From contig JABYQQ010000014.1 in the NCBI GenBank assembly GCA_022605405.1, positions 868,001 through 932,000 of the forward strand: a DNA stretch of 64,000 bases, given 5' to 3'. Both the position numbers and the translations under genes were made by a program. Source of the DNA: Earliella scabrosa. Its lineage: Eukaryota; Basidiomycota; Agaricomycetes; Polyporales; Polyporaceae. Under the pieces are notes generated by a model. It was given only the letters and a program-made list of their open reading frames with translations. It ran no database searches and had not been told where the DNA came from. Position 1 is the first letter of the stretch; the number at the start of each line of letters is the position of its first letter. Positions 1 through 64,000 of the stretch are shown piece after piece.

Positions 1-693
1 CGCAACGAGCGGTCTACTGGAGGGCTACTCCTGACAGTGACAGTGGTAGTTTCGGGCACCAAGACTCAAGAGCTCTGATTTTCATTGCCAAGTCACTGCG
101 TTTGGGGCACGGCTCGCCAGACGGGTGCGAGATACGACTACCACGGGTAGCAGCGAGTAGCCAACGCCCCTTCGAGGCCGTCTCGCAAGAACACTGGCGA
201 AATGTTGGGGCGTTACGACGCCAGACCTAGCGTGGGGGTGTGCGAGATGAGAGCACACGGGGCGCAGCGAGATGGTCTCGCCACCGACGCGAGGAGTGAC
301 TAGACGCCCTCGTCTCGCGCATGGCGACATGGTACGAGACATGTCGCTTAGGGCACTCTAGGCTCACCTCTCGTTCCGTCGAGTCGCATCGTCACACATA
401 GAGCTGAGATTTTATACAGATAGAATTTGTACTAAACGAATACGTCTGCTGCCAAGGTCATCGGACATCCAGACCACCAGCGCTGAGCGCCCTAGACCCC
501 TCCGCCGCCATCTGTGGCCAGTGCCCGCCCGACGCCCGACGCCCGCCGTTGCTCGAGCGGGAAAGCGAGGAGAATTGTTCCACTAGCCCAGGTCGTTGCA
601 CGAAGCCTGGATTAGGCGATAAGGTAAGGAATATAAGTCTGCAGCAAAATGGATGGAGGAGGGCCATTATTCATACTCGCTCACCATCATCCC
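1..693. other. Left-edge stretch, no gene seen
   Basis: No convincing coding structure. Short open frames here lack introns, domains and the codon pattern of the other genes. The words gtctcgc and gcgaga recur both here (about 170-190, 245-285) and at 1770-1945, which could be debris of a repeat, but I cannot define its ends or find terminal repeats. Confidence 0.4.
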
Positions 694-1640
694 TCATGTC
701 GCGCGAAGAGATGCATGACACCATCCAACCCCCTGGACCCATGACTGTGAGCCTCTTCGCCTTCAGCCCAATGGACTTCACCGACCCTCCAGATCCCTCG
801 TTGATCTTCAACACCGTCAACTCTACAACCGACATCGAGTCCGAAGCTCAGCTGTTCGACGGTCGGACTGCAATGACAGCTGAATTGTGGGATAAATCCC
901 AAAATGGTGAGCGTTGGACTAGTGCTCTATTGGTCTGATACTGCATACCGTAGACTGATGCTCTCGTGCCACAGCCACAAGCTTCCATGCAACTGTTCAT
1001 GCCTCAACGGCGGACGATGTACACAGGCCGGTCGATATCAGCGCCCTCTGGCAGGCACTTGCTATGCAGGGGGGACGAGATACGCACCCTACATGATACC
1101 GTGAATCACATGAGCCATCATGCGGATGCTAATACACCGGCTGATGGCGAAGACCACATCGACTCGACATTTCTTGTGAGTACTCCTACTATACTTAATT
1201 CATCAGTGCTTCACCATTTTCTCAATGCTACTCTGGCGCTATATCCACAAGACATGCCGTCAGATGATCGGATGTGATGAGAAGGTTCGACGCACCACCA
1301 GCCGCATTGAAACCGCATACTGGGATCTCGAGCAGGCAGCGTCGGTCGACGGCTGCTCACAACACGTCGCTCCCGATGGCAAGTCGAGTTTCTGGTGCCT
1401 GGATTGGAGTGCTGTCATTACCGAATCAACAAACGTCACTGTGGTCGACGCAGTGGTGGACCAGGTGTACCGCGATCAATCTGCTCGTGAGTGCACTTCA
1501 AGCTGCAGCCTGTATCTGTTGGGCTCACCGGAGACATCCCTTACCAGGAGCTCAGAAGTGTCGGAGAGAGGAGGGTCGCAGAGAGCATATATACAGCCAG
1601 AGATGTCTAGACAGAAAGCCTCAGAAAGAATCGAGGTGAG
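694..1640 (+). pseudogene. Possible broken hypothetical gene
   Basis: I do not recognise this. A reading frame starting at 694 runs to a good donor at 907 (gtgagc) and resumes at an acceptor ending at 974. After that junction the plausible frame runs only to a run of six G at about 1069-1074. The plausible coding text then continues one frame over (fragment DEIRTLHDTVNHMSHH) to a donor at 1174. Beyond that two frames look equally possible. Either a single-base change in the G run broke the gene, it is a sequencing error, or my model is wrong. No domain, signal peptide or membrane segment is visible. Confidence 0.25.
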
Positions 1641-2917
1641 AAGCGAAACCTCGCAGAGGTTGACGAGAGCAGGTAGCAAGGACAAGCCGTGGCCAGCGAG
1701 TCGAGGTCGTCGCATGACGCCCAGGGCTGGGCGGACCGGGCTCGCGGGCCCGTGCGCTTGGTAGGGCTAGCCAGTCTCGCGTGTATCTGCGAGACGAGGA
1801 TACTTCATTCATCCTTCTCTCGCCAGGGCTCTAAACGAGTCTATCTCGTCTACACACACGCTAGACGCTACGAACGTATCTAGCCCCCACGCCGAGAACC
1901 CACGTACTTCCCTCGCGCCGTCTCGCAACCCCGCTGCGAGATTGCTGGCTCACGCAGTGAGTGTTCAGTCATCCGTGGGTCATCCGGCTTACACGATTCA
2001 GCGCTAGTCTTACCCTTTTCGTCACTGTGCTTACAAGACTCTGATTCTGAGCAGCAAACAAATCAGCAATGGTCCAATGGAAGCATGAGGACCGCGCCTT
2101 GAAGGAGGCCAAGAAGTTGATTTTAATGCTTGTACGCTAGCGCAAAGTAGCAAGCAAGTCATGTGTATTACCGAGCAATCTCCTACATCATCTGGAGTGT
2201 CATGGTCACTGGTAGTAGTACTCACTGAATGCCGGCAGGGGAAAGATATCACTATCATCCTTCAAGCATCGTCACCAACGAAGCCCAGAAAAGGGTGGGA
2301 GGTTGCTTGCCCAGTGCAGAATCCTACTAGACTCACCCGATGACCAGACCCACAATGCACGAAGTACGGATTCCTACTCAGGAATTGAACCTATCCGGAT
2401 GCATTCCATCCCTGCATACTAGCTGAAAGAGTCAAGGAACTTCAGAAGGGATTGATACACTGGAGAATGCGATGCAATGCGAACATTCAAGTATTACGGT
2501 CAGCGCATCGGGTTAATGATTCGAAGGCGTTCCTGAACCTTCCTGACCGCGAATTCGAACGGTCAACTTCATGGAGTCAGAGATTGGGCGACCCGTAGAA
2601 CGAATCAAGTATTGAGCCATGTACATTCAGACCGAGTGTGCGTAGGGCGAGCATGAACGAGGCGGGGAGGAGGCAGAGGCGAGGCGTAGTGCGCAGCGCT
2701 GACGTCGACGACGGTGGGCGCTTCGGGGACAGAAGCTCCACCTGGGAGACCATATATGGGGCGATGGGGCTGGGGCAGAGCCTGGCGTGACGCACGGCGC
2801 GCACACTCGTTTGGGCGCCAGAGTGCCGTCATCTTCCCTCCTCACCGACTCCCTCATCGACCAACTTCCTCTCCTCGTCGTTGCGCCCAGCAACACGAGC
2901 TTCCCCTCTCTCCTGCC
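1641..2917. other. Intergenic region upstream of FKS1
   Basis: No gene supported. The last 200 nt are presumably the FKS1 promoter and 5' leader: a tatata-like word lies near 2752 and pyrimidine-rich sequence precedes the start codon at 2918, as in many strongly expressed fungal genes. Confidence 0.45.
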
Positions 2918-5900
2918 ATGGCCGGACGCTCTGGTCCTCGCAGCCAGGAGAGTATGTATCCCAGCTCTTCTCCCTCCAACGAAGACCCCTTCCACCCCCA
3001 CGTCCATATGCCCGACCCACACCGCATGCCCGAGCCCCAACGCTACTACGACAACGAATCCGAGAACCTCGATCGCTACGACCGCAACCGCGACACCTAT
3101 GGCTCAGACGGCAGCAATGGCGACGACGACAGGTACTACGAGCAGCGCGGAGGCTACGACTATCGTGAGTCCGTCTCCGACCCTCGCCCTCCTCCTTCTC
3201 ACCTTCCGCAGCCCATCCCGACACCGACTCGGACATGGATGTCTACGGCCAGAAGTACGTGCCCTCTCAAGAGTCACTAGGGCCTCCCCCCATGGGCATC
3301 TCAGAGTCGTCAACACCCACATTCGTAGATGGCGTCCGCGAGCCCTACCCCGCCTGGAGCACCGAGCGCCAGATTCCTCTCTCCAAGGAGGAGATTGAAG
3401 ACATCTTCCTCGACCTCACGCAGAAGTTTGGATTTCAGCGGGACTCGATGAGGAACATGGTGAGTCCCCTTCCTCTCACGCGCCAAGTCCGGCCAAGCCT
3501 CGAATGCTTCGGCTTCTCCACCCCGCACGGATATTACTTCCCGCCACATCCTCCGTGCTGTACACCGTGTTTCATCTTTCATCCCATCCCATATCATCCC
3601 GCACTCTTTGGGCGTGTCCCGCTCGGAGCGCATGTCTGCGCACGAGTCGACTCGGGCGAGACGCTGTGTATACCTCATGACACCGCCATGCCCCTGTCGG
3701 TCGGTGGTTCATCTGGGCGTCGCAGGCATCCGACCGACCGGGGACTATTTCCGGTGGGGATAGTACGAAGCGGGGATTGTTGCCCGATGGTGTCCGGCCT
3801 AGGTTCATGCTGACCTCGCGATCTTGTAGTTCGATTTCGTGATGCAACTTCTGGACAGCCGCGCGTCCCGGATGTCTCCCAACCAAGCGCTTCTCACCCT
3901 CCACGCCGACTACATCGGCGGCCAGCACGCCAACTACCGGAAGTGGTACTTTGCGGCTCAGCTAGACCTCGATGACGCTATTGGGTCCACCCAGAACCCC
4001 GGTCTGCAACGGTTGCGCTCACAAAAGCGCAAGTCCAAGGGTCACAAGGCTGCCGAGCGACAGCTTCAGAGCGCTCTGGACCGATGGAGACAGGCGATGA
4101 ACAACATGAGCCAGTACGACCGGATGCGCCAGATAGCGCTCTACCTCCTGCTCTGGGGTGAGGCTGCACAGGTGCGGTTTGTCCCCGAGTGCCTTTGCTT
4201 CATCTTCAAGTGCGCGGACGACTACTACCGCTCGCCGGAGTGTCAGAACCGTATGGAGCCTGTCCCGGAGGGGCTCTACCTGCACGCCGTTATCAAGCCG
4301 CTCTACCGTTTCATCCGGGATCAAGGGTATGAGGTCGTGGATAACAAGTTCGTGCGGAAGGAGAGGGATCATGACCAGATCATCGGTTATGACGACGTCA
4401 ACCAGTTGTTCTGGTATCCCGAGGGGATCGCGCGGATTGTCTTGAATGACAAGGTACGTCCATTGCTTTTCTCACTCCGAGAGGCTTTCTTACGTGTTTC
4501 TCGTAGACGCGGTTAGTCGATCTGCCACCCTCTCAGCGGTTCATGAAGTTCGACCGCATCGACTGGAACCGCGTCTTCTTCAAGACATATTTCGAGAAGC
4601 GGTCATTCGGTCACCTCCTGGTCAACTTCAACCGGATATGGGTCATCCACATATCCATGTACTGGTACTACACGGCCTACAACTCGCCTCGGATCTACAA
4701 CGGCAACGAGTCGACGGCAATGCGATGGTCAGCGACTGCGCTCGGCGGCGCTGTCTCTACTATCATCATGATTGCAGCCACTTTGGCCGAGTTCTCGTAC
4801 ATCCCGACCACCTGGAACAACACCTCACATCTCACTAGGCGACTACTATTCCTGGCTGTCACCCTCGCGCTCACTGCTGGTCCTACCTTCTACATCGCAA
4901 TCGCGGAGAGTTCGAGTCCAGGAGGCTCGCTGGCGCTCATCCTTGGTATTGTCCAGTTCTTCATCTCGGCCGTCGCGACGCTGCTCTTCGCCATCATGCC
5001 TTCCGGGCGGATGTTCGGTGACCGCGTCGCCGGCAAGTCGAGGAAATACCTCGCGAGCCAGACGTTCACGGCGAGTTATCCCAGCTTGAACAGTTCTGCT
5101 CGCATGGCGTCAATTGCGCTCTGGGTCCTGGTCTTTGGTTGCAAGTTGACGGAGTCGTACTTCTTCCTCACCTTGTCGTTCAGGAACCCTATCCAGGTCA
5201 TGGTCGGGATGCAGGTCTCGCAGTGCAACGAGAAGTTCTTCGGTAACGCGCTGTGTCGCAACCAGGCTGCGTTCACGCTGGCGCTGATGTACATCATGGA
5301 TCTTGTGCTGTACTTCCTCGACACGTTCCTCTGGTGGATCATCTGGAACACCGTGTTCAGTATCGCTCGCTCGTTTGCGCTCGGTCTGTCGATCTGGACA
5401 CCGTGGAAGGACATCTACACCCGCCTTCCCAAGCGTATATACTCGAAGATCCTCGCCACGGCAGACATGGAGACGAAGTACAAGCCGAAGGTCAGTCTTC
5501 GCAGGTCACGGCCGCTGCTTGTACTCACAGGCCTAATTTAGGTACTCGTGTCACAAATCTGGAACGCCATCATCATCTCGATGTACCGCGAGCACCTCTT
5601 GTCGATCGAGCACGTCCAGAAGCTCCTCTACCACCAAGTTGACATCGGACAGGACGGTCGCCGCAGTCTTCGTGCACCCGCGTTCTTCATCTCGCAGAGC
5701 GACAAGGGCTATCGAGGACAGTTCTTCACTCCGGGCAGCGAGGCGGAGCGGCGTATATCGTTCTTTGCTCAATCGCTCACAACTGCCGTCCCGGAGCCTC
5801 TTCCCGTCGATGCCATGCCCACGTTCACCGTCTTGACGCCGCATTACAGCGAGAAGGTTAGTGCATTGCAGCGCGTCAGCGATGAAGCTTCTCTTAAATT

Positions 5901-8900
5901 CCGGTGTACAGATCTTGCTCTCGCTTCGGGAGATCATTCGTGAGGAAGACCAGAACACGCGCGTTACGCTTCTCGAGTACCTCAAGCAGCTGCACCCAGT
6001 CGAGTGGGACAACTTCGTGAAGGACACCAAGATCCTTGCGGAGGAGTCGCAGATGTACAACGGCTCGAGTCCCTTCGGCATGGACGAGAAGGCACAGTCG
6101 AAGGCGGACGACCTTCCCTTCTACTGCATCGGTTTCAAGTCAGCGGCACCCGAGTTCACTCTCCGCACGCGTATCTGGGCTTCGCTTCGTGCGCAGACCC
6201 TGTACCGTACCGTATCGGGTATGATGAACTACGCGAAGGCCATCAAGCTGCTCTACCGTGTCGAGAACCCCGAGGTCGTCCAGCTCTTTGGCGGGAACAC
6301 GGACAAGCTTGAGCGCGAGCTCGAGCGCATGGCGCGCCGCAAGTTCAAGTTCGTCGTCTCGATGCAGCGCTACTCGAAGTTCAACCGCGAGGAGCAGGAG
6401 AACGCGGAGTTCTTGCTGCGCGCGTACCCGGACCTCCAGATCGCGTACCTCGAGGAAGAGCCCCCGCGCAAGGAGGGCGGCGACCCGCGTCTGTTCTCGG
6501 CGCTCATCGACGGCCACTCCGAGTTCATGCCCGACACCGGCAGGCGTCGCCCGAAGTTCCGCATCGAGCTGCCTGGCAACCCCATCCTCGGCGACGGCAA
6601 GTCGGACAACCAGAACCACGCGATCATCTTCTACCGCGGCGAGTACCTCCAGCTCATCGATGCGAACCAGGACAACTACCTCGAGGAGTGTCTCAAGATC
6701 CGGAACGTGCTCGCCGAGTTTGAGGAGTACAACGTGTCGAGCCAGAGCCCGTACGCGCAGTGGGGCCACAAGGACTTCAAGAAGTCGCCCATCGCGATCG
6801 TCGGTGCCCGCGAGTACATCTTCTCGGAGAACATCGGTATCCTCGGTGACTTGGCCGCCGGAAAGGAGCAGACGTTCGGTACGCTCGCGGCACGGTCCCT
6901 CGCGTGGATCGGCGGCAAGCTGCACTACGGTCACCCCGACTTCCTGAACGCGTTGTTCATGACCACGCGCGGCGGTGTGTCAAAGGCGCAGAAGGGTCTC
7001 CACCTGAACGAGGATATCTACGCTGGTATGAACGCGTTCGGGCGCGGCGGCCGCATCAAGCACACGGAGTACTACCAGTGCGGGAAGGGCCGTGATCTTG
7101 GGTTTGGCACGATCTTGAACTTCCAGACGAAGATCGGCACGGGTATGGGCGAGCAGATGCTCAGTCGGGAGTACTACTACCTCGGGACGCAGCTGCCTAT
7201 CGACCGGTTCTTGACGTTCTACTACGGCCACCCCGGGTTCCACATCAACAACATGCTCGTTATCTTGTCGGTGCAGGTCTTCATCCTCACGAGTGAGTAT
7301 ACGCGTTTGGTGCTCGTTGCATGTGAAGCGTTGGCTGATGGACGTGTCCTGTAGTGGTGTTCTTGGGTACCCTCAACGACCAGCTGGACATCTGCGAGTA
7401 CACAAGGTCCGGGCAGCTCATTGGCCCGACCGGCTGCTACAACCTCACGCCCGCGTTCCAATGGATCGACCACTGTATCATTAGTATCTTCCTTGTGTTC
7501 ATGATCGCATTCTTGCCTCTCTTCCTTCAAGGTACGTCCTCGGATCGTCTGTCCTCCGTCGTGGTTTGTTCGCTTACTTCGGCACTGTAGAACTGGTTGA
7601 ACGTGGTACGGGCAAGGCACTTCTCCGTCTCGCGAAGCACTTCGGCTCGCTCTCCCCGGCGTTCGAGGTGTTCTCCACCCAGATCTCGTCGCACTCGATC
7701 ATCACGAACTTGACGTTTGGTGGTGCGCGGTACATCGCGACCGGTCGTGGCTTCGCGACGACGCGTATCTCGTTTGCGATTCTGTACTCGCGGTTCGCGG
7801 GCCCGAGCATCTACCTCGGCATGCGCACGCTTGTCATGCTGCTCTACGTGACGCTGACGATCTGGACGGGATGGGTCACGTACTTCTGGGTGTCCATCCT
7901 CGCGATGTGCGTCTCGCCGTTCTTGTTCAACCCGCACCAGTTCTCCGCGGCGGACTTCATCATTGACTACCGGTACGTCGTCTGCCGACTATACTTCATG
8001 ATGTGAATGCTGACGTCGCTGCAGCGAGTTCCTTCGCTGGATGAACCGTGGCAACTCGCGCGCACACGCCAACTCGTGGATCGGGTTCTGCCGTCTCTCG
8101 CGGACAATGATCACCGGGTACAAGAAGAAGCGTCTCGGGCACCCATCGGAGCGGCTGTCGGGCGATGTGCCGCGCGCGAAGTGGCGGGCGGTCATCTTTT
8201 CGGAGGTCATCTTCCCGCTCATCATGGCCGTGCTGTTCATCATCGCGTACATGTTCGTCAAGTCGTTCCCGGACAAGGACGAGCGGCAGCCCCCGAGCCC
8301 GCTCATCCGCATCGCGGTCGTGTCCCTCGGCCCGATCGTGTGGAACGCGGCGGTCTTGCTCATCTTGTTCATGTTCTCACTCTTCTTGGGCCCGATGCTC
8401 GACACGCCGTTCCCCAAGTTTGGTTCGGTCATGGCGTTCTTGGCGCACTCGCTCGGTGTCATCGGCATGGTTGCGTTCTTTGAGTTCTTCGTGAGTTCTG
8501 ATCTGGTCGTGTGGACGTGTTCGTATTGCTGACGATGCCCGGCAGTGGTTCCTCGAGCTCTGGAACGTGGCGCACGCGGTGCTTGGTTTGATCGCGATCA
8601 TCTTCATCCAGCGCGCCATCCACAAGATCCTCATCTCCGTCTTCCTCTCGCGTGAGTTCAAGCACGACGAGACGAACCGCGCGTGGTGGACGGGCAAGTG
8701 GTACGGCCGCGGCCTCGGCTCGCACGCCATGTCTCAGCCCGCGCGTGAGTTCATCGTGAAGATCATCGAACTGTCGTTGTGGAGCTCGGACTTCCTCATG
8801 GGCCACATCCTGCTGTTCATCCTGACGCCGCCCATCCTCATTCCTTTCATCGATCGTCTCCACTCAATGATGCTCTGTGAGTGCTGTCCCTTCGTGGGTT

Positions 8901-9188
8901 GCGCCCTCGTGTACTGACCTTGCGTCTGCAGTCTGGTTGCGGCCGTCAAAACAGATCCGCCCGCCGTTGTACTCGATCAAGCAGAAGCGCCAGCGGAGGT
9001 GGATCGTCGCCAAGTATGGTATCGTGTTTATCCTCGCCTTCGCCATCTTTGCGGCGTTGCTCGCTATCCGTGAGTCTCCTCCGTCTTGAGTCCTGTCCAC
9101 TGTTCTTCCATGACTGACGCTTGGAATCGCAGCTCTAATATTCCGCAAGGCATTGACGTTTGACTGCGCCATATGCCAGGGCATCTGA
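2918..9188 (+). CDS. FKS1: 1,3-beta-glucan synthase catalytic subunit
   Basis: Makes the 1,3-beta-glucan of the cell wall from UDP-glucose at the plasma membrane. Twelve exons close in frame: 2918-3164, 3212-3459, 3830-4453, 4507-5490, 5542-5856, 5912-7292, 7355-7531, 7591-7972, 8025-8490, 8546-8876, 8932-9069, 9133-9188, giving 1782 residues, the normal size for the family. A hydrophilic, Asp/Tyr-rich N-terminus is followed by an FKS1 N-terminal domain, a first block of membrane helices, the large cytoplasmic catalytic block in exon 6 ([42 protein letters not shown]) and a second block of helices. The segment FLTLSFRNP corresponds to echinocandin hot spot 1. All introns are GT-AG and about 50-65 nt except intron 2, which is 370 nt. 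The start is the first ATG in frame with the acidic N-terminus. The recognition is very secure. Confidence 0.98.
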
Positions 9189-10083
9189 TGGACCACCGTT
9201 ACGAACCAGCATCCACATAGATTAGTCACCTCCCACCCCACTGTATGCTCTCGATATTTTCTTTGACCGCTCAACCCACTCCTGTACTAGCCGGACACTA
9301 CATACATAGCGCTTCTCTCTACAGCAGAGATGGACAATTCATTTAGTCGCACACGTCTTGAGCTTCGTTCCGCAGCCTGATATATCTGCTCGTGTTTTCT
9401 TCTGTCTCACCCTCCTCTTTCCTCTCCTCGCGCGCCGCAGTCGCACTCACCGCCCACCCGCCCACTCGCCCATCGTCATCATCACCGGCCACACCCTGGC
9501 ATGCATCGTATATCATACCATATCACGCTTCTCGCCCTCCCTACTTCCTCGCCCTCGCACTTCCTTGCCATGTTGCACGCACGCTGAGATGATTAATGAA
9601 CGCTTTGATGCCCACGTCGCAGGTAGTCTCCAAGGTCATGAAGCCCTTGATCAATGCCTTGAATGTTCGACCCTTCGCAGTCAGTCCCAATGGATTGGTC
9701 TTTGCTCTACTTGCATTTGTCTTTGGTGATGGGGCAAGCGTGATTGGAGACAGACACTGAACGTCGTTTGGTTTATTTACACAATCGCAGGAGACATACA
9801 TCTCGATGGCAGACCGGAGGATAGATACGGCGTACAACTAGCACTCGGGATAGGCTCGACGTCAACGAGGAGATGTGTCTCCGGGTAAGTTGTTAAGCCA
9901 ATAGGGAGTGAATTGAGAAACTGAGGGAGGATCTAAGCGCAGATGGAAGAACTCTGTGTCACGGTGACAACGGGGGCCTTGCAATAGGGAATCGACGTGA
10001 ATCTTGTCGATAGGATGAACTGGAGCTAATATCAGACATGACTCCACGGTGCCATACCACCTGACTTACTGGTCGATTTATCT
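9189..10083. other. Convergent intergenic region
   Basis: FKS1 from the left and the FunK1 kinase from the right end here. About 895 nt holds only short, pyrimidine-rich open frames with no splice-supported coding structure. I see no RNA gene or repeat. Confidence 0.5.
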
Positions 10084-12965
10084 CTACTCAGGCTCGACAC
10101 CAGTGGTATTTTGAACGACCTCTGCAGAGTTAACGAAAGATCGTCCTGCCGCTGGGCGTGCTTCGTCCGAGTCGTCCTCAATGGACGTGACCTCTGCATC
10201 GGGTGGTGGACCTGGACTCAGATTGTCCCTGAGACCGAGAGGATGATCCCAAAGGGGACAGGTCGTCTTCTGCTTCTTGGACCTGGGCAGGCCGGTGCCG
10301 CTCTGAGTGCTGAGCCGACGTTTCAGAGAGTGCTCACTGGACATGGTACCTGTGCTTTCCATGCTGGAAGCCTGGGCTGTCGCATTGTTCTTCGGCATCT
10401 CGTCTCTCTGTCCCCATAGACGCTTTACTGGAGACTCGAATAGGGCGCCTTCCATGATTAGAAGAAATTTCTCGTGATTGAACACGCCGGACGTCCAGGG
10501 GGTGGGGCCAATGTTTGACGGAAACGTGTAATTGCGGCTTGTTGCAGGGGGAGCTGTAACGAAAGCGACGTGATCGATTGCAGCGTGGACTGCCTCTTGA
10601 GAGCGATGCTTGGTGTTCTCTGTCTTTTCCGCGCGACTTCGGCCAAACTCCCGGTAGTACCTCTCTGCTGAGGATAGCACGGGGATCGGCTCGGGATCTG
10701 GAACAATTTTTCGCGGAATTTGGCGTGAAGGGCGCAATCCGAGTTCCTCATAGTGGTCAGCGAACAGCTTTCCAAGCTCAAAGAGCATCGTGGTAAATGG
10801 GTGCTGCTCGTTCAAACCGAGAATAGGGAGTCCTTCTGAAACTGCCATGAACTTCTCTATCGCGCCACGAGGCGTCTTATTGTGGGGATTAGATTCAGGT
10901 GGCCGGTCATACTGGTCAAAGTGCGCGAGGAGGCGTGTCACCGCAGAAGGAAGCCCGGAGACCGTATGGGGAAAGTATTTGATGGCGCACCACCTGAGTA
11001 TCTGGAAGGCAGATTCGAGATCGTCTGAAACTTCATGTCGCTTGCACGATACCTGCTGCAAGGCAGCTGACATAAACTGCCATGTCCCCTGTATAGCGGA
11101 TATAAGCAGCAGTTCATCCAGTAATCTGAGAGACGGCGTTGCAACATACAGAGCGAAACTCCCGGTTTGTTGGTGTAGTAGATTTCTCGAGTTGCTCGCG
11201 AGTCTTTGCAAGGTCCCAGTCGGATAGCAGTCCCATCGTCATCTTCTCTCCCTGCCACATGTGCGTGTAGAGGAGAATGTTTCCCAAACTCAGATCTCTA
11301 TGTAGGATACCAAATGTGCCCCAAGCGCGAGCATGAGCTGTTATGACAAGAACGAATGATCAGTTGCTGTCATGGCAATGCATCACAACCGAAATCATTC
11401 ATACCTTGTAATGCTCCATATACACCCAGGACCAGTTCATACACGTCCTTGAAACTCTCGAGATCGCGGCAAATCTCCTTGAAAACCAGCCGAGCATGAA
11501 CTAGATGCAATGTTTTGCGACCAATGGACTCCGGGGTACAATCCTGCGACCGAGTGCGCTGTATCCCAGTTGTTTCATTACCGGTTGTTGCATTATCGTG
11601 GTTCACCTTGCGAACGTCACCGCCTCCGAGTAGAGTTGGCACATGGGTTATGTTGATGTCATTAGCGTCGATTGAGCCCCACAGGGCACGATAGTGTTCG
11701 AACTCTGGGGTACAGGTGTCCGACATCGGCCGCCAGTAGTCCTTGACGAAGACAGGATAGCGGTCTTCGTGCCAGCCGATGAAACCCTTCGTCCCTGTCC
11801 CTGTGAGAGACAATGCTGACCTCCAAGGGCGTCCTACGAGGATACTACAGACCCTTTCCGGGTCACCGCGCCTCACCGCGCTCTTGCCGTCCGGTGACCA
11901 AGGAGCCGTGATCTTCAGCTTATAAATCGGCCATCCCTCCACCGCAGCTTTCGCGAACATGACCTTGACGTGGTCCTCCATGTTGTCTCCGTGGGTTTTG
12001 ACAACGTCCCGGAAGACGTGAGCCTCATCCCCAGAAGCCAGCTCCGCCGTCGGATCGTGGCCACGAGCCTCCCGAGAGACGCAGTTGTCGCGGAAGAGTT
12101 TGTAGAGGAAGATCCCAATGGGTCGTGGATCCTCGAGGTAGTTGAAAGGTTCGGATACGACGCATCCAGCTCGGTCGTAGCGCTGGAAACGAGCTTCGTC
12201 CCTGCAAATTGCGATGGTATACACGTGTGTTCGGTGCTGCCGACTCATTACCTCCAACGCGTATTTCTCGAGCCGATTGCGGGCCTGCACATGGCCCCTG
12301 CCCTGAGACACGACGTCCTCAACGTCGACGTTGGTGAACGGAGACTTCGCCTTCAGGTCCGTGACCTCGATTGGTATCTCTACGAGCCCCCAGCTCATGC
12401 GCCCGACGTACTGGGTGCACCTCGGTTCCTCGCTGTCTTCGGAAGTGATAGCAGAGATATTGCGGTTTGGAGCGGTGGCTGAACGCACCGCTCTTGACGG
12501 CTGCGCGGAGGGCTGCGGGGTCGCGGAAAGGGGACCCAAGCCGTCATAGCGTACACCTTCGGCTTTCTTCGTCTGCCTGGGAGACCCAATTTTTGCGTTC
12601 GTGTCTTCGGTGGCCGGGACGATGACCAGATCCGGGTTGAGCAGGCGGTGGCACGCCGCGTTGCGTGCAGGAGCACGTGGGGAGGAAGGATCAGGGTTTT
12701 TGGCAGTGATGTGAACTTGAAAGTCAGTGCAGCCAATCGTCCTAATTGCGTCATCGAATCCTTCAGCCTGGTGTGGTTCATGAGCACGCGAGACCGAAGT
12801 ACGCATCCTATCCTGACGCACCAATCCATAATACATGCTGGCTTCCGAGCTAGACAGATTGACTTTGAGCATGTTAAATGTTAGGGTTGCTGGAGGGTCG
12901 TCGCCCTCTGGGAGACAAAGTCGCAGCCAGTCATTCAACCTGAGAACTGTCCAATTCTTCTGCAT
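10084..12965 (-). CDS. FunK1-type fungal protein kinase
   Basis: A protein kinase of the fungus-specific FunK1 group, greatly expanded in mushrooms. Three exons read 12965-11405, 11337-11150, 11088-10084 (minus strand), giving 917 residues. The N-terminal half carries the FunK1 pre-kinase region. The catalytic part shows GFIGWHEDRYPVFVKDYW (the Lys of subdomain II is probably in VFVKDY), then GILHRDLSLGNILLY as catalytic loop, then GLLSDWDLAK, where DWD stands in place of DFG. Exon 3 has RSGTWQFMSAA, the usual activation-segment tail, and a long polar C-terminus rich in Ser and basic residues (KRRLSTQSG). DWD is common in this group, so the enzyme may still be active. The start at 12965 is the first ATG after an in-frame stop. 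An extra upstream exon cannot be excluded. Substrates are unknown. Confidence 0.92.
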
Positions 12966-13059
12966 CTCTTCGGAGTTCTCACTGACAAACTAGAGCCACG
13001 GTGAACATTGGGAGTCCAGCGGAACACCTATAAATCGTAAGGCAGCCTTGAATACGAAA

Positions 13060-14124
13060 GCTCAGAATGAGCATAGGGATTGGTGTGACGTTGCGTATCA
13101 CCCACTGGAGTATCGGCGAGACAACGGGTCGATTGGTGACGAACAACTTCCAAGTTTGTCAAGGCGACCTCCGTGCATCGCCACCACGTGGCGCTTCAGG
13201 AGGGGCCGGGCCGCCGTCAACCTTCGCGTCTCAGCCTCAGCCTCACCGCTTTTCTGAGCCTTCCTCCATTGACCGTGGATTCCTACGACGACATCGCGAG
13301 GACGGCCTGCGCCCACAGCTAGAATAGCGTCTTCTCCGTTGACGGTTCTGAGACCATCGTAGCCGTTCGCTTGAAGAGGCTCAAGCCTCTCTTTCACCTA
13401 TACCTCAACATCACCATCGAGAATTCCTGGAGCCCGCATCGGCGGATTTCCATTACCCCAGACATCCCAGACCAGTGCGGTACCACGCGCCTTTGTGGTC
13501 CTGTGCCGCAGTCGACGGCGGTATCTCCTTTACCTCAGTGGGACGAGATCAAGCGATCTGCACTGTTGAACGCTGCTCCGCCGTCCCCAAACACGAGTTG
13601 AACCCGTTCGGAGAAGTCATCGCAGACGTTCTGGTGCTGGAGGCGATCATCAGACCCGTCGTCTGGGATCCCGTTGAAGGAGACGTGTTTGAGATGGAAG
13701 GGGGACCTGTAGGGGTTCCATAAGAGTATCGCGAGCGGGGAGAGATCGGAGCAGTGTTGGTCGATGCGGCCGAAGAGGTCTCACGTAAAAGGTGCGAGGT
13801 TATTGCTGCTGTGTTGGCTAAGACGCCGTTGTCGTTACTGAGAATTGTGCCCGTTGACATTCCTCCCAATTCCGAATCATCTTCCCTGACATTACCTACG
13901 TACCGTCGAGTTGGATGGTTCAACGCTCCGTTCTGTGATAGGGATGTCTGGTTGAGCAGTCCGCAGCAGCGCATCCAAATCATACAGCTCATGTGATGAG
14001 TTTGATGAACTATTTGCGACTTGTCTGACAAGACGTTGCAGCACCATGTACTCATCGTTTCTGACTGCGATGCTTGTCTAGATTCACCGGCTTTGCTCGT
14101 GACGGTACTCAATCCACGATACAC
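13060..14124 (-). pseudogene. Unrecognised coding relic behind FunK1
   Basis: Several stretches read like real protein but in different frames and without clean splice sites to join them. In minus-strand order they are HELYDLDALLRTAQPDIPI near 13990-13930, SPLAILLWNPYRSPFHLKH near 13740-13690, VWDVWGNGNPPMRAPGILDG near 13470-13405, and then, after an in-frame TAG at about 13398, an open frame down to 13098. This pattern suits a decayed gene, or a multi-exon gene I could not solve. I do not recognise the family. It lies head-to-tail upstream of the FunK1 gene, so an association with that gene's 5' end is possible but unsupported. Confidence 0.3.
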
Positions 14125-14651
14125 CGATGGGATTTGGCGGTGCGAGCGCGAATCGACCTTCCATCATCTCCATCTGATGGTGACTTTGCCCGCAGATGTT
14201 CACGATCGAGGCTATCTAGATGTAGGATGAACAGAGTGCTACCCCCCTCAGATGGTCGTCATGCGCGTGGCGTGTTGTGGGAATTTCTCGTGAGATACTT
14301 ACCGCATTGCACTGAATGCTCGTCTGTGCTGATGTTCTAAGTTCATCTTCTGTATTCTCCACAGTGGACACCTGATTAGCTTGAGTCCCACACATGTCCG
14401 CAGATGGTTGTAGAAGCCAGACTTGCCCACAAGGCCGCAACGAACAGCAAAAGGAAACTTCTCTCAAAGATCATGCGCCCTCCTGGACTAGTTGCTGCCT
14501 TGTATCGCGCCACCAACTCTTCGATGACACTGATCAACTGTACATCAGGAGAAGATGACTCAATTCAGTGCCCGAGTAGCATCGCCGGGGACGACATTTA
14601 TAGGGTTCCCATGGGGAAGGCGTCGGTGTTGCTCCCCTCTGAATTCGAGCC

Positions 14652-16420
14652 ATGCCGAACTATCCCTCGACATCGCAAGTCTTCACCCTGGCACAAACGG
14701 AATACAAGTAAGTATATCTTGCCTCTTTCGCGACGAGCTCTACTTTTACATCGCAATACGGCTATGAGACAGCTGTCCTGGTACCTCCAGACCGTTGCCT
14801 TAGGTCAGTTCAATCGCTGCCTGCGCGACACCGAGTCTCCCACAAGCTCAATGACATGTATGATGTCTATCAGGCCTCCTGGTATACGAGTACGCAATTA
14901 CACTCAGTCGCGAGATCGATTTGTTCTGGGGCCACAAGATCAATATAACCTCGATAATCTTCGTCACAAATCGATATCTGCCCCTTCTTGTGAGCATTGT
15001 CGATCTGCCGTGGTCTTCTGGCAACACAAGCCGTGAGGTAAGCATGAGCTCTTGCGCATCTATCGAGCAGTCGAGCACAGCATCCATACTAATCGTTCAG
15101 TACACCTACATCCTAGAGGTGAGCGTGGACAATAGCTAGTTTCACCATTGGTACTGACCTCAACTATGTAGTTGCGGCGCGTTGGTGTACACACAAGCTG
15201 TCCTCGGATATCTTCAGTACTTTCCTTGGGCATGTGAGTAGTACTTCCAATGAATCCAATCCCGTAACGTCTCAGCTGCCCGACAAATACCTAATATATA
15301 TCGCAGTCTTCTCTGCTCTGAGAGCATACGCCCTCAGCTCTAGATCATGGAGTTTGGCACTTCTGGTCTTCGTTCTGTCTGTTCTCTACCCCATGATCAA
15401 CTATGTGAGCATATATACACCTACCGCAGGGTGGGGTGACTGAAACAGTTGAGGATAGGTTACGCTGGCGTTTACGTACACGGTACCAAATTCTCAAGGG
15501 TGCGGCTACTCATTCACTCTCTCCGACGCAACAGTTGACATGTGAGCAAATGCCTTTCTTGGCTTAGAAAATTGACTAACATGCTCTCCTCAGATGTAAG
15601 CAGCTCAACGCAGAGGCCACGATCGTCACGGTGACCTCACGCCTATTCTCCTGGCAGTGGCTATCGTATACAGAACTACCTTTGTCATGTCGGACCTGCT
15701 TGTTCTGGGAGTTACCTGGAGGGTGACGTACAGAGCAATAGCAGCAACCAAGACACTTGGATATCAAACGTTTCTATCACGACTTTCGCAGATATTGCTG
15801 AGAGAAGGTGATTGATACAGTTTGCCAGTTCGCGCTCGTTGAAAGCTCATATATCACGAACAGGACTTGTCTATTTCTTGTCAGTGTCCCTCCGGGACTG
15901 CACCAGTGGAACCGTGACTGATCGTGATGCAGGATTATACTCGTATCCAACATCTTACATATGGTGCTCTACTTGGCTTCAGTGAGTATCGGCGCTCGTG
16001 CTACTACCTGTCCGGTTCTACTGACCGTACTACATGGATCGTCTCAGCTCATGGGCAGTGCAGAGGACATAGTCATCCTCCATCTCTCGGATCCGTGAGT
16101 CAGGCTTTGGGAGGACTTACAACTTTGAAGTAGGGAATGACCTTCGTCACAGTCTCATTGCAATCGTCCTATCAAGATTTCTCATGAATCTGCAGGAGGC
16201 TGGTAGATTTACGCCGCATGAACGCTCCCGTCCCTCTACGGGAGATATCAAAGTGAACAAGTTCATCGGCTCGATTGGCTTGACCCACCATGACCAAGAC
16301 GAGACATTGACTCCTGGAGCCCATGGCGAAACACACAACTCCCCGACCGCCGTCGAGACGGCCACCTTGGCTCACATTGAGCTCGGGGATCAGGAGGAAC
16401 CGCCATTGTGTAGAGCTTGA
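14652..16420 (+). CDS. DUF6533 multi-pass membrane protein, copy 1
   Basis: A member of the DUF6533 family of fungal membrane proteins, function unknown. Recognised exons include 14652-14707, 14769-14803, 14874-15037, 15172-15233, 15307-15404, 15459-15541 and one starting at 15594. The last coding exon ends at 16420. Diagnostic text is LLVYEYAITLSREIDLFW and VTNRYLPLLVSIVDLPW, then LQYFPWA, FSALRAYAL, GCGYSFTLSDATVDICKQL and a C-terminal SRFLMNLQEA followed by a polar tail. Most exons between are hydrophobic helices. The frame does not close between 15037 and 15172 with simple GT-AG choices: an 18-nt candidate exon (15101-15118) leaves it one phase off, so at least one short exon is mis-assigned. 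The paralogue 1 kb downstream has the same arrangement and the same problem. Confidence 0.85.
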
Positions 16421-17328
16421 TCATGTGTACGTTGCTCAACATTGCTCCGTCATGTTCAAGTTTCCCTTCAGGTCGAAGCAGTGCAATGTCTCAGCATGAA
16501 CGGTTGCTCGACTACCCCTGTACGATACATACGCGTGTACTATCCACCTTAAACTCATAAACTCATAATTGAGCGTCTCGAGAACGCTCTGTACTCCCAC
16601 GAGGCTGTCTCGCAAAGTTCGTACAACACAGTGGACCTGACGTTGAAGGAAGAAGCCGGCTGAAGATCGGCCACCGCCTTGTACGAGTCCCAATGCGAGG
16701 CGGCCGTCTCCAGAGGTGTCAGCGACAAGCAGATGAAGGTGTGCGAGCATACGTTACGGCTCATCGTCTATACTGTTCCCAGCAATGACGTGATCGTTGA
16801 CGAGAGCATGTTACTTATTTAACTCATTTCAACCACCATCGTCGTGATAGAATTCGAGTCTGTCCATCATCTGACGGTTGTATGTGCTATGTGTCCAGTA
16901 CTGTGCACCAGACCGCCCAAGCATAGTCACAATTGACGGTCACTACGTACGCCATACGTGCGTCTTCAATCAGGGTGATGATCACCCCACAAGTTGCAAG
17001 CTATCGTCGGCATTGGTGCCCTAGTAACAATGCGCTACTCCGCATCCAGGGTTATGAGTTCTTTTGGTTGCCATCATCTCACTTCGCTTTGCATCAAGAT
17101 GTACGCCAGTGTCAATGCCGGTTCTGTCTCAATGAACAGCTTCGATTTAGCAGGGCGATGCATCGACGATGCGCGAGTCAAAATGATCCAGTTTTGGAGT
17201 CTACGTCGCCTCGTCTCACCAAGGCGTCTGGACTCTCTCACTTGGTCTCTCTTGCAGGTTTATCCTAGCAGTCATCTTCTCGTGCCCCGTCACTTACTCT
17301 CTCACTTTGTCTCTCGCCTATTCAAGAC
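16421..17328. other. Spacer between the two DUF6533 genes
   Basis: About 900 nt with no supported gene. It presumably holds the terminator of the first DUF6533 gene and the promoter of the second. Short open frames at 16994-17270 do not resemble the family. Confidence 0.45.
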
Positions 17329-19059
17329 ATGTCCTACACAACACAGGCCGTGGAGTCACTTCAAGACTTCGCGTTCGTGTGAGCGGTGTTGGTCTTACGT
17401 GTGCACACCTCAGAAGTTGACGCCTCGTTGCGCTCAGCCAACGTGTCCAGTACATCGAGGTCGCCACGGCAGGTATACATCGTCCATCCCCACCGGTTCC
17501 ATGCAATACACTAACGCCATTGTCTTAGCTCTCCTTTTATACGAATACGCAGTAACCGTAGACCGCAAAATCGTACTGTTCTGGAAGGGAAAGAGTACTA
17601 CGGCCTGGATTTTATTCGTGGCGAACCGATACTTGCCATTGTTATCCAATCTGACAGCAATTCCATGGCCTTTCACTGACTTGGTAAGCAAGTTTTCCCA
17701 TTGCAGCATCACATTCACATGCATCTTATGATTGACGATCAACCAGTCGTCAAGGTGGTTACTGACGTCTGTTATACGTCGAAGTCTTGCTGACATTGCG
17801 TGTGGCATAGTACCAGTACCTGTGCAGGTCTGAGCTACACGGCGACTGCAGCAGAAGCTCTTCAATATCTCCCCTGGGCCTGTGAGAATCCCGAGCACTT
17901 GTGGAACCTGGCATGCCGCATACTGACCATGTGCATAAAAATTAGGCTTCTCGTCCCTAAGAGCCTATGCGCTCAGCTCAAAATCATGGGGTGTGGGACT
18001 CACCATTTTCATGCTCTCCATTCTTTATCCAGTCATCAATCTGGTAAGTCTACCGGCTTCACGCTGAACTCTCATGAGGATGAAGTGGTTCCATTCTCTT
18101 CAGGCATTGCTTGGGTATACCCGTATGGTGTATACGCCGCACGCTTGCGGGTTTGTGTACACATTACCTGCTTCCGCAAATGACATGTAAGAAATATCCG
18201 ACCAATAACTCTCACCGTCATTGACTAAACACACTATGTCTAGATGTAAGCAATCCTCCTCAGAGCTCAGATTGAGATCTAATGGAGCTCCTGTAACCTG
18301 GGTAGTGGCGATCATATACAGGTCCAGCTTTGTCTCAGCGGATATCATCGCTCTAGCGTTAACTTGGCATGCGACATATAAAACAATCAAAGAGCTCAAA
18401 GCCGCTCGTCGAAGCAGCCGCATCCCCGGGTTCTCGCAGGTTCTTTTAAGAGAAGGTTGTATCCGCTCATTTGTCAGTATCTTGAATAGAAGCTAATCAG
18501 TCACGTTGACACGGCAACACCTAGGCGCAATATACTTCTTGTTCGTTCATTTTTGCTACACCTAGTACTAAGTAGTAGTTAGTGAGGATGTCCCGACTGA
18601 GAGCCTTCTCTAGGATCATCCTACTGGGAAGTATGGTGCATCTGGCGTTTTACCTGCTCTCGGTCAGTTAGCGTTACATCTAGTGATCAGTGTTCACGTC
18701 CTAATCACGAACGTAGATGACAGGCACCACAGCAGATGTTGCGACTGTCTACCTCTCGGAATCGTGAGTCCCTCCTATCAGATACCAGTAGTACTTCTCG
18801 CTAAGAGCGTAACCCTGCTGACGCTCACAATAGACTAACCGCGATTGCCATGTCGAGATTTCTCATGAACCTTCAGGAGGCTCATAACACCATGGCGCAC
18901 CAGGGCTCGCTTGCCTCAATTGGCAGCCTTCATGCCAGTCGATTCATCGGGTCTATTGGCTCTCCCCTCCCTCCACCCAGTGGAGAGTACGGTCGGCCAC
19001 TGCCAGATGAGCAGGACACTGCCAATCAAGTAGAACATCATAATACCGACTCTGTTTAG
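17329..19059 (+). CDS. DUF6533 multi-pass membrane protein, copy 2
   Basis: Paralogue of the gene directly upstream, in the same orientation. It starts MSYTTQAVESLQDF at 17329, followed by a phase-2 intron, then VQRVQYIEVATA, an intron, and the DUF6533 core ALLLYEYAVTVDRKIVLFW and VANRYLPLLSNLTAIPWPF. Later exons give LQYLPWA, FSSLRAYALSSKSWGVGLT, HACGFVYTLPASAND and, at the C-terminus, LTAIAMSRFLMNLQEA with a polar tail ending at 19059. Exon order and intron positions match copy 1, including the frame that will not close after the NRYLPLL exon. Function unknown; the helices and absence of catalytic motifs suggest a membrane or sensory role, which is only inference. Confidence 0.85.
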
Positions 19060-19710
19060 TATTATTTCTACTCATTGTTATGACTTACAATGGGTCACCT
19101 GGTGTGTCAAAGACCCTCGCACAATCTGTGCAAGCGGGCAACGCTGCCAGTGAGCCGCGTGACACTTGTTTTCTTGATAGATGCAGGCTGGCGCACGCAC
19201 CACAGTACCTCCTCTCATGGCAGCTGCCACTATCCGCTGCAAACCTGTACATGTTGCCAGAGAACGCAATAGCACCACTTGAGCGTGCAGAACACCGTTG
19301 CGTGACGTGTATTGTAGCAGAACGCGGTGTGACTATCACGCTACGCGTCCCGTCACATTCTTCATTCGGCACTACAAGCGCCCATGCGACCTTTCACGAA
19401 CGAACTTGGACTCCCTGAGTCGGTTTACAGCTTCTCCACCCAGTACTCTTGTATTACTGCGATTACCTGTCGCGTATACTACTACGCGGCTCTAATGCGA
19501 TGTGGTAAAACTCATCGCTCGTGCGACCCATGGAGGTCACGGTACCTCTTCACCGTGATCAACTGGGGACCGGAAGCCATGTAGGACAGCACGCCAAAGC
19601 TGAACCGAGTAGGGACTTCTCGCCCGGCTCTCATATAAGGACGGGTCGCGTGCGGGGGGCTCTCATCCCCCTCCTCTCCTCCGCCCTCCCCTCCCATCCG
19701 CTCGCCCGCC
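19060..19710. other. Intergenic, upstream of aspartic protease
   Basis: About 650 nt. No gene seen. The last 80 nt carry a TATA element and a pyrimidine-rich leader for the protease gene. Confidence 0.45.
19634..19639 (+). promoter_or_regulatory. TATA box of aspartic protease
   Basis: TATAAG at 72 nt before the start codon, followed by a C/T-rich leader. Position and sequence fit a fungal core promoter. Confidence 0.55.
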
Positions 19711-21614
19711 ATGACTCGAAACGTCCTCAGCCTAGTCACTCTTTTGCTTACTCTCTCTCTTCATGCATCCGCCCTCCCTATGTCTCTAATGTCAGGTCTT
19801 ATGAAGTCCGCCGCGACACAACCAAACTCCATGCTCACCACCTCTCCGGCCACTCTCTCGCTTGCCCGCCGCTTCAACTCCACCGGCTCTTCGAACGTCC
19901 TCAAGTTCGACCAGGCGCGCGCCAGGGAGTTGAGACGCAAGGGACAAGCTCGCGGCGGCGGAGTCGATCAGGGCGGTTCAGACGCTAGCGGGAACCTCTA
20001 CGATGTTGAGGCCACTTCGCAGGTGGTCAGCTATGTTGTCACGGTGAGTAGTGATCTTTTCTAAGCCAGTCGCGTGCGTTGAGAGCAGCTGCGTAGGCAA
20101 ACATTGGCACTCCTCCTCAACAGTGTGAGTACCCGCGAAACCTCTTGTACGGTCGGACATATAAACGGTGTCTACGCACGCCCCTGTAGATCAGCTATTG
20201 GTCGACACCGGCAGCTCGAATACCTGGGTCGGCGCTGGCAAAACGTTCATGCCGACATTCTCGACGAAGCCGACCGGTCAACTCTTTGTGAGTTCATATT
20301 CACCGAAGACTACCTCCTACTGATCATATTCTGTAGCACGTCACATACGGATCCGGACAGGTTGATGGCGAGCATGCTACTAAACCGACTGAGAAAAGCG
20401 GCTGACGTGCGCATATAGGCTTCGAGGTGCTAGAGACTCTGACTTTGGTGGAAGGCCTGACCCTCACCAACCAGTCTATCGGTGTCGCGGAAGTAGCGAT
20501 AGGCTTCGACGGTGTAGATGGCATCCTCGGGTGAGTCTTCGTCGAGTCTCGCACAGCCGAGTCCTCATAGTCGATCAGGATTGGTCCACAGGATCTGACC
20601 TGCGGTGAGTGAACAACTTCGCCCATGCTTGTTGAATGTCGACTTAACGCGTCTCAGGGTCTTTCGCGCCTGACACGGAGAAGTGTGTCCCAACCGTCAT
20701 CGACAGCGCGTGGTTGGGCGGGTTCCTCGACTTCTATGAGATCGGCATCTCCTTCCAACCTTCCGACACCCTTGTTAACAAGAACGGCGAATTGACGTTC
20801 GGCGGCATCGACAAGTCCAAGTTCACCGGCCCTCTTAACTGGACGTAAGCAGACCTCGTTTCATCAGTACTAGAGCGCATACAGTCGACTGCCGTGCACT
20901 CACATCACGTTGCAGGCCTCTCACGACGATCGATCCTGCCAAGTACTTTGTCGGCGTTGAACAGTCGATCACCTACGGTACCCAGCTCGTCCTCCGTCCT
21001 TCCGCAGGCATCCTCGACACCGGCACCACGCTCATCTTGTTGGCGAGTGGTACGTCTCCATTGACTGCAATACCTATGTGCATTCTCATCGTGCCGGACG
21101 TTCTTATGTCCTTCCAGACGCATTCCAGAACTACAAAGACTACACCGGAGGCGTCCCCGACGACGACGTCGGCCTTCTGCGAATCACGCCCGAGCAGTAC
21201 GCGAACCTGCAGAGTCTCTTCTTCGAGATTGGTGGGGTGAGTGCCTCTCCTGTCCTCCGCGTATGATGCCTCGCCCACTGACAACTGGCGATCCTGCCTC
21301 TTAAGGTCCGGTACGAGCTCACGCCCAACGCTCAGATCTGGCCTCGCGCGGTACGTCACCGTCTCTCTTCTCCTGTAGCTTTGTCCGCTCATCTGCCACC
21401 ATTCACCTGCGCATAAATACAGCTCAACGAGGCGCTCGGCGGGGACTCGGACCACCTGTACCTCATCGTGAACGACTTCGGGTCCGCGTCCGGCCTTGGG
21501 CTCGACTTCATCAACGGCATGTCCTTCCTCGAGCGGTTCTACATGGTCTACGACGTCGGCAACAGTCGTGCAGGGCTAGCGACCACCCAGTATACGTACG
21601 CGGAGATCAACTGA
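19711..21614 (+). CDS. Secreted pepsin-like aspartic protease (A1)
   Basis: An acid endopeptidase of peptidase family A1, made as a secreted zymogen. Eleven exons close in frame: 19711-20043, 20097-20124, 20190-20287, 20337-20367, 20419-20530, 20579-20604, 20658-20844, 20916-21049, 21118-21236, 21306-21350, 21423-21614, giving 434 residues. Order: signal peptide (hydrophobic run about residues 5-22), a basic propeptide of about 85 residues, then NIGTPPQQYQLLVDTGSSNT with the first catalytic Asp. The flap segment is HVTYGSGQVDGFEVLETL, followed by FDGVDGILGIGP, then ILDTGTTLI with the second catalytic Asp. The tail GNSRAGLATT is typical. No GPI signal is seen. One intron (20368-20418) uses a GC donor, the only way I found to keep the flap region in frame. 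Confidence 0.95.
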
Positions 21615-23030
21615 GCTGCAGCCCCCCGAGCCCGTGGTCGGCAGCAACATCTCTCCCCATGTACATGTACGAACAACGACTTGCCTGTGTCTCAATTCAT
21701 TTCCTGCATGTGAGCTCTCGCAATATCGTTGGGGCACTCGCCACCGTAATCGACGATGGACGTCAACAGTGCTGCCATCGCATTGTAGACTCTACTAGCT
21801 ATCATCAACGTTGGCAGGGGGGTTTGTTTGGTGGAGATATGGACCTTGGACGTCGTGAGACCCGTAAGGAGGCGGCGACACTATAGTACATGAATGAGGT
21901 CATTAATATGGGGGTGGTGGGGCGAGCAAGCCATCGCCAGCCGGAAAGCCGTGAATGCGGGAACGCGTGAACGGTGGTGACCACGGCGGACTCCATCCTT
22001 TCCTCGGGTACAAAGAGGATGGAGAGGGAACATCGCGGATCAATAGGAGGGACGGAAGGAAGGAAGGGGGGACGCAGGAGGACGGTAAGGGAGGAGAGAG
22101 ATGAGAGAGGGGAGGGAAGAGGAGGGGGAGGCATGGACGACAAAATCCCGGGAACGCAGAGAGACCAGAGAGAACCGGAGCACAGTGCGAAATGCGGAAT
22201 GCAGAGGCGTGCGTGCGCATGTATGTATATGTACAGGGCGGAATGCAAGTGAGGAGGGGGAGCCAAATGAGGTGCAGGCGAAGGGGGTGGAGATGAGATT
22301 ATGTGCGAGATGCAAAGACACGTGCGAAAGCAATGAGCAATGGACAATGGACAAGAGCAATGAATTGGATTGGATGGGGAGATGTGGGGAGATGTGGATG
22401 TATGGACGCGATGGGACAGAAGCTGATGTGGAACTGATGGATCGTGATGCGTGCAGCATGTTGCCAGAATACCAGGGGATATGATACGAGACCGGAGAGA
22501 GGCGAGCAGGCGAAATGTGATCGGAACGGGAACAGAAACGGGTTCGGAACAGGATCCGTGAGCAGCGAGCACTGAGCAGCCGTCGATGGAAGAGATGAAT
22601 GCGTGGATGCTTGGACCTTGGGCAGACGTCCGGTGAGTAATAGACGGCGCGCGCGTGCGTGGAAGAGATGCGAGATAAATAGAGCAGGAGTGCAGATGGA
22701 GATGCAAGGGCAGATGTGAATGCAGATGGAAGAGGTTGATGGGCCACAGAGCGCGACGGCCGAAGCACATCAGACCGGGCTGACCTTCTGTCAGATCGCG
22801 GGCGGAGGCTTGGCGCTGCACGAGAGCGAGATGAAGACGAGAGAAGCGGACGGAATGTCGAACCAGGACGGACGTGGGACCGGCGGCACCAGGCTGATGG
22901 CCATGACCATGACTGCATGGCCGGATGAGGGTCTGACGGAAGGACGCGCGCGGCGCAGGAGTGGTACGAGACCAGGACCGCAGACGATGTGGACCACGAA
23001 TGCGTCCTCCTGAGCAGATATCTTCGAGCT
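21615..23030. other. Convergent intergenic, purine-rich
   Basis: About 1.4 kb between two converging genes. It contains a strongly purine-rich tract (about 22046-22131) and degenerate gatggagatg/gcagatg repeats near 22690-22735. A 418-codon open frame on the minus strand is low-complexity Ser/Pro/His text produced by that composition, and I reject it as a gene. Confidence 0.5.
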
Positions 23031-25193
23031 TCAACGATAGGAGACTCCCTCTGCGTTCCATCCGCGAGGCGGGGGAGGAAGGTCCATCGCAAGGGTGAAC
23101 TCTGCGCCGCGCACCTCGTCGCCTTCAAATGAATCCTGGCCGTCGAGCATCACGGGCACGGGAACCTTGACGTTCTTCAACGGCTGACACAGCAGCGAAT
23201 TCGGCGAGAGCCCGCCTCGCTGCTGCAGCGTCCCCGGTATCCGCGGGTGCTCCTTGCGCATGCTCTGCGTCCGCGTGCGTGTCATCGGGTGTATGTGCGC
23301 ATGTGAGAACGCCTGTGGTTGCGAATCCGACGCGGGAGAGGCCTCTGGCCTCGGAAACGCCAGCAGCCCGCTCTCCAGGTCGAACTCGCGCATATCGCGC
23401 CACCCCTCGTCCTCGATGTACTCGTCCAGGCCATACCCAGACTGGTATCCCACCGCGGACTCCTCGTCCTCGTCCTCTTCGCACAGCGGGAACAGCCGCG
23501 CGTCCATCTCCTTCGTGACCGCCTTCACGCCCACGTTCACGCCAAACTCCGCGCCCATGTCCGGCAGGCCGACGTACGACCGGTTCGCGGCCTGAGCGGG
23601 GCGCTCGGGCTCGCGCGCGGCCTGCGCCTGGATGCGGGCGAGGGCCTCGGCCGTGACGGGCTCGCAGCGCGCGAGGGGCGAGCTGCGGAAGGGCGTCGCG
23701 AGTCCGAGAAGGGACAGCCGTGCCCCGCCGACGTAGTCGCGCGCGCTCCATGCCCGCCTGCGGCTCTTGATCTCGAGGATGGTCAGGTCCGAGCCGCGTT
23801 GCGAGTTCGAGGCGACCTGGCGCGGGGACGAGTCCATGCGCGCGAGGACGCCGAGGAGGCGTGTGCGCATCATGCCCAGCGCGTGGTATGTCGACATGTC
23901 AAAGTCGAACGTCGGCGATGGCGGAGATGGGCTCCGAGGCACCTGTGGCAAGGTCTTCGTTTCTACAGATGACAGCCGCGGAGCGCCGCCCGAGGGGGAA
24001 ACAATCCCTGGCGCGAATGGAGAACGGAGGGGTGAGTCGACGGGCGTGTGGACTGAGGACCCGTCTGTCTCTGTGCTCGTGCTTGTCGCGCTGGCTGACG
24101 TGTCGTCGTCCTCGTCTTCAGGATCTTGCATATGGGAGATCGCCTGTCGTTGGCTGTGGGCAGGACCGAGAGCATGTCCAAAGCCGTGGCAGTTGGCCTC
24201 CGCGATCATCTGCCGCATTCGCTCGTCTGTCTTCCGCAATAGGCTGCGTGCTGCCCAAGCGGGGTAGAGACCTGGAGGGAAGCCGTACACCTGCGCCATC
24301 CATTCCGGTGCGCTTTGGATCTCTGCGAAGGACGGGCATCCAGTCGTCGAGAACATCGGGAGGACGTAGCGTCTGAAAATATCCACCAGTTCCGATCGTG
24401 CACGGTGTCGCAGCTGCTCTGCGGTTGTCCGGTACTTGTAGTGTGGTGGCAAAGGTATGGGTTCCCGAGGGCGTACGTGGAGCTGGAAAGCAGGTGTCGG
24501 AGGACACTCGGCCACTGTGGGAGACGGAGGAGGCGAGCGTTGTGTGCGAGAGAAGGTAGACGACGAGCGCGAGTGCGACGAGGGGGAGGGAATCTTGAGC
24601 GGAGGCAGGGAAGTGGGCAGCGTCGCGCCGCGAGTTGCGTTGTCGGACAGGGCACCCTTAAAGGCAGCGACGATGGACGAGAAGAGCGACTTCTGACGTT
24701 TGTGCGCCTTGGACGGGCTCGAGCTGACAGGGGACGCCGGCGGCGCCTGCATCCCGGACCCTGTCTGACACGATGACGTCTGCACATGCAGCCCCGCCCG
24801 CCGATACCGCTCCCGCTCGTCTTCCTCTGCTGAGCCCTGGACGGCGGCGACGACGTCGTCCAGCTTGTCGAGACATCCCACGTCCGCGCCTGTTGAAGAC
24901 AGCGACCAGCTAGCGGTGCATCCGTCGACGAAGGTGCACGTCACGGAGCGGGCGACGATGTCGAAGACGACCTCGGTCATGAGCGCGGTGTGCCATGCCG
25001 CTTTGTCGAAGGCGTGGATGTCCGACGGGGTCTCTACCCCCAGGCCCTCGTCCTGCAAGGCTTCCACCATCTGCGACTGCATGCTCCACGAGGACGGGCA
25101 GGGCTTGCTCTTCTCGTCGTGCATGGGGTCTGGGAGGTTCAGGGTGAAGAGGATGTTCGGACGAGGGTCGCCGGGCTTGATTCGGATGATCAT
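23031..25193 (-). CDS. Uncharacterised 720-residue protein
   Basis: One uninterrupted exon of 720 residues, unusual beside the intron-rich neighbours. I do not recognise a named domain. The first 120 residues look folded (MIIRIKPGDPRPNILFTLNL, TCTFVDGCTASWSLSSTGAD). A Ser/Pro-rich linker follows (about 140-245), then a second structured block (about 255-345, RSELVDIFRRYVLPMFSTTG, WAARSLLRKTDERMRQMI). After an acidic Ser/Thr linker comes a third block near 445-545 with KSRRRAWSARDYVGG. No signal peptide or membrane helix. The alternation of ordered blocks and phosphorylatable linkers suggests a cytosolic or nuclear regulatory or scaffold protein, which is inference. The start is the first ATG after an in-frame stop. 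Confidence 0.85.
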   Translation of the reverse strand: MIIRIKPGDPRPNILFTLNLPDPMHDEKSKPCPSSWSMQSQMVEALQDEGLGVETPSDIHAFDKAAWHTALMTEVVFDIVARSVTCTFVDGCTASWSLSSTGADVGCLDKLDDVVAAVQGSAEEDERERYRRAGLHVQTSSCQTGSGMQAPPASPVSSSPSKAHKRQKSLFSSIVAAFKGALSDNATRGATLPTSLPPLKIPSPSSHSRSSSTFSRTQRSPPPSPTVAECPPTPAFQLHVRPREPIPLPPHYKYRTTAEQLRHRARSELVDIFRRYVLPMFSTTGCPSFAEIQSAPEWMAQVYGFPPGLYPAWAARSLLRKTDERMRQMIAEANCHGFGHALGPAHSQRQAISHMQDPEDEDDDTSASATSTSTETDGSSVHTPVDSPLRSPFAPGIVSPSGGAPRLSSVETKTLPQVPRSPSPPSPTFDFDMSTYHALGMMRTRLLGVLARMDSSPRQVASNSQRGSDLTILEIKSRRRAWSARDYVGGARLSLLGLATPFRSSPLARCEPVTAEALARIQAQAAREPERPAQAANRSYVGLPDMGAEFGVNVGVKAVTKEMDARLFPLCEEDEDEESAVGYQSGYGLDEYIEDEGWRDMREFDLESGLLAFPRPEASPASDSQPQAFSHAHIHPMTRTRTQSMRKEHPRIPGTLQQRGGLSPNSLLCQPLKNVKVPVPVMLDGQDSFEGDEVRGAEFTLAMDLPPPPRGWNAEGVSYR

Positions 25194-25927
25194 CTTTGTG
25201 GATTAGTAGAATTAGCGTAGAGTACGGATGATGGCGCGTTTGCGTATTGGGGGTATATTCTGCAGTCCCCCGTTGTCAATCAGGTGGTAGCAAGATGACG
25301 GACGAGTGTACGCACTTGGTGTCAAGGAATGAGGTGATGGGTGTGGTTCTAGGGATGATTGCGACGCCCAAGTAGGACGGGAACTCTGCAAATGGTAGGA
25401 GCACCGTGTTCAGAGGTGGCGGGACGTTCAAGGAGTACGAGGAATTGAAAGAGGCGGAGGAGGCCAGGCAGGGATTATTTCACGTTGTCAAGGACGTTGG
25501 GGGCGGCGGGACAGGCCAGCGAAAGAGGCGCCGGTGTCAAAGGAATTGAAGAAGTGGCAGCAGGGACACAACGCGCAGCAGAGAAAAACGGTGGACACCA
25601 CGTACGCGGACAGCGGAGGATAATGGTCAATGTTGGACGTTGAGGAACGAGGATGACGGGTGCGCATATATGGAGGCCACACAGGAGAGACGACAAAGCG
25701 GTTGGGGCGATGGAGCGGGCACGGAATGACGCACAGCGATGAGACACGTCTGCTCGCTGTCTGGGACGATGAGGACGCACCTAAAGGACGTGGAGAGGCC
25801 AGGACGAAGGTCGACGGGCGGCGTCGTCGCGTCGGAGAGCTCGCAGACGGCGGCGGCCTTCTCGCGTTTCGTCTATATATTGAATTACATAATGCACCAT
25901 AACAGGCAGGCCACCACATCTGGCGGG
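25194..25927. other. Intergenic between two minus-strand genes
   Basis: About 730 nt: promoter side of the 720-residue gene and 3' side of the nucleoside phosphorylase gene. Short open frames only; nothing else supported. Confidence 0.45.
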
Positions 25928-27362
25928 TCAGCCGCTCTGAGCGTCCGACGACGCGATCAGCTCGACAATCTTCTCGACCAATCCCCTCATCACCTCGGCC
26001 TTCTGCCTTCCAATCAGCAGCACTTCCTCGTGCGACACCACCACCTCCTCCTGCCGCACGACCGGCCGTCCCGCGAGCTGCCGCCGCAAGGGTGATCCCG
26101 TCAGCGTTAATGAACTGCATCTGCGCCGGAACGATCGCGAAATTCGCTCACCTCCGCCTCGACCTCCTCGCGGATGCTCCGGTACTTGTCTGGGATGACA
26201 ACCATGTTCGTGACGAGACTCAGAACGAGCACCTCTAGCCCCTCTTCTTTGCCCGCCACGACCTCTGGGATGGTGCTCATGCCGACGACGTCGGCGCCCG
26301 CGTTCCGCAACATCCGGCCCTCCGCCGGAGTCTCGTATGTCGGGCCGGAGACCCATGCGTACACCCCTTCCGCAAGCGCATTGAGGCCCAGCCCGAGCTT
26401 GTGCGCCGCGAGAAACGCCAGACGCCGCAAGGTGGCCGAGTATGCGGTCGACAAGGGTAGGAAACGTGGGTAGTTCGGACCAACAGGGGGTCCCAGGAGA
26501 GGATTCATCCCGGTGAGATTAGGGAATGCGATATGATCTTGCACGACGACGACTGTTGGCGGAGATGCATGAGTATAGATCTGCTACAGTGCTACCCCAG
26601 GCGTCCTGAGGTGACCGTTGTAAGTCATGCCAATTCGAGGCTGGTCAGCCTCAGAAGCGAGACCGATAACCGTATCACGGGCTAGGTTGAATAGACTCCA
26701 TCTGCTAGCTCGCCCTAGCTCGCCTTGGGAGCCTTCGATCAGTTGAAGATGAGCGAAACTCACTGGTGCCGACTGCCAGATCGCGGTTCAACGCGCCGGC
26801 GGCGTTGGTGACTTTTAGAGCACATCAGCCACCGCACATAGAAAGAGCGGAACGTTCCTCACTGATCAAGTTTCTAATCCCGAGGCGCGCCATCACGCGG
26901 ATAGGATAAACCACGGTAGATAGTTTGTGACCTTCATACGGATGAAGCTGAGAGCGACCAAGGTCATGACGGTCGCAGAAGACACTGGAGAGGGTTGCAA
27001 GACTCACGCGTCCGAGCATGACCACGACTGGGACGCCTTCACCGGGTCCAATCAAGCCGAACGCGAGTGAGCTCTTGTGGCCCGGAACTACGAGAACGAC
27101 AATGCAAACACAGCAATAGGTCAGCACTCTCTCAGATCATTCCATCAACCCGACAGTCCGACATACCCGTGCTGCTGCCGAAGCCAGGAAGCGAGGCGTA
27201 CGGGACCTCCACGACGTCCCGGATGGCCGCCGCGAGCGTGTGCAGGCCGGAGCCACAGACGATGCCGACGTGAGGCCTGTGCAGCCTCTCTGGCAGGAGC
27301 GATCGGATCTTGGTCAACGTCTCCTCGAACGGGAGAGATTGCACTTCGGTAAGGTCAGGCAT
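25928..27362 (-). CDS. PNP1: Purine nucleoside phosphorylase
   Basis: Cleaves inosine and guanosine with phosphate to the base plus ribose-1-phosphate in cytosolic purine salvage. Six exons close in frame (minus strand): 27362-27167, 27087-27008, 26947-26863, 26811-26764, 26552-26152, 26077-25928, giving 319 residues, close to other trimeric PNPs. Motifs in order: GIVCGSGLHTLA (phosphate loop), FGSSTVPGHKSSLAFG, GRLHPYEGHKLSTVVYPIRV, LIITNAAGALN (base site), AWVSGPTYETPAEGRML with the purine-binding Glu, and DVVGMSTIPEV. The C-terminal helix is EEVLLIGRQKAEVMRGLVEK. Intron 4, 211 nt, is longer than the rest. All key residues seem present, so it should be active. Confidence 0.96.
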
Positions 27363-30201
27363 CGTGCTCGCGTGCGGTGTATCTCCACGGGGATGTGTCT
27401 GGCTCCCAAGCTGTCCGAATAGAGGGTTAATAGACAGACAACCACAGGCTGGTGGAGTGGGAGACCTTGACAAACGTTGCTCACCGTGTGGTAGGAGGGC
27501 AAGGAGTGTCGGATATCTGGATGGTGGCTGGGGTCGGAACATAGATCCGGATCGATGCACGTTGTCACGCCTGCCTGTTCGGGAAGAATGGCGCGCCACG
27601 TCACACTTTAGCGCCTCCGCGCCAGGCACGCCGCCCCTTGACTCGCGCCGCCATCATCGAGCGGCCGTCGCGACTCGTTGTCGTCTCTCGCAGTCCAGCT
27701 CTCTCAAGCTGTCAAAATGAAACGTGCTCTCGAAGTGGGTATCCTCGACCGTCGACGTTCCCGGCGTCGGCACCGTCGCAATGAAGCCCGCCGGTTGCCT
27801 CCTGGTTCCCAGCGTGTCAGGTCCCGCCCGACGTCGCTGCCATCATCCCCGAACGTCCGCTTTTGTTCCATTCCGCCGAACTGCATCATCATGTTTGGTG
27901 TTGCCATCTTTCTGTGTGCATGACTTACGATAAGTGCAGTCTCAGCAGCAGGATAGGTGCCGGATGGAGGTACAGTCTCCGGGTTGCCATCGCCCGCCTT
28001 TCACGATTCGCCGCCCGGCGGTCATTCAAGTTCTCGACTTGCGGAGCGCCTGACATATGGAATGGAGAGAACCGCGCTACACTTCTTCTTCTTCAAGCTC
28101 CCTCGGGACGTCAGAGAAGGTTACGAAATAGACTACCGGGTAAAGGTGTGTGAGAGCCCGACTTTGACGAGTACGGATCACAGCTACGAGCAAGTGTGAG
28201 TGAGTGTAATTCTTCCCGCGACGTCATGGACTTGTCCCGCGCTGACATCTTGATTGGCATATCCTCTCTTGGCCAGAGATGGTCATCGAATCACGCACCT
28301 CTGCAGGTGCATCTCCCTATCCTTTCGTGGCTTTCGGGGCTTTCGACTACAATATCGTCAGCGTTGCTCAGATACTAGGAAGAATCACCGCAATGAGTGG
28401 GCGTTTGCGCACTTGTTGCGTTGCCTTGTAGTATCTCAACAAGCTGCTGCAACACCGCAGTTAAATGAGTTGGACGCGTCAGATCGGTCGAAGGCGGTGT
28501 CCCATTCTTCAGGGTTATGTGGCAGCTGTGAGTCCTTCCGCCTCTTCCACCATCTTGCTCCGAACCCAGTGCTCACACGCATATCCGACCTTCCGCAGTC
28601 TCACAGCAGGCACCGACTACAGCTTGAATTGCTAATTCTCCTACTGGTTCCGCGCCGCAGGAACCGTGTCGCCTTGCCTTGTTCGACCCACTTCGGTCGG
28701 AAGTCCATCGAGGAAGGCCGAGCTTCTGCTTCTGCATCGGGTTCTTTGTTATGGTATGTCAAGCTGACAGAGCGCATCGTGGCTACTGAAGCATCCCGTG
28801 CTGCGCCATGTGCTCTTCACACTGCTCGTGAAGGGGACCGTTCAGTGCGAATTCCTCCTGCCTTCGATCAACAGTCAGAAAAGGCGACGCTGGCGCCGAT
28901 GCACCGTCGTCATCTCTAGGAACATCTGCCGTAAGTACGTCCAACATCGCAGACTGTCGGCCATTCCGAATTCGGTGTGAGAAAACCCCATCCGGGCCGA
29001 CCTGGGACGCCAGGCCGGTCGAGTTTGGTGAGAGTCTTCGTTGCTGTACCTTGTGCTGCTGTCGAATGCTCACTGCAGCATTGGCTGTTTGACCCGTAGT
29101 GAGAGGTTGCGTCCATCAAGCCACACAGCTTCAATATCTGTCGAGACCCGTCCATTTCGTGCGGGACTCCCAAGGCGGCGAACTCTGTGACGGATCTGTT
29201 CCTACCAATTCGGGACGCTGCACTGCATTGTGACTGCGGGCGCTCCGCGCACTGCAAGGGACTCTTGTGCCAGCCGGGTTTGGGTTTCGATGCGACAACC
29301 ACGTCTCGACGAAGAGAGTCGGCTCCGAGCGTACAGTCCGGAGCAAGTCATACACCGAGGCAGGCCTGTGAGGCTAATTTTGGAGAACGACGCTGACGCT
29401 TCTCTTCAGAGGCAAATGCGATCTGAAACTCGAACACACGCACACGGTGAACAATTCTCACGTCGACAAGGCGTATTCCTCCTATTGCTCACCTACAGCT
29501 TACATTCCGACAGCGCTGTATCGCTCGTCTACATGCTAACAGTGGCAGCCACCCTGGCACTCCGCGTCGACATACAACACCTTGGGGCCCGGATGCAATC
29601 CACATTCCATATGCTGACAGTCCGAGACACATCCCGCCCGGCCTCCAGACGACATTCCGGCGCTCCGTGGGATGTGCGGCAAGGCAGCCCTAGCCGGGCT
29701 GTCCAGTTGACTCGAATGATTGACTACATACACGATACTCACATACTAGTAGCGCAAGGGGCGCGTCCGAGGAACGCCGCAGTCGAGCAGTGTGTCCATC
29801 GTCCGTGTCGGGTTCTGCCGTCACCTCGCGATGCTCTCTCCGAAGAGAAGACGCCCTTCAAGCTCGGTGAGTTGTTGCGTTGCCCCCCTGACGCGCCCGC
29901 GCTGCAGCGAATGACCGCAGCACGTAGCGCTGTGGCCGATGGGTTCTCGACGTCCACAGCCATCAATGACTCGCACGAGCTGTGTTGGTGGCATGTAGGG
30001 GCAATGGATGTGCCGTCCCGACAGGTATGTGAACGGTCGCGGTGATGCATGTGCCATGTGCCGGGCCTGATACAGTTCAATATCCAGTGCGCCATTGGCC
30101 AGCCCCACAAATCATGTCCGCTGAGGGTCGATCGAATGCCGGTCCTCTGTGCAAGCTGTACCTGGCCGCTGTGTGTACGAGGTCGAGTCTGAAGAACATG
30201 G
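27363..30201. other. Long region without a solved gene
   Basis: About 2.8 kb between the phosphorylase and the peroxidase. From about 27718 to 29000 (plus strand) several short stretches read like protein in changing frames: VPPDVAAIIPERPLLF near 27830-27880, MERTALHFFFFKLPRD near 28060-28110 and SPYPFVAFGAFDYNIVS near 28305-28355. I could not join them with good splice sites and do not recognise them, so this may be an unsolved multi-exon gene or a decayed one. From 29000 to 30200 I see nothing, apart from the promoter side of the peroxidase with an inverted CCAAT word near 30088. Confidence 0.3.
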
Positions 30202-30207
30202 TATAAA
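30202..30207 (+). promoter_or_regulatory. TATA box of manganese peroxidase
   Basis: TATAAA 151 nt before the start codon, with a C/T-rich stretch between that would form the leader. An inverted CCAAT word lies about 110 nt further upstream. Confidence 0.55.
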
Positions 30208-30352
30208 GGCTCCCCAGATCCGACGAGCATCCTCAGCACTCTCCTTGGGTCTCTGTCGCCTTTCGTTCCTCGTTTGAACGTCTCTCCTTCACAGCTTCCT
30301 CTTCATCGCCGTCGACACTTGTCGCCCCCTTTACAGACTTTTCTTGTTCACA

Positions 30353-31890
<1,538 letters not shown>

Positions 31891-33356
31891 GTTAACGGCG
31901 TCGGCAACCGAGGTCAGCACGGCCGAGGCTAGCAAGCGTCATTCGACGATCATTATCATTCAAGTTCTTTTCCTGGGCTAAGGCTACTTATTCCATTCCT
32001 TTCCTACAAATCTCGCGCATGCGTGGAGTATCATACATAGCTCAAGGTCCATTGGGCCGCTATTCAGGTCTCGGCGGTCCGCTAGCCATGGCCTGGACGT
32101 GGTGGCTTAGAGAATAATTGCAGGTGTTATCGCAGAGTAATAATCATGTATTGATACACGTACAGTCCGTTCGTGGTTCATGTGTCGATCTACTCGGCGA
32201 CAACAACCTCCATGAGAACCAAGAATTATCAGACTTGACCCAACGACCGCAACGAGCTTTAATACACACTCGGATGTTTACCGGACAGCACGAGCCGAAG
32301 TTCAAGTCGATGAGAACGTGGGGACGACAGGGTGGTGCCCGTCTCGCACAAGTAAGTACTGCGTAGGTGAATATGGAGTTCCGCATACCTCACATTCCTT
32401 CTAGAAACTGCAAAGGAGGAACGTATCATGTCCGGTAGCGTCTCCATCGGCAGTCATCGCCATCGCGTTGCTCAGGCTGAGGAACCGAACAAAATCTGAA
32501 CGACTGCGAACCCGCTCCGGAGCACCCCATCGCCCATCGCCTGGTCCTTGCTCGACCCCGTGACCGAATAGACAGTACCGGCCACGCCTTCTGGCACCTA
32601 ACGACAGCTGGGCAGGGAGAGCGACCGCGCTCGCTTGGGTTTTGTACCTTTCACGGCTGGAGGATGAGACCCTGCAGAGGACGTTTGGCAAGCGTTAGAT
32701 TGCGTGATTGAAGTGAACGGATACGCGGACGGTACCGTAACCATACGTATACTGAAAAACGCTCTACGGTCCTCTCAGCCTTGTTGAGCTCTGCCTCCGA
32801 GCACCGTGAGCTGGTCTATTTCTATAACGCGAGCAGGTTCGCACGCGGTGCCGGCGTGGAAACAGCGGGCATGCAGCTCAAACTGTCAAGGAGAGCCACC
32901 ATGTCGCGCGAGTACGTACCTCGGCCTGCTCCGTTGCACAATTGCGCCATGGCATGGTACGCAGAGTAAGGAATTCATGCCACAGTATGCTGCCAACGCA
33001 CCCAGGTACCTACATTAGGTCGGTTGGCGGCTGGGTGAAAGTGATATGACGTCGACAACGGTCAACGAGCCGACCATCTGAAACCGGGCTTTGAAGCTGT
33101 CACGTAAGGCCAGACCTGAAGCTTTGAAGATTGAAGGCGGGCCTCTTGTTTGCTTGTTGGATGAATCCGAAATTCCGATTCTGCCCCGGCATCGATTCAT
33201 GGGCATACGCGGTACCATTTCGTTCGTACCTTGAGCCTCGTGGGGGTCACAGGGCAGAGGACAAGGCCCGTTGCACGTCACACCGCTTGGGATCCAAGAC
33301 AGTATGCATGGAAGCAAGCGGGGTTTAATCCGACTCGGCTACAGATAGCATTACGG
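31891..33356. other. Intergenic between two heme enzymes
   Basis: About 1.5 kb, no gene supported; open frames are short and without splice-supported extension. The right end is the promoter of the peroxygenase gene. Confidence 0.45.
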
Positions 33357-33362
33357 TATAAG
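33357..33362 (+). promoter_or_regulatory. TATA box of peroxygenase gene
   Basis: TATAAG 62 nt before the start codon at 33419. Confidence 0.5.
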
Positions 33363-33418
33363 TAGATCACCGCATAGGAAGCGGGAGAGACCTCTCACCC
33401 GTCTGTAGCCCAACGGCC

Positions 33419-34294
33419 ATGGACGACACCAATCCCCACCAATACATCCCTCCAAGTCCCACCGACAGTCGCGCGCCATGCCCGGCGATGAACTCGCTGG
33501 CGAACCACGGCTATCTGTGAGTGCTTCCCGCCGTCCTCACCTTCGGCGTCTTCCCTGCTCATCTCCATCAAACCCAAAGGCCCCGTGACGGCAAGAATCT
33601 CACCCGCACACAGCTGGCCGCGGCGATCCGCGAGGTCTTCAACGTCTCCTACGCAATCTCCGTCGTCTTCGGTATCCTCGCCGTCGTCCTCTGTGGTCGC
33701 TGGTCCGGCCTCTCGCGCGTCGTCGACCTGCAGGACCTCGCGGCGCACAACGTCGTCGAGCACGACGCGTCTCTCCTCCACCCCGATGCGGCCGCCCCCG
33801 ATGCGAAGCGTGCCCCCGTCGACGTCGACCGCGCGCTCCTTCGCGAACTCTTGTCTGTGAAGACCGGGAGCAAGGGCGGAGACAGCGAGAGCCTCACGCT
33901 CGGCGACCTCTGCGCGTGGCAGGTGCGCAGATTCGCCGCGTCCCGCAAGCTGGGGCGGATGCATACGCTCTTCGCGCACGCCGAGGTCGTGTTGCTCTAT
34001 GCCGCGATGGGCGTGCGAGCCAGTCGCGAGCTCCCGGAGAAAGAACCGACTGCAGGCGAGGGCGTCGAGGGTAACGGACCTCGAGAGAACGCAGGCGAGT
34101 TGTTCGACCACGTCGTCCCAAAGCGCTACATCGAGCAGTGGTTCGGGGACGGGAGGCTGCCGGACGGATGGACCAAGCCCGAGCGGCCAATCGGGCACTC
34201 TGTGTTGTCGGGTGGCATCAAGGAGGTTGAGCGGATTGAGGCGGGTATGACGAGAGAATCCGTTGCACCCGGAGCGGCCGCGGCGCGAGGTTAA
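33419..34294 (+). CDS. Unspecific peroxygenase / heme-thiolate peroxidase
   Basis: A heme-thiolate enzyme of the chloroperoxidase/UPO superfamily that inserts peroxide oxygen into organic substrates. Two exons, 33419-33516 and 33580-34294, give 270 residues, the size of short (group I) UPOs. The start MDDTNPHQYIPPSPTDSRAP runs straight into the PCPAMNSLANHGYLPRDGKN motif, whose Cys ligates the heme iron. VVEHDASLLH is the conserved EHD-S motif that holds the Mg ion near a heme propionate. A candidate acid-base Glu lies in LFAHAEVVLL. No signal peptide is visible and the PCP motif sits only about 20 residues from the start, so either the protein is intracellular, as some basidiomycete members seem to be, or an upstream exon is missing. 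Confidence 0.93.
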
Positions 34295-34491
34295 GCGTGG
34301 ATGGGCGAGGGTTCCCGGGCCGATGATAGGGACGTATCAGTGTTGCCCCCGAGAGCAAACTCTTGATCACTTCGCCCATGTAAACCTCATCCGTCTACGT
34401 AGTTGCGCGCACCGAAGAGCAAGAAAGCAATTGTAGACAGCGAACACAGCGAGCTAGAGATACAGCAACAAGACAGAATACATGGAGCACA

Positions 34492-35953
34492 TCACCACAG
34501 GATAGGCGCCGCAGGTTCGCGGTCCAAACACACGCTCAGCTGGTAGTCGCCCGTTCGTTTCGCCCAGCGATACATCTTCAGCCCGTCGTAGCCTCCTCGC
34601 GGCCCGCGTATCTCAGCCAAGACGGCCGCATGCGTCGGTGGGTCGTCAGCCAAGACGAAGTACGCCTCCTTGAAGGAGCGTTGGCGATCGTAGATAAGCA
34701 TCGTCGTCTCCGTCCCCATCCCAGCCTGGATCCTCACCAAGAAGATCTTCTCCCCGTGAACGTTGGGCGGCGGACCTGCGCTCGGGTCGCGTACGGTGTG
34801 GAAGGTTCCTGGGTGGTTGACGCCTTTCCGGCTGATCCACTCTGAGCCCCAATTCTCGTAGCCAGGGAGGTAAGTCCGGAAGACGACCGTACACCATGTA
34901 CCCCCTTTCAGCGACCGACAAGTCTTCTTGTGATCAGGCCAGTCCGCTTTCTGGCAATCTAAAGGAGCGCGCTCAGCGATTGCAGCTAAGGACCGAGGGG
35001 ACTGGCATGAGACCTACCTGCACCACAGTAGGAGACCGACTGGCACTGCGAGCATCGACTAGTCCGCTCCTTCCCGCAGATGACGCACCCAGTATCGTTG
35101 TTCAGGCTTCCCAGCGCCTCAAACGTGAGGGGACCGACAGGCAGCAGAATGGATACCTGGAACCTCTCCTCGTAGGGCCCTCGCTCAGGCTTGTAGTCCG
35201 GCGGGAGGAGCTTGGCGTTCATTGCGAAGAGCGTCTGCAGCAGTTTGAGCTCGAGGACTGTTGCTGTGATCATGCGGGCCCCGTCCTGGACACCGCGAGC
35301 GCGATCGTTGTCATATTGAAGCTGGCCCCACTGTATACCTTCAAGGCCGTCCCGTCGTGTGTAGATTCGGTAGAGCAGGACGATCGCCGGAGTGTGTTTG
35401 TCTATCTCCAGTATCGAAAGAAACTGGATGACAAGATATCAGCACATAGGGACAAGTACGAAGCGCAAGACGATAGTCCCTAGTATATGCACACTCAGGA
35501 GACACGTACCCGGATGTTGATCGCGTACTTCTCGCACTTCGGATCCTGGATCATGCACCACCTGGCCCCGCTGTCCAACGCATTCCCAATAGACATCATC
35601 GTCTGCCTGAGATCCCAGAACGCGTTCGAGTAGAGCGACACGGGGTTGTACTCGCGTCCCGCACGCTGCGCCATGTGGTGCTCCGCCATCTCCTGGTAGC
35701 TCGTTCGCCGCACCGCATCGAAAATCGGGCGTCCTCCTTCGCCCGACGCGCCGTTCCAGGGCTTCTTCATCGGCCAGGAAGGCATTGTTGCAGGGTTGAG
35801 CGTGGTCGCGATGTTGTGGCGGTTCTGCGAGGCGGCGAGCGCGTCGCGTACGCGTTTTTCGAGGACAGTGTCCTTGAGCTTCGTGTTTTGGGGCAGGTTG
35901 ATGCCCATGTCCGACAGGACCTGGAGCGTCTCTGACCGCGAAAGCGGATCCAT
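34492..35953 (-). CDS. MYND zinc-finger protein, family copy A
   Basis: First of five paralogues in this window, function unknown. Exons (minus strand) 35953-35510, 35423-35018, 34958-34492 give 438 residues. Three blocks are shared by all copies. An N-terminal module begins MDPLSRSETLQVLSDMGINL. A middle module contains a hydrophobic stretch (SILEIDKHTPAIVLLYRIY). A MYND finger at about residues 261-297 has spacing C-x2-C, C-x2-C, Y-C-x3-C, W-x2-H-x3-C. The C-terminal domain begins PPNVHGEKIFLVRIQAG and ends GGYDGLKMYRWAKRTGDYQL. MYND fingers bind proline-rich partner peptides. No SET domain, nuclease or kinase motif is present, so this looks like an adaptor, by inference. Intron 2 cuts the finger between its Y-C and the next Cys. 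Confidence 0.93.
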
Positions 35954-36044
35954 AAGAAGTTTTTACAGTACAGTAGAGGGTGAGTGTAGAGTAAGGTGGA
36001 AACTTGAGCTCGAGGGAGAAAAATAGGATCGCTTACCAAGCGCC

Positions 36045-36050
36045 CTTATA
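36045..36050 (-). promoter_or_regulatory. TATA box of MYND copy A
   Basis: TATAAG on the minus strand, about 92 nt upstream of the start at 35953. Copies C and E have the same word 51-66 nt upstream of their starts. Confidence 0.45.
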
Positions 36051-36165
36051 CAGGAGGCTCAGAAAGGCAAGTGACCACGTTCGAATCCACGCAGGTGAAA
36101 ATACCCACTCACACGCACACGCATTCAATCTATCTGAATCACCTTGAAATGACATTGAACACAGA

Positions 36166-37679
36166 TCACCACATGATATCAAGGTTTGGCTTTCTGTCCA
36201 AGCAGACCGTCAGCTCGAACTCTCCGGTCCTCCTCGCCCACCGATACATCTTCTGTCCCTCCGCCGCGCTCAGGATCCTGGGGCCATGACTCTCCGCGAA
36301 GAATTCTCTGTATAGCTCCAGGTCGTCCTCGCGGCAGAAGAAGACCTCTTTGAACGACCGGTGCCGATCATAGATCATGAGCCCCGAAGGATCAGACTCC
36401 ACACTCGGCCGCAGCTGAATCTTCACCAAGAACGTCTTCTCCCCGTGCACGTTGGGTGGCGCGAGGTTCGCGCTCGGATCGAACGGACGCATGACGCTCA
36501 TAAACTTGGTGACAATCGCGTCCATGTCCTGCGGGTGATTCGTGGAGTGCTTGCTATAGAACTCGAGGTTGCAGTCCTCACTCCCGGGCGGTTTCATGCG
36601 GAAGGGGACTCTGACCCAGCGACCACCCTTGAGGAGGTTGCACTTCGGCTTGTGTGCCGGCCAATCGATCTTCTGACAGGCTGTGTGCAGTCAACGGAAG
36701 CGATCAATGGCGACATATACGAGAGTAGCTATCTGACGCACTTCCGCTGCAGTACGACACGGACTGGCATCCGGAGCACCGCTTCACTTGCTTCTTCCCG
36801 CACACCGCGCACCCAGGGTCGCTGTTCAAGCTCGCCAGAGCCTCGAAGCCAAGCGGAGCAATCGGAAAGATCACAGAGGTCTGAAATCGCTCCTCAAACC
36901 GCTCCTTTCCCGGATGATACTCGGGCGAGAGAAACTGCTTGTTGATGTCGAGCAGCTTCAGAAGCAGCTTGAGCTCCAGCGGCGACGCCTTGATCTCCGA
37001 CATTCCAAGCTCCTCGCGTCCCATGCGCGCGTTGTCCCGGTTCCAGGTATAGCAGGCCCACTCTGCGCCGTCTGCCCCGTTATAACAGTTGTAGGGGCGA
37101 TACGTGACGACGATGCCAGGTGTTCCCGCATCATCCGCGGGCACGATAGCGAGGAACTAACAAGCCCGAGCGTATACGTGCAGCATGAGACCGAGCCGTC
37201 GAGCTTGAGGACGAACAGAAGGTGGAAGGAAGACGTACCCGGAGCATGATCGCACACACCTCCGCCTGTGGATCCTGCACAACGAGCCACCTTCGTCCCA
37301 TGTCGAGCACCGTCCCAATCCCAAGCATCGTCTCACGCAGGTCGCCAAACGGATCTTCGAACAGCGTCCGCTCCTGCACGATTCCCGCCTGGTGCGCCCG
37401 CTGGTTGACATCGCCCTCGTACATGTTGCCCCTCCGCAGCGCGCTAAACATCACCGTCCGGCCTGCCTCTGGTCCTGTCGCGGCGGGCCATGGCCACGCG
37501 CGGGCAGTGTCTGGGTTGAGAGACTCGAGCGGGGGGAGGTTCTTCCTGTTTTGCGCGAAGTTGAGCGCATCGCGGAGCCGCTTCTCGAGCACGTCGTCCG
37601 GGAGCTTCGTTGTCTTTGGCAGGTCGATGCCCATACAGGACAGAATCTTGAGGGTCTCTTCTCGTGTGAGTGGGTCCAT
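36166..37679 (-). CDS. MYND zinc-finger protein, family copy B
   Basis: Same three-exon architecture as copy A, its downstream neighbour: 37679-37239, 37156-36742, 36680-36166, giving 456 residues, the longest copy. The start at 37679 (MDPLTREETLKILSCMGIDL) is set by alignment with the paralogues. The finger begins GCAVCGKKQVKRCSGC and ends with CQKIDWPAHKPKC. The C-terminal domain has an extra segment before NVHGEKTFLVKIQL and ends QKMYRWARRTGEFELTVCLD. The middle module is the most divergent of the five (it reads PADDAGTPGIVVTYRPY where others have FEIDEKTPAIVVLYR). All zinc ligands are present, so it is probably functional. Confidence 0.93.
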
Positions 37680-38259
37680 CTCGGGCGGTCTTAGCTCAGA
37701 CTCAGCTTGGGATACCTCCTTTGCGAACGAGTGGGTGGACACTGGAGACGTTGATGTCGCGATACTAGCTCAGTGCTCAGGCGTAGCGGGCAGGTGAGGG
37801 TCCCAAGTCAGTAGCACAAGTAACCCTCTTCAAAGGTTGAATGAGAGCCTGAAGATCCGGGAGGTTCCAGAGTGGGGCAAGAGTCGGGGTAGGATGGTGG
37901 AGGACCCAGTGAGCGGGGCCGTAACAGGGGCGGTGCTCGCGAGTCCTCCCAATATGGCAGGTGACTAGGTTCGGTTCTTTCCTGGTGCTACCATCCTAGC
38001 TCGGGCCCAGTGTGCCCTGCCCGCCCGTACGTGTCCAGCATCAGGGGATAATCTCGCTGGTGTCGGAAAACAAATACTCACGCCTGATAACCAGCTGCCC
38101 ATAAAAGGGTATCCTCAAGTGCCCGGCTAGTTCTACATATAAGTATAAAACACGTTACACAGATACCAATCACATAGGATCCGGCTTCTGAACACAACAT
38201 GTCAAGGCGAGGTCGGCCTCATAATCAAAACGAGGCAAGTAACCAACCCCCTCTTTGAA
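37680..38259. other. Intergenic, right of MYND copy B
   Basis: About 580 nt; promoter side of MYND copy B and flank of the tRNA. No further gene seen. Confidence 0.4.
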
Positions 38260-38338
38260 GGCACTACCAGGGATCGAACCTGGGTTTTGGGAACACTTAC
38301 ATCAGAATCCCAAGTGATAGCCACTACACTATAGTGCC
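38260..38338 (-). tRNA. tRNA-Gln (CTG) with 8-nt intron
   Basis: Folded by eye: the 7-bp acceptor stem GGCACTA/TAGTGCC pairs perfectly. A D-arm with TAGTGG follows, then an anticodon stem TGGGA/TCCCA, and a T-arm CCAGG-TTCGATC-CCTGG. The anticodon loop is 15 nt, eight too long. The surplus (38294-38301 on the plus strand) sits one base after anticodon CTG, the canonical site for nuclear tRNA introns. Anticodon CTG reads CAG, glutamine. The next base, at 38259, would give discriminator T, usual for eukaryotic tRNA-Gln. Confidence 0.9.
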
Positions 38339-38766
38339 TGTGAGTAACGGTCTCACAGAGTCATCAATACCAAGTGACATATTTCCAGATGTAAGTATTA
38401 GTGCCGTGCCAGTGCGTCAGTTCATCCAAAGTGACTGGAACTGACTCCTACAGACGTTGTTCGATTGGCAGAATAGTGCGCATCTCTAGTACCGCCGTGC
38501 GGCGTGACGTACCGTGACCCATTTACAAGTGTACCGGCTGAGTGAGGCGACGGACGCAGCGGCTTATGAGGAGTGGTGAATCTGGTGATACATGTATCGT
38601 GCACATACGACTAGAAGTACAGTAATCCTACTTAACATGTGTGATCCGCGCGCGAGGGTTGTGATAATGCAGAGGATGAACGAAACCGAAGCTGACACAG
38701 TCCGGTATCGCATCGGAAGTGTACGAGTGTTCGGAGCTGGCATAGTTCAACTGACATACGAGGGAC
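38339..38766. other. Intergenic between tRNA-Gln and the proline-rich gene
   Basis: About 430 nt; nothing recognisable beyond the tRNA 5' flank and the 3' side of the neighbouring gene. Confidence 0.4.
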
Positions 38767-41414
38767 CTACGAGGGTTCCGAAGTGGTCGTCCCTTCAGAG
38801 CGGAGCGGCGCGAAGATCTGGAACGACAGTGGCAGCGGGGAGAGTCGCCCCGCAGGACTTCTAACGTCGAGCTTCCCGCGCCTGAAGCTAGAAGGCGAGC
38901 CTATCGTTCTAGGAGTGCCCGAGCGCCTCGACGGAGGCTCGGGATATACCACGCCGGCGGGTATTGGGGCCTCATCGTACCGCCTGGGGCTGCCGCTGCC
39001 GCGCTGCGGGATGGGCAGGATCTCCTCTTGGCGGATGGGTAGTGGGTTGTCATAGGGGATCGGGACGCTCTCTTGCGATGGTACATATACTGGGTTACGT
39101 GGTGGGATTGGGAGGGCGGAATTTGAGGGGATAGGTAGTGGGTTGCTTGGGGGCGGGATGGGCACAGGCGTATTCGACGGGACGGGGATGGGTGTATTTG
39201 ACGGCACTGGAATCGGGGCCGTGGAGAGGGAGCCTGTCTGCGTTGGTGGCGTCAGTGGGACGAACCCAGGAGGGAACTGACTAGAGAAGGAGTTCATCGG
39301 TGAGTCGGTGAAAGGCGGGAACCATTGTTCCGCCTGTCCTGGTGGATTGTATCCCGGGATTTCCATTCGCATGACGACGATGTTGTCGGATGGGGCTGCT
39401 GGTAGTGGCTGGACGCCGTGCTGCTCCGGGCTGAGTAGGTGTGGATGTGTGATGGTCGTCTTCGCAGAAGAACGGCTCGTAGAAGGAGTAGACTGAAGCA
39501 GACGAGAAGTCAGTACACTACGCACAGCAGGGCAGGGCGGGCCAAAATGAGACTTACAGGAGATTCAATAACAATATCTGGAATTACAGGCGGAGGAGGA
39601 ATTACGGGAGGTGGAGAGGCCCGATCGCGGTCTCTGACCGTTTTACTGCGAAACCTGCGCTTGAAGAGTTTCTCGATCGGGCTCGTTGAAGATTGTGTGC
39701 GTTCGGAGCGCGCAGATAATTGTTCCGCGCCATCCCGATGCTCTGGCGGAGGCGGGCGTACGGGCGCTGGGAGATCCTCTCTAGGACGGGGACCGCGCGG
39801 CGACCCGACCTGTCGCTTCATCCCCGACCATCCGTAAAGACAATGTCAGCTCAGGCCCGTCTATAGAGATGCTGTTTCCGACGTACGTCCTCCCTCGACG
39901 TTCTGCCCGACGTCGAAACGTGCAGGTTACTCTTCGGAGCGCCGACGAGGTCGAACTGTGAGATGTTGGTCGACGCTTTGGATTGCGGGGACATCGGTTT
40001 GCTCGCGCTTGATCGCGTCAGTGGAACGCTTGATGGGACGCTGCCGCTGCCGCTGGCCGCGTACGCGTAGTCACGAGATCGGACCTCCGGGTTGGGTGCC
40101 GTGGACGTACTCGCTTCTGGGGGCTGAATGGGGTAAATCTGAGGTGCGGGGACAGGAGTAGGTGACGCAGGGGTGAATGGTCTTGACAGCTCATGCGGTG
40201 GCGGGAGGCGGATCTCCTCGTTCTCGTCGGCGTATGGGATGTACCCATCTGGTGGTATCTCCACAGGAGGATGTACTGGGGATGGAACGGGTTCGTAAAT
40301 GGGGATCGGGGCGGGGATTTCTCCGTCGTCGAGCGAGCGTGGGGCAGGATTGGGCACCGGTATGCCGGCGGGTGTGTCTGCTCTCGAGTGCGATGGCGAT
40401 GGGACGTTGAGGGGTGTCACGACTGTAGGGATGGGTAGTGTGGGGGCATGATGTGCAGCATCGGGAACGTGAGTGCGCTGGCTAGCTCGTGACGTACTGA
40501 ATCTACCCGCCGCATGAGCTTAATGGAACCAACTGACAACGGCAGAAGACACACCTAGATGGGGGTCTTCTTGGCTGCGCTGGCGGCGTTACTCTGCCGG
40601 CCGACAGCGTCGAAGGCCCAGGGGTTTGACTGCGATACTCAGGAGCCGGCGTCCTTACGCGGATTTCGGCAGGGCCAGGTGTACGGCTGCGATACTGGGG
40701 AATGCGGGGCTGCGCCTCCTCATCAGGCACTTCCTCCACCGTCGTCATACCATACCTTCGTTCTCTGGGCTCCTCGATCTCAGCCGCCTCCTCGAATCCC
40801 ATATCCTTCCCTCTCGAGAATCCCTCCTGAAAGCCCTCATGCCTACCTTCCTCTCGTGCTCTGGCGATCAGCTGCTGCTCACGATACCTCCTCGCCGTTG
40901 AGCGCGCACGGGCGGCTTCCGCCTCCGCCTCGAGCTTCTGCTGCTCCAGCTCGTTCACCAGCTCCTGCGCACGGATGATCTCGCGCTGTGCGTCCTCAAG
41001 TCGGTACTTGTATAGCGTAAGCTCCTCCTTCGCCCGCGATGCCTCCGCCTGCGCGAGCATCGTCGCCTCGTGTGCCGCACGTAGCTTGCGCAACACCTCG
41101 ATGATGCGGCGCTCCGCGTCCTCGGCCCGTGCCTTCTCGCTCTGCATGCGATCGGTCATGAGCGCGAGCTGGGTGCGGAGGCTCCGCGAGTCGGACTGCT
41201 CTCGGGGCATGAGATGCGAGAAGAGCTTGGAGGGGACGCCGGGGATGTAGCTGTCACGGGATTCGCGCTCGAAGCGCGTCCGACTGCGGGGCGAGTTGTG
41301 TGACGAGAGCGAGGAGGTGGCCGAGGAGCGCAACGACTTCGACGGGCTAGTGTTCGACCGCGCAGGTAGCCGTCCGCTGCTGCCAGAGGACGAGGATGGT
41401 GAGTCCGCCGACAT
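38767..41414 (-). CDS. Proline-rich coiled-coil protein, unknown
   Basis: Four exons close in frame: 41414-40555, 40496-39887, 39809-39558, 39492-38767, giving 815 residues. Residues 1-60 are Ser-rich. About 85-195 is a long coiled coil (MTDRMQSEKARAEDAERR through LVNELEQQKLEAEAEAARA). Then comes a basic, Gly-rich linker (EEGRHEGFQEGFSRGKDMGF). From about 290 onward the chain is low-complexity Pro/Ser, including a run of near-repeats of PIPVPSNT and PLPIPSN type encoded at about 39090-39260. No signal peptide or helix for a membrane. I do not recognise the family. A cytoskeletal or scaffold role would fit the coiled coil plus disordered tail, as inference. Composition makes any name risky, but splice closure supports a real gene. 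Confidence 0.85.
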
Positions 41415-43280
41415 GTGTGGAAAAGGGAACTCGCGGCTGCGGCACCAACGATGAGTACAACATGCACGAGGACGTCACAGGACAACAACAGCAGTATGTG
41501 TGCACGCACCGGTCTCGTTCTTCGAGGATCCGAGACATACGGGATCGAACGGTGGCGGGAAACGGTGGCGGACGCGTAGTGGGCTACAGACGGGAGGGGG
41601 CAGCGCGGGTGGAGGCATGGACAGCGGGGAGGGGGCGCGGCATGGTCATCGCGAACTTGTAGATGAAGAGAGACAGAGATCGGCCGCTTCTTTGTGCGAA
41701 CCTACGCCGCAATATGGTGTGGGGACCCTGCTAGGCGTTGCAGCGGCGTGTTTTCCGCGCCGCTCTCGAGGCGTGGACAACACGTGTCGATCGATGTGGT
41801 ATCTCGAGCGTTCATGCTCAAGCAGCGGCAAGTGACCGGGCTCCAATAGACTCTTGTTATGCGCCTGTACAACCGTCAGTAAAGAACAAGGTCGTGACTG
41901 ATTATAGCCCGGCAGTGCGGTATCGAACTGAACCCGTGATGCCGACGTGAGGCTGCGTGGGAGATGCTTCCGCGGCAGATTAGCTTCGAATAGACACTCT
42001 GACCTCGGTCGCTCATCGCACTCGCATAAGTAGCACAAGCCCTTTCTAAACCATCTATCGAGCTCATCTCCGCGACGCTGTCGCAGATCACGATGTGCGA
42101 CGGGCGAGATTACGAGTCTAGGACTGAGTGCTTCCCCAGTGGCACCACTTCGGTCCGATTCGTCGGCCACAACAAGTTCAAGGGCGCGTACCTTCATGAA
42201 GAGGCCGGATCCCATCCGACGCTGGGTATGGTCCGATGTAGGGCCTTGTTTTGCTTCTTGCCAGTGGTCGAGGCTGGAGGGAGTCGCCCATGGTCACTAG
42301 CGAGGTCACCAGGGGCGATCTGTTGACTGGGGCATGAGTCAAGACCAGTCAATTAATAATAGGCAACACGTACTGGTTTCCGCACATGGGGTTCCAGAGC
42401 AGGCGGTACGAATACTTCCATGCTTGAAGCTATCCTGAACTCGAGGTTGTGCAAGTTGATTTGTGTCGTCGGTCGAGCGGAGAGTACTGAGTGGTACTTC
42501 TTTTCTCCAACGCAGCCCCATGTCAGTATATCTGTACTCATATGGAGTAGCGGGAACAGTACCAGTAACAGTAAGATAGGATGCAAGACTTAGAATATGT
42601 CAGCGATCAGTGGAAGCGGCGCTTAGAATCGTTGGTGTTGACGTACTAGTAGGCGCCCGTCCCCATCATCTCCTCCTGAATCCCGATTACTTACGTTTGA
42701 CCATGGCCACAACTCGAGCTCTACGAAATTGCGTCTGGATCTCTTATAACCCCGTAAAGCGCGAGCCGTGCTACAGACCATGCACGCACGAGTATGAATT
42801 CATGTGGTCCAGCCATCATGATTACATCCACCAGATACCTGTCAAGTCGCGCCACGTCAACTTCACTGCAGTAGCGCACTGTGATTGTTCCGAGTACACA
42901 AGGCTAATGGCACGGCACCCCTTCTAATCTCCTAACACTTCTGCACTGATTTCCTGTCGTCTTGAACATGATACATCGTTGGATACTATGTGGTCCTCGG
43001 ACCCGAGTCTGTGCGTCTGTTCGCGGTGAGTCATCTTGTCCTGACCCGGGTGGACGTTAAGACGATCGTACCAATCCAGGCAACCCCGCGACAAATTCCG
43101 GAGCCTGTACCAGTGGCGCACGAGTCTAGGCAGCCGTCAAGGCTATGAATGAAATGCTGCCATATCAGTGGAACCCAAATACTTCTCGAGGCTGTGGTCT
43201 GTCATCGTTCAAACCCCTTTAGAACCCCTGAACCTTCCATCTTGACCATGCTTCCCAGGTCCACACTGCGGTAGAGGACA
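41415..43280. other. Divergent intergenic, 1.9 kb
   Basis: Lies between two divergently transcribed genes. The best small candidate is a 77-codon minus-strand frame near 42353-42586 with a hydrophobic N-terminus (MHPILLLLVLFPLLHMSTD), but it lacks splice support or a recognised domain. I see no repeat or RNA gene. Confidence 0.35.
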
Positions 43281-43288
43281 TATATATA
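43281..43288 (+). promoter_or_regulatory. TATA box of AAA+ ATPase gene
   Basis: TATATATA about 55 nt before the start codon at 43341, followed by a C/T-rich leader. Confidence 0.45.
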
Positions 43289-43340
43289 CATTTCCAGGCC
43301 AACATGGAGGTTCCTCTCCCTCTGTCCTAATCTCCCAAAT

Positions 43341-46060
43341 ATGCGCCGCATGCTCTCCCAATCTCGGGCTTCGCGCCTCTCCTTTCTGAGGAAGGACTCT
43401 GAAAAGGATGGGGAGACAGCACATCTGCACACTCCTCACGGAAGCGACGACACAGACACGTCAACGACGGTACCTTCGCAGTCCTCAGCACCGCTCTCTC
43501 CTGCGAACCTGAAGGTCAAGCGCGTGGACCACTACTGGAGCACCTGGTCCAAGAGCTGGAAGTATAGGAACACAGGCTCCGGCGTCATAGCCGAGGCGGT
43601 GCGTCCCGTCGGCAACGGTACCGACAACGATCCCTGGCAGAACTTCTGCTTCGTCGTCGTCCGAAAGCTGCCCCAGCCCCAGAATCACGACGGCGAGATC
43701 ACCTTCCAAATCGTCGTCAAGAGCCCCTATCTGCTGAAGGCGTGCAAGGACGTCGTCGGCCAGGTCCCAGGCATCTCCTGGACAGCGGAACCGCTCGAGG
43801 TGCCTTCTTTCGCCACGCGCCTGAAGTAGCTCGCTCACCTGAATCTCTATTCTCACGCCCTCAGCTCGACCCACATCTCCTGATCGCCTTCTTCCCGCAG
43901 TTCGAGCATTACGAGAAGACGCTCCATACCAAGAAGCGCACGGCCGAGGAGGACAACGTACTCGCGACTGTGCGTGTGCTGCTCGACTACTTCCGCAAGG
44001 ACTACCGCGCCACGCTCGCGAAGATTGCGAACCTCACCTCACACGGCGAGATCACCTTCGAGCTACTCTACGCCATCCTCATTCCGCGCACTATCCTTAT
44101 CACCGAGTGTCCCGTCACGGGCGAGCCTCGCGCGCTCCAACTCCTTTCCGCCACCAGGCTCAACCCGGCTCCCAGCGCGCCGTATGTCTTGCTTTGCGAG
44201 AACGTCGACTCTACTGAGGAAGGTGCCCACCCCGGGCGAGTGCGTGAGAACGCCACAGGTGCCTCGTCTGGCACTCGGAGCGGTCATCGCCACCGCCGTG
44301 CTCCCCTCCGACGGGGTACGGCGATGAGCAGCCGGTCAGGTGTAGGCACACTTCCTGACGGCTCGAAGACGACAGGCCCATTTGGCCGCGTGCAGAGCAG
44401 AATCGTTCTGCCTATGTTCAAAGGTACAGAGAAGATCAACTCGCTCGAGGCGTTCCCGATCGAGTACCACCACGACCCCGAGGGCATGCGGCGAGCGCTG
44501 GTTGAGCGCGGTCGCAAGTGGGCAGGCTTGAGGGGCATTCACCATGTGCATTACAGCGGGACTGCGGCGCTTGTAATCTCCGCTATGGGCTGCAAGAAGG
44601 CGATCAAGTACAACGTGAGTGCTCGAGCTATAAGTGGTATGCGGCATGCTGAATGTCAGGTATAGGTGGACTCGCGAATCATGATTGACAGAGGTACGCC
44701 TAGCAACACATTCAGTTCCCGTATTCAGCGAATGACCGAGGACATGAAAAGGCAACTTCATCAGACTGAACCCGAACTACGATATCCCCAAGCCTGCGAG
44801 TGCTCAGCAGGAGCAGAATCCGCTGGACGATCCCGATGCGTACTGGCAGGGCCCTCCAAGTGCGTTATATCCTATCTATACTAGAGCGAACGGGCGGGCT
44901 GACCACTTGGGCTCTCAGTGCCTATCGAGATGCAGCAGAACCCCAACGTTCCGACGCTCGAGATTCGGACCCGCCGCCCGGAAGAGGAGACACCGTTGAC
45001 CGACGAGGAGCTCCTCCTCGCCTCGCCCATTCTCTACGGGTTCAGTCTCTCAGACAAGATCTGGCGTACGTCCCCTATGCCCCTATCATGAGGTCCCGCT
45101 GTCTGACATGTACAATGCTAGTCGAGTTCAACGTTGAGAACATCAGCCCCATCGAGTGGAACAACGAGGCATTCGACGGGCTTGTGCTTGCCGCGGACAG
45201 AAAGAACCTCCTCCGCTCGCTCGTCGACGCACACAACGCCGATCTCGGCTTCGACGACTTCGTGCAGGGCAAGGGTCAGGGCCTCATCATCAACCTCTTC
45301 GGCCCGCCGGGTGTCGGCAAGACGCTCTCCGCAGAGGCGACGAGCGAACGCGTCCATCGCCCGCTGTATGTCGTAGGCGGCGGTGACCTCGGGACCAAAG
45401 CGGCCGAACTCGACGCTGCGTTGGAGCGGGTATTCGACATCGCGACGAGCTGGAAGGCGATCGTGCTCATCGATGAGGTTCGTCCTGCGTCGTCTGTCTC
45501 ACTATCACCTCAACGCAGGATGTGCTGATTTGACTACCCCAGGCCGATGTGTTCCTCGAACGCCGCTCACTGCACGATCTCGAGCGAAACGCAATGGTTG
45601 CCGTCTTGTACGTCCCTCTCTCCTACTCCTCGCCCGGAGCCGTACCGCTCACTTATGCTACGTGCCTCCCCCACCCCGCAACAGTCTGCGCCACGTCGAG
45701 TACTACCGCGGCATCCTCTTCCTCACCACGAACCGCGTCTCCGCCTTCGACGAGGCCTTCCTGTCGCGCATCCACGTCGCCCTGCACTTCGGCGAGCTCT
45801 CCGTCCCCGCCAAGGTGCAAGTCTGGCGCGCATTCCTCCGCAAGGCCGGCGTGCCCGACGGCGACGCGGGCTTGAGCGACGACCTCGTGCAGAAGCTCGC
45901 GGAGCGCGACATTAACGGGCGTCAGATCAAGAACGCGTGCCGCACGGCCAAGTCCCTGGCCTTGAGCCGCAACGAGCCCCTCGGGTTTGTGCATCTGGCG
46001 GAGACGATGGACGCGATGGAGGAGTTCACGGCTGAGTTTGCTGCGCTGGGAAGGGCGTAG
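43341..46060 (+). CDS. AAA+ ATPase with DUF7025-type N-terminus
   Basis: A P-loop ATPase of the fungal group with a DUF7025-like N-terminal region. Eight exons close in frame: 43341-43799, 43865-44614, 44666-44693, 44752-44859, 44919-45065, 45122-45477, 45543-45607, 45685-46060, giving 762 residues. The N-terminal half contains YWSTWSKSWKYRNTGSG and LDPHLLIAFFPQFEHYEKTL. The core has FGPPGVGKTLSAEA (Walker A), KAIVLIDEADVFLE (Walker B, split by an intron), ILFLTTNRVSAFDEAFLSRI (sensor 1 and arginine-finger region) and INGRQIKNACRTA (sensor 2/lid). All catalytic residues are present. About 50 residues after ENVDSTEE in exon 2 are low-complexity and might be a retained intron. Substrate unknown; members of this group remain mostly uncharacterised. 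Confidence 0.92.
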
Positions 46061-46187
46061 TTTCGGAGGGTTGTATGTATGATGGGTGATAGTCGCTCGC
46101 GTCGAAGATCTTGAGGTGTAGACAAGTACCTTTACATACGAAACGACCGTGTAGAATTCTATGAGCCAATTTAAAGCCAGCCTCCTA

Positions 46188-47626
46188 TCACCACTTCGTA
46201 TCCGTCTGCGGCTCCCTATCCACACAAACACTAAACTCCCAATCACCCGTCCTCTTCGCCCACCTGTACATCTTCAACCCCCCATACCCTCCCCTCTCCC
46301 CACGCATCTCCTCACACAGCTCATCAAACACCGCCCTATCGTCCTCGCGGCACACAAACACGACAAACGACCGCTTCCGGTCGTACACCATGAGCTCGCT
46401 CCGCGTCGGCGCGTCGAGCCCGACCTGGAGCTTCACGAGGAACAGACGCTCGCCCCACACGTTCGGCGGCGGCGCACCCGGGTTGGCGGCTCGCACCACG
46501 CTCGCCCCGAACGCGGACTTGTGGTTCATCGTCGCGAGGTACGCGCCGGGCGCGAGCCCCGGCGGGGCGGGGCGCACGCGGACCGCGCGCCATCGGCCGC
46601 CTTGCAGCGCGCGGCAGGCGGTCTTGTGCTGCGGCCAGTCTGCTTTCTGGCACTCTGCTCGCCGGGTGCGGTCAGCGACGTGCGCGAGATCATTGAATAG
46701 AGACAGAGATGGTCGAGCACTCACGGGGCTTGCAATACGTGACAGACTGGCAGCGCGCGCACCTACTCTCCGCCGTCCGCCCACAGACAGCGCAGCACGC
46801 CTTAGCGTTCAGCCTCGAGAGCGCGTCAAACTCGAGCGGGCCGGCGGGGAGGAGGACCGAGACGTCGAACGCGCGCTCCCGGCGCTGCTTCTGAACGTGG
46901 ACGACGGCGGCGGCGGGGAGCAGGTGCGCGTTCTGCTGGAGGACGCGGAGGAGGAGCTTCTGCTCGAGCGCGGTCGACTTGATGTTCAGGAACGCGCTCC
47001 CGATCGCGGCCGGGTTCTTGTCTGCTTGGTCGAACGCCCACTCGGTGCCCTCGGCCGCGGCGGTGCGGTCGAAGGCGCGGTACACGACGACGATCGCGGG
47101 TGTCTTCTCGTCGATCTCGAAGACGTGTGCGACCTGCGGTGGGGTAATGAAGCGAGGGTTAGCGCGAGTGTCCATGGAGCAAGCCAAGCCAAGTGCGGCG
47201 ACGGACCCGGAGGTTGACGGTACATTGCCCGTTCTCGTCTTGCAGGATGCACCAGCGCATGCCCTCATCGAGGAACTTCCCAATGCCCATGATCGTCTGG
47301 CGCAGATCCGCGAACGGGTCCGCGTACAGCTCTGGCGGGCCGGCTCCGAGGCCCAGACGCCCTGCCATGTTGCGACGTGCCTCTTCGAAGTTCCCCCGCA
47401 TGACTGCCTGAAAGAGCGGCCTGCCACCGGGCTGGGGAAGCATGGGCCACTCGGAGAGCGTCTTGAAGTCGAGCGAGGGCGGGAGGCGACCTTTGTATTG
47501 AGCGGCGTCAAGAGCGTTTCGGAGGCGTCGGTCCAGGTTCTCCTCAGAGATCTTGGTAGTAGCTGGAAGGTCGACCCCCAAACACTTGAGGATCTGCAGC
47601 GTCTCAGTTCGAGTAAGAGGCTCCAT
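46188..47626 (-). CDS. MYND zinc-finger protein, family copy C
   Basis: Exons 47626-47207, 47133-46725, 46654-46188 give 431 residues, the shortest copy. It starts MEPLTRTETLQILKCLGVDL. The middle module has FEIDEKTPAIVVVYRAF and a basic insertion (VVHVQKQRRERAF). The finger runs CCAVCGRTAESRCARC to CQKADWPQHKTAC. The C-terminal domain starts NVWGERLFLVKLQVGL and ends GGLKMYRWAKRTGDWEF. Closest by eye to copy D, its upstream neighbour, which shares the final DREPxTDTKW, so the C/D pair probably arose by a tandem duplication separate from the A/B pair. Intron 1 uses the unusual donor gtccgt, shared with copy E. Confidence 0.94.
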
Positions 47627-47686
47627 GGCCCGGTAGGTAGCTGAGGGTGGAGGAGGATGGTTGCCGAGTGGAGTAAAGAAGACTTA

Positions 47687-47692
47687 CTTATA
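47687..47692 (-). promoter_or_regulatory. TATA box of MYND copy C
   Basis: TATAAG on the minus strand 61 nt upstream of the start at 47626. Confidence 0.5.
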
Positions 47693-47782
47693 CTACGTCT
47701 TCGTGCCACTTGAGGCTTTGTCACGGCAAGAGTGCAGTCAATGACGCTTTCACGCAATGATAGTATCACAATCTCCCCGCTC

Positions 47783-49233
47783 TCACCATTTGGTGTCTGT
47801 CTTGGGCTCGCGGTCCACACATACATCGAACTGCCAGTCCCCAGTCCTCCTCGCCCACCTGTACATCTTCATGCCACCATACCCACCGCGCGGGCCCCGC
47901 ATCTCGTCGTAAAACTCCTCAAACAGCGCAGGCGCGTCCTGACGAATGAAGAAGGCCCGGAAGGAGCGCATCATGTCGTAGACCATCATAGTATCCGGTT
48001 CCCCCTCCACAAGGCCAACCTGGAACTTCAACGTGAACAGCTTGTCGCCCCATATATTTGGCGGGACCGTGGAGGCAATCTCCAGAGGGGCCGCGTCCGT
48101 CGTCGGGTATTGGAATCCATGGCCAGGGGCGGACGGATTGTGGGTCAGCACTTTGAGATGCGCGTGTTCTAGGCCGGGCAGAGCGGTTCGGAAGGGGATC
48201 GTGCACCACTGGCCACCCTTGAGCGAACGACAGGTCACTTTGTGGGCCGGCCAGTCCGCGTTCTGACATGCTGCAAGATGGGAACTTGGTAAAGGTGTGT
48301 TGCGCGATTTGCATGAGCTGTACTGACCGGAACCACAGTACGAGATCAGATGGCACTGTGAGCACCGGCTCGTTGTCATCATACCGCATATAGCGCAAGC
48401 CTGCTTCTCGTTGAGCTTCGCGAGCATGTCGGACTCGAGCGGTTCGAGGGGAAGGATGAGGGAGACCTTGAACCGTTCTTCGCCTCGCCCCCTCTCGACC
48501 GGAAACTCGGGTGGGACAAGGGGCGCGTTGTGATCCAGAAGTTTCAAAAAGAGTTTCTGCTCAAGCAGGCTGGCCGTGATGTCGAATACGGAATCCCCAA
48601 GGGCGGGGGCGTTCGACTTGCATTGGTCGGAGACCCAATGCAGACCCTCGACAACGTTGTCGGTGTTGAAGTGACGATAGAGCACTACAATCGCCGGTGT
48701 ATCTTTGTTGATCTCGAACACCGCGATCATCTACGACCGGGTATGCTTGAGATCAAAGGGGCGCGAACGAAAATGCAAGCAACGTTACGCACCCGGAGTT
48801 TGACGGCGGACACTGCGCCCGTCTCGTCCTGCAAGACGGACCACCTCGCCCCGCCGTCAAGGAACATCGCGAGGTTCATGATGGTCTGTCGCATGTCCTC
48901 GAAAGGGCTCACGTACAGCCTGGGGGCGGGGCGTTTCGTCTCCGCGACTGCTGCCTCGATGATCTGCCTTGCCTCGTCTACGTTGCCCCTGCCCATCGCG
49001 TCGAATACAGAGCGGGCAGATTCGTCGAGTTCCCCAGGAGTCGCGAGAGGCCAGCGTTTCAGAGCCATAAGATTGAAGTGCGGTGGGAGACGAGTTCTGT
49101 GCTGAGAGGCGTCGAGTGCACTGAGGAGACGACGCTCGAGGGCGGCATCTGGAAGAGTGGTGCTCGCTGGGATCTCGAGGCCCATGGTCTTGAGGATTTC
49201 GAGGAGTTCATCGCGAGTGAGAGTAGGGTCCAT
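47783..49233 (-). CDS. MYND zinc-finger protein, family copy D
   Basis: Exons 49233-48793, 48730-48328, 48270-47783 give 443 residues. It starts MDPTLTRDELLEILKTMGLE, one residue longer at the N-terminus than the others. The middle module reads FEINKDTPAIVVLYRHF. The finger runs ACAICGMMTTSRCSQC to CQNADWPAHKVTC. In the core, HLISYC replaces the QSVSYC seen in A and B, but every zinc ligand is kept. The C-terminal domain has NIWGDKLFTLKFQVGL and ends GGMKMYRWARRTGDWQF. It lies 150 nt upstream of copy C in the same direction; no TATAAG is visible at the expected place, only AATAAG. Confidence 0.94.
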
Positions 49234-49938
49234 GGTGGATGAGGACAGGAGGAACGCAGCTCGCTGACTTATTGGGATCCGGACTTACAGAGAGGGCGAC
49301 GGCTCCGAGTCCGACATGGGCCAAGACACCTTGCTGAGGCTCCTGATAACTAGTAACTCCAGGGAGACTCGCTTCGCCTGCTCCGGTCCATCCTACGCTG
49401 TGCTCGGAAGACTAGATTGAGACGAAACAGACGGGAGCGTTTTGGTGATGGAGGTCAACATGGTGGTAGTGCGCAAAGGGCACCCGCGCTCGTCTCTCCG
49501 AGTCCGACCCGCGCCTCTTCAGGTTCTCCCCGGGCCTCCGCTTCCTGACTTTGATGGGCACTACTTACGCTGTGCACTGTTCTGAGCTCTCAAGCTTCAA
49601 GACCCAAGGCGGATTGCCTTGCGATCCAAAGTCTGACTTTGACAATCATACACTATGGCCCATGTGCTTCGTACCACGCACCCGTAGTCTATCCTGGGCA
49701 ACGTTCCACACGCGATGGATAGGACCAAAGTCATCAGGGCACGTTCGTGCGGAGGACGCGAACTTCGAACGCATCGTTCGGAAGATGGAACGTGGAACGT
49801 CGAGAGCAGGTATGCCAGCTCAACCCACTAGGACGTTCTGATTCGCATCTGGTCATCCAGCAGGTGCCTGGGGTGATATACACACGAGAACGGTTCGGCT
49901 AGATGCCCACTCATTCGCACCTCGTCGTCTGCACCCCA
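49234..49938. other. Divergent intergenic region
   Basis: About 700 nt between MYND copy D and the phosphatase-fold gene, which point away from each other. Shared promoter region; no additional gene or repeat seen. Confidence 0.45.
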
Positions 49939-51213
49939 ATGTTCACGCTTCGAGCGTTGCTGGCTCTCGCGCTCGCCGCAGGCCTCGGGGTGGTGCACGC
50001 AGACGAGCGCATCCGCCTCGCGACGTACAACATCCGCCAGGACGTCTACCCCAACAGCATCACGGTCCAGCAGTCCATCGACTCCCTCCCCGACCCTCTC
50101 AAGAAGCCCACCATCTACTATGGCAAGGTGTTCGAGCAGCCATGGAGCACGCGGCGGATCAAGGTGTACCAGCACCTGAGGAACGAGGGCATCGTTTTGG
50201 CTGGTGAGTGTTCGATCCTTCTGCAAAGTGACGGAGAGCAGCGGTATATTGAGGAGCACGCGGGACAGGCTTCCAAGAGGCCCTCATCCGGCAGGTTAAC
50301 GACCTCGCTGAGCTGTTTGGCGACGACTGGGCATGGGTCGGGGTCGGGCGCGACGACGGCATCGCAAAGGGCGAGTTCAACCCCATCTTCTACAAGAAGT
50401 ACGGCACGCCCCTCTCTTCATCTCGCAACTCACTCAGATCTCCCGCTTGCTCTCGCACCCAGGTCCGCCTTCGAGCTCGTGTCCAACGACACCTTCTGGC
50501 TCTCGTACGTCCCCATCCCTCTCTCCCACCCATGTCCGTCCCACATACCCCCACCCACGCAGCAACACCCCATTCGAGCCCTCCAAATACCCCGGCGCAG
50601 GCTCCACCCGCATCTGCACCGTCACCCGCCTCACGCTCACCTCCGACCCAACCAACAACACCCCGCTCACCCTCCTCAACACGCACCTCGACAACCTCTC
50701 CTCCGCCCAACGCGCCCTCGGCGCCTCCCTCCTCCTCCTCCGCGCGCGGCACGAAGCCCACGCAACGCGCGGGCCCGTCCTCCTCTCCGGCGACCTCAAC
50801 AGTCCCCCCTCCGGCTCCGGCGCGGGCGCGTACCAGATCCTCACCGGCCAGGCCCCGCCCGTTGCGATCAACGCGACGTTCGCCGCGCGCTACGCCGTCC
50901 CCGAGGGTGTGGACGAGTTTAGGATGCTCGATCTGCGCGCGGAGACGCCGAGGGTGAGGGTGAGCGGGGAGCACGCGACGTATACCGGCTTTGGGCTCCC
51001 GTTCGACACGTCGGCGTACTCGCGGATCGACTTCTTGTTCGCGGGGAGCAACGGGCAGTGGTGAGTACTAGTACTTGTGGTCGTTGCATGACCGAACTCA
51101 CGCGTTGTGGACGTAGGAGTGCGGACGCGTACCGCGTCGGGTCTTCGCTGACGGACGACGGTGTCCTGGCGAGCGACCACCGGCCGGTCTTTGCGGATGT
51201 GACGTTGCAGTGA
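49939..51213 (+). CDS. Secreted endonuclease/exonuclease/phosphatase-fold protein
   Basis: A metal-dependent phosphoesterase-like enzyme of the EEP (DNase I-like) fold. Exons 49939-50203, 50269-50398, 50463-50504, 50563-51060, 51117-51213 close in frame to 343 residues. The signal peptide is MFTLRALLALALAAGLGVVHA. Signature motifs follow in order: RLATYNIRQD (metal-side Asn), GFQEALIRQVNDL (metal Glu), LLNTHLDNLS (catalytic His), LLSGDLNSPPSG (catalytic Asp and Asn), YSRIDFLF and ASDHRPVFADV (SDH). All catalytic positions are present. Substrate cannot be read: nucleic acid, phospholipid or inositol phosphate are all possible. The start at 49939 is preferred over an in-frame ATG at 49903 because it gives a clean signal peptide. 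Confidence 0.92.
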
Positions 51214-51803
51214 TTGTACTCCTCGAGAGGCGCAGCCTATGTAGTGTTGCGTGTCTGTATACATGGCATATACGGGCAGCGTTGCGATCATTGCAGCCCT
51301 GGTCCCTAGACTGACCATCATCCCTGCGGGCATACCTGATCGTCATACTGAGCAACCACTCGCCACAGCGCCCGTCGGAAGCAATGCTTTGCAACCCGTC
51401 CGCGCAAGCAATACTGCAAACGCATGCATACGATGATGACTAGAGATAGAGGTAGGGGTGGAATGATGTACAAATGCAACGAGAAAGCATGCCAATATAC
51501 ACAGCAAGATACCGCTTCAGACTTCTTCCGCTCACAACCCACATACGCAGGGGAGCCTACGCACATAAACCAACGGCCAGCGCCCATTCCGTCTTCGTCT
51601 CCGTCTCCGTCTCCGTGTTCATCTCCCGGGCGGCCTGTCGTGCTCATCTGTGTTGCGGAAACCCCGAGTCAGCCCCCTCCCTCGTCTCCTGCTGACACAG
51701 CGAACGGAGGACCAGACCAGGGGACATGGGGGAATGCGAGCAGACATTGGAGGGGGGCAGAGGAGCAGATGGACAGAGGGGAGCGGCGGCGATAGAGCGG
51801 GGC
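51214..51803. other. Convergent intergenic with short repeat
   Basis: About 590 nt between two converging genes. Contains a short ctccgt microsatellite at about 51590-51617. No gene supported. Confidence 0.45.
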
Positions 51804-53720
<1,917 letters not shown>

Positions 53721-55067
53721 TCTGAGAGGCTCTGTGCTGGGGTCGTACTGGATGTCGGACGAGATGGGTGTGGGCGACGATAGGATGTCGATGGAGAGCA
53801 AGGGAAGGGAGGGGAAGCAGGAGCAGAGCGCGTTACTTATAATTAGGGTTATAGCACACTTGATGCAGTACTCACACCCTCCTGATGCGAATCTCGGCTC
53901 GCGTCCGGCGCACGTCCGGCACGTCTTCCGTCCTCTCCGCCATCCTCTCCGCGATGCCTCTCCCCGTCCCGCCTCTCGGTGCCGTGTCCGGCGAGGCCGT
54001 GCGCAGTGGGCTGTGGACTGGCCGAAGGCGGCGCGGCCACCGGTGCAGAGAGCGGTGCGGACGACGCCCACGCTCCTTCTGCCGTCCTCACCTTGTACTC
54101 TTCGCCCTGCTTCTGTGTCTGATGTGCGCCTGGGCTTGGATATCGATGGCTGTCGTTGCTGCTCTGCCCTGAACGGCTCTCCTTGCTGCGATGAGAACGG
54201 AGCGACCGACTGTGCTGGGAGCCCATGTGGAGGTGATGTGTGAAGTGAAGACTTGTGCAATGTGGACGATTAGGCGAGGATACGGTATTGGTGCAGCAGG
54301 GTGGATGTGGCAGAGGTCAGTCATCGCTGAGCGTCGTGTCGGTATATATACACCCGAACAGCTCGCTGTCTTCCATTTCAACCAACACCACGCCCCGCGG
54401 GCGTGCTCCGAGAAGCGATCGTATCTGGCGTCGACTCTGCTGCGAGTTCCCTCGCCCAGCTCGAGAGGCTGTGGTGCACCGCCGAATAGCCGCTGTGGCG
54501 GCTTCTCGCTCGCGTACGTCTACCCCGTCCTCTTGCAGCTTGCTCACAAATGCGCTGCCACCTCCCAGAAGTACTCGCCTTCCTGTGCACGTGTGTCTAT
54601 GCTATGCCTGTACGTATGCTGTTCAAAAATCCGATCCCTACTACAGTCACCCACGAAGTCCGCATTGGCGCGCTTGAGTTCGTCACCGCGTACGGCTCAT
54701 GTCATGTTGAACAGCCTTTGCTCACAGCCGAACGCGCCGTCCCTCATCGCTCGATACCCTGGGCTTGGATAGAACTTCGGCTTGAAGCCGTCTCTTGTGC
54801 CGAAGCATTGCTGCATATCATATGCCTGCGTGTGGTCGCAATGCAGTTATCCCCGTATGCCTATGCCTATCGGGCCCGCCAAGCACGCTTGAACTTCAGT
54901 GACGTCCAGGCGAAGAACGGCGAGCGATGTATGTGACGTCACTGATGAGTAGGTACTGGGCTATTATCGTCCTGCTCAGACTTGAAACAAATAATCGCGT
55001 CCAAACCCTCCTAGGTCCAGTCCGGGCTCTCGGGGTGAGTGAGAAGTCCATCAGGAGTGACAAAAAG
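53721..55067. other. Upstream region of the CaMK gene
   Basis: About 1.3 kb up to the tRNA-Arg gene. It contains a 125-codon minus-strand frame (53849-54226) starting MGSQHSRSLRSHRSKESR, 129 nt ahead of the kinase start, which could be a leader ORF or chance. Nothing else is supported; the other open frames here are Ser/Arg/Pro text without splice sites. Confidence 0.4.
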
Positions 55068-55162
55068 CGACCAACCTGGGAGTCGAACCCAGAATCTTCA
55101 GCTTGTTCCCCTACCCATAGTAGGACCGGAAACTGACGCCTTAACCATTAGGCCAGCCGGCC
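55068..55162 (-). tRNA. tRNA-Arg (CCG) with 22-nt intron
   Basis: Folded by eye: acceptor stem GGCCGGC pairs with GTTGGTC using three G-U pairs. The D-arm is GCCTAATGGTTAAGGC, the anticodon stem TCAGT/GCTGA, the variable loop AGATT and the T-arm CTGGG-TTCGACT-CCCAG; the discriminator is G. The anticodon loop is 29 nt, so 22 nt (55104-55125 on the plus strand) is an intron one base after anticodon CCG, which reads CGG (arginine). The mature length is 73 nt. Confidence 0.9.
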
Positions 55163-55231
55163 GACAAACGACCTTCCTCATTGGTGCACCTGAGGGGCTG
55201 CGCAATATGGATGCTAACTTGCCTCCATACT

Positions 55232-55237
55232 TATAAG
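55232..55237 (+). promoter_or_regulatory. TATA box of MYND copy E
   Basis: TATAAG 51 nt before the start codon at 55288. The tRNA-Arg gene starts (on the other strand) only 70 nt upstream. Confidence 0.5.
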
Positions 55238-55287
55238 TGCGCACTGCACGCTGTCCCTGTCTCATTCGCGACTTGTTCACAACTACC

Positions 55288-56755
55288 ATGGAACCACTCA
55301 CCCGTGCAGATATACTCCAGACACTGGCATCTCTCGGTGTTGAGCTCCCTGCTGACACCAAGCTTCCAGACGGCGCTCTGCAGACGCGCCTTCGAGAGGC
55401 CCTAGATGCTGCTCAATACAAAGACCATCTTCCGCCCTCTCTTGACTTGGGGACGCTGCCGGGATGGCCCCTATCAGCTCCTGGCCAATCTACGCCCTCT
55501 TCCCGGACACTTCTCGCAGCTTTCCAGAGGGGCAACCTGGACGAGGCGCGACAGGCCTTCGAGGGGACTCTCGACGACATTATCTCCAGCGGCGCGAACC
55601 CGTTCATGGAGCTCCGCCGGGCGATCACGCGCATGGCGCACTTCGTGGACAACGGCAGCTTGTGGTGGCTCATTCGCGACGGGCGCGACGAGAAGCGCGC
55701 CATCAGCATCCGCGTCCGTCAAGCTTTTCCCGTCTGACCAGCGTTTTCGTCCTGTTGACGACGATGACCCCTATATCGTTAGGTCGTCTCGGTCCTGCGA
55801 ATCGACGAGAAGACTCCCGCGCTGGTCGTGCTCTATCGTCCCTTTGACCGCTCGAGTGGCAGTACCAAGTGGATCCAGGAACAGGTCGCCCACACCCCAT
55901 CCGATGCCGGGAGGGCCGTCGCGATGAGTGTCTCGCCACTCGAGTACAAGATCCTGCTCAAGGTCCTCAAGGGAAACGCCTCACTCGTCCCCGAGGGCTT
56001 CGCGATCGAGCGGCGGTCGAGCGAGAAGCAGTTCCACGCGTCCGTGCTGCTCCCGATCGGACCGCTCGAGTACAGCGCCTTGGCGAAGCTCAACAGCCAG
56101 GTTGGATGTGCCGTGTGTGGGAAGTCGGGGGCGAGCCGGTGTTCACGGTGCCAATCCATCTCGTACTGCGGCTCCAGTATGTGCTATGAGGCCTAGATCG
56201 TGCGCATTTCTGACTCGGAGCCCCAACGCAGCATGCCAGAGTGCCGATTGGGCGAACCACAAGGACGCATGTCGGGAACACTCGCTCCGGGACGCGCAGT
56301 GGGTGTCCATCGAGATGTCCTCGCTGCCGATCAGCCCGCGGAGGCTCGGAATGGCAGACTCGGGGAAGGACTGGCACGCGGCGACCCTCAACAAGTACAG
56401 CAACATCGACCTCGGCTTCTCGGACAAGACGAGCGCGGCCAACAAGCTCGACCCGTCGAACGCACCCCCGAACGAGCACGCAGACAGGCTCTTCCTCATC
56501 AAGCTGCAGGGCGGGCTGCCCGGGATGGGCCCGCCGGGCCATTTCATGATCTACGACCGCAAGCGCACGTTCCAGACGTTCATGCAGCGCGATAGCGACC
56601 CTGCCCGATTTGTTGCGGTGCTCACAGAGATGACGGCGTCCCCTCGGACGAAGTACGACGGCTGCAAGATGTATCGATGGGCGAAGAGGACGGGTGACTG
56701 GGAGCTCAGCCTATGCTTGGACCGCGAGCCAAAGCCGGACATGTGCAGGTGGTGA
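55288..56755 (+). CDS. MYND zinc-finger protein, family copy E (inverted)
   Basis: Fifth paralogue, on the opposite strand and 6 kb from copy D. Exons 55288-55713, 55783-56176, 56232-56755 give 447 residues, with the same intron phases (0, then 1). It starts MEPLTRADILQTLASLGVEL. The middle module reads LRIDEKTPALVVLYRPF. The finger runs GCAVCGKSGASRCSRC to CQSADWANHKDAC, with Asn where the other copies have Pro. The C-terminal domain has NEHADRLFLIKLQGGL and ends KMYRWAKRTGDWELSLCLD. The first intron has donor gtccgt as in copy C. The segment between finger and C-terminal domain is longest here. The tRNA-Arg gene abuts its promoter, a possible duplication or inversion breakpoint. Confidence 0.94.
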
Positions 56756-57384
56756 TGTCAGTGAAGAACAAAAAGCGCAAGCAGTTGTGAACAACAGAAA
56801 GACGCAGCATTTGTATGTGTACCACCACTCACTTGTAACACTATGTACTTGGTTATTTCCTCGGCAACTTGATTGTTTTGGCATGTTTGTCAACGGCTTG
56901 ATCAAAACTTCCTTATACAGTCGATCGAGAGTCAAACTTTGCAGACGTCGACTCTTGCACTTCGCGGCTCGCCGCTCTCTGTCTCAGGTTGGTTGACTTC
57001 ATGGATTTATCCGCACTTCCTTCATGCGTTGGCCAAACCTCGGCCAGTGTGAAGGCGACTTGATGACTCCGTCGTTGAGCCTTCTTCCCGCTGACCAGTG
57101 CGCTATGACCATTTTGAAGTTCGACCTTGTGCCCCATAGAGAGGTCTCTTGCCCACACTGAGTTCTATCAGAGAAGCTCAGCAAGTGCATGTAGCACGTT
57201 GCAGCCTTCGCCGAACCTTCGTTCATGCGGAATTTATTCCGACGGTACCGGAGGGCCCGCCATGACTCATATGATTGCCACACCCCATCGCGGGTGGATC
57301 GATTCACGGACCTACTTGTTGTCTAGTGCAATCACCTCAGCCCACCAGACTGACCAACCGTTGCAGTGTTCTAATCATACAACC
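56756..57384. other. Intergenic, upstream of acyltransferase
   Basis: About 630 nt, no gene seen. Contains the promoter of the acyltransferase gene. Confidence 0.45.
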
Positions 57385-59051
57385 ATGGCCCACATCGCCC
57401 CAGGTACGTAGTGAGGGATACTAGTCGAGTCTTGACACTGACGTGTACACCTTTGGCAGACGTTCATGTCGAATCCATCTCCCGCACCCGCCTGCTCCCG
57501 AAGCAGCGGTCGGAAGGCTCAGCGCACACCGTACCGCTCTCAATCCTAGACAACTCAGTCGTTCGATTCGCGCTGACCAGTGCGGTGTGGTACTTCGACT
57601 CTCCCCCTGAGGCTGGAGCCAAAGCAGCGTTCGACTCGGATGCACTCACAGAATCCCTCCAGATCACGCTCAATTCCTATCCACAGTGGGCGGGTCAGCT
57701 GCACTGGCTCCCATACGATCCAGCCAACGGACAGCGCCACGGACGCGTGGCCCTCACCTACGGCTCCTCCTCCGACCCAGGGATCGAACTCATCCACGCA
57801 CGCTGCTCTAACACGCTCGCGTCGCTCGTCCCAGACAGCCGCCAACGCATCGCGAGCGGGGCATGGAACGCAGACTCGTTTCCGTCCCAGCAGCTCCTCG
57901 CGCCCACATCGCTCGCGCTGCACAACAGAAACGAGTATATGGGCCTGCCGTGCGTCTCTGTCCAGCTCACGGCCTTCGCATGCGGCGGGTTCAGCGTCGG
58001 GCTGAGGCTTGTCCACTGCATCGCGGACGCGATCGCGATGTTCCAGTTCGTCAAGGACTGGGCGGCCGTGCACCGTGCACTCCTCCAGAGCTCGGGGCAG
58101 CCGAGCCTTCCGGTGCCCAATCCGATCTTCGACCCTGCCCTCCTGGACAAGGCTGCAGGCGACATGAAAGCAGACGGGCCTGATCCCGCGCTCCTCAGCG
58201 TTGCACAGGCCCTGCCAATGCATCGATACGACTGGTGGTCGTCCGCGAATGGGTGTCCCGCACCCATGCTCCCAGCCACGCAGGTTCCGGAGGTCCTGCG
58301 CGGCACGGATATCGGACCGCCTGGAGAGCCCATGCCCTGGTCCGAGTGGGACGTGTTGGCACCAGTCGCGCACTACCTCGTCTACTTCGCGCCCGCGGAG
58401 GTGCAGCGCATGTGGGAGGACGCGTCGCGCCACCAAGACCCATCCGCGCCCCGGATCTCCCGCCTCGACGCGCTCCTCGCCTTCGTCTGGCGGCTCATCG
58501 TCCGCGCCCGCGGCATGGCGCACGACCCGGAGCTGATCAACATGGCGGTCACGATCGGCGTGCGCTCCCGCCTCTCGCCCCCTCTGCCGGACGCATTCCT
58601 CGGGTCCCCCATCACCCTCGCGCGCGTGAGCCTGACGGGCGAGGAGATCGTCTCTGCAGAGTCCGTCGCCCCGGCCGCGAGCGCGATCCGCGCGGCCATG
58701 TCGCAGTTCACGCCCCCATCGATCTCTGCCCTCCTGCACGAGATGATGCACGCGGTGAACCCGCAGCGGACCTGGCGTGCGTTCCTCGGCCGGCGACACT
58801 CGATCGTCACGTCGTGGCAGAACCTCGATGCGTATGGGGTGGACTTTGGAGGGGGAGCGCCGCCCCGCTATGTCGACGCGGTGATGCCGAGCATGGACGG
58901 GTGCATCCATGTGATGGAGGCGGGGCCCCTTGGGGCGGGGAACGGTGGTCGGTGGTATGCTGAGCCGGTCTGCGTGTCCCTGCATCTTGCGGCGGACGTC
59001 ATGGACAAGCTGCTCAAGGACCCGGAGCTGCGAAAGTATCGAGATGCCTAG
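57385..59051 (+). CDS. BAHD-type acyltransferase
   Basis: A CoA-dependent acyltransferase of the fungal 'transferase' (BAHD-like) family, which esterifies hydroxyl or amine groups of small molecules. A 19-nt first exon (57385-57403, MAHIAP plus one base) splices to 57460-59051, giving 536 residues. RLVHCIADAIAM holds the HxxxD catalytic motif (His as general base). Near the C-terminus, VDFGGGAPPRY occupies the place of the DFGWG structural motif, with Gly for Trp. The N-terminal VPLSILDNSVV and the long insertion around YDWWSSANGCP are family-like. No signal peptide, so cytosolic. No terpene or polyketide synthase lies nearby, so the substrate is open. Confidence 0.9.
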
Positions 59052-59229
59052 GCCGAACAGGTGATACTTCAGGAAGCCTCTAGAGAGCACAACCGCTAGG
59101 TACTACGCAGAGAGATGTTTCGATGCGAGAGCGAGCGATGTCATTTCCCTCGATACCCTCAGCTGAGGCTGAACTTGAGCTTGAAGGATCCTCGCAGGCT
59201 GATCAGCATGTAAACGTCAATTGTGATCT
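59052..59229. other. Spacer after acyltransferase
   Basis: Short convergent spacer; nothing recognised. Confidence 0.4.
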
Positions 59230-59813
59230 TCATACGCTATCCTTCAAGTAATGCCACCCTCCGGGCTCCGACATGCTGCCCCGTCTCCTCGCTCCCGACC
59301 CCGAGGCCGGCTGCCTCGGAGCTCGCATTCGCCGCAGCGGATACGATTGGTATGACGGAGGGAGGGTCGACGTCGTGCCACGCAAATCAAGTTCGTTCAA
59401 GTCATTCCGCCCAGGCAGTCGTTGCGTCTGCGCAGGCCACCCCTGCAATCCGCGCGCCTCCATCAAGCGATCGACGTCGTCTCTCTGGTTTTTTGTGCAT
59501 GCTTGCCGAAGGTTGCGCAACATGTCTTCCACGGCGAAGTTGACGATGGCGGGGGAGTGGTCTGCGCGGAGCGTATGTTAGAGGACTCTGCTTCATGGCC
59601 AATGCCAAGACAGCGACGGGGTGGAGAGATGAGGGGAGAGGTCCGAGATAGCGGCACGACAGGTTCGTGAGCTTTCGATCCGTCAATCAGCCTTTCGGTG
59701 CGTTCAGTTTTCTGCCCGTTTTCCCACTCTTCCGCACGTATCGTCCGTCTGACGTCAATGTAACGATGTCGGTTGCGCCTGGCCAAACTGGTCGAACGCG
59801 GCTCTTCTGTCAC
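59230..59813 (-). pseudogene. Frameshifted remnant of the mucin-like membrane protein
   Basis: C-terminal cytoplasmic-tail sequence related to the intact gene at 61205-62893, but spread over three frames. SRTSPLISPPRR (compare ASPLISRQRR in the intact copy) is in one frame, ERRRRSLDGGARIAG (compare ARRRSVDGGVRLAG) in a second, and TTSTLPPSYQSYP (compare AASTLPPLYQPYP) in a third, in the correct order. No signal peptide, ectodomain or membrane helix remains. I read this as a dead copy with at least two frameshifts. Confidence 0.7.
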
Positions 59814-60449
59814 CGCGCGTAGTCGAGTTGTCGAGCGGCGCAGGTTCGAAGGTTAGTCGAGGCGCGAAGCGTACCGTAGATGGTAGTTTAGACGCTCGTA
59901 AGAGCACAGCTTGTACCACGACCCGCGACCATCTCGTCGAATAGAGCCGCGACCCCTGCGCGACCCCCTCGTTTCCCTTTACTTCTGCGACCCGCGACCG
60001 CGCTCGTCATCTCTTGTCCACTGTGAACACCCCGAGACGCTCCAGATTTCATTGCGACCCTTAGTCAAGGTGCCCAGTCTTGCCGAACCGCGTGCGTCGT
60101 CGAACGCCACGTCGAACCCGTCCTCACTCTTCCCCGTTCCACTCGGACGTCTCAAGACCCTGACGAACCCATTGGACCGGTAGCGCAACTCGTCGGAGCC
60201 AACTACCAGCCTCCGGAGATCAAGTCTTCGCGCACCCGCATCGTCGGTAGACGCCTAGCGTAGGAGCTCGTCGAACGCGTCGTCGAGCGAGTGCCCCTCG
60301 TTCCGAGTGCCTGCGGACAGCATAGGCGAGTTCCTACGCATATTTGACACGTTCCTTCGTAGTACACATCACTTCTTTCCCATTCGATCCTTGATCCCAT
60401 TCCCTTCACATCCACACACACACACCCCTTTGATCCGGCAACGAGAACA
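59814..60449. other. Intergenic between family remnants
   Basis: About 640 nt, no gene. Has recurrent cgacccgcgacc-like words near 59915-60000 and a short ACACAC run near 60414-60425. Confidence 0.4.
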
Positions 60450-61208
60450 CTAGACCCTCGCACACACATGCTTGTGGCTGAATATAATATATACAGTCTT
60501 TGTTTCTATCTCAGGGACACCACACCCGTTACAGTCGCAGAGCAGCTCGTCCGCAGGGCTGTATGGGGGCGCTGTGCTCTCCATGGTCGGCGCTGTTGCA
60601 AACGTGTGAGATCCCAATCCGCGTCCGCGGGCATGCTTCTCTGAGGGGACTGCCAGCGAAGTCAAGCCAGCATCTGCGCTTTGTGAGTCTGCGTTCCGCC
60701 TCCGGGCTCACTATGCCTACTCACCGAATGGATGCGCTTTTCTCTGATCTTCGCTCTTGTAGCTGCGGCGACGGTGCCACAAGCATGCGCCAAACACGAG
60801 CAGTAGGATGGAGTTCGCTACGCCAATAGCGATATATGCTCCAGCCGTCAGGCTGCGTCGCTGCTGCCCTACAGCGCCCGGATTTCTCCCTTTACCGGCA
60901 GCACCTGGACGCGAAGCACTGCTCGACGGACCCGGTCTGTGTGACTGAGGGGAGATATGAGCATCAGGGGTGAGTGATGCATTGTCTTTATGTAACGACG
61001 AGAGTGCACTTTCATATTCCACCTCACTGTGCTTCGAAAGCTCACACCATGAACACCATGATGTCTGATAGCTGCAACTCGATGTCATCGCGCTATCGCT
61101 CACTACAAGATGATTATCCGGTTGTCGACAGTCCTGAACACTAGGTGCGACCCGAACCCAAAGCTCACGACTAATGGTACATCTACTCAGTCCGTTCCAG
61201 AACGTCAA
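60450..61208 (-). pseudogene. 5'-truncated copy of the mucin-like membrane protein
   Basis: Keeps a Ser/Pro-rich stalk (SPQSHRPGPSSSASRPG), the membrane helix LTAGAYIAIGVANSILLLVF followed by basic HRRRSYKSE, the PFG splice junction (donor gtgagt after the base at about 60723) and a short tail ending at 60450 (TAPPYSPADELL). The signal peptide and ectodomain of the intact copy are missing: upstream sequence up to 61208 has no relation to them and the next gene begins there. Without a start or ectodomain this is probably a pseudogene, though a new short transcript is possible. Confidence 0.65.
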
Positions 61209-62893
61209 GCTGAAGGATAGGGCTGGTAAAGCGGAGGAAGAGTGGACGCTGCGCTGTATCGCCTCGTTCTCAAAGGACCGCCTGCAAGCCGCACTCCACC
61301 ATCAACAGACCGTCGTCTCGCACCCTCGTGCTCAGACTCGGGCTCAGGCTCAGGGATGGGCTCATCTTCTCGAGATCCAAGTCTCGTCCTCCGTGTCTTC
61401 GATACTGGCGTTACCGGAGAAGCCGTATTCGGAGAGAGCGCAAGGGACGTCGACCTTTCGTCGCGGGACTCGCCGTGCAGCACGCTAGGACGACGTTGAC
61501 GCGAGATGAGTGGAGAGGCGGCCGACGGCGAGGCAAGGGGCTCGTACGCGGGTCCATCGACAGGCGTGTCGGTGTCTTCGTCCATTACCCTTCGCTGATA
61601 CTCGCTGCCCGCCCCTCCGCGAACAAGTGTACTCCGTCGGCTCCTGCTGTCCATGCTTCGGAACTCGTCCACCTCGCTGTATGGCGGGACGTATGCAACA
61701 TCAGCATGATGGACTGCCAAGTGCGTGTGCGAGTGTCCATCGGAGCTGAGGTCGAGCCCGCGCTTCTCGTAATCAGTTGCGAGTGACGTCAATCCCGGAT
61801 CTATCGCGGGCAACTCGGTGAGTCCACGTTACATGTCGTGCAATAGCTCAGCGAATTGACTTACCGAAGGGGCTCACTTGGCTGCCATTCTGATTCGTAA
61901 CTGCGTGCCCACGGCGACGACGCCGACGGTACCACAACGCTCCGCCACCAAGGAGGCAAAGGAGCAGCACGAACCCCGCGACGCCAATGGCGACGTACGC
62001 GCCGGTCATAAGTCCACCAGAGCGCTGGCCTGCTCCCGAGGCTGCAGAACTTGTGCTTGTGGTATCCGTTGGTGAACCGGGGGGCAAGCTGGACGTCGTC
62101 AATTCGAAGATACTCTGCGAAGAAGACAGCGCGGATATGTCCCCGCTGGTTCCTGACGAGGTGAGTGACATGATGATAGAAGACGTCGGATCCTGTGATG
62201 CGAAAGGTGTTCTCGGAGGCGCTGCGGCCGTGGACGTCGCAGATGGTGTGTTCTGTGCACGTCCCGTGTCTGATACACTCGACGCGGGCGGTGTACTCTG
62301 CGCAGGGGCCGGCGGTGGGGCCGAGGTAGGGGCGGATGGAGCGTGTGTTATCGTTGAGGACGGCGGAGATGCCATGTGCAGCTGGATGTAATCCAGGTAG
62401 AAGGCGTTTCCGAGATTGGTGATTACCAGGGTATGTTTCCCTGTGCTCAATGAGCCCAAGGAGAAGAAAGGCTGTCTATAGGCGGGTTTGGTGATAGTAC
62501 CAGGAGGCATGAACGTCGCCACAGTTTTCCCGTCGAGGTCGTACTGCGACTTCATGACGAATGTCCCAGCCACTGGAAATGAGCCGTAGACGGCCACCTG
62601 CTCCGCTGTGTCCATCATCAGCTGATGCATTGTCGAGTCATGTCTGTACACAACTCACCGCCTTCAAAGGAGAACGTTGCTGTCGCAGTCGAGATATTTG
62701 TGAAGGACAGCGATCCCGCGTAGTTGAAGTTTTCGGGGTCGTCTATCGGGTTCTTGACCCACGATCCAGTGTATAGAATCCTCGAGTCGGAGTCGTCAAC
62801 CATGAGATTCACCACCGGCGGGTTGGCCGCGGCAACGGCGGCGGCGAGTGCGGTAAGGACAGTGAGGCTCGTCGAATGCGGTCGCATGCTCAT
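61205..62893 (-). CDS. Mucin-like single-pass membrane protein (intact copy)
   Basis: A type I membrane protein of a kind common in Agaricomycetes, function unknown. Exons 62893-62659, 62605-61865, 61800-61205 give 523 residues. Order: signal peptide (about 1-28); an ectodomain of about 150 residues (VVNLMVDDSDSRILYTGSWV, then AVYGSFPVAG and LGNAFYLDYIQLHM) resembling a carbohydrate-binding beta-sandwich; a Ser/Thr/Pro stalk likely O-mannosylated; helix GAYVAIGVAGFVLLLCLLGG at about 278-300; basic stop-transfer YRRRRRRGH; and a Ser-rich cytoplasmic tail. The layout recalls cell-wall stress sensors, but the WSC domain is absent. An alternative splice (donor at 61877, acceptor ending at 61811) also keeps the frame; the chosen one matches the truncated paralogue. 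Confidence 0.88.
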
Positions 62894-63447
62894 CGTTAGT
62901 CGGTACGCAGGGGTAGCAGAGCGAGAGGGTCGAGTCGTATCCGCATGGAGTATAAGTGTCCTGTTGGGTGCGGATTGACAGATCGCCCGCTGTTCGCGGT
63001 GTTCGCAGATCTTCCTGCGAACGACTCGCAATCGTCTTCTGCAATTAGGGTCAGCGCCCGTTGCGACGTGGGAGGCAGATTCTGGGTGATGATCCAGGCT
63101 TCTCGACGTCCGCTCGAGTCTGTCTGTCAAGGCTGACTTGCTGCAGATGACTGATGAGAGCCACCGTACGTACGCATACGATGATGCTTCTGAGCATAGG
63201 GATGAGAAACTGTTGTGCGAAGCTATGACATCTCTCTCCGCCGAATGCGTTCCCTTGTCGATCTTGTCTCATCATTACTCCTCCTTCATCCACGGCTGAT
63301 CTTAGCACTTGGATCCGGATTCCTAGATTTGGACGGTCTTTTTCGAGAACATTGGAATATGATACTATAGTATGAAGTCCACGAGCGATTCCTTGGTATC
63401 GGACTCCTTCGGACTGCACAGAATTAGACTAACAAACGGCGATACTG
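62894..63447. other. Intergenic between membrane-protein copies
   Basis: About 550 nt. Promoter of the intact copy and 3' flank of the edge copy. No further gene seen. Confidence 0.45.
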
Positions 63448-64000
63448 TTAGGAGGAAGAGTACTGCTCATACAAGGGCGGAAGGGTTGACGCCGCGCTCC
63501 GCACCTCGAGCGCGTCCAGGTCCACCTGCCCGCTCCTTGCAGGCCCGCCTGCTATCCGTACCCCTCCGTCAACCGACCTTCGTCTCGTCGCATCAACGGT
63601 GGGCGTACACTCGCGTGCCAGTGCTCCGAATGGGATTCCCCTCTGCCTGGAGGCCGGAGACGACCCTCCATCATGGTATCCATGTTGTGTACCAGGAGAG
63701 CCCCGTTCGGACGAGACGAGCGGGGAGACGTTCGAGCATGGAAGGGGGTTGTATCCAACGGTTTCAGCGGTCGGCGTCACGCTATGTTCGTCCGCCTCCG
63801 AGTGTAAGGCTCGATCAATGCCGCTAACGTAACCTCCACCAAGGGTGACCCTCCTGGCCCTGCTCTCTTCGCTCCGGCGGAGGTCAATCGCGGCTTCGTA
63901 CGGGGGTGCGCTCCCGCCGTCAAGAGTATGGTGTATCAGGCCAGAGGTGGTGTTGTAGTCGATGCCGCCTCCAATTATGTTCGCCTTCGAGTCTTCTGCT
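63448..64000 (-). CDS. Mucin-like membrane protein, partial at window edge
   Basis: C-terminal cytoplasmic tail of another family member, open without a stop from the window edge (64000) to 63448. It carries GGSAPPYEAAIDLRRSEES, the shared RRRSVDGGVRIAGGPA and the terminal AASTLPPLYEQYSSS, matching the end of the intact copy. The frame is clean over 184 codons, so this copy is probably functional. Signal peptide, ectodomain and membrane helix would lie beyond the window. Confidence 0.85.
   Translation of the reverse strand, partial: AEDSKANIIGGGIDYNTTSGLIHHTLDGGSAPPYEAAIDLRRSEESRARRVTLGGGYVSGIDRALHSEADEHSVTPTAETVGYNPLPCSNVSPLVSSERGSPGTQHGYHDGGSSPASRQRGIPFGALARECTPTVDATRRRSVDGGVRIAGGPARSGQVDLDALEVRSAASTLPPLYEQYSSS

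What the first reader, a model, noticed from the sequence alone, without database searches (positions are those of the whole stretch)
34492..56755. Five-copy MYND zinc-finger family with identical gene architecture
Five genes (431-456 residues) share an N-terminal module (M-x-P-L-x-R, then a helical repeat), a middle module (around D-x-x-T-P-A-I/L-V-V-L-Y-R), a MYND finger, and a C-terminal domain bounded by NVxGxKxFLVKIQ and KMYRWAKRTGDW. All have three exons with intron phases 0 and 1. Seen directly: all zinc ligands and frames are intact in all five. Established: MYND fingers usually recruit partners, often beside a SET domain, which is absent. Inferred: a locally expanding, possibly undescribed adaptor family with two new domains flanking the finger.
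Basis: partly seen in the sequence, partly recalled or inferred. Interest (0 to 1): 0.75.

Follow-up and report, generated by a model that had tools for sequence, protein, structure and literature searches.

The report
Old mushroom family of MYND proteins
Five neighbouring genes in a bracket-fungus genome belong to an old family, found here only in the polypore order, in which a common zinc finger sits between three protein modules that no domain database we used names, probably making adaptor proteins that bring other proteins together.

The parts
35510..35953 (-). gene A exon 1 (N-terminal helical module, start of middle module)
   Evidence: ATG at 35953; donor GTACGT, phase 0
35018..35423 (-). 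gene A exon 2 (middle module and first half of the MYND finger)
   Evidence: phase 1 donor GTAGGT inside the finger
34492..34958 (-). gene A exon 3 (second half of MYND finger, linker, C-terminal barrel, stop); protein 438 aa
   Evidence: zf-MYND 45.8 bits
37239..37679 (-). gene B exon 1
36742..37156 (-). gene B exon 2
   Evidence: donor GTGCGT, phase 1, inside the finger
36166..36680 (-). gene B exon 3; protein 456 aa
   Evidence: zf-MYND 48.1 bits
47207..47626 (-). gene C exon 1
46725..47133 (-). gene C exon 2
   Evidence: donor GTGAGT, phase 1
46188..46654 (-). gene C exon 3; protein 431 aa
   Evidence: zf-MYND 44.6 bits
48793..49233 (-). gene D exon 1
48328..48730 (-). gene D exon 2
   Evidence: donor GTCAGT, phase 1
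47783..48270 (-). gene D exon 3; protein 443 aa
   Evidence: zf-MYND 40.4 bits
55288..55713 (+). gene E exon 1
55783..56176 (+). gene E exon 2
   Evidence: donor GTATGT, phase 1
56232..56755 (+). gene E exon 3; protein 447 aa
   Evidence: zf-MYND 43.3 bits
46191..46613 (-). C-terminal module of gene C (residues 291-431), the part predicted alone as a six-strand, one-helix barrel

Best explanation
An old, partly clustered family of four-module MYND proteins, restricted to Polyporales as far as the searches reach (helical N-terminal module; alpha/beta middle module; MYND zinc finger split by an intron; six-stranded C-terminal barrel). Shown: intact genes, common architecture, signs of purifying constraint, named relatives in Polyporales only, old duplications. 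Inferred: the proteins are intracellular adaptors. The MYND finger holds a short proline/leucine-rich motif of a partner, as the ETO, DEAF-1 and BS69 fingers do, while the C-terminal barrel, with its constant K-M-Y-R-W-A-x-R strand, and the middle module hold a second partner or ligand. The paralogs differ in which partners they join.
For: Gene models and motifs. zf-MYND is the only convincing Pfam family. Gln279 and Trp283, the equivalents of the DEAF-1 corepressor-binding residues Gln529 and Trp533 named in PMC3555993 (passages read), are present in 32 of 32 rows. The C-terminal barrel is the next most constant part after the finger (17 of 93 columns invariant, against 12 of 37 in the finger, 5 of 99 in N and 11 of 151 in M). 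The 440-residue model of a relative is fairly confident (pLDDT 83.6, pTM 0.76). No credible enzyme family: only single-member hits at E 0.067 or weaker. Tree and dN below dS.
Against: No binding, localisation or expression data. Of the other three DEAF-1 positions, Glu514 is Arg in 32 of 32 rows, Thr516 is Ser in 13 and Thr in none, and Met512 is Met in none, so the ETO-type pocket is only partly kept. P0023 has lost a zinc cysteine, and five listed proteins have no finger or an incomplete one as modelled (P0025, P0026, P0027, P0030, P0031; possibly gene-model errors), so the finger may not be essential to every member. Outside the 32 counted rows the barrel motif varies (P0034 KMHRWVKR, P0027 KIYRWAKR). 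An enzymatic role of the middle or C-terminal module is not excluded.
Confidence: 0.55

Rival explanations
1. The C-terminal barrel is a far-diverged HIRAN/OB domain that binds nucleic acid, so the proteins are nucleic-acid-targeted MYND co-regulators (finger recruits protein, barrel reads DNA or RNA).
Confidence: 0.15
2. An ordinary branch of the general MYND expansion of mushroom genomes: fast birth and death of loosely constrained paralogs with no family-wide mechanism.
For: This genome has 91 zf-MYND matches (a lower bound; matches, not genes). PMC9386254 (passages) reports 50 expressed Zf-MYND genes in Ganoderma lucidum. A table row in PMC4469406 (passage; column heads not seen, taken as ten genomes) shows zf-MYND counts from 1 to 41. 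Copies decay (C12 relic).
Against: Flanking modules are constrained and shared by the full-length members, not just the finger. Sister genes are kept across genera for A, C and E.
Confidence: 0.25
3. Assembly artefact: alleles or repeated pieces of one gene placed side by side.
For: None found.
Against: The five copies differ at 52-63% of aligned residues, lie in both orientations with other genes between B and C and between D and E, and three have different starred sister genes in other species.
Confidence: 0.01

Closest known systems
zf-MYND proteins of the ETO / DEAF-1 / BS69 type
   Same: MYND finger with eight ligands; the Gln and Trp of the peptide-binding face are kept in 32 of 32 rows; probably works like them in recruiting partners through short motifs (inference)
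   Different: Finger lies between modules with no named domain; Glu514 equivalent is Arg in 32 of 32 rows; no SAND, PHD, bromo or PWWP family listed in Pfam
SMYD proteins (SET plus MYND)
   Same: The finger is the best sequence match to a solved structure (SMYD3, E 3e-11 for the five-gene profile)
   Different: No SET family listed for any member scanned; only about 60 residues around the finger align
HIRAN domain (HLTF, Rad5, bacterial HIRAN)
   Same: Predicted strand order and number, one helix between strands 4 and 5 (description)
   Different: No sequence or profile homology, long insert after strand 1, no N-P-Y-D-type signature by eye, no helicase or RING domain listed
Public 'hypothetical' / 'MYND-type domain-containing' proteins of Polyporales (P0001-P0035)
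   Same: Same family, matching most or all of the query for most of them
   Different: Unnamed and uncharacterised; no held paper contains both MYND and Polyporales (for a narrower term)

Membership tests
zf-MYND (PF01753) | Profile match above the curated cut-off | tested here: met
   40.4-48.1 bits against 22.7 for A, B, C, D, E and F
zf-MYND (PF01753) | Eight zinc ligands C-x2-C, C-x2-C, C-x3-C, H-x3-C | tested here: met
   Invariant in the five window genes; 32 of 32 rows for seven ligands and 31 of 32 for Cys265
zf-MYND (PF01753) | Binds a proline-rich short linear motif | not testable with these tools
   Needs a binding experiment
ETO/DEAF-1-type corepressor-binding MYND | Met512, Glu514, Thr516, Gln529, Trp533 (DEAF-1 numbers, PMC3555993) | tested here: not met
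   Gln and Trp kept 32/32; Glu position is Arg 32/32; Thr position S 13, A 10, G 6, K 2, gap 1; Met position T 15, A 7, G 4, V 3, E 2, R 1 (columns matched by residue spacing)
SMYD | SET domain split by the MYND finger | tested here: not met
   No SET family listed at E <= 1 in the six genes or in 28 aligned relatives
HIRAN (PF08797) | Profile match | tested here: not met
   0 of 5 C-terminal regions match any Pfam family at E <= 10, while HLTF scores 90.8 bits; the genome-wide HIRAN search matches C1 (over the cut-off) and C7 (under it), not this cluster
HIRAN (PF08797) | Profile-profile homology | tested here: not met
   Probability 0.2% (nine HIRAN) and 0.5% (eight non-human HIRAN) against 98.8% for the easy positive control
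HIRAN (PF08797) | Six-stranded barrel with one capping helix between strands 4 and 5 | tested here: met
   Secondary structure order in both predicted models; models only, barrel closure not measured
HIRAN (PF08797) | Fold match to solved HIRAN chains | tested here: inconclusive
HeH/LEM (PF12949) for the first 50 residues | Profile match | tested here: inconclusive
   2 of 24 members at best E 0.015; GAAD 2 of 24 at best 0.0016; in full-length scans GAAD 2 of 28 at 0.021 and no HeH

The most novel reading that the evidence does not exclude
The family is a polypore-specific class of co-regulators in which a diverged HIRAN/OB barrel reads nucleic acid (its basic K-M-Y-R-W-A-x-R strand being the reading face) and the MYND finger, held between barrel and middle module, recruits a repressor or activator. 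Each paralog would couple a different partner, so the old cluster would be a small regulatory code of its own.
Probability: 0.1. Interest if true: 0.65.

Novelty: new variant of a known kind. Interest (0 to 1): 0.35.

Why it matters
In Ganoderma lucidum 50 Zf-MYND genes were expressed, and 10 of the 13 differentially expressed ones peak in primordia or fruiting bodies (PMC9386254, passages), yet what such proteins do is little known. Defining one discrete, conserved family, so far seen only in Polyporales, with fixed boundaries and a near-constant motif gives a Pfam-ready unit and a clear target for structure and partner searches. If the barrel binds nucleic acid it would turn a 'zinc finger of unknown function' into a regulator class.

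Tried and rejected

Homology searches only reach proteins sharing short exact words, and two of three scored only the roughly 8000 candidates sharing most words, so distant relatives outside Polyporales could be missed. In one search three weak matches reach beyond the finger (C6:194818-195093, C6:2549543-2549866, C14:148828-149211); the two on C6 lie in fetched loci where the flank profiles found nothing, the one on C14 was not fetched and is untested. NCBIfam has bacterial/archaeal models, so its silence says little.

Rows dropped: P0025, P0026, P0027 and P0030 from conservation counts (32 rows kept: the six genes and 26 of the 30 proteins then in hand; P0031-P0037 came later and were not added); those four plus fragments P0036 and P0037 from the tree (37 rows: 6 and 31 of 37); P0027 and P0030 from the structure alignment (28 of 30).
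Full report
What is there. The window is a stretch of a 51.67-Mb, 48-contig genome (G000:C14:868001-932000). Between 34492 and 56755 it carries five genes: A (-), B (-), C (-), D (-) and E (+). I rebuilt them from splice sites. Exons (window coordinates, 5' to 3' of the gene): A 35953-35510, 35423-35018, 34958-34492; B 37679-37239, 37156-36742, 36680-36166; C 47626-47207, 47133-46725, 46654-46188; D 49233-48793, 48730-48328, 48270-47783; E 55288-55713, 55783-56176, 56232-56755. Introns are 55-86 nt, the first in phase 0 after a conserved Arg codon, the second in phase 1 inside the MYND finger, between its fifth and sixth zinc ligands. Proteins are 438, 456, 431, 443 and 447 aa and 37-48% identical. 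Zinc ligands are invariant.

How many copies. Searches of the whole genome in six frames with C and with B found the same flanking modules in only one further complete place: gene F, C14:941352-942850 (+), 437 aa, same phases 0 and 1, about 9.4 kb beyond the window's right edge. One fragment on C12 (731282-731515, 52% identical to residues 342-418 of C) is a relic. Locus L048 there is collinear with window 44064-46522 (four longer pieces at 67-78% DNA identity and one of 21 bases): the AAA-ATPase gene next to gene C plus the 3' end of C, with many stops in the three frames shown. The other matches all overlap the finger. Most stay at it; three weak ones reach further (residues 201-296, 219-311 and 246-363 of B, 27-38% identity, each with one stop inside). 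Profiles of the N, middle and C modules, run on the six-frame translations of all 86 fetched (overlapping) loci, score strongly only in cluster loci; outside them there are the C12 relic (30 bits) and one chance-level match (E 0.84). The C14:148828 match was not fetched and so not tested.

Is it real protein-coding sequence? In all 15 pairs of the six genes third codon positions differ most, and dN (0.36-0.66) is below dS (1.0-1.9, near saturation; Nei-Gojobori). So the copies are old and look constrained.

What databases say. Pfam lists zf-MYND and only weak zinc-finger cross-hits for A, B, D and E and for C and F. In 28 aligned relatives, 26 match zf-MYND; the other families are weak, the commoner ones being other zinc-finger models. 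The C-terminal region of the five window genes matches nothing in Pfam at E <= 10 or in PDB sequences at E <= 10. The first 50 residues give HeH/LEM in 2 of 24 members (best E 0.015), GAAD in 2 of 24 (best 0.0016) and three single-member hits at 0.02-0.17, and nothing convincing in PDB (three chains, best E 0.056). The middle module gives one COPA/B TPR hit in 1 of 16 (0.0042) and short PWWP similarities whose one low E-value comes from a two-copy chain. NCBIfam gives three single-member hits at 0.04 or weaker.

Who has it. Three protein searches returned 27, 15 and 34 proteins, 37 different in all. 35 carry an organism name, in eleven genera: Daedaleopsis, Dichomitus, Fomes, Pilatotrama, Trametes, Ganoderma, Lentinus, Cubamyces, Cerioporus, Polyporus and Rhodofomes. 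One species of each genus was looked up and all eleven lie in Polyporales, ten in Polyporaceae and Rhodofomes in Fomitopsidaceae. The remaining two (P0036, P0037) are unnamed short-contig fragments. In one search, with the limit at E 1, the list ends at 1.9e-41, so the family is discrete at this sensitivity. Clustering recurs elsewhere by what the listings show: the four Daedaleopsis proteins give the same longest-contig length, as do the four of Cerioporus, and Lentinus 1413095/1413096, Ganoderma adspersum 000157/000168 and G. sinense 08963/08965 have near-neighbour tags.

Age of the cluster. A maximum-likelihood tree of 37 rows, drawn with a midpoint root, needs five changes to explain the window genome's six genes, and starred branches force all five. 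C pairs with a Daedaleopsis protein (100/100), E with another Daedaleopsis protein (100/100) and A with a Fomes protein (100/97). B pairs with a Ganoderma protein (92/83, not starred). D and F group together (94/83, not starred) beside two Daedaleopsis proteins. The duplications separating these lineages therefore predate the split of the genera, which goes against 'locally expanding'.

What is constant. In 32 full-length rows, invariant columns are 5 of 99 (N), 11 of 151 (middle), 12 of 37 (finger), 0 of 40 (linker 299-338) and 17 of 93 (barrel). The longest constant stretch is K-M-Y-R-W-A-x-R (C residues 404-411, 7 of 8 positions invariant), on the fifth strand of the barrel. Among proteins outside those rows P0034 (KMHRWVKR) and P0027 (KIYRWAKR) depart from it. 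The barrel thus looks like a functional site of its own and not a spacer.

How it probably works. MYND fingers of ETO, DEAF-1 and BS69 bind short motifs of corepressors and other proteins (PMC3555993, passages). Of the five DEAF-1 residues named there, Gln529 and Trp533 correspond by spacing to Gln279 and Trp283, present in 32 of 32 rows. Glu514 corresponds to an Arg in 32 of 32; Thr516 is Ser in 13; Met512 is Met in none. Peptide docking is thus plausible but with a different specificity. I infer a two-handed adaptor: the finger for one partner, barrel and middle module for another. The only functional pointer in print that I saw is general: in Ganoderma lucidum 10 of 13 differentially expressed Zf-MYND genes peak in primordia or fruiting bodies (PMC9386254, passages). 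Whether members of this family are among them is not known.

Surroundings. Between the copies lie other genes: an AAA ATPase (about 43.3-46.1 kb, extent by my reading), a coiled-coil-like frame (about 40.5-41.5 kb; best Pfam match under its cut-off), a protein kinase (about 52.1-54.3 kb) and two tRNA genes, with a transferase gene after E. I saw nothing that suggests a common pathway.

Verdict. I found no description of the architecture in the listings. The family is new in name, but it sits inside a mushroom-wide richness in MYND proteins. Interest is moderate.

Noticed in passing
G000:C8:767993-1094421 (outside the window): 34 of the 91 zf-MYND matches of the genome lie in this 327-kb stretch (35 on contig C8; counted by eye): a far larger MYND cluster. 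Flanking-module profiles of the present family find nothing convincing in the 24 overlapping C8 loci that were fetched.
   Followed up: partly
L048 (G000:C12:729782-733015) against window 44064-46522: Decayed segmental duplicate of the AAA-ATPase gene and the 3' end of gene C, 67-78% identical DNA in its four longer pieces, with many stops.
   Followed up: partly
43318-46060: AAA-family ATPase gene with several introns (AAA E 2.6e-8); by my reading of the frames it resembles fungal BCS1-type ATPases (recalled, not tested).
   Followed up: partly
33521-34294: Peroxidase family 2 frame, E 1.4e-25; heme-thiolate peroxidases of this kind are of interest in wood decay (recalled).
   Followed up: no
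57375-59051: Transferase family (PF02458) gene just after gene E, E 3.8e-35.
   Followed up: no
P0025, P0026, P0027, P0030, P0031 (public proteins): Family members with no MYND finger or an incomplete one as modelled, most with the C-terminal region still recognisable; because an intron splits the finger these may be gene-model errors or true losses. No DNA was at hand to decide.
   Followed up: partly
all six genes, intron 2: The phase-1 intron inside the finger hides such genes from six-frame domain scans: of the six genes only B's exon 2 (C14:904743-904811) is among the 91 zf-MYND matches, so MYND counts from unspliced DNA are too low.
   Followed up: yes
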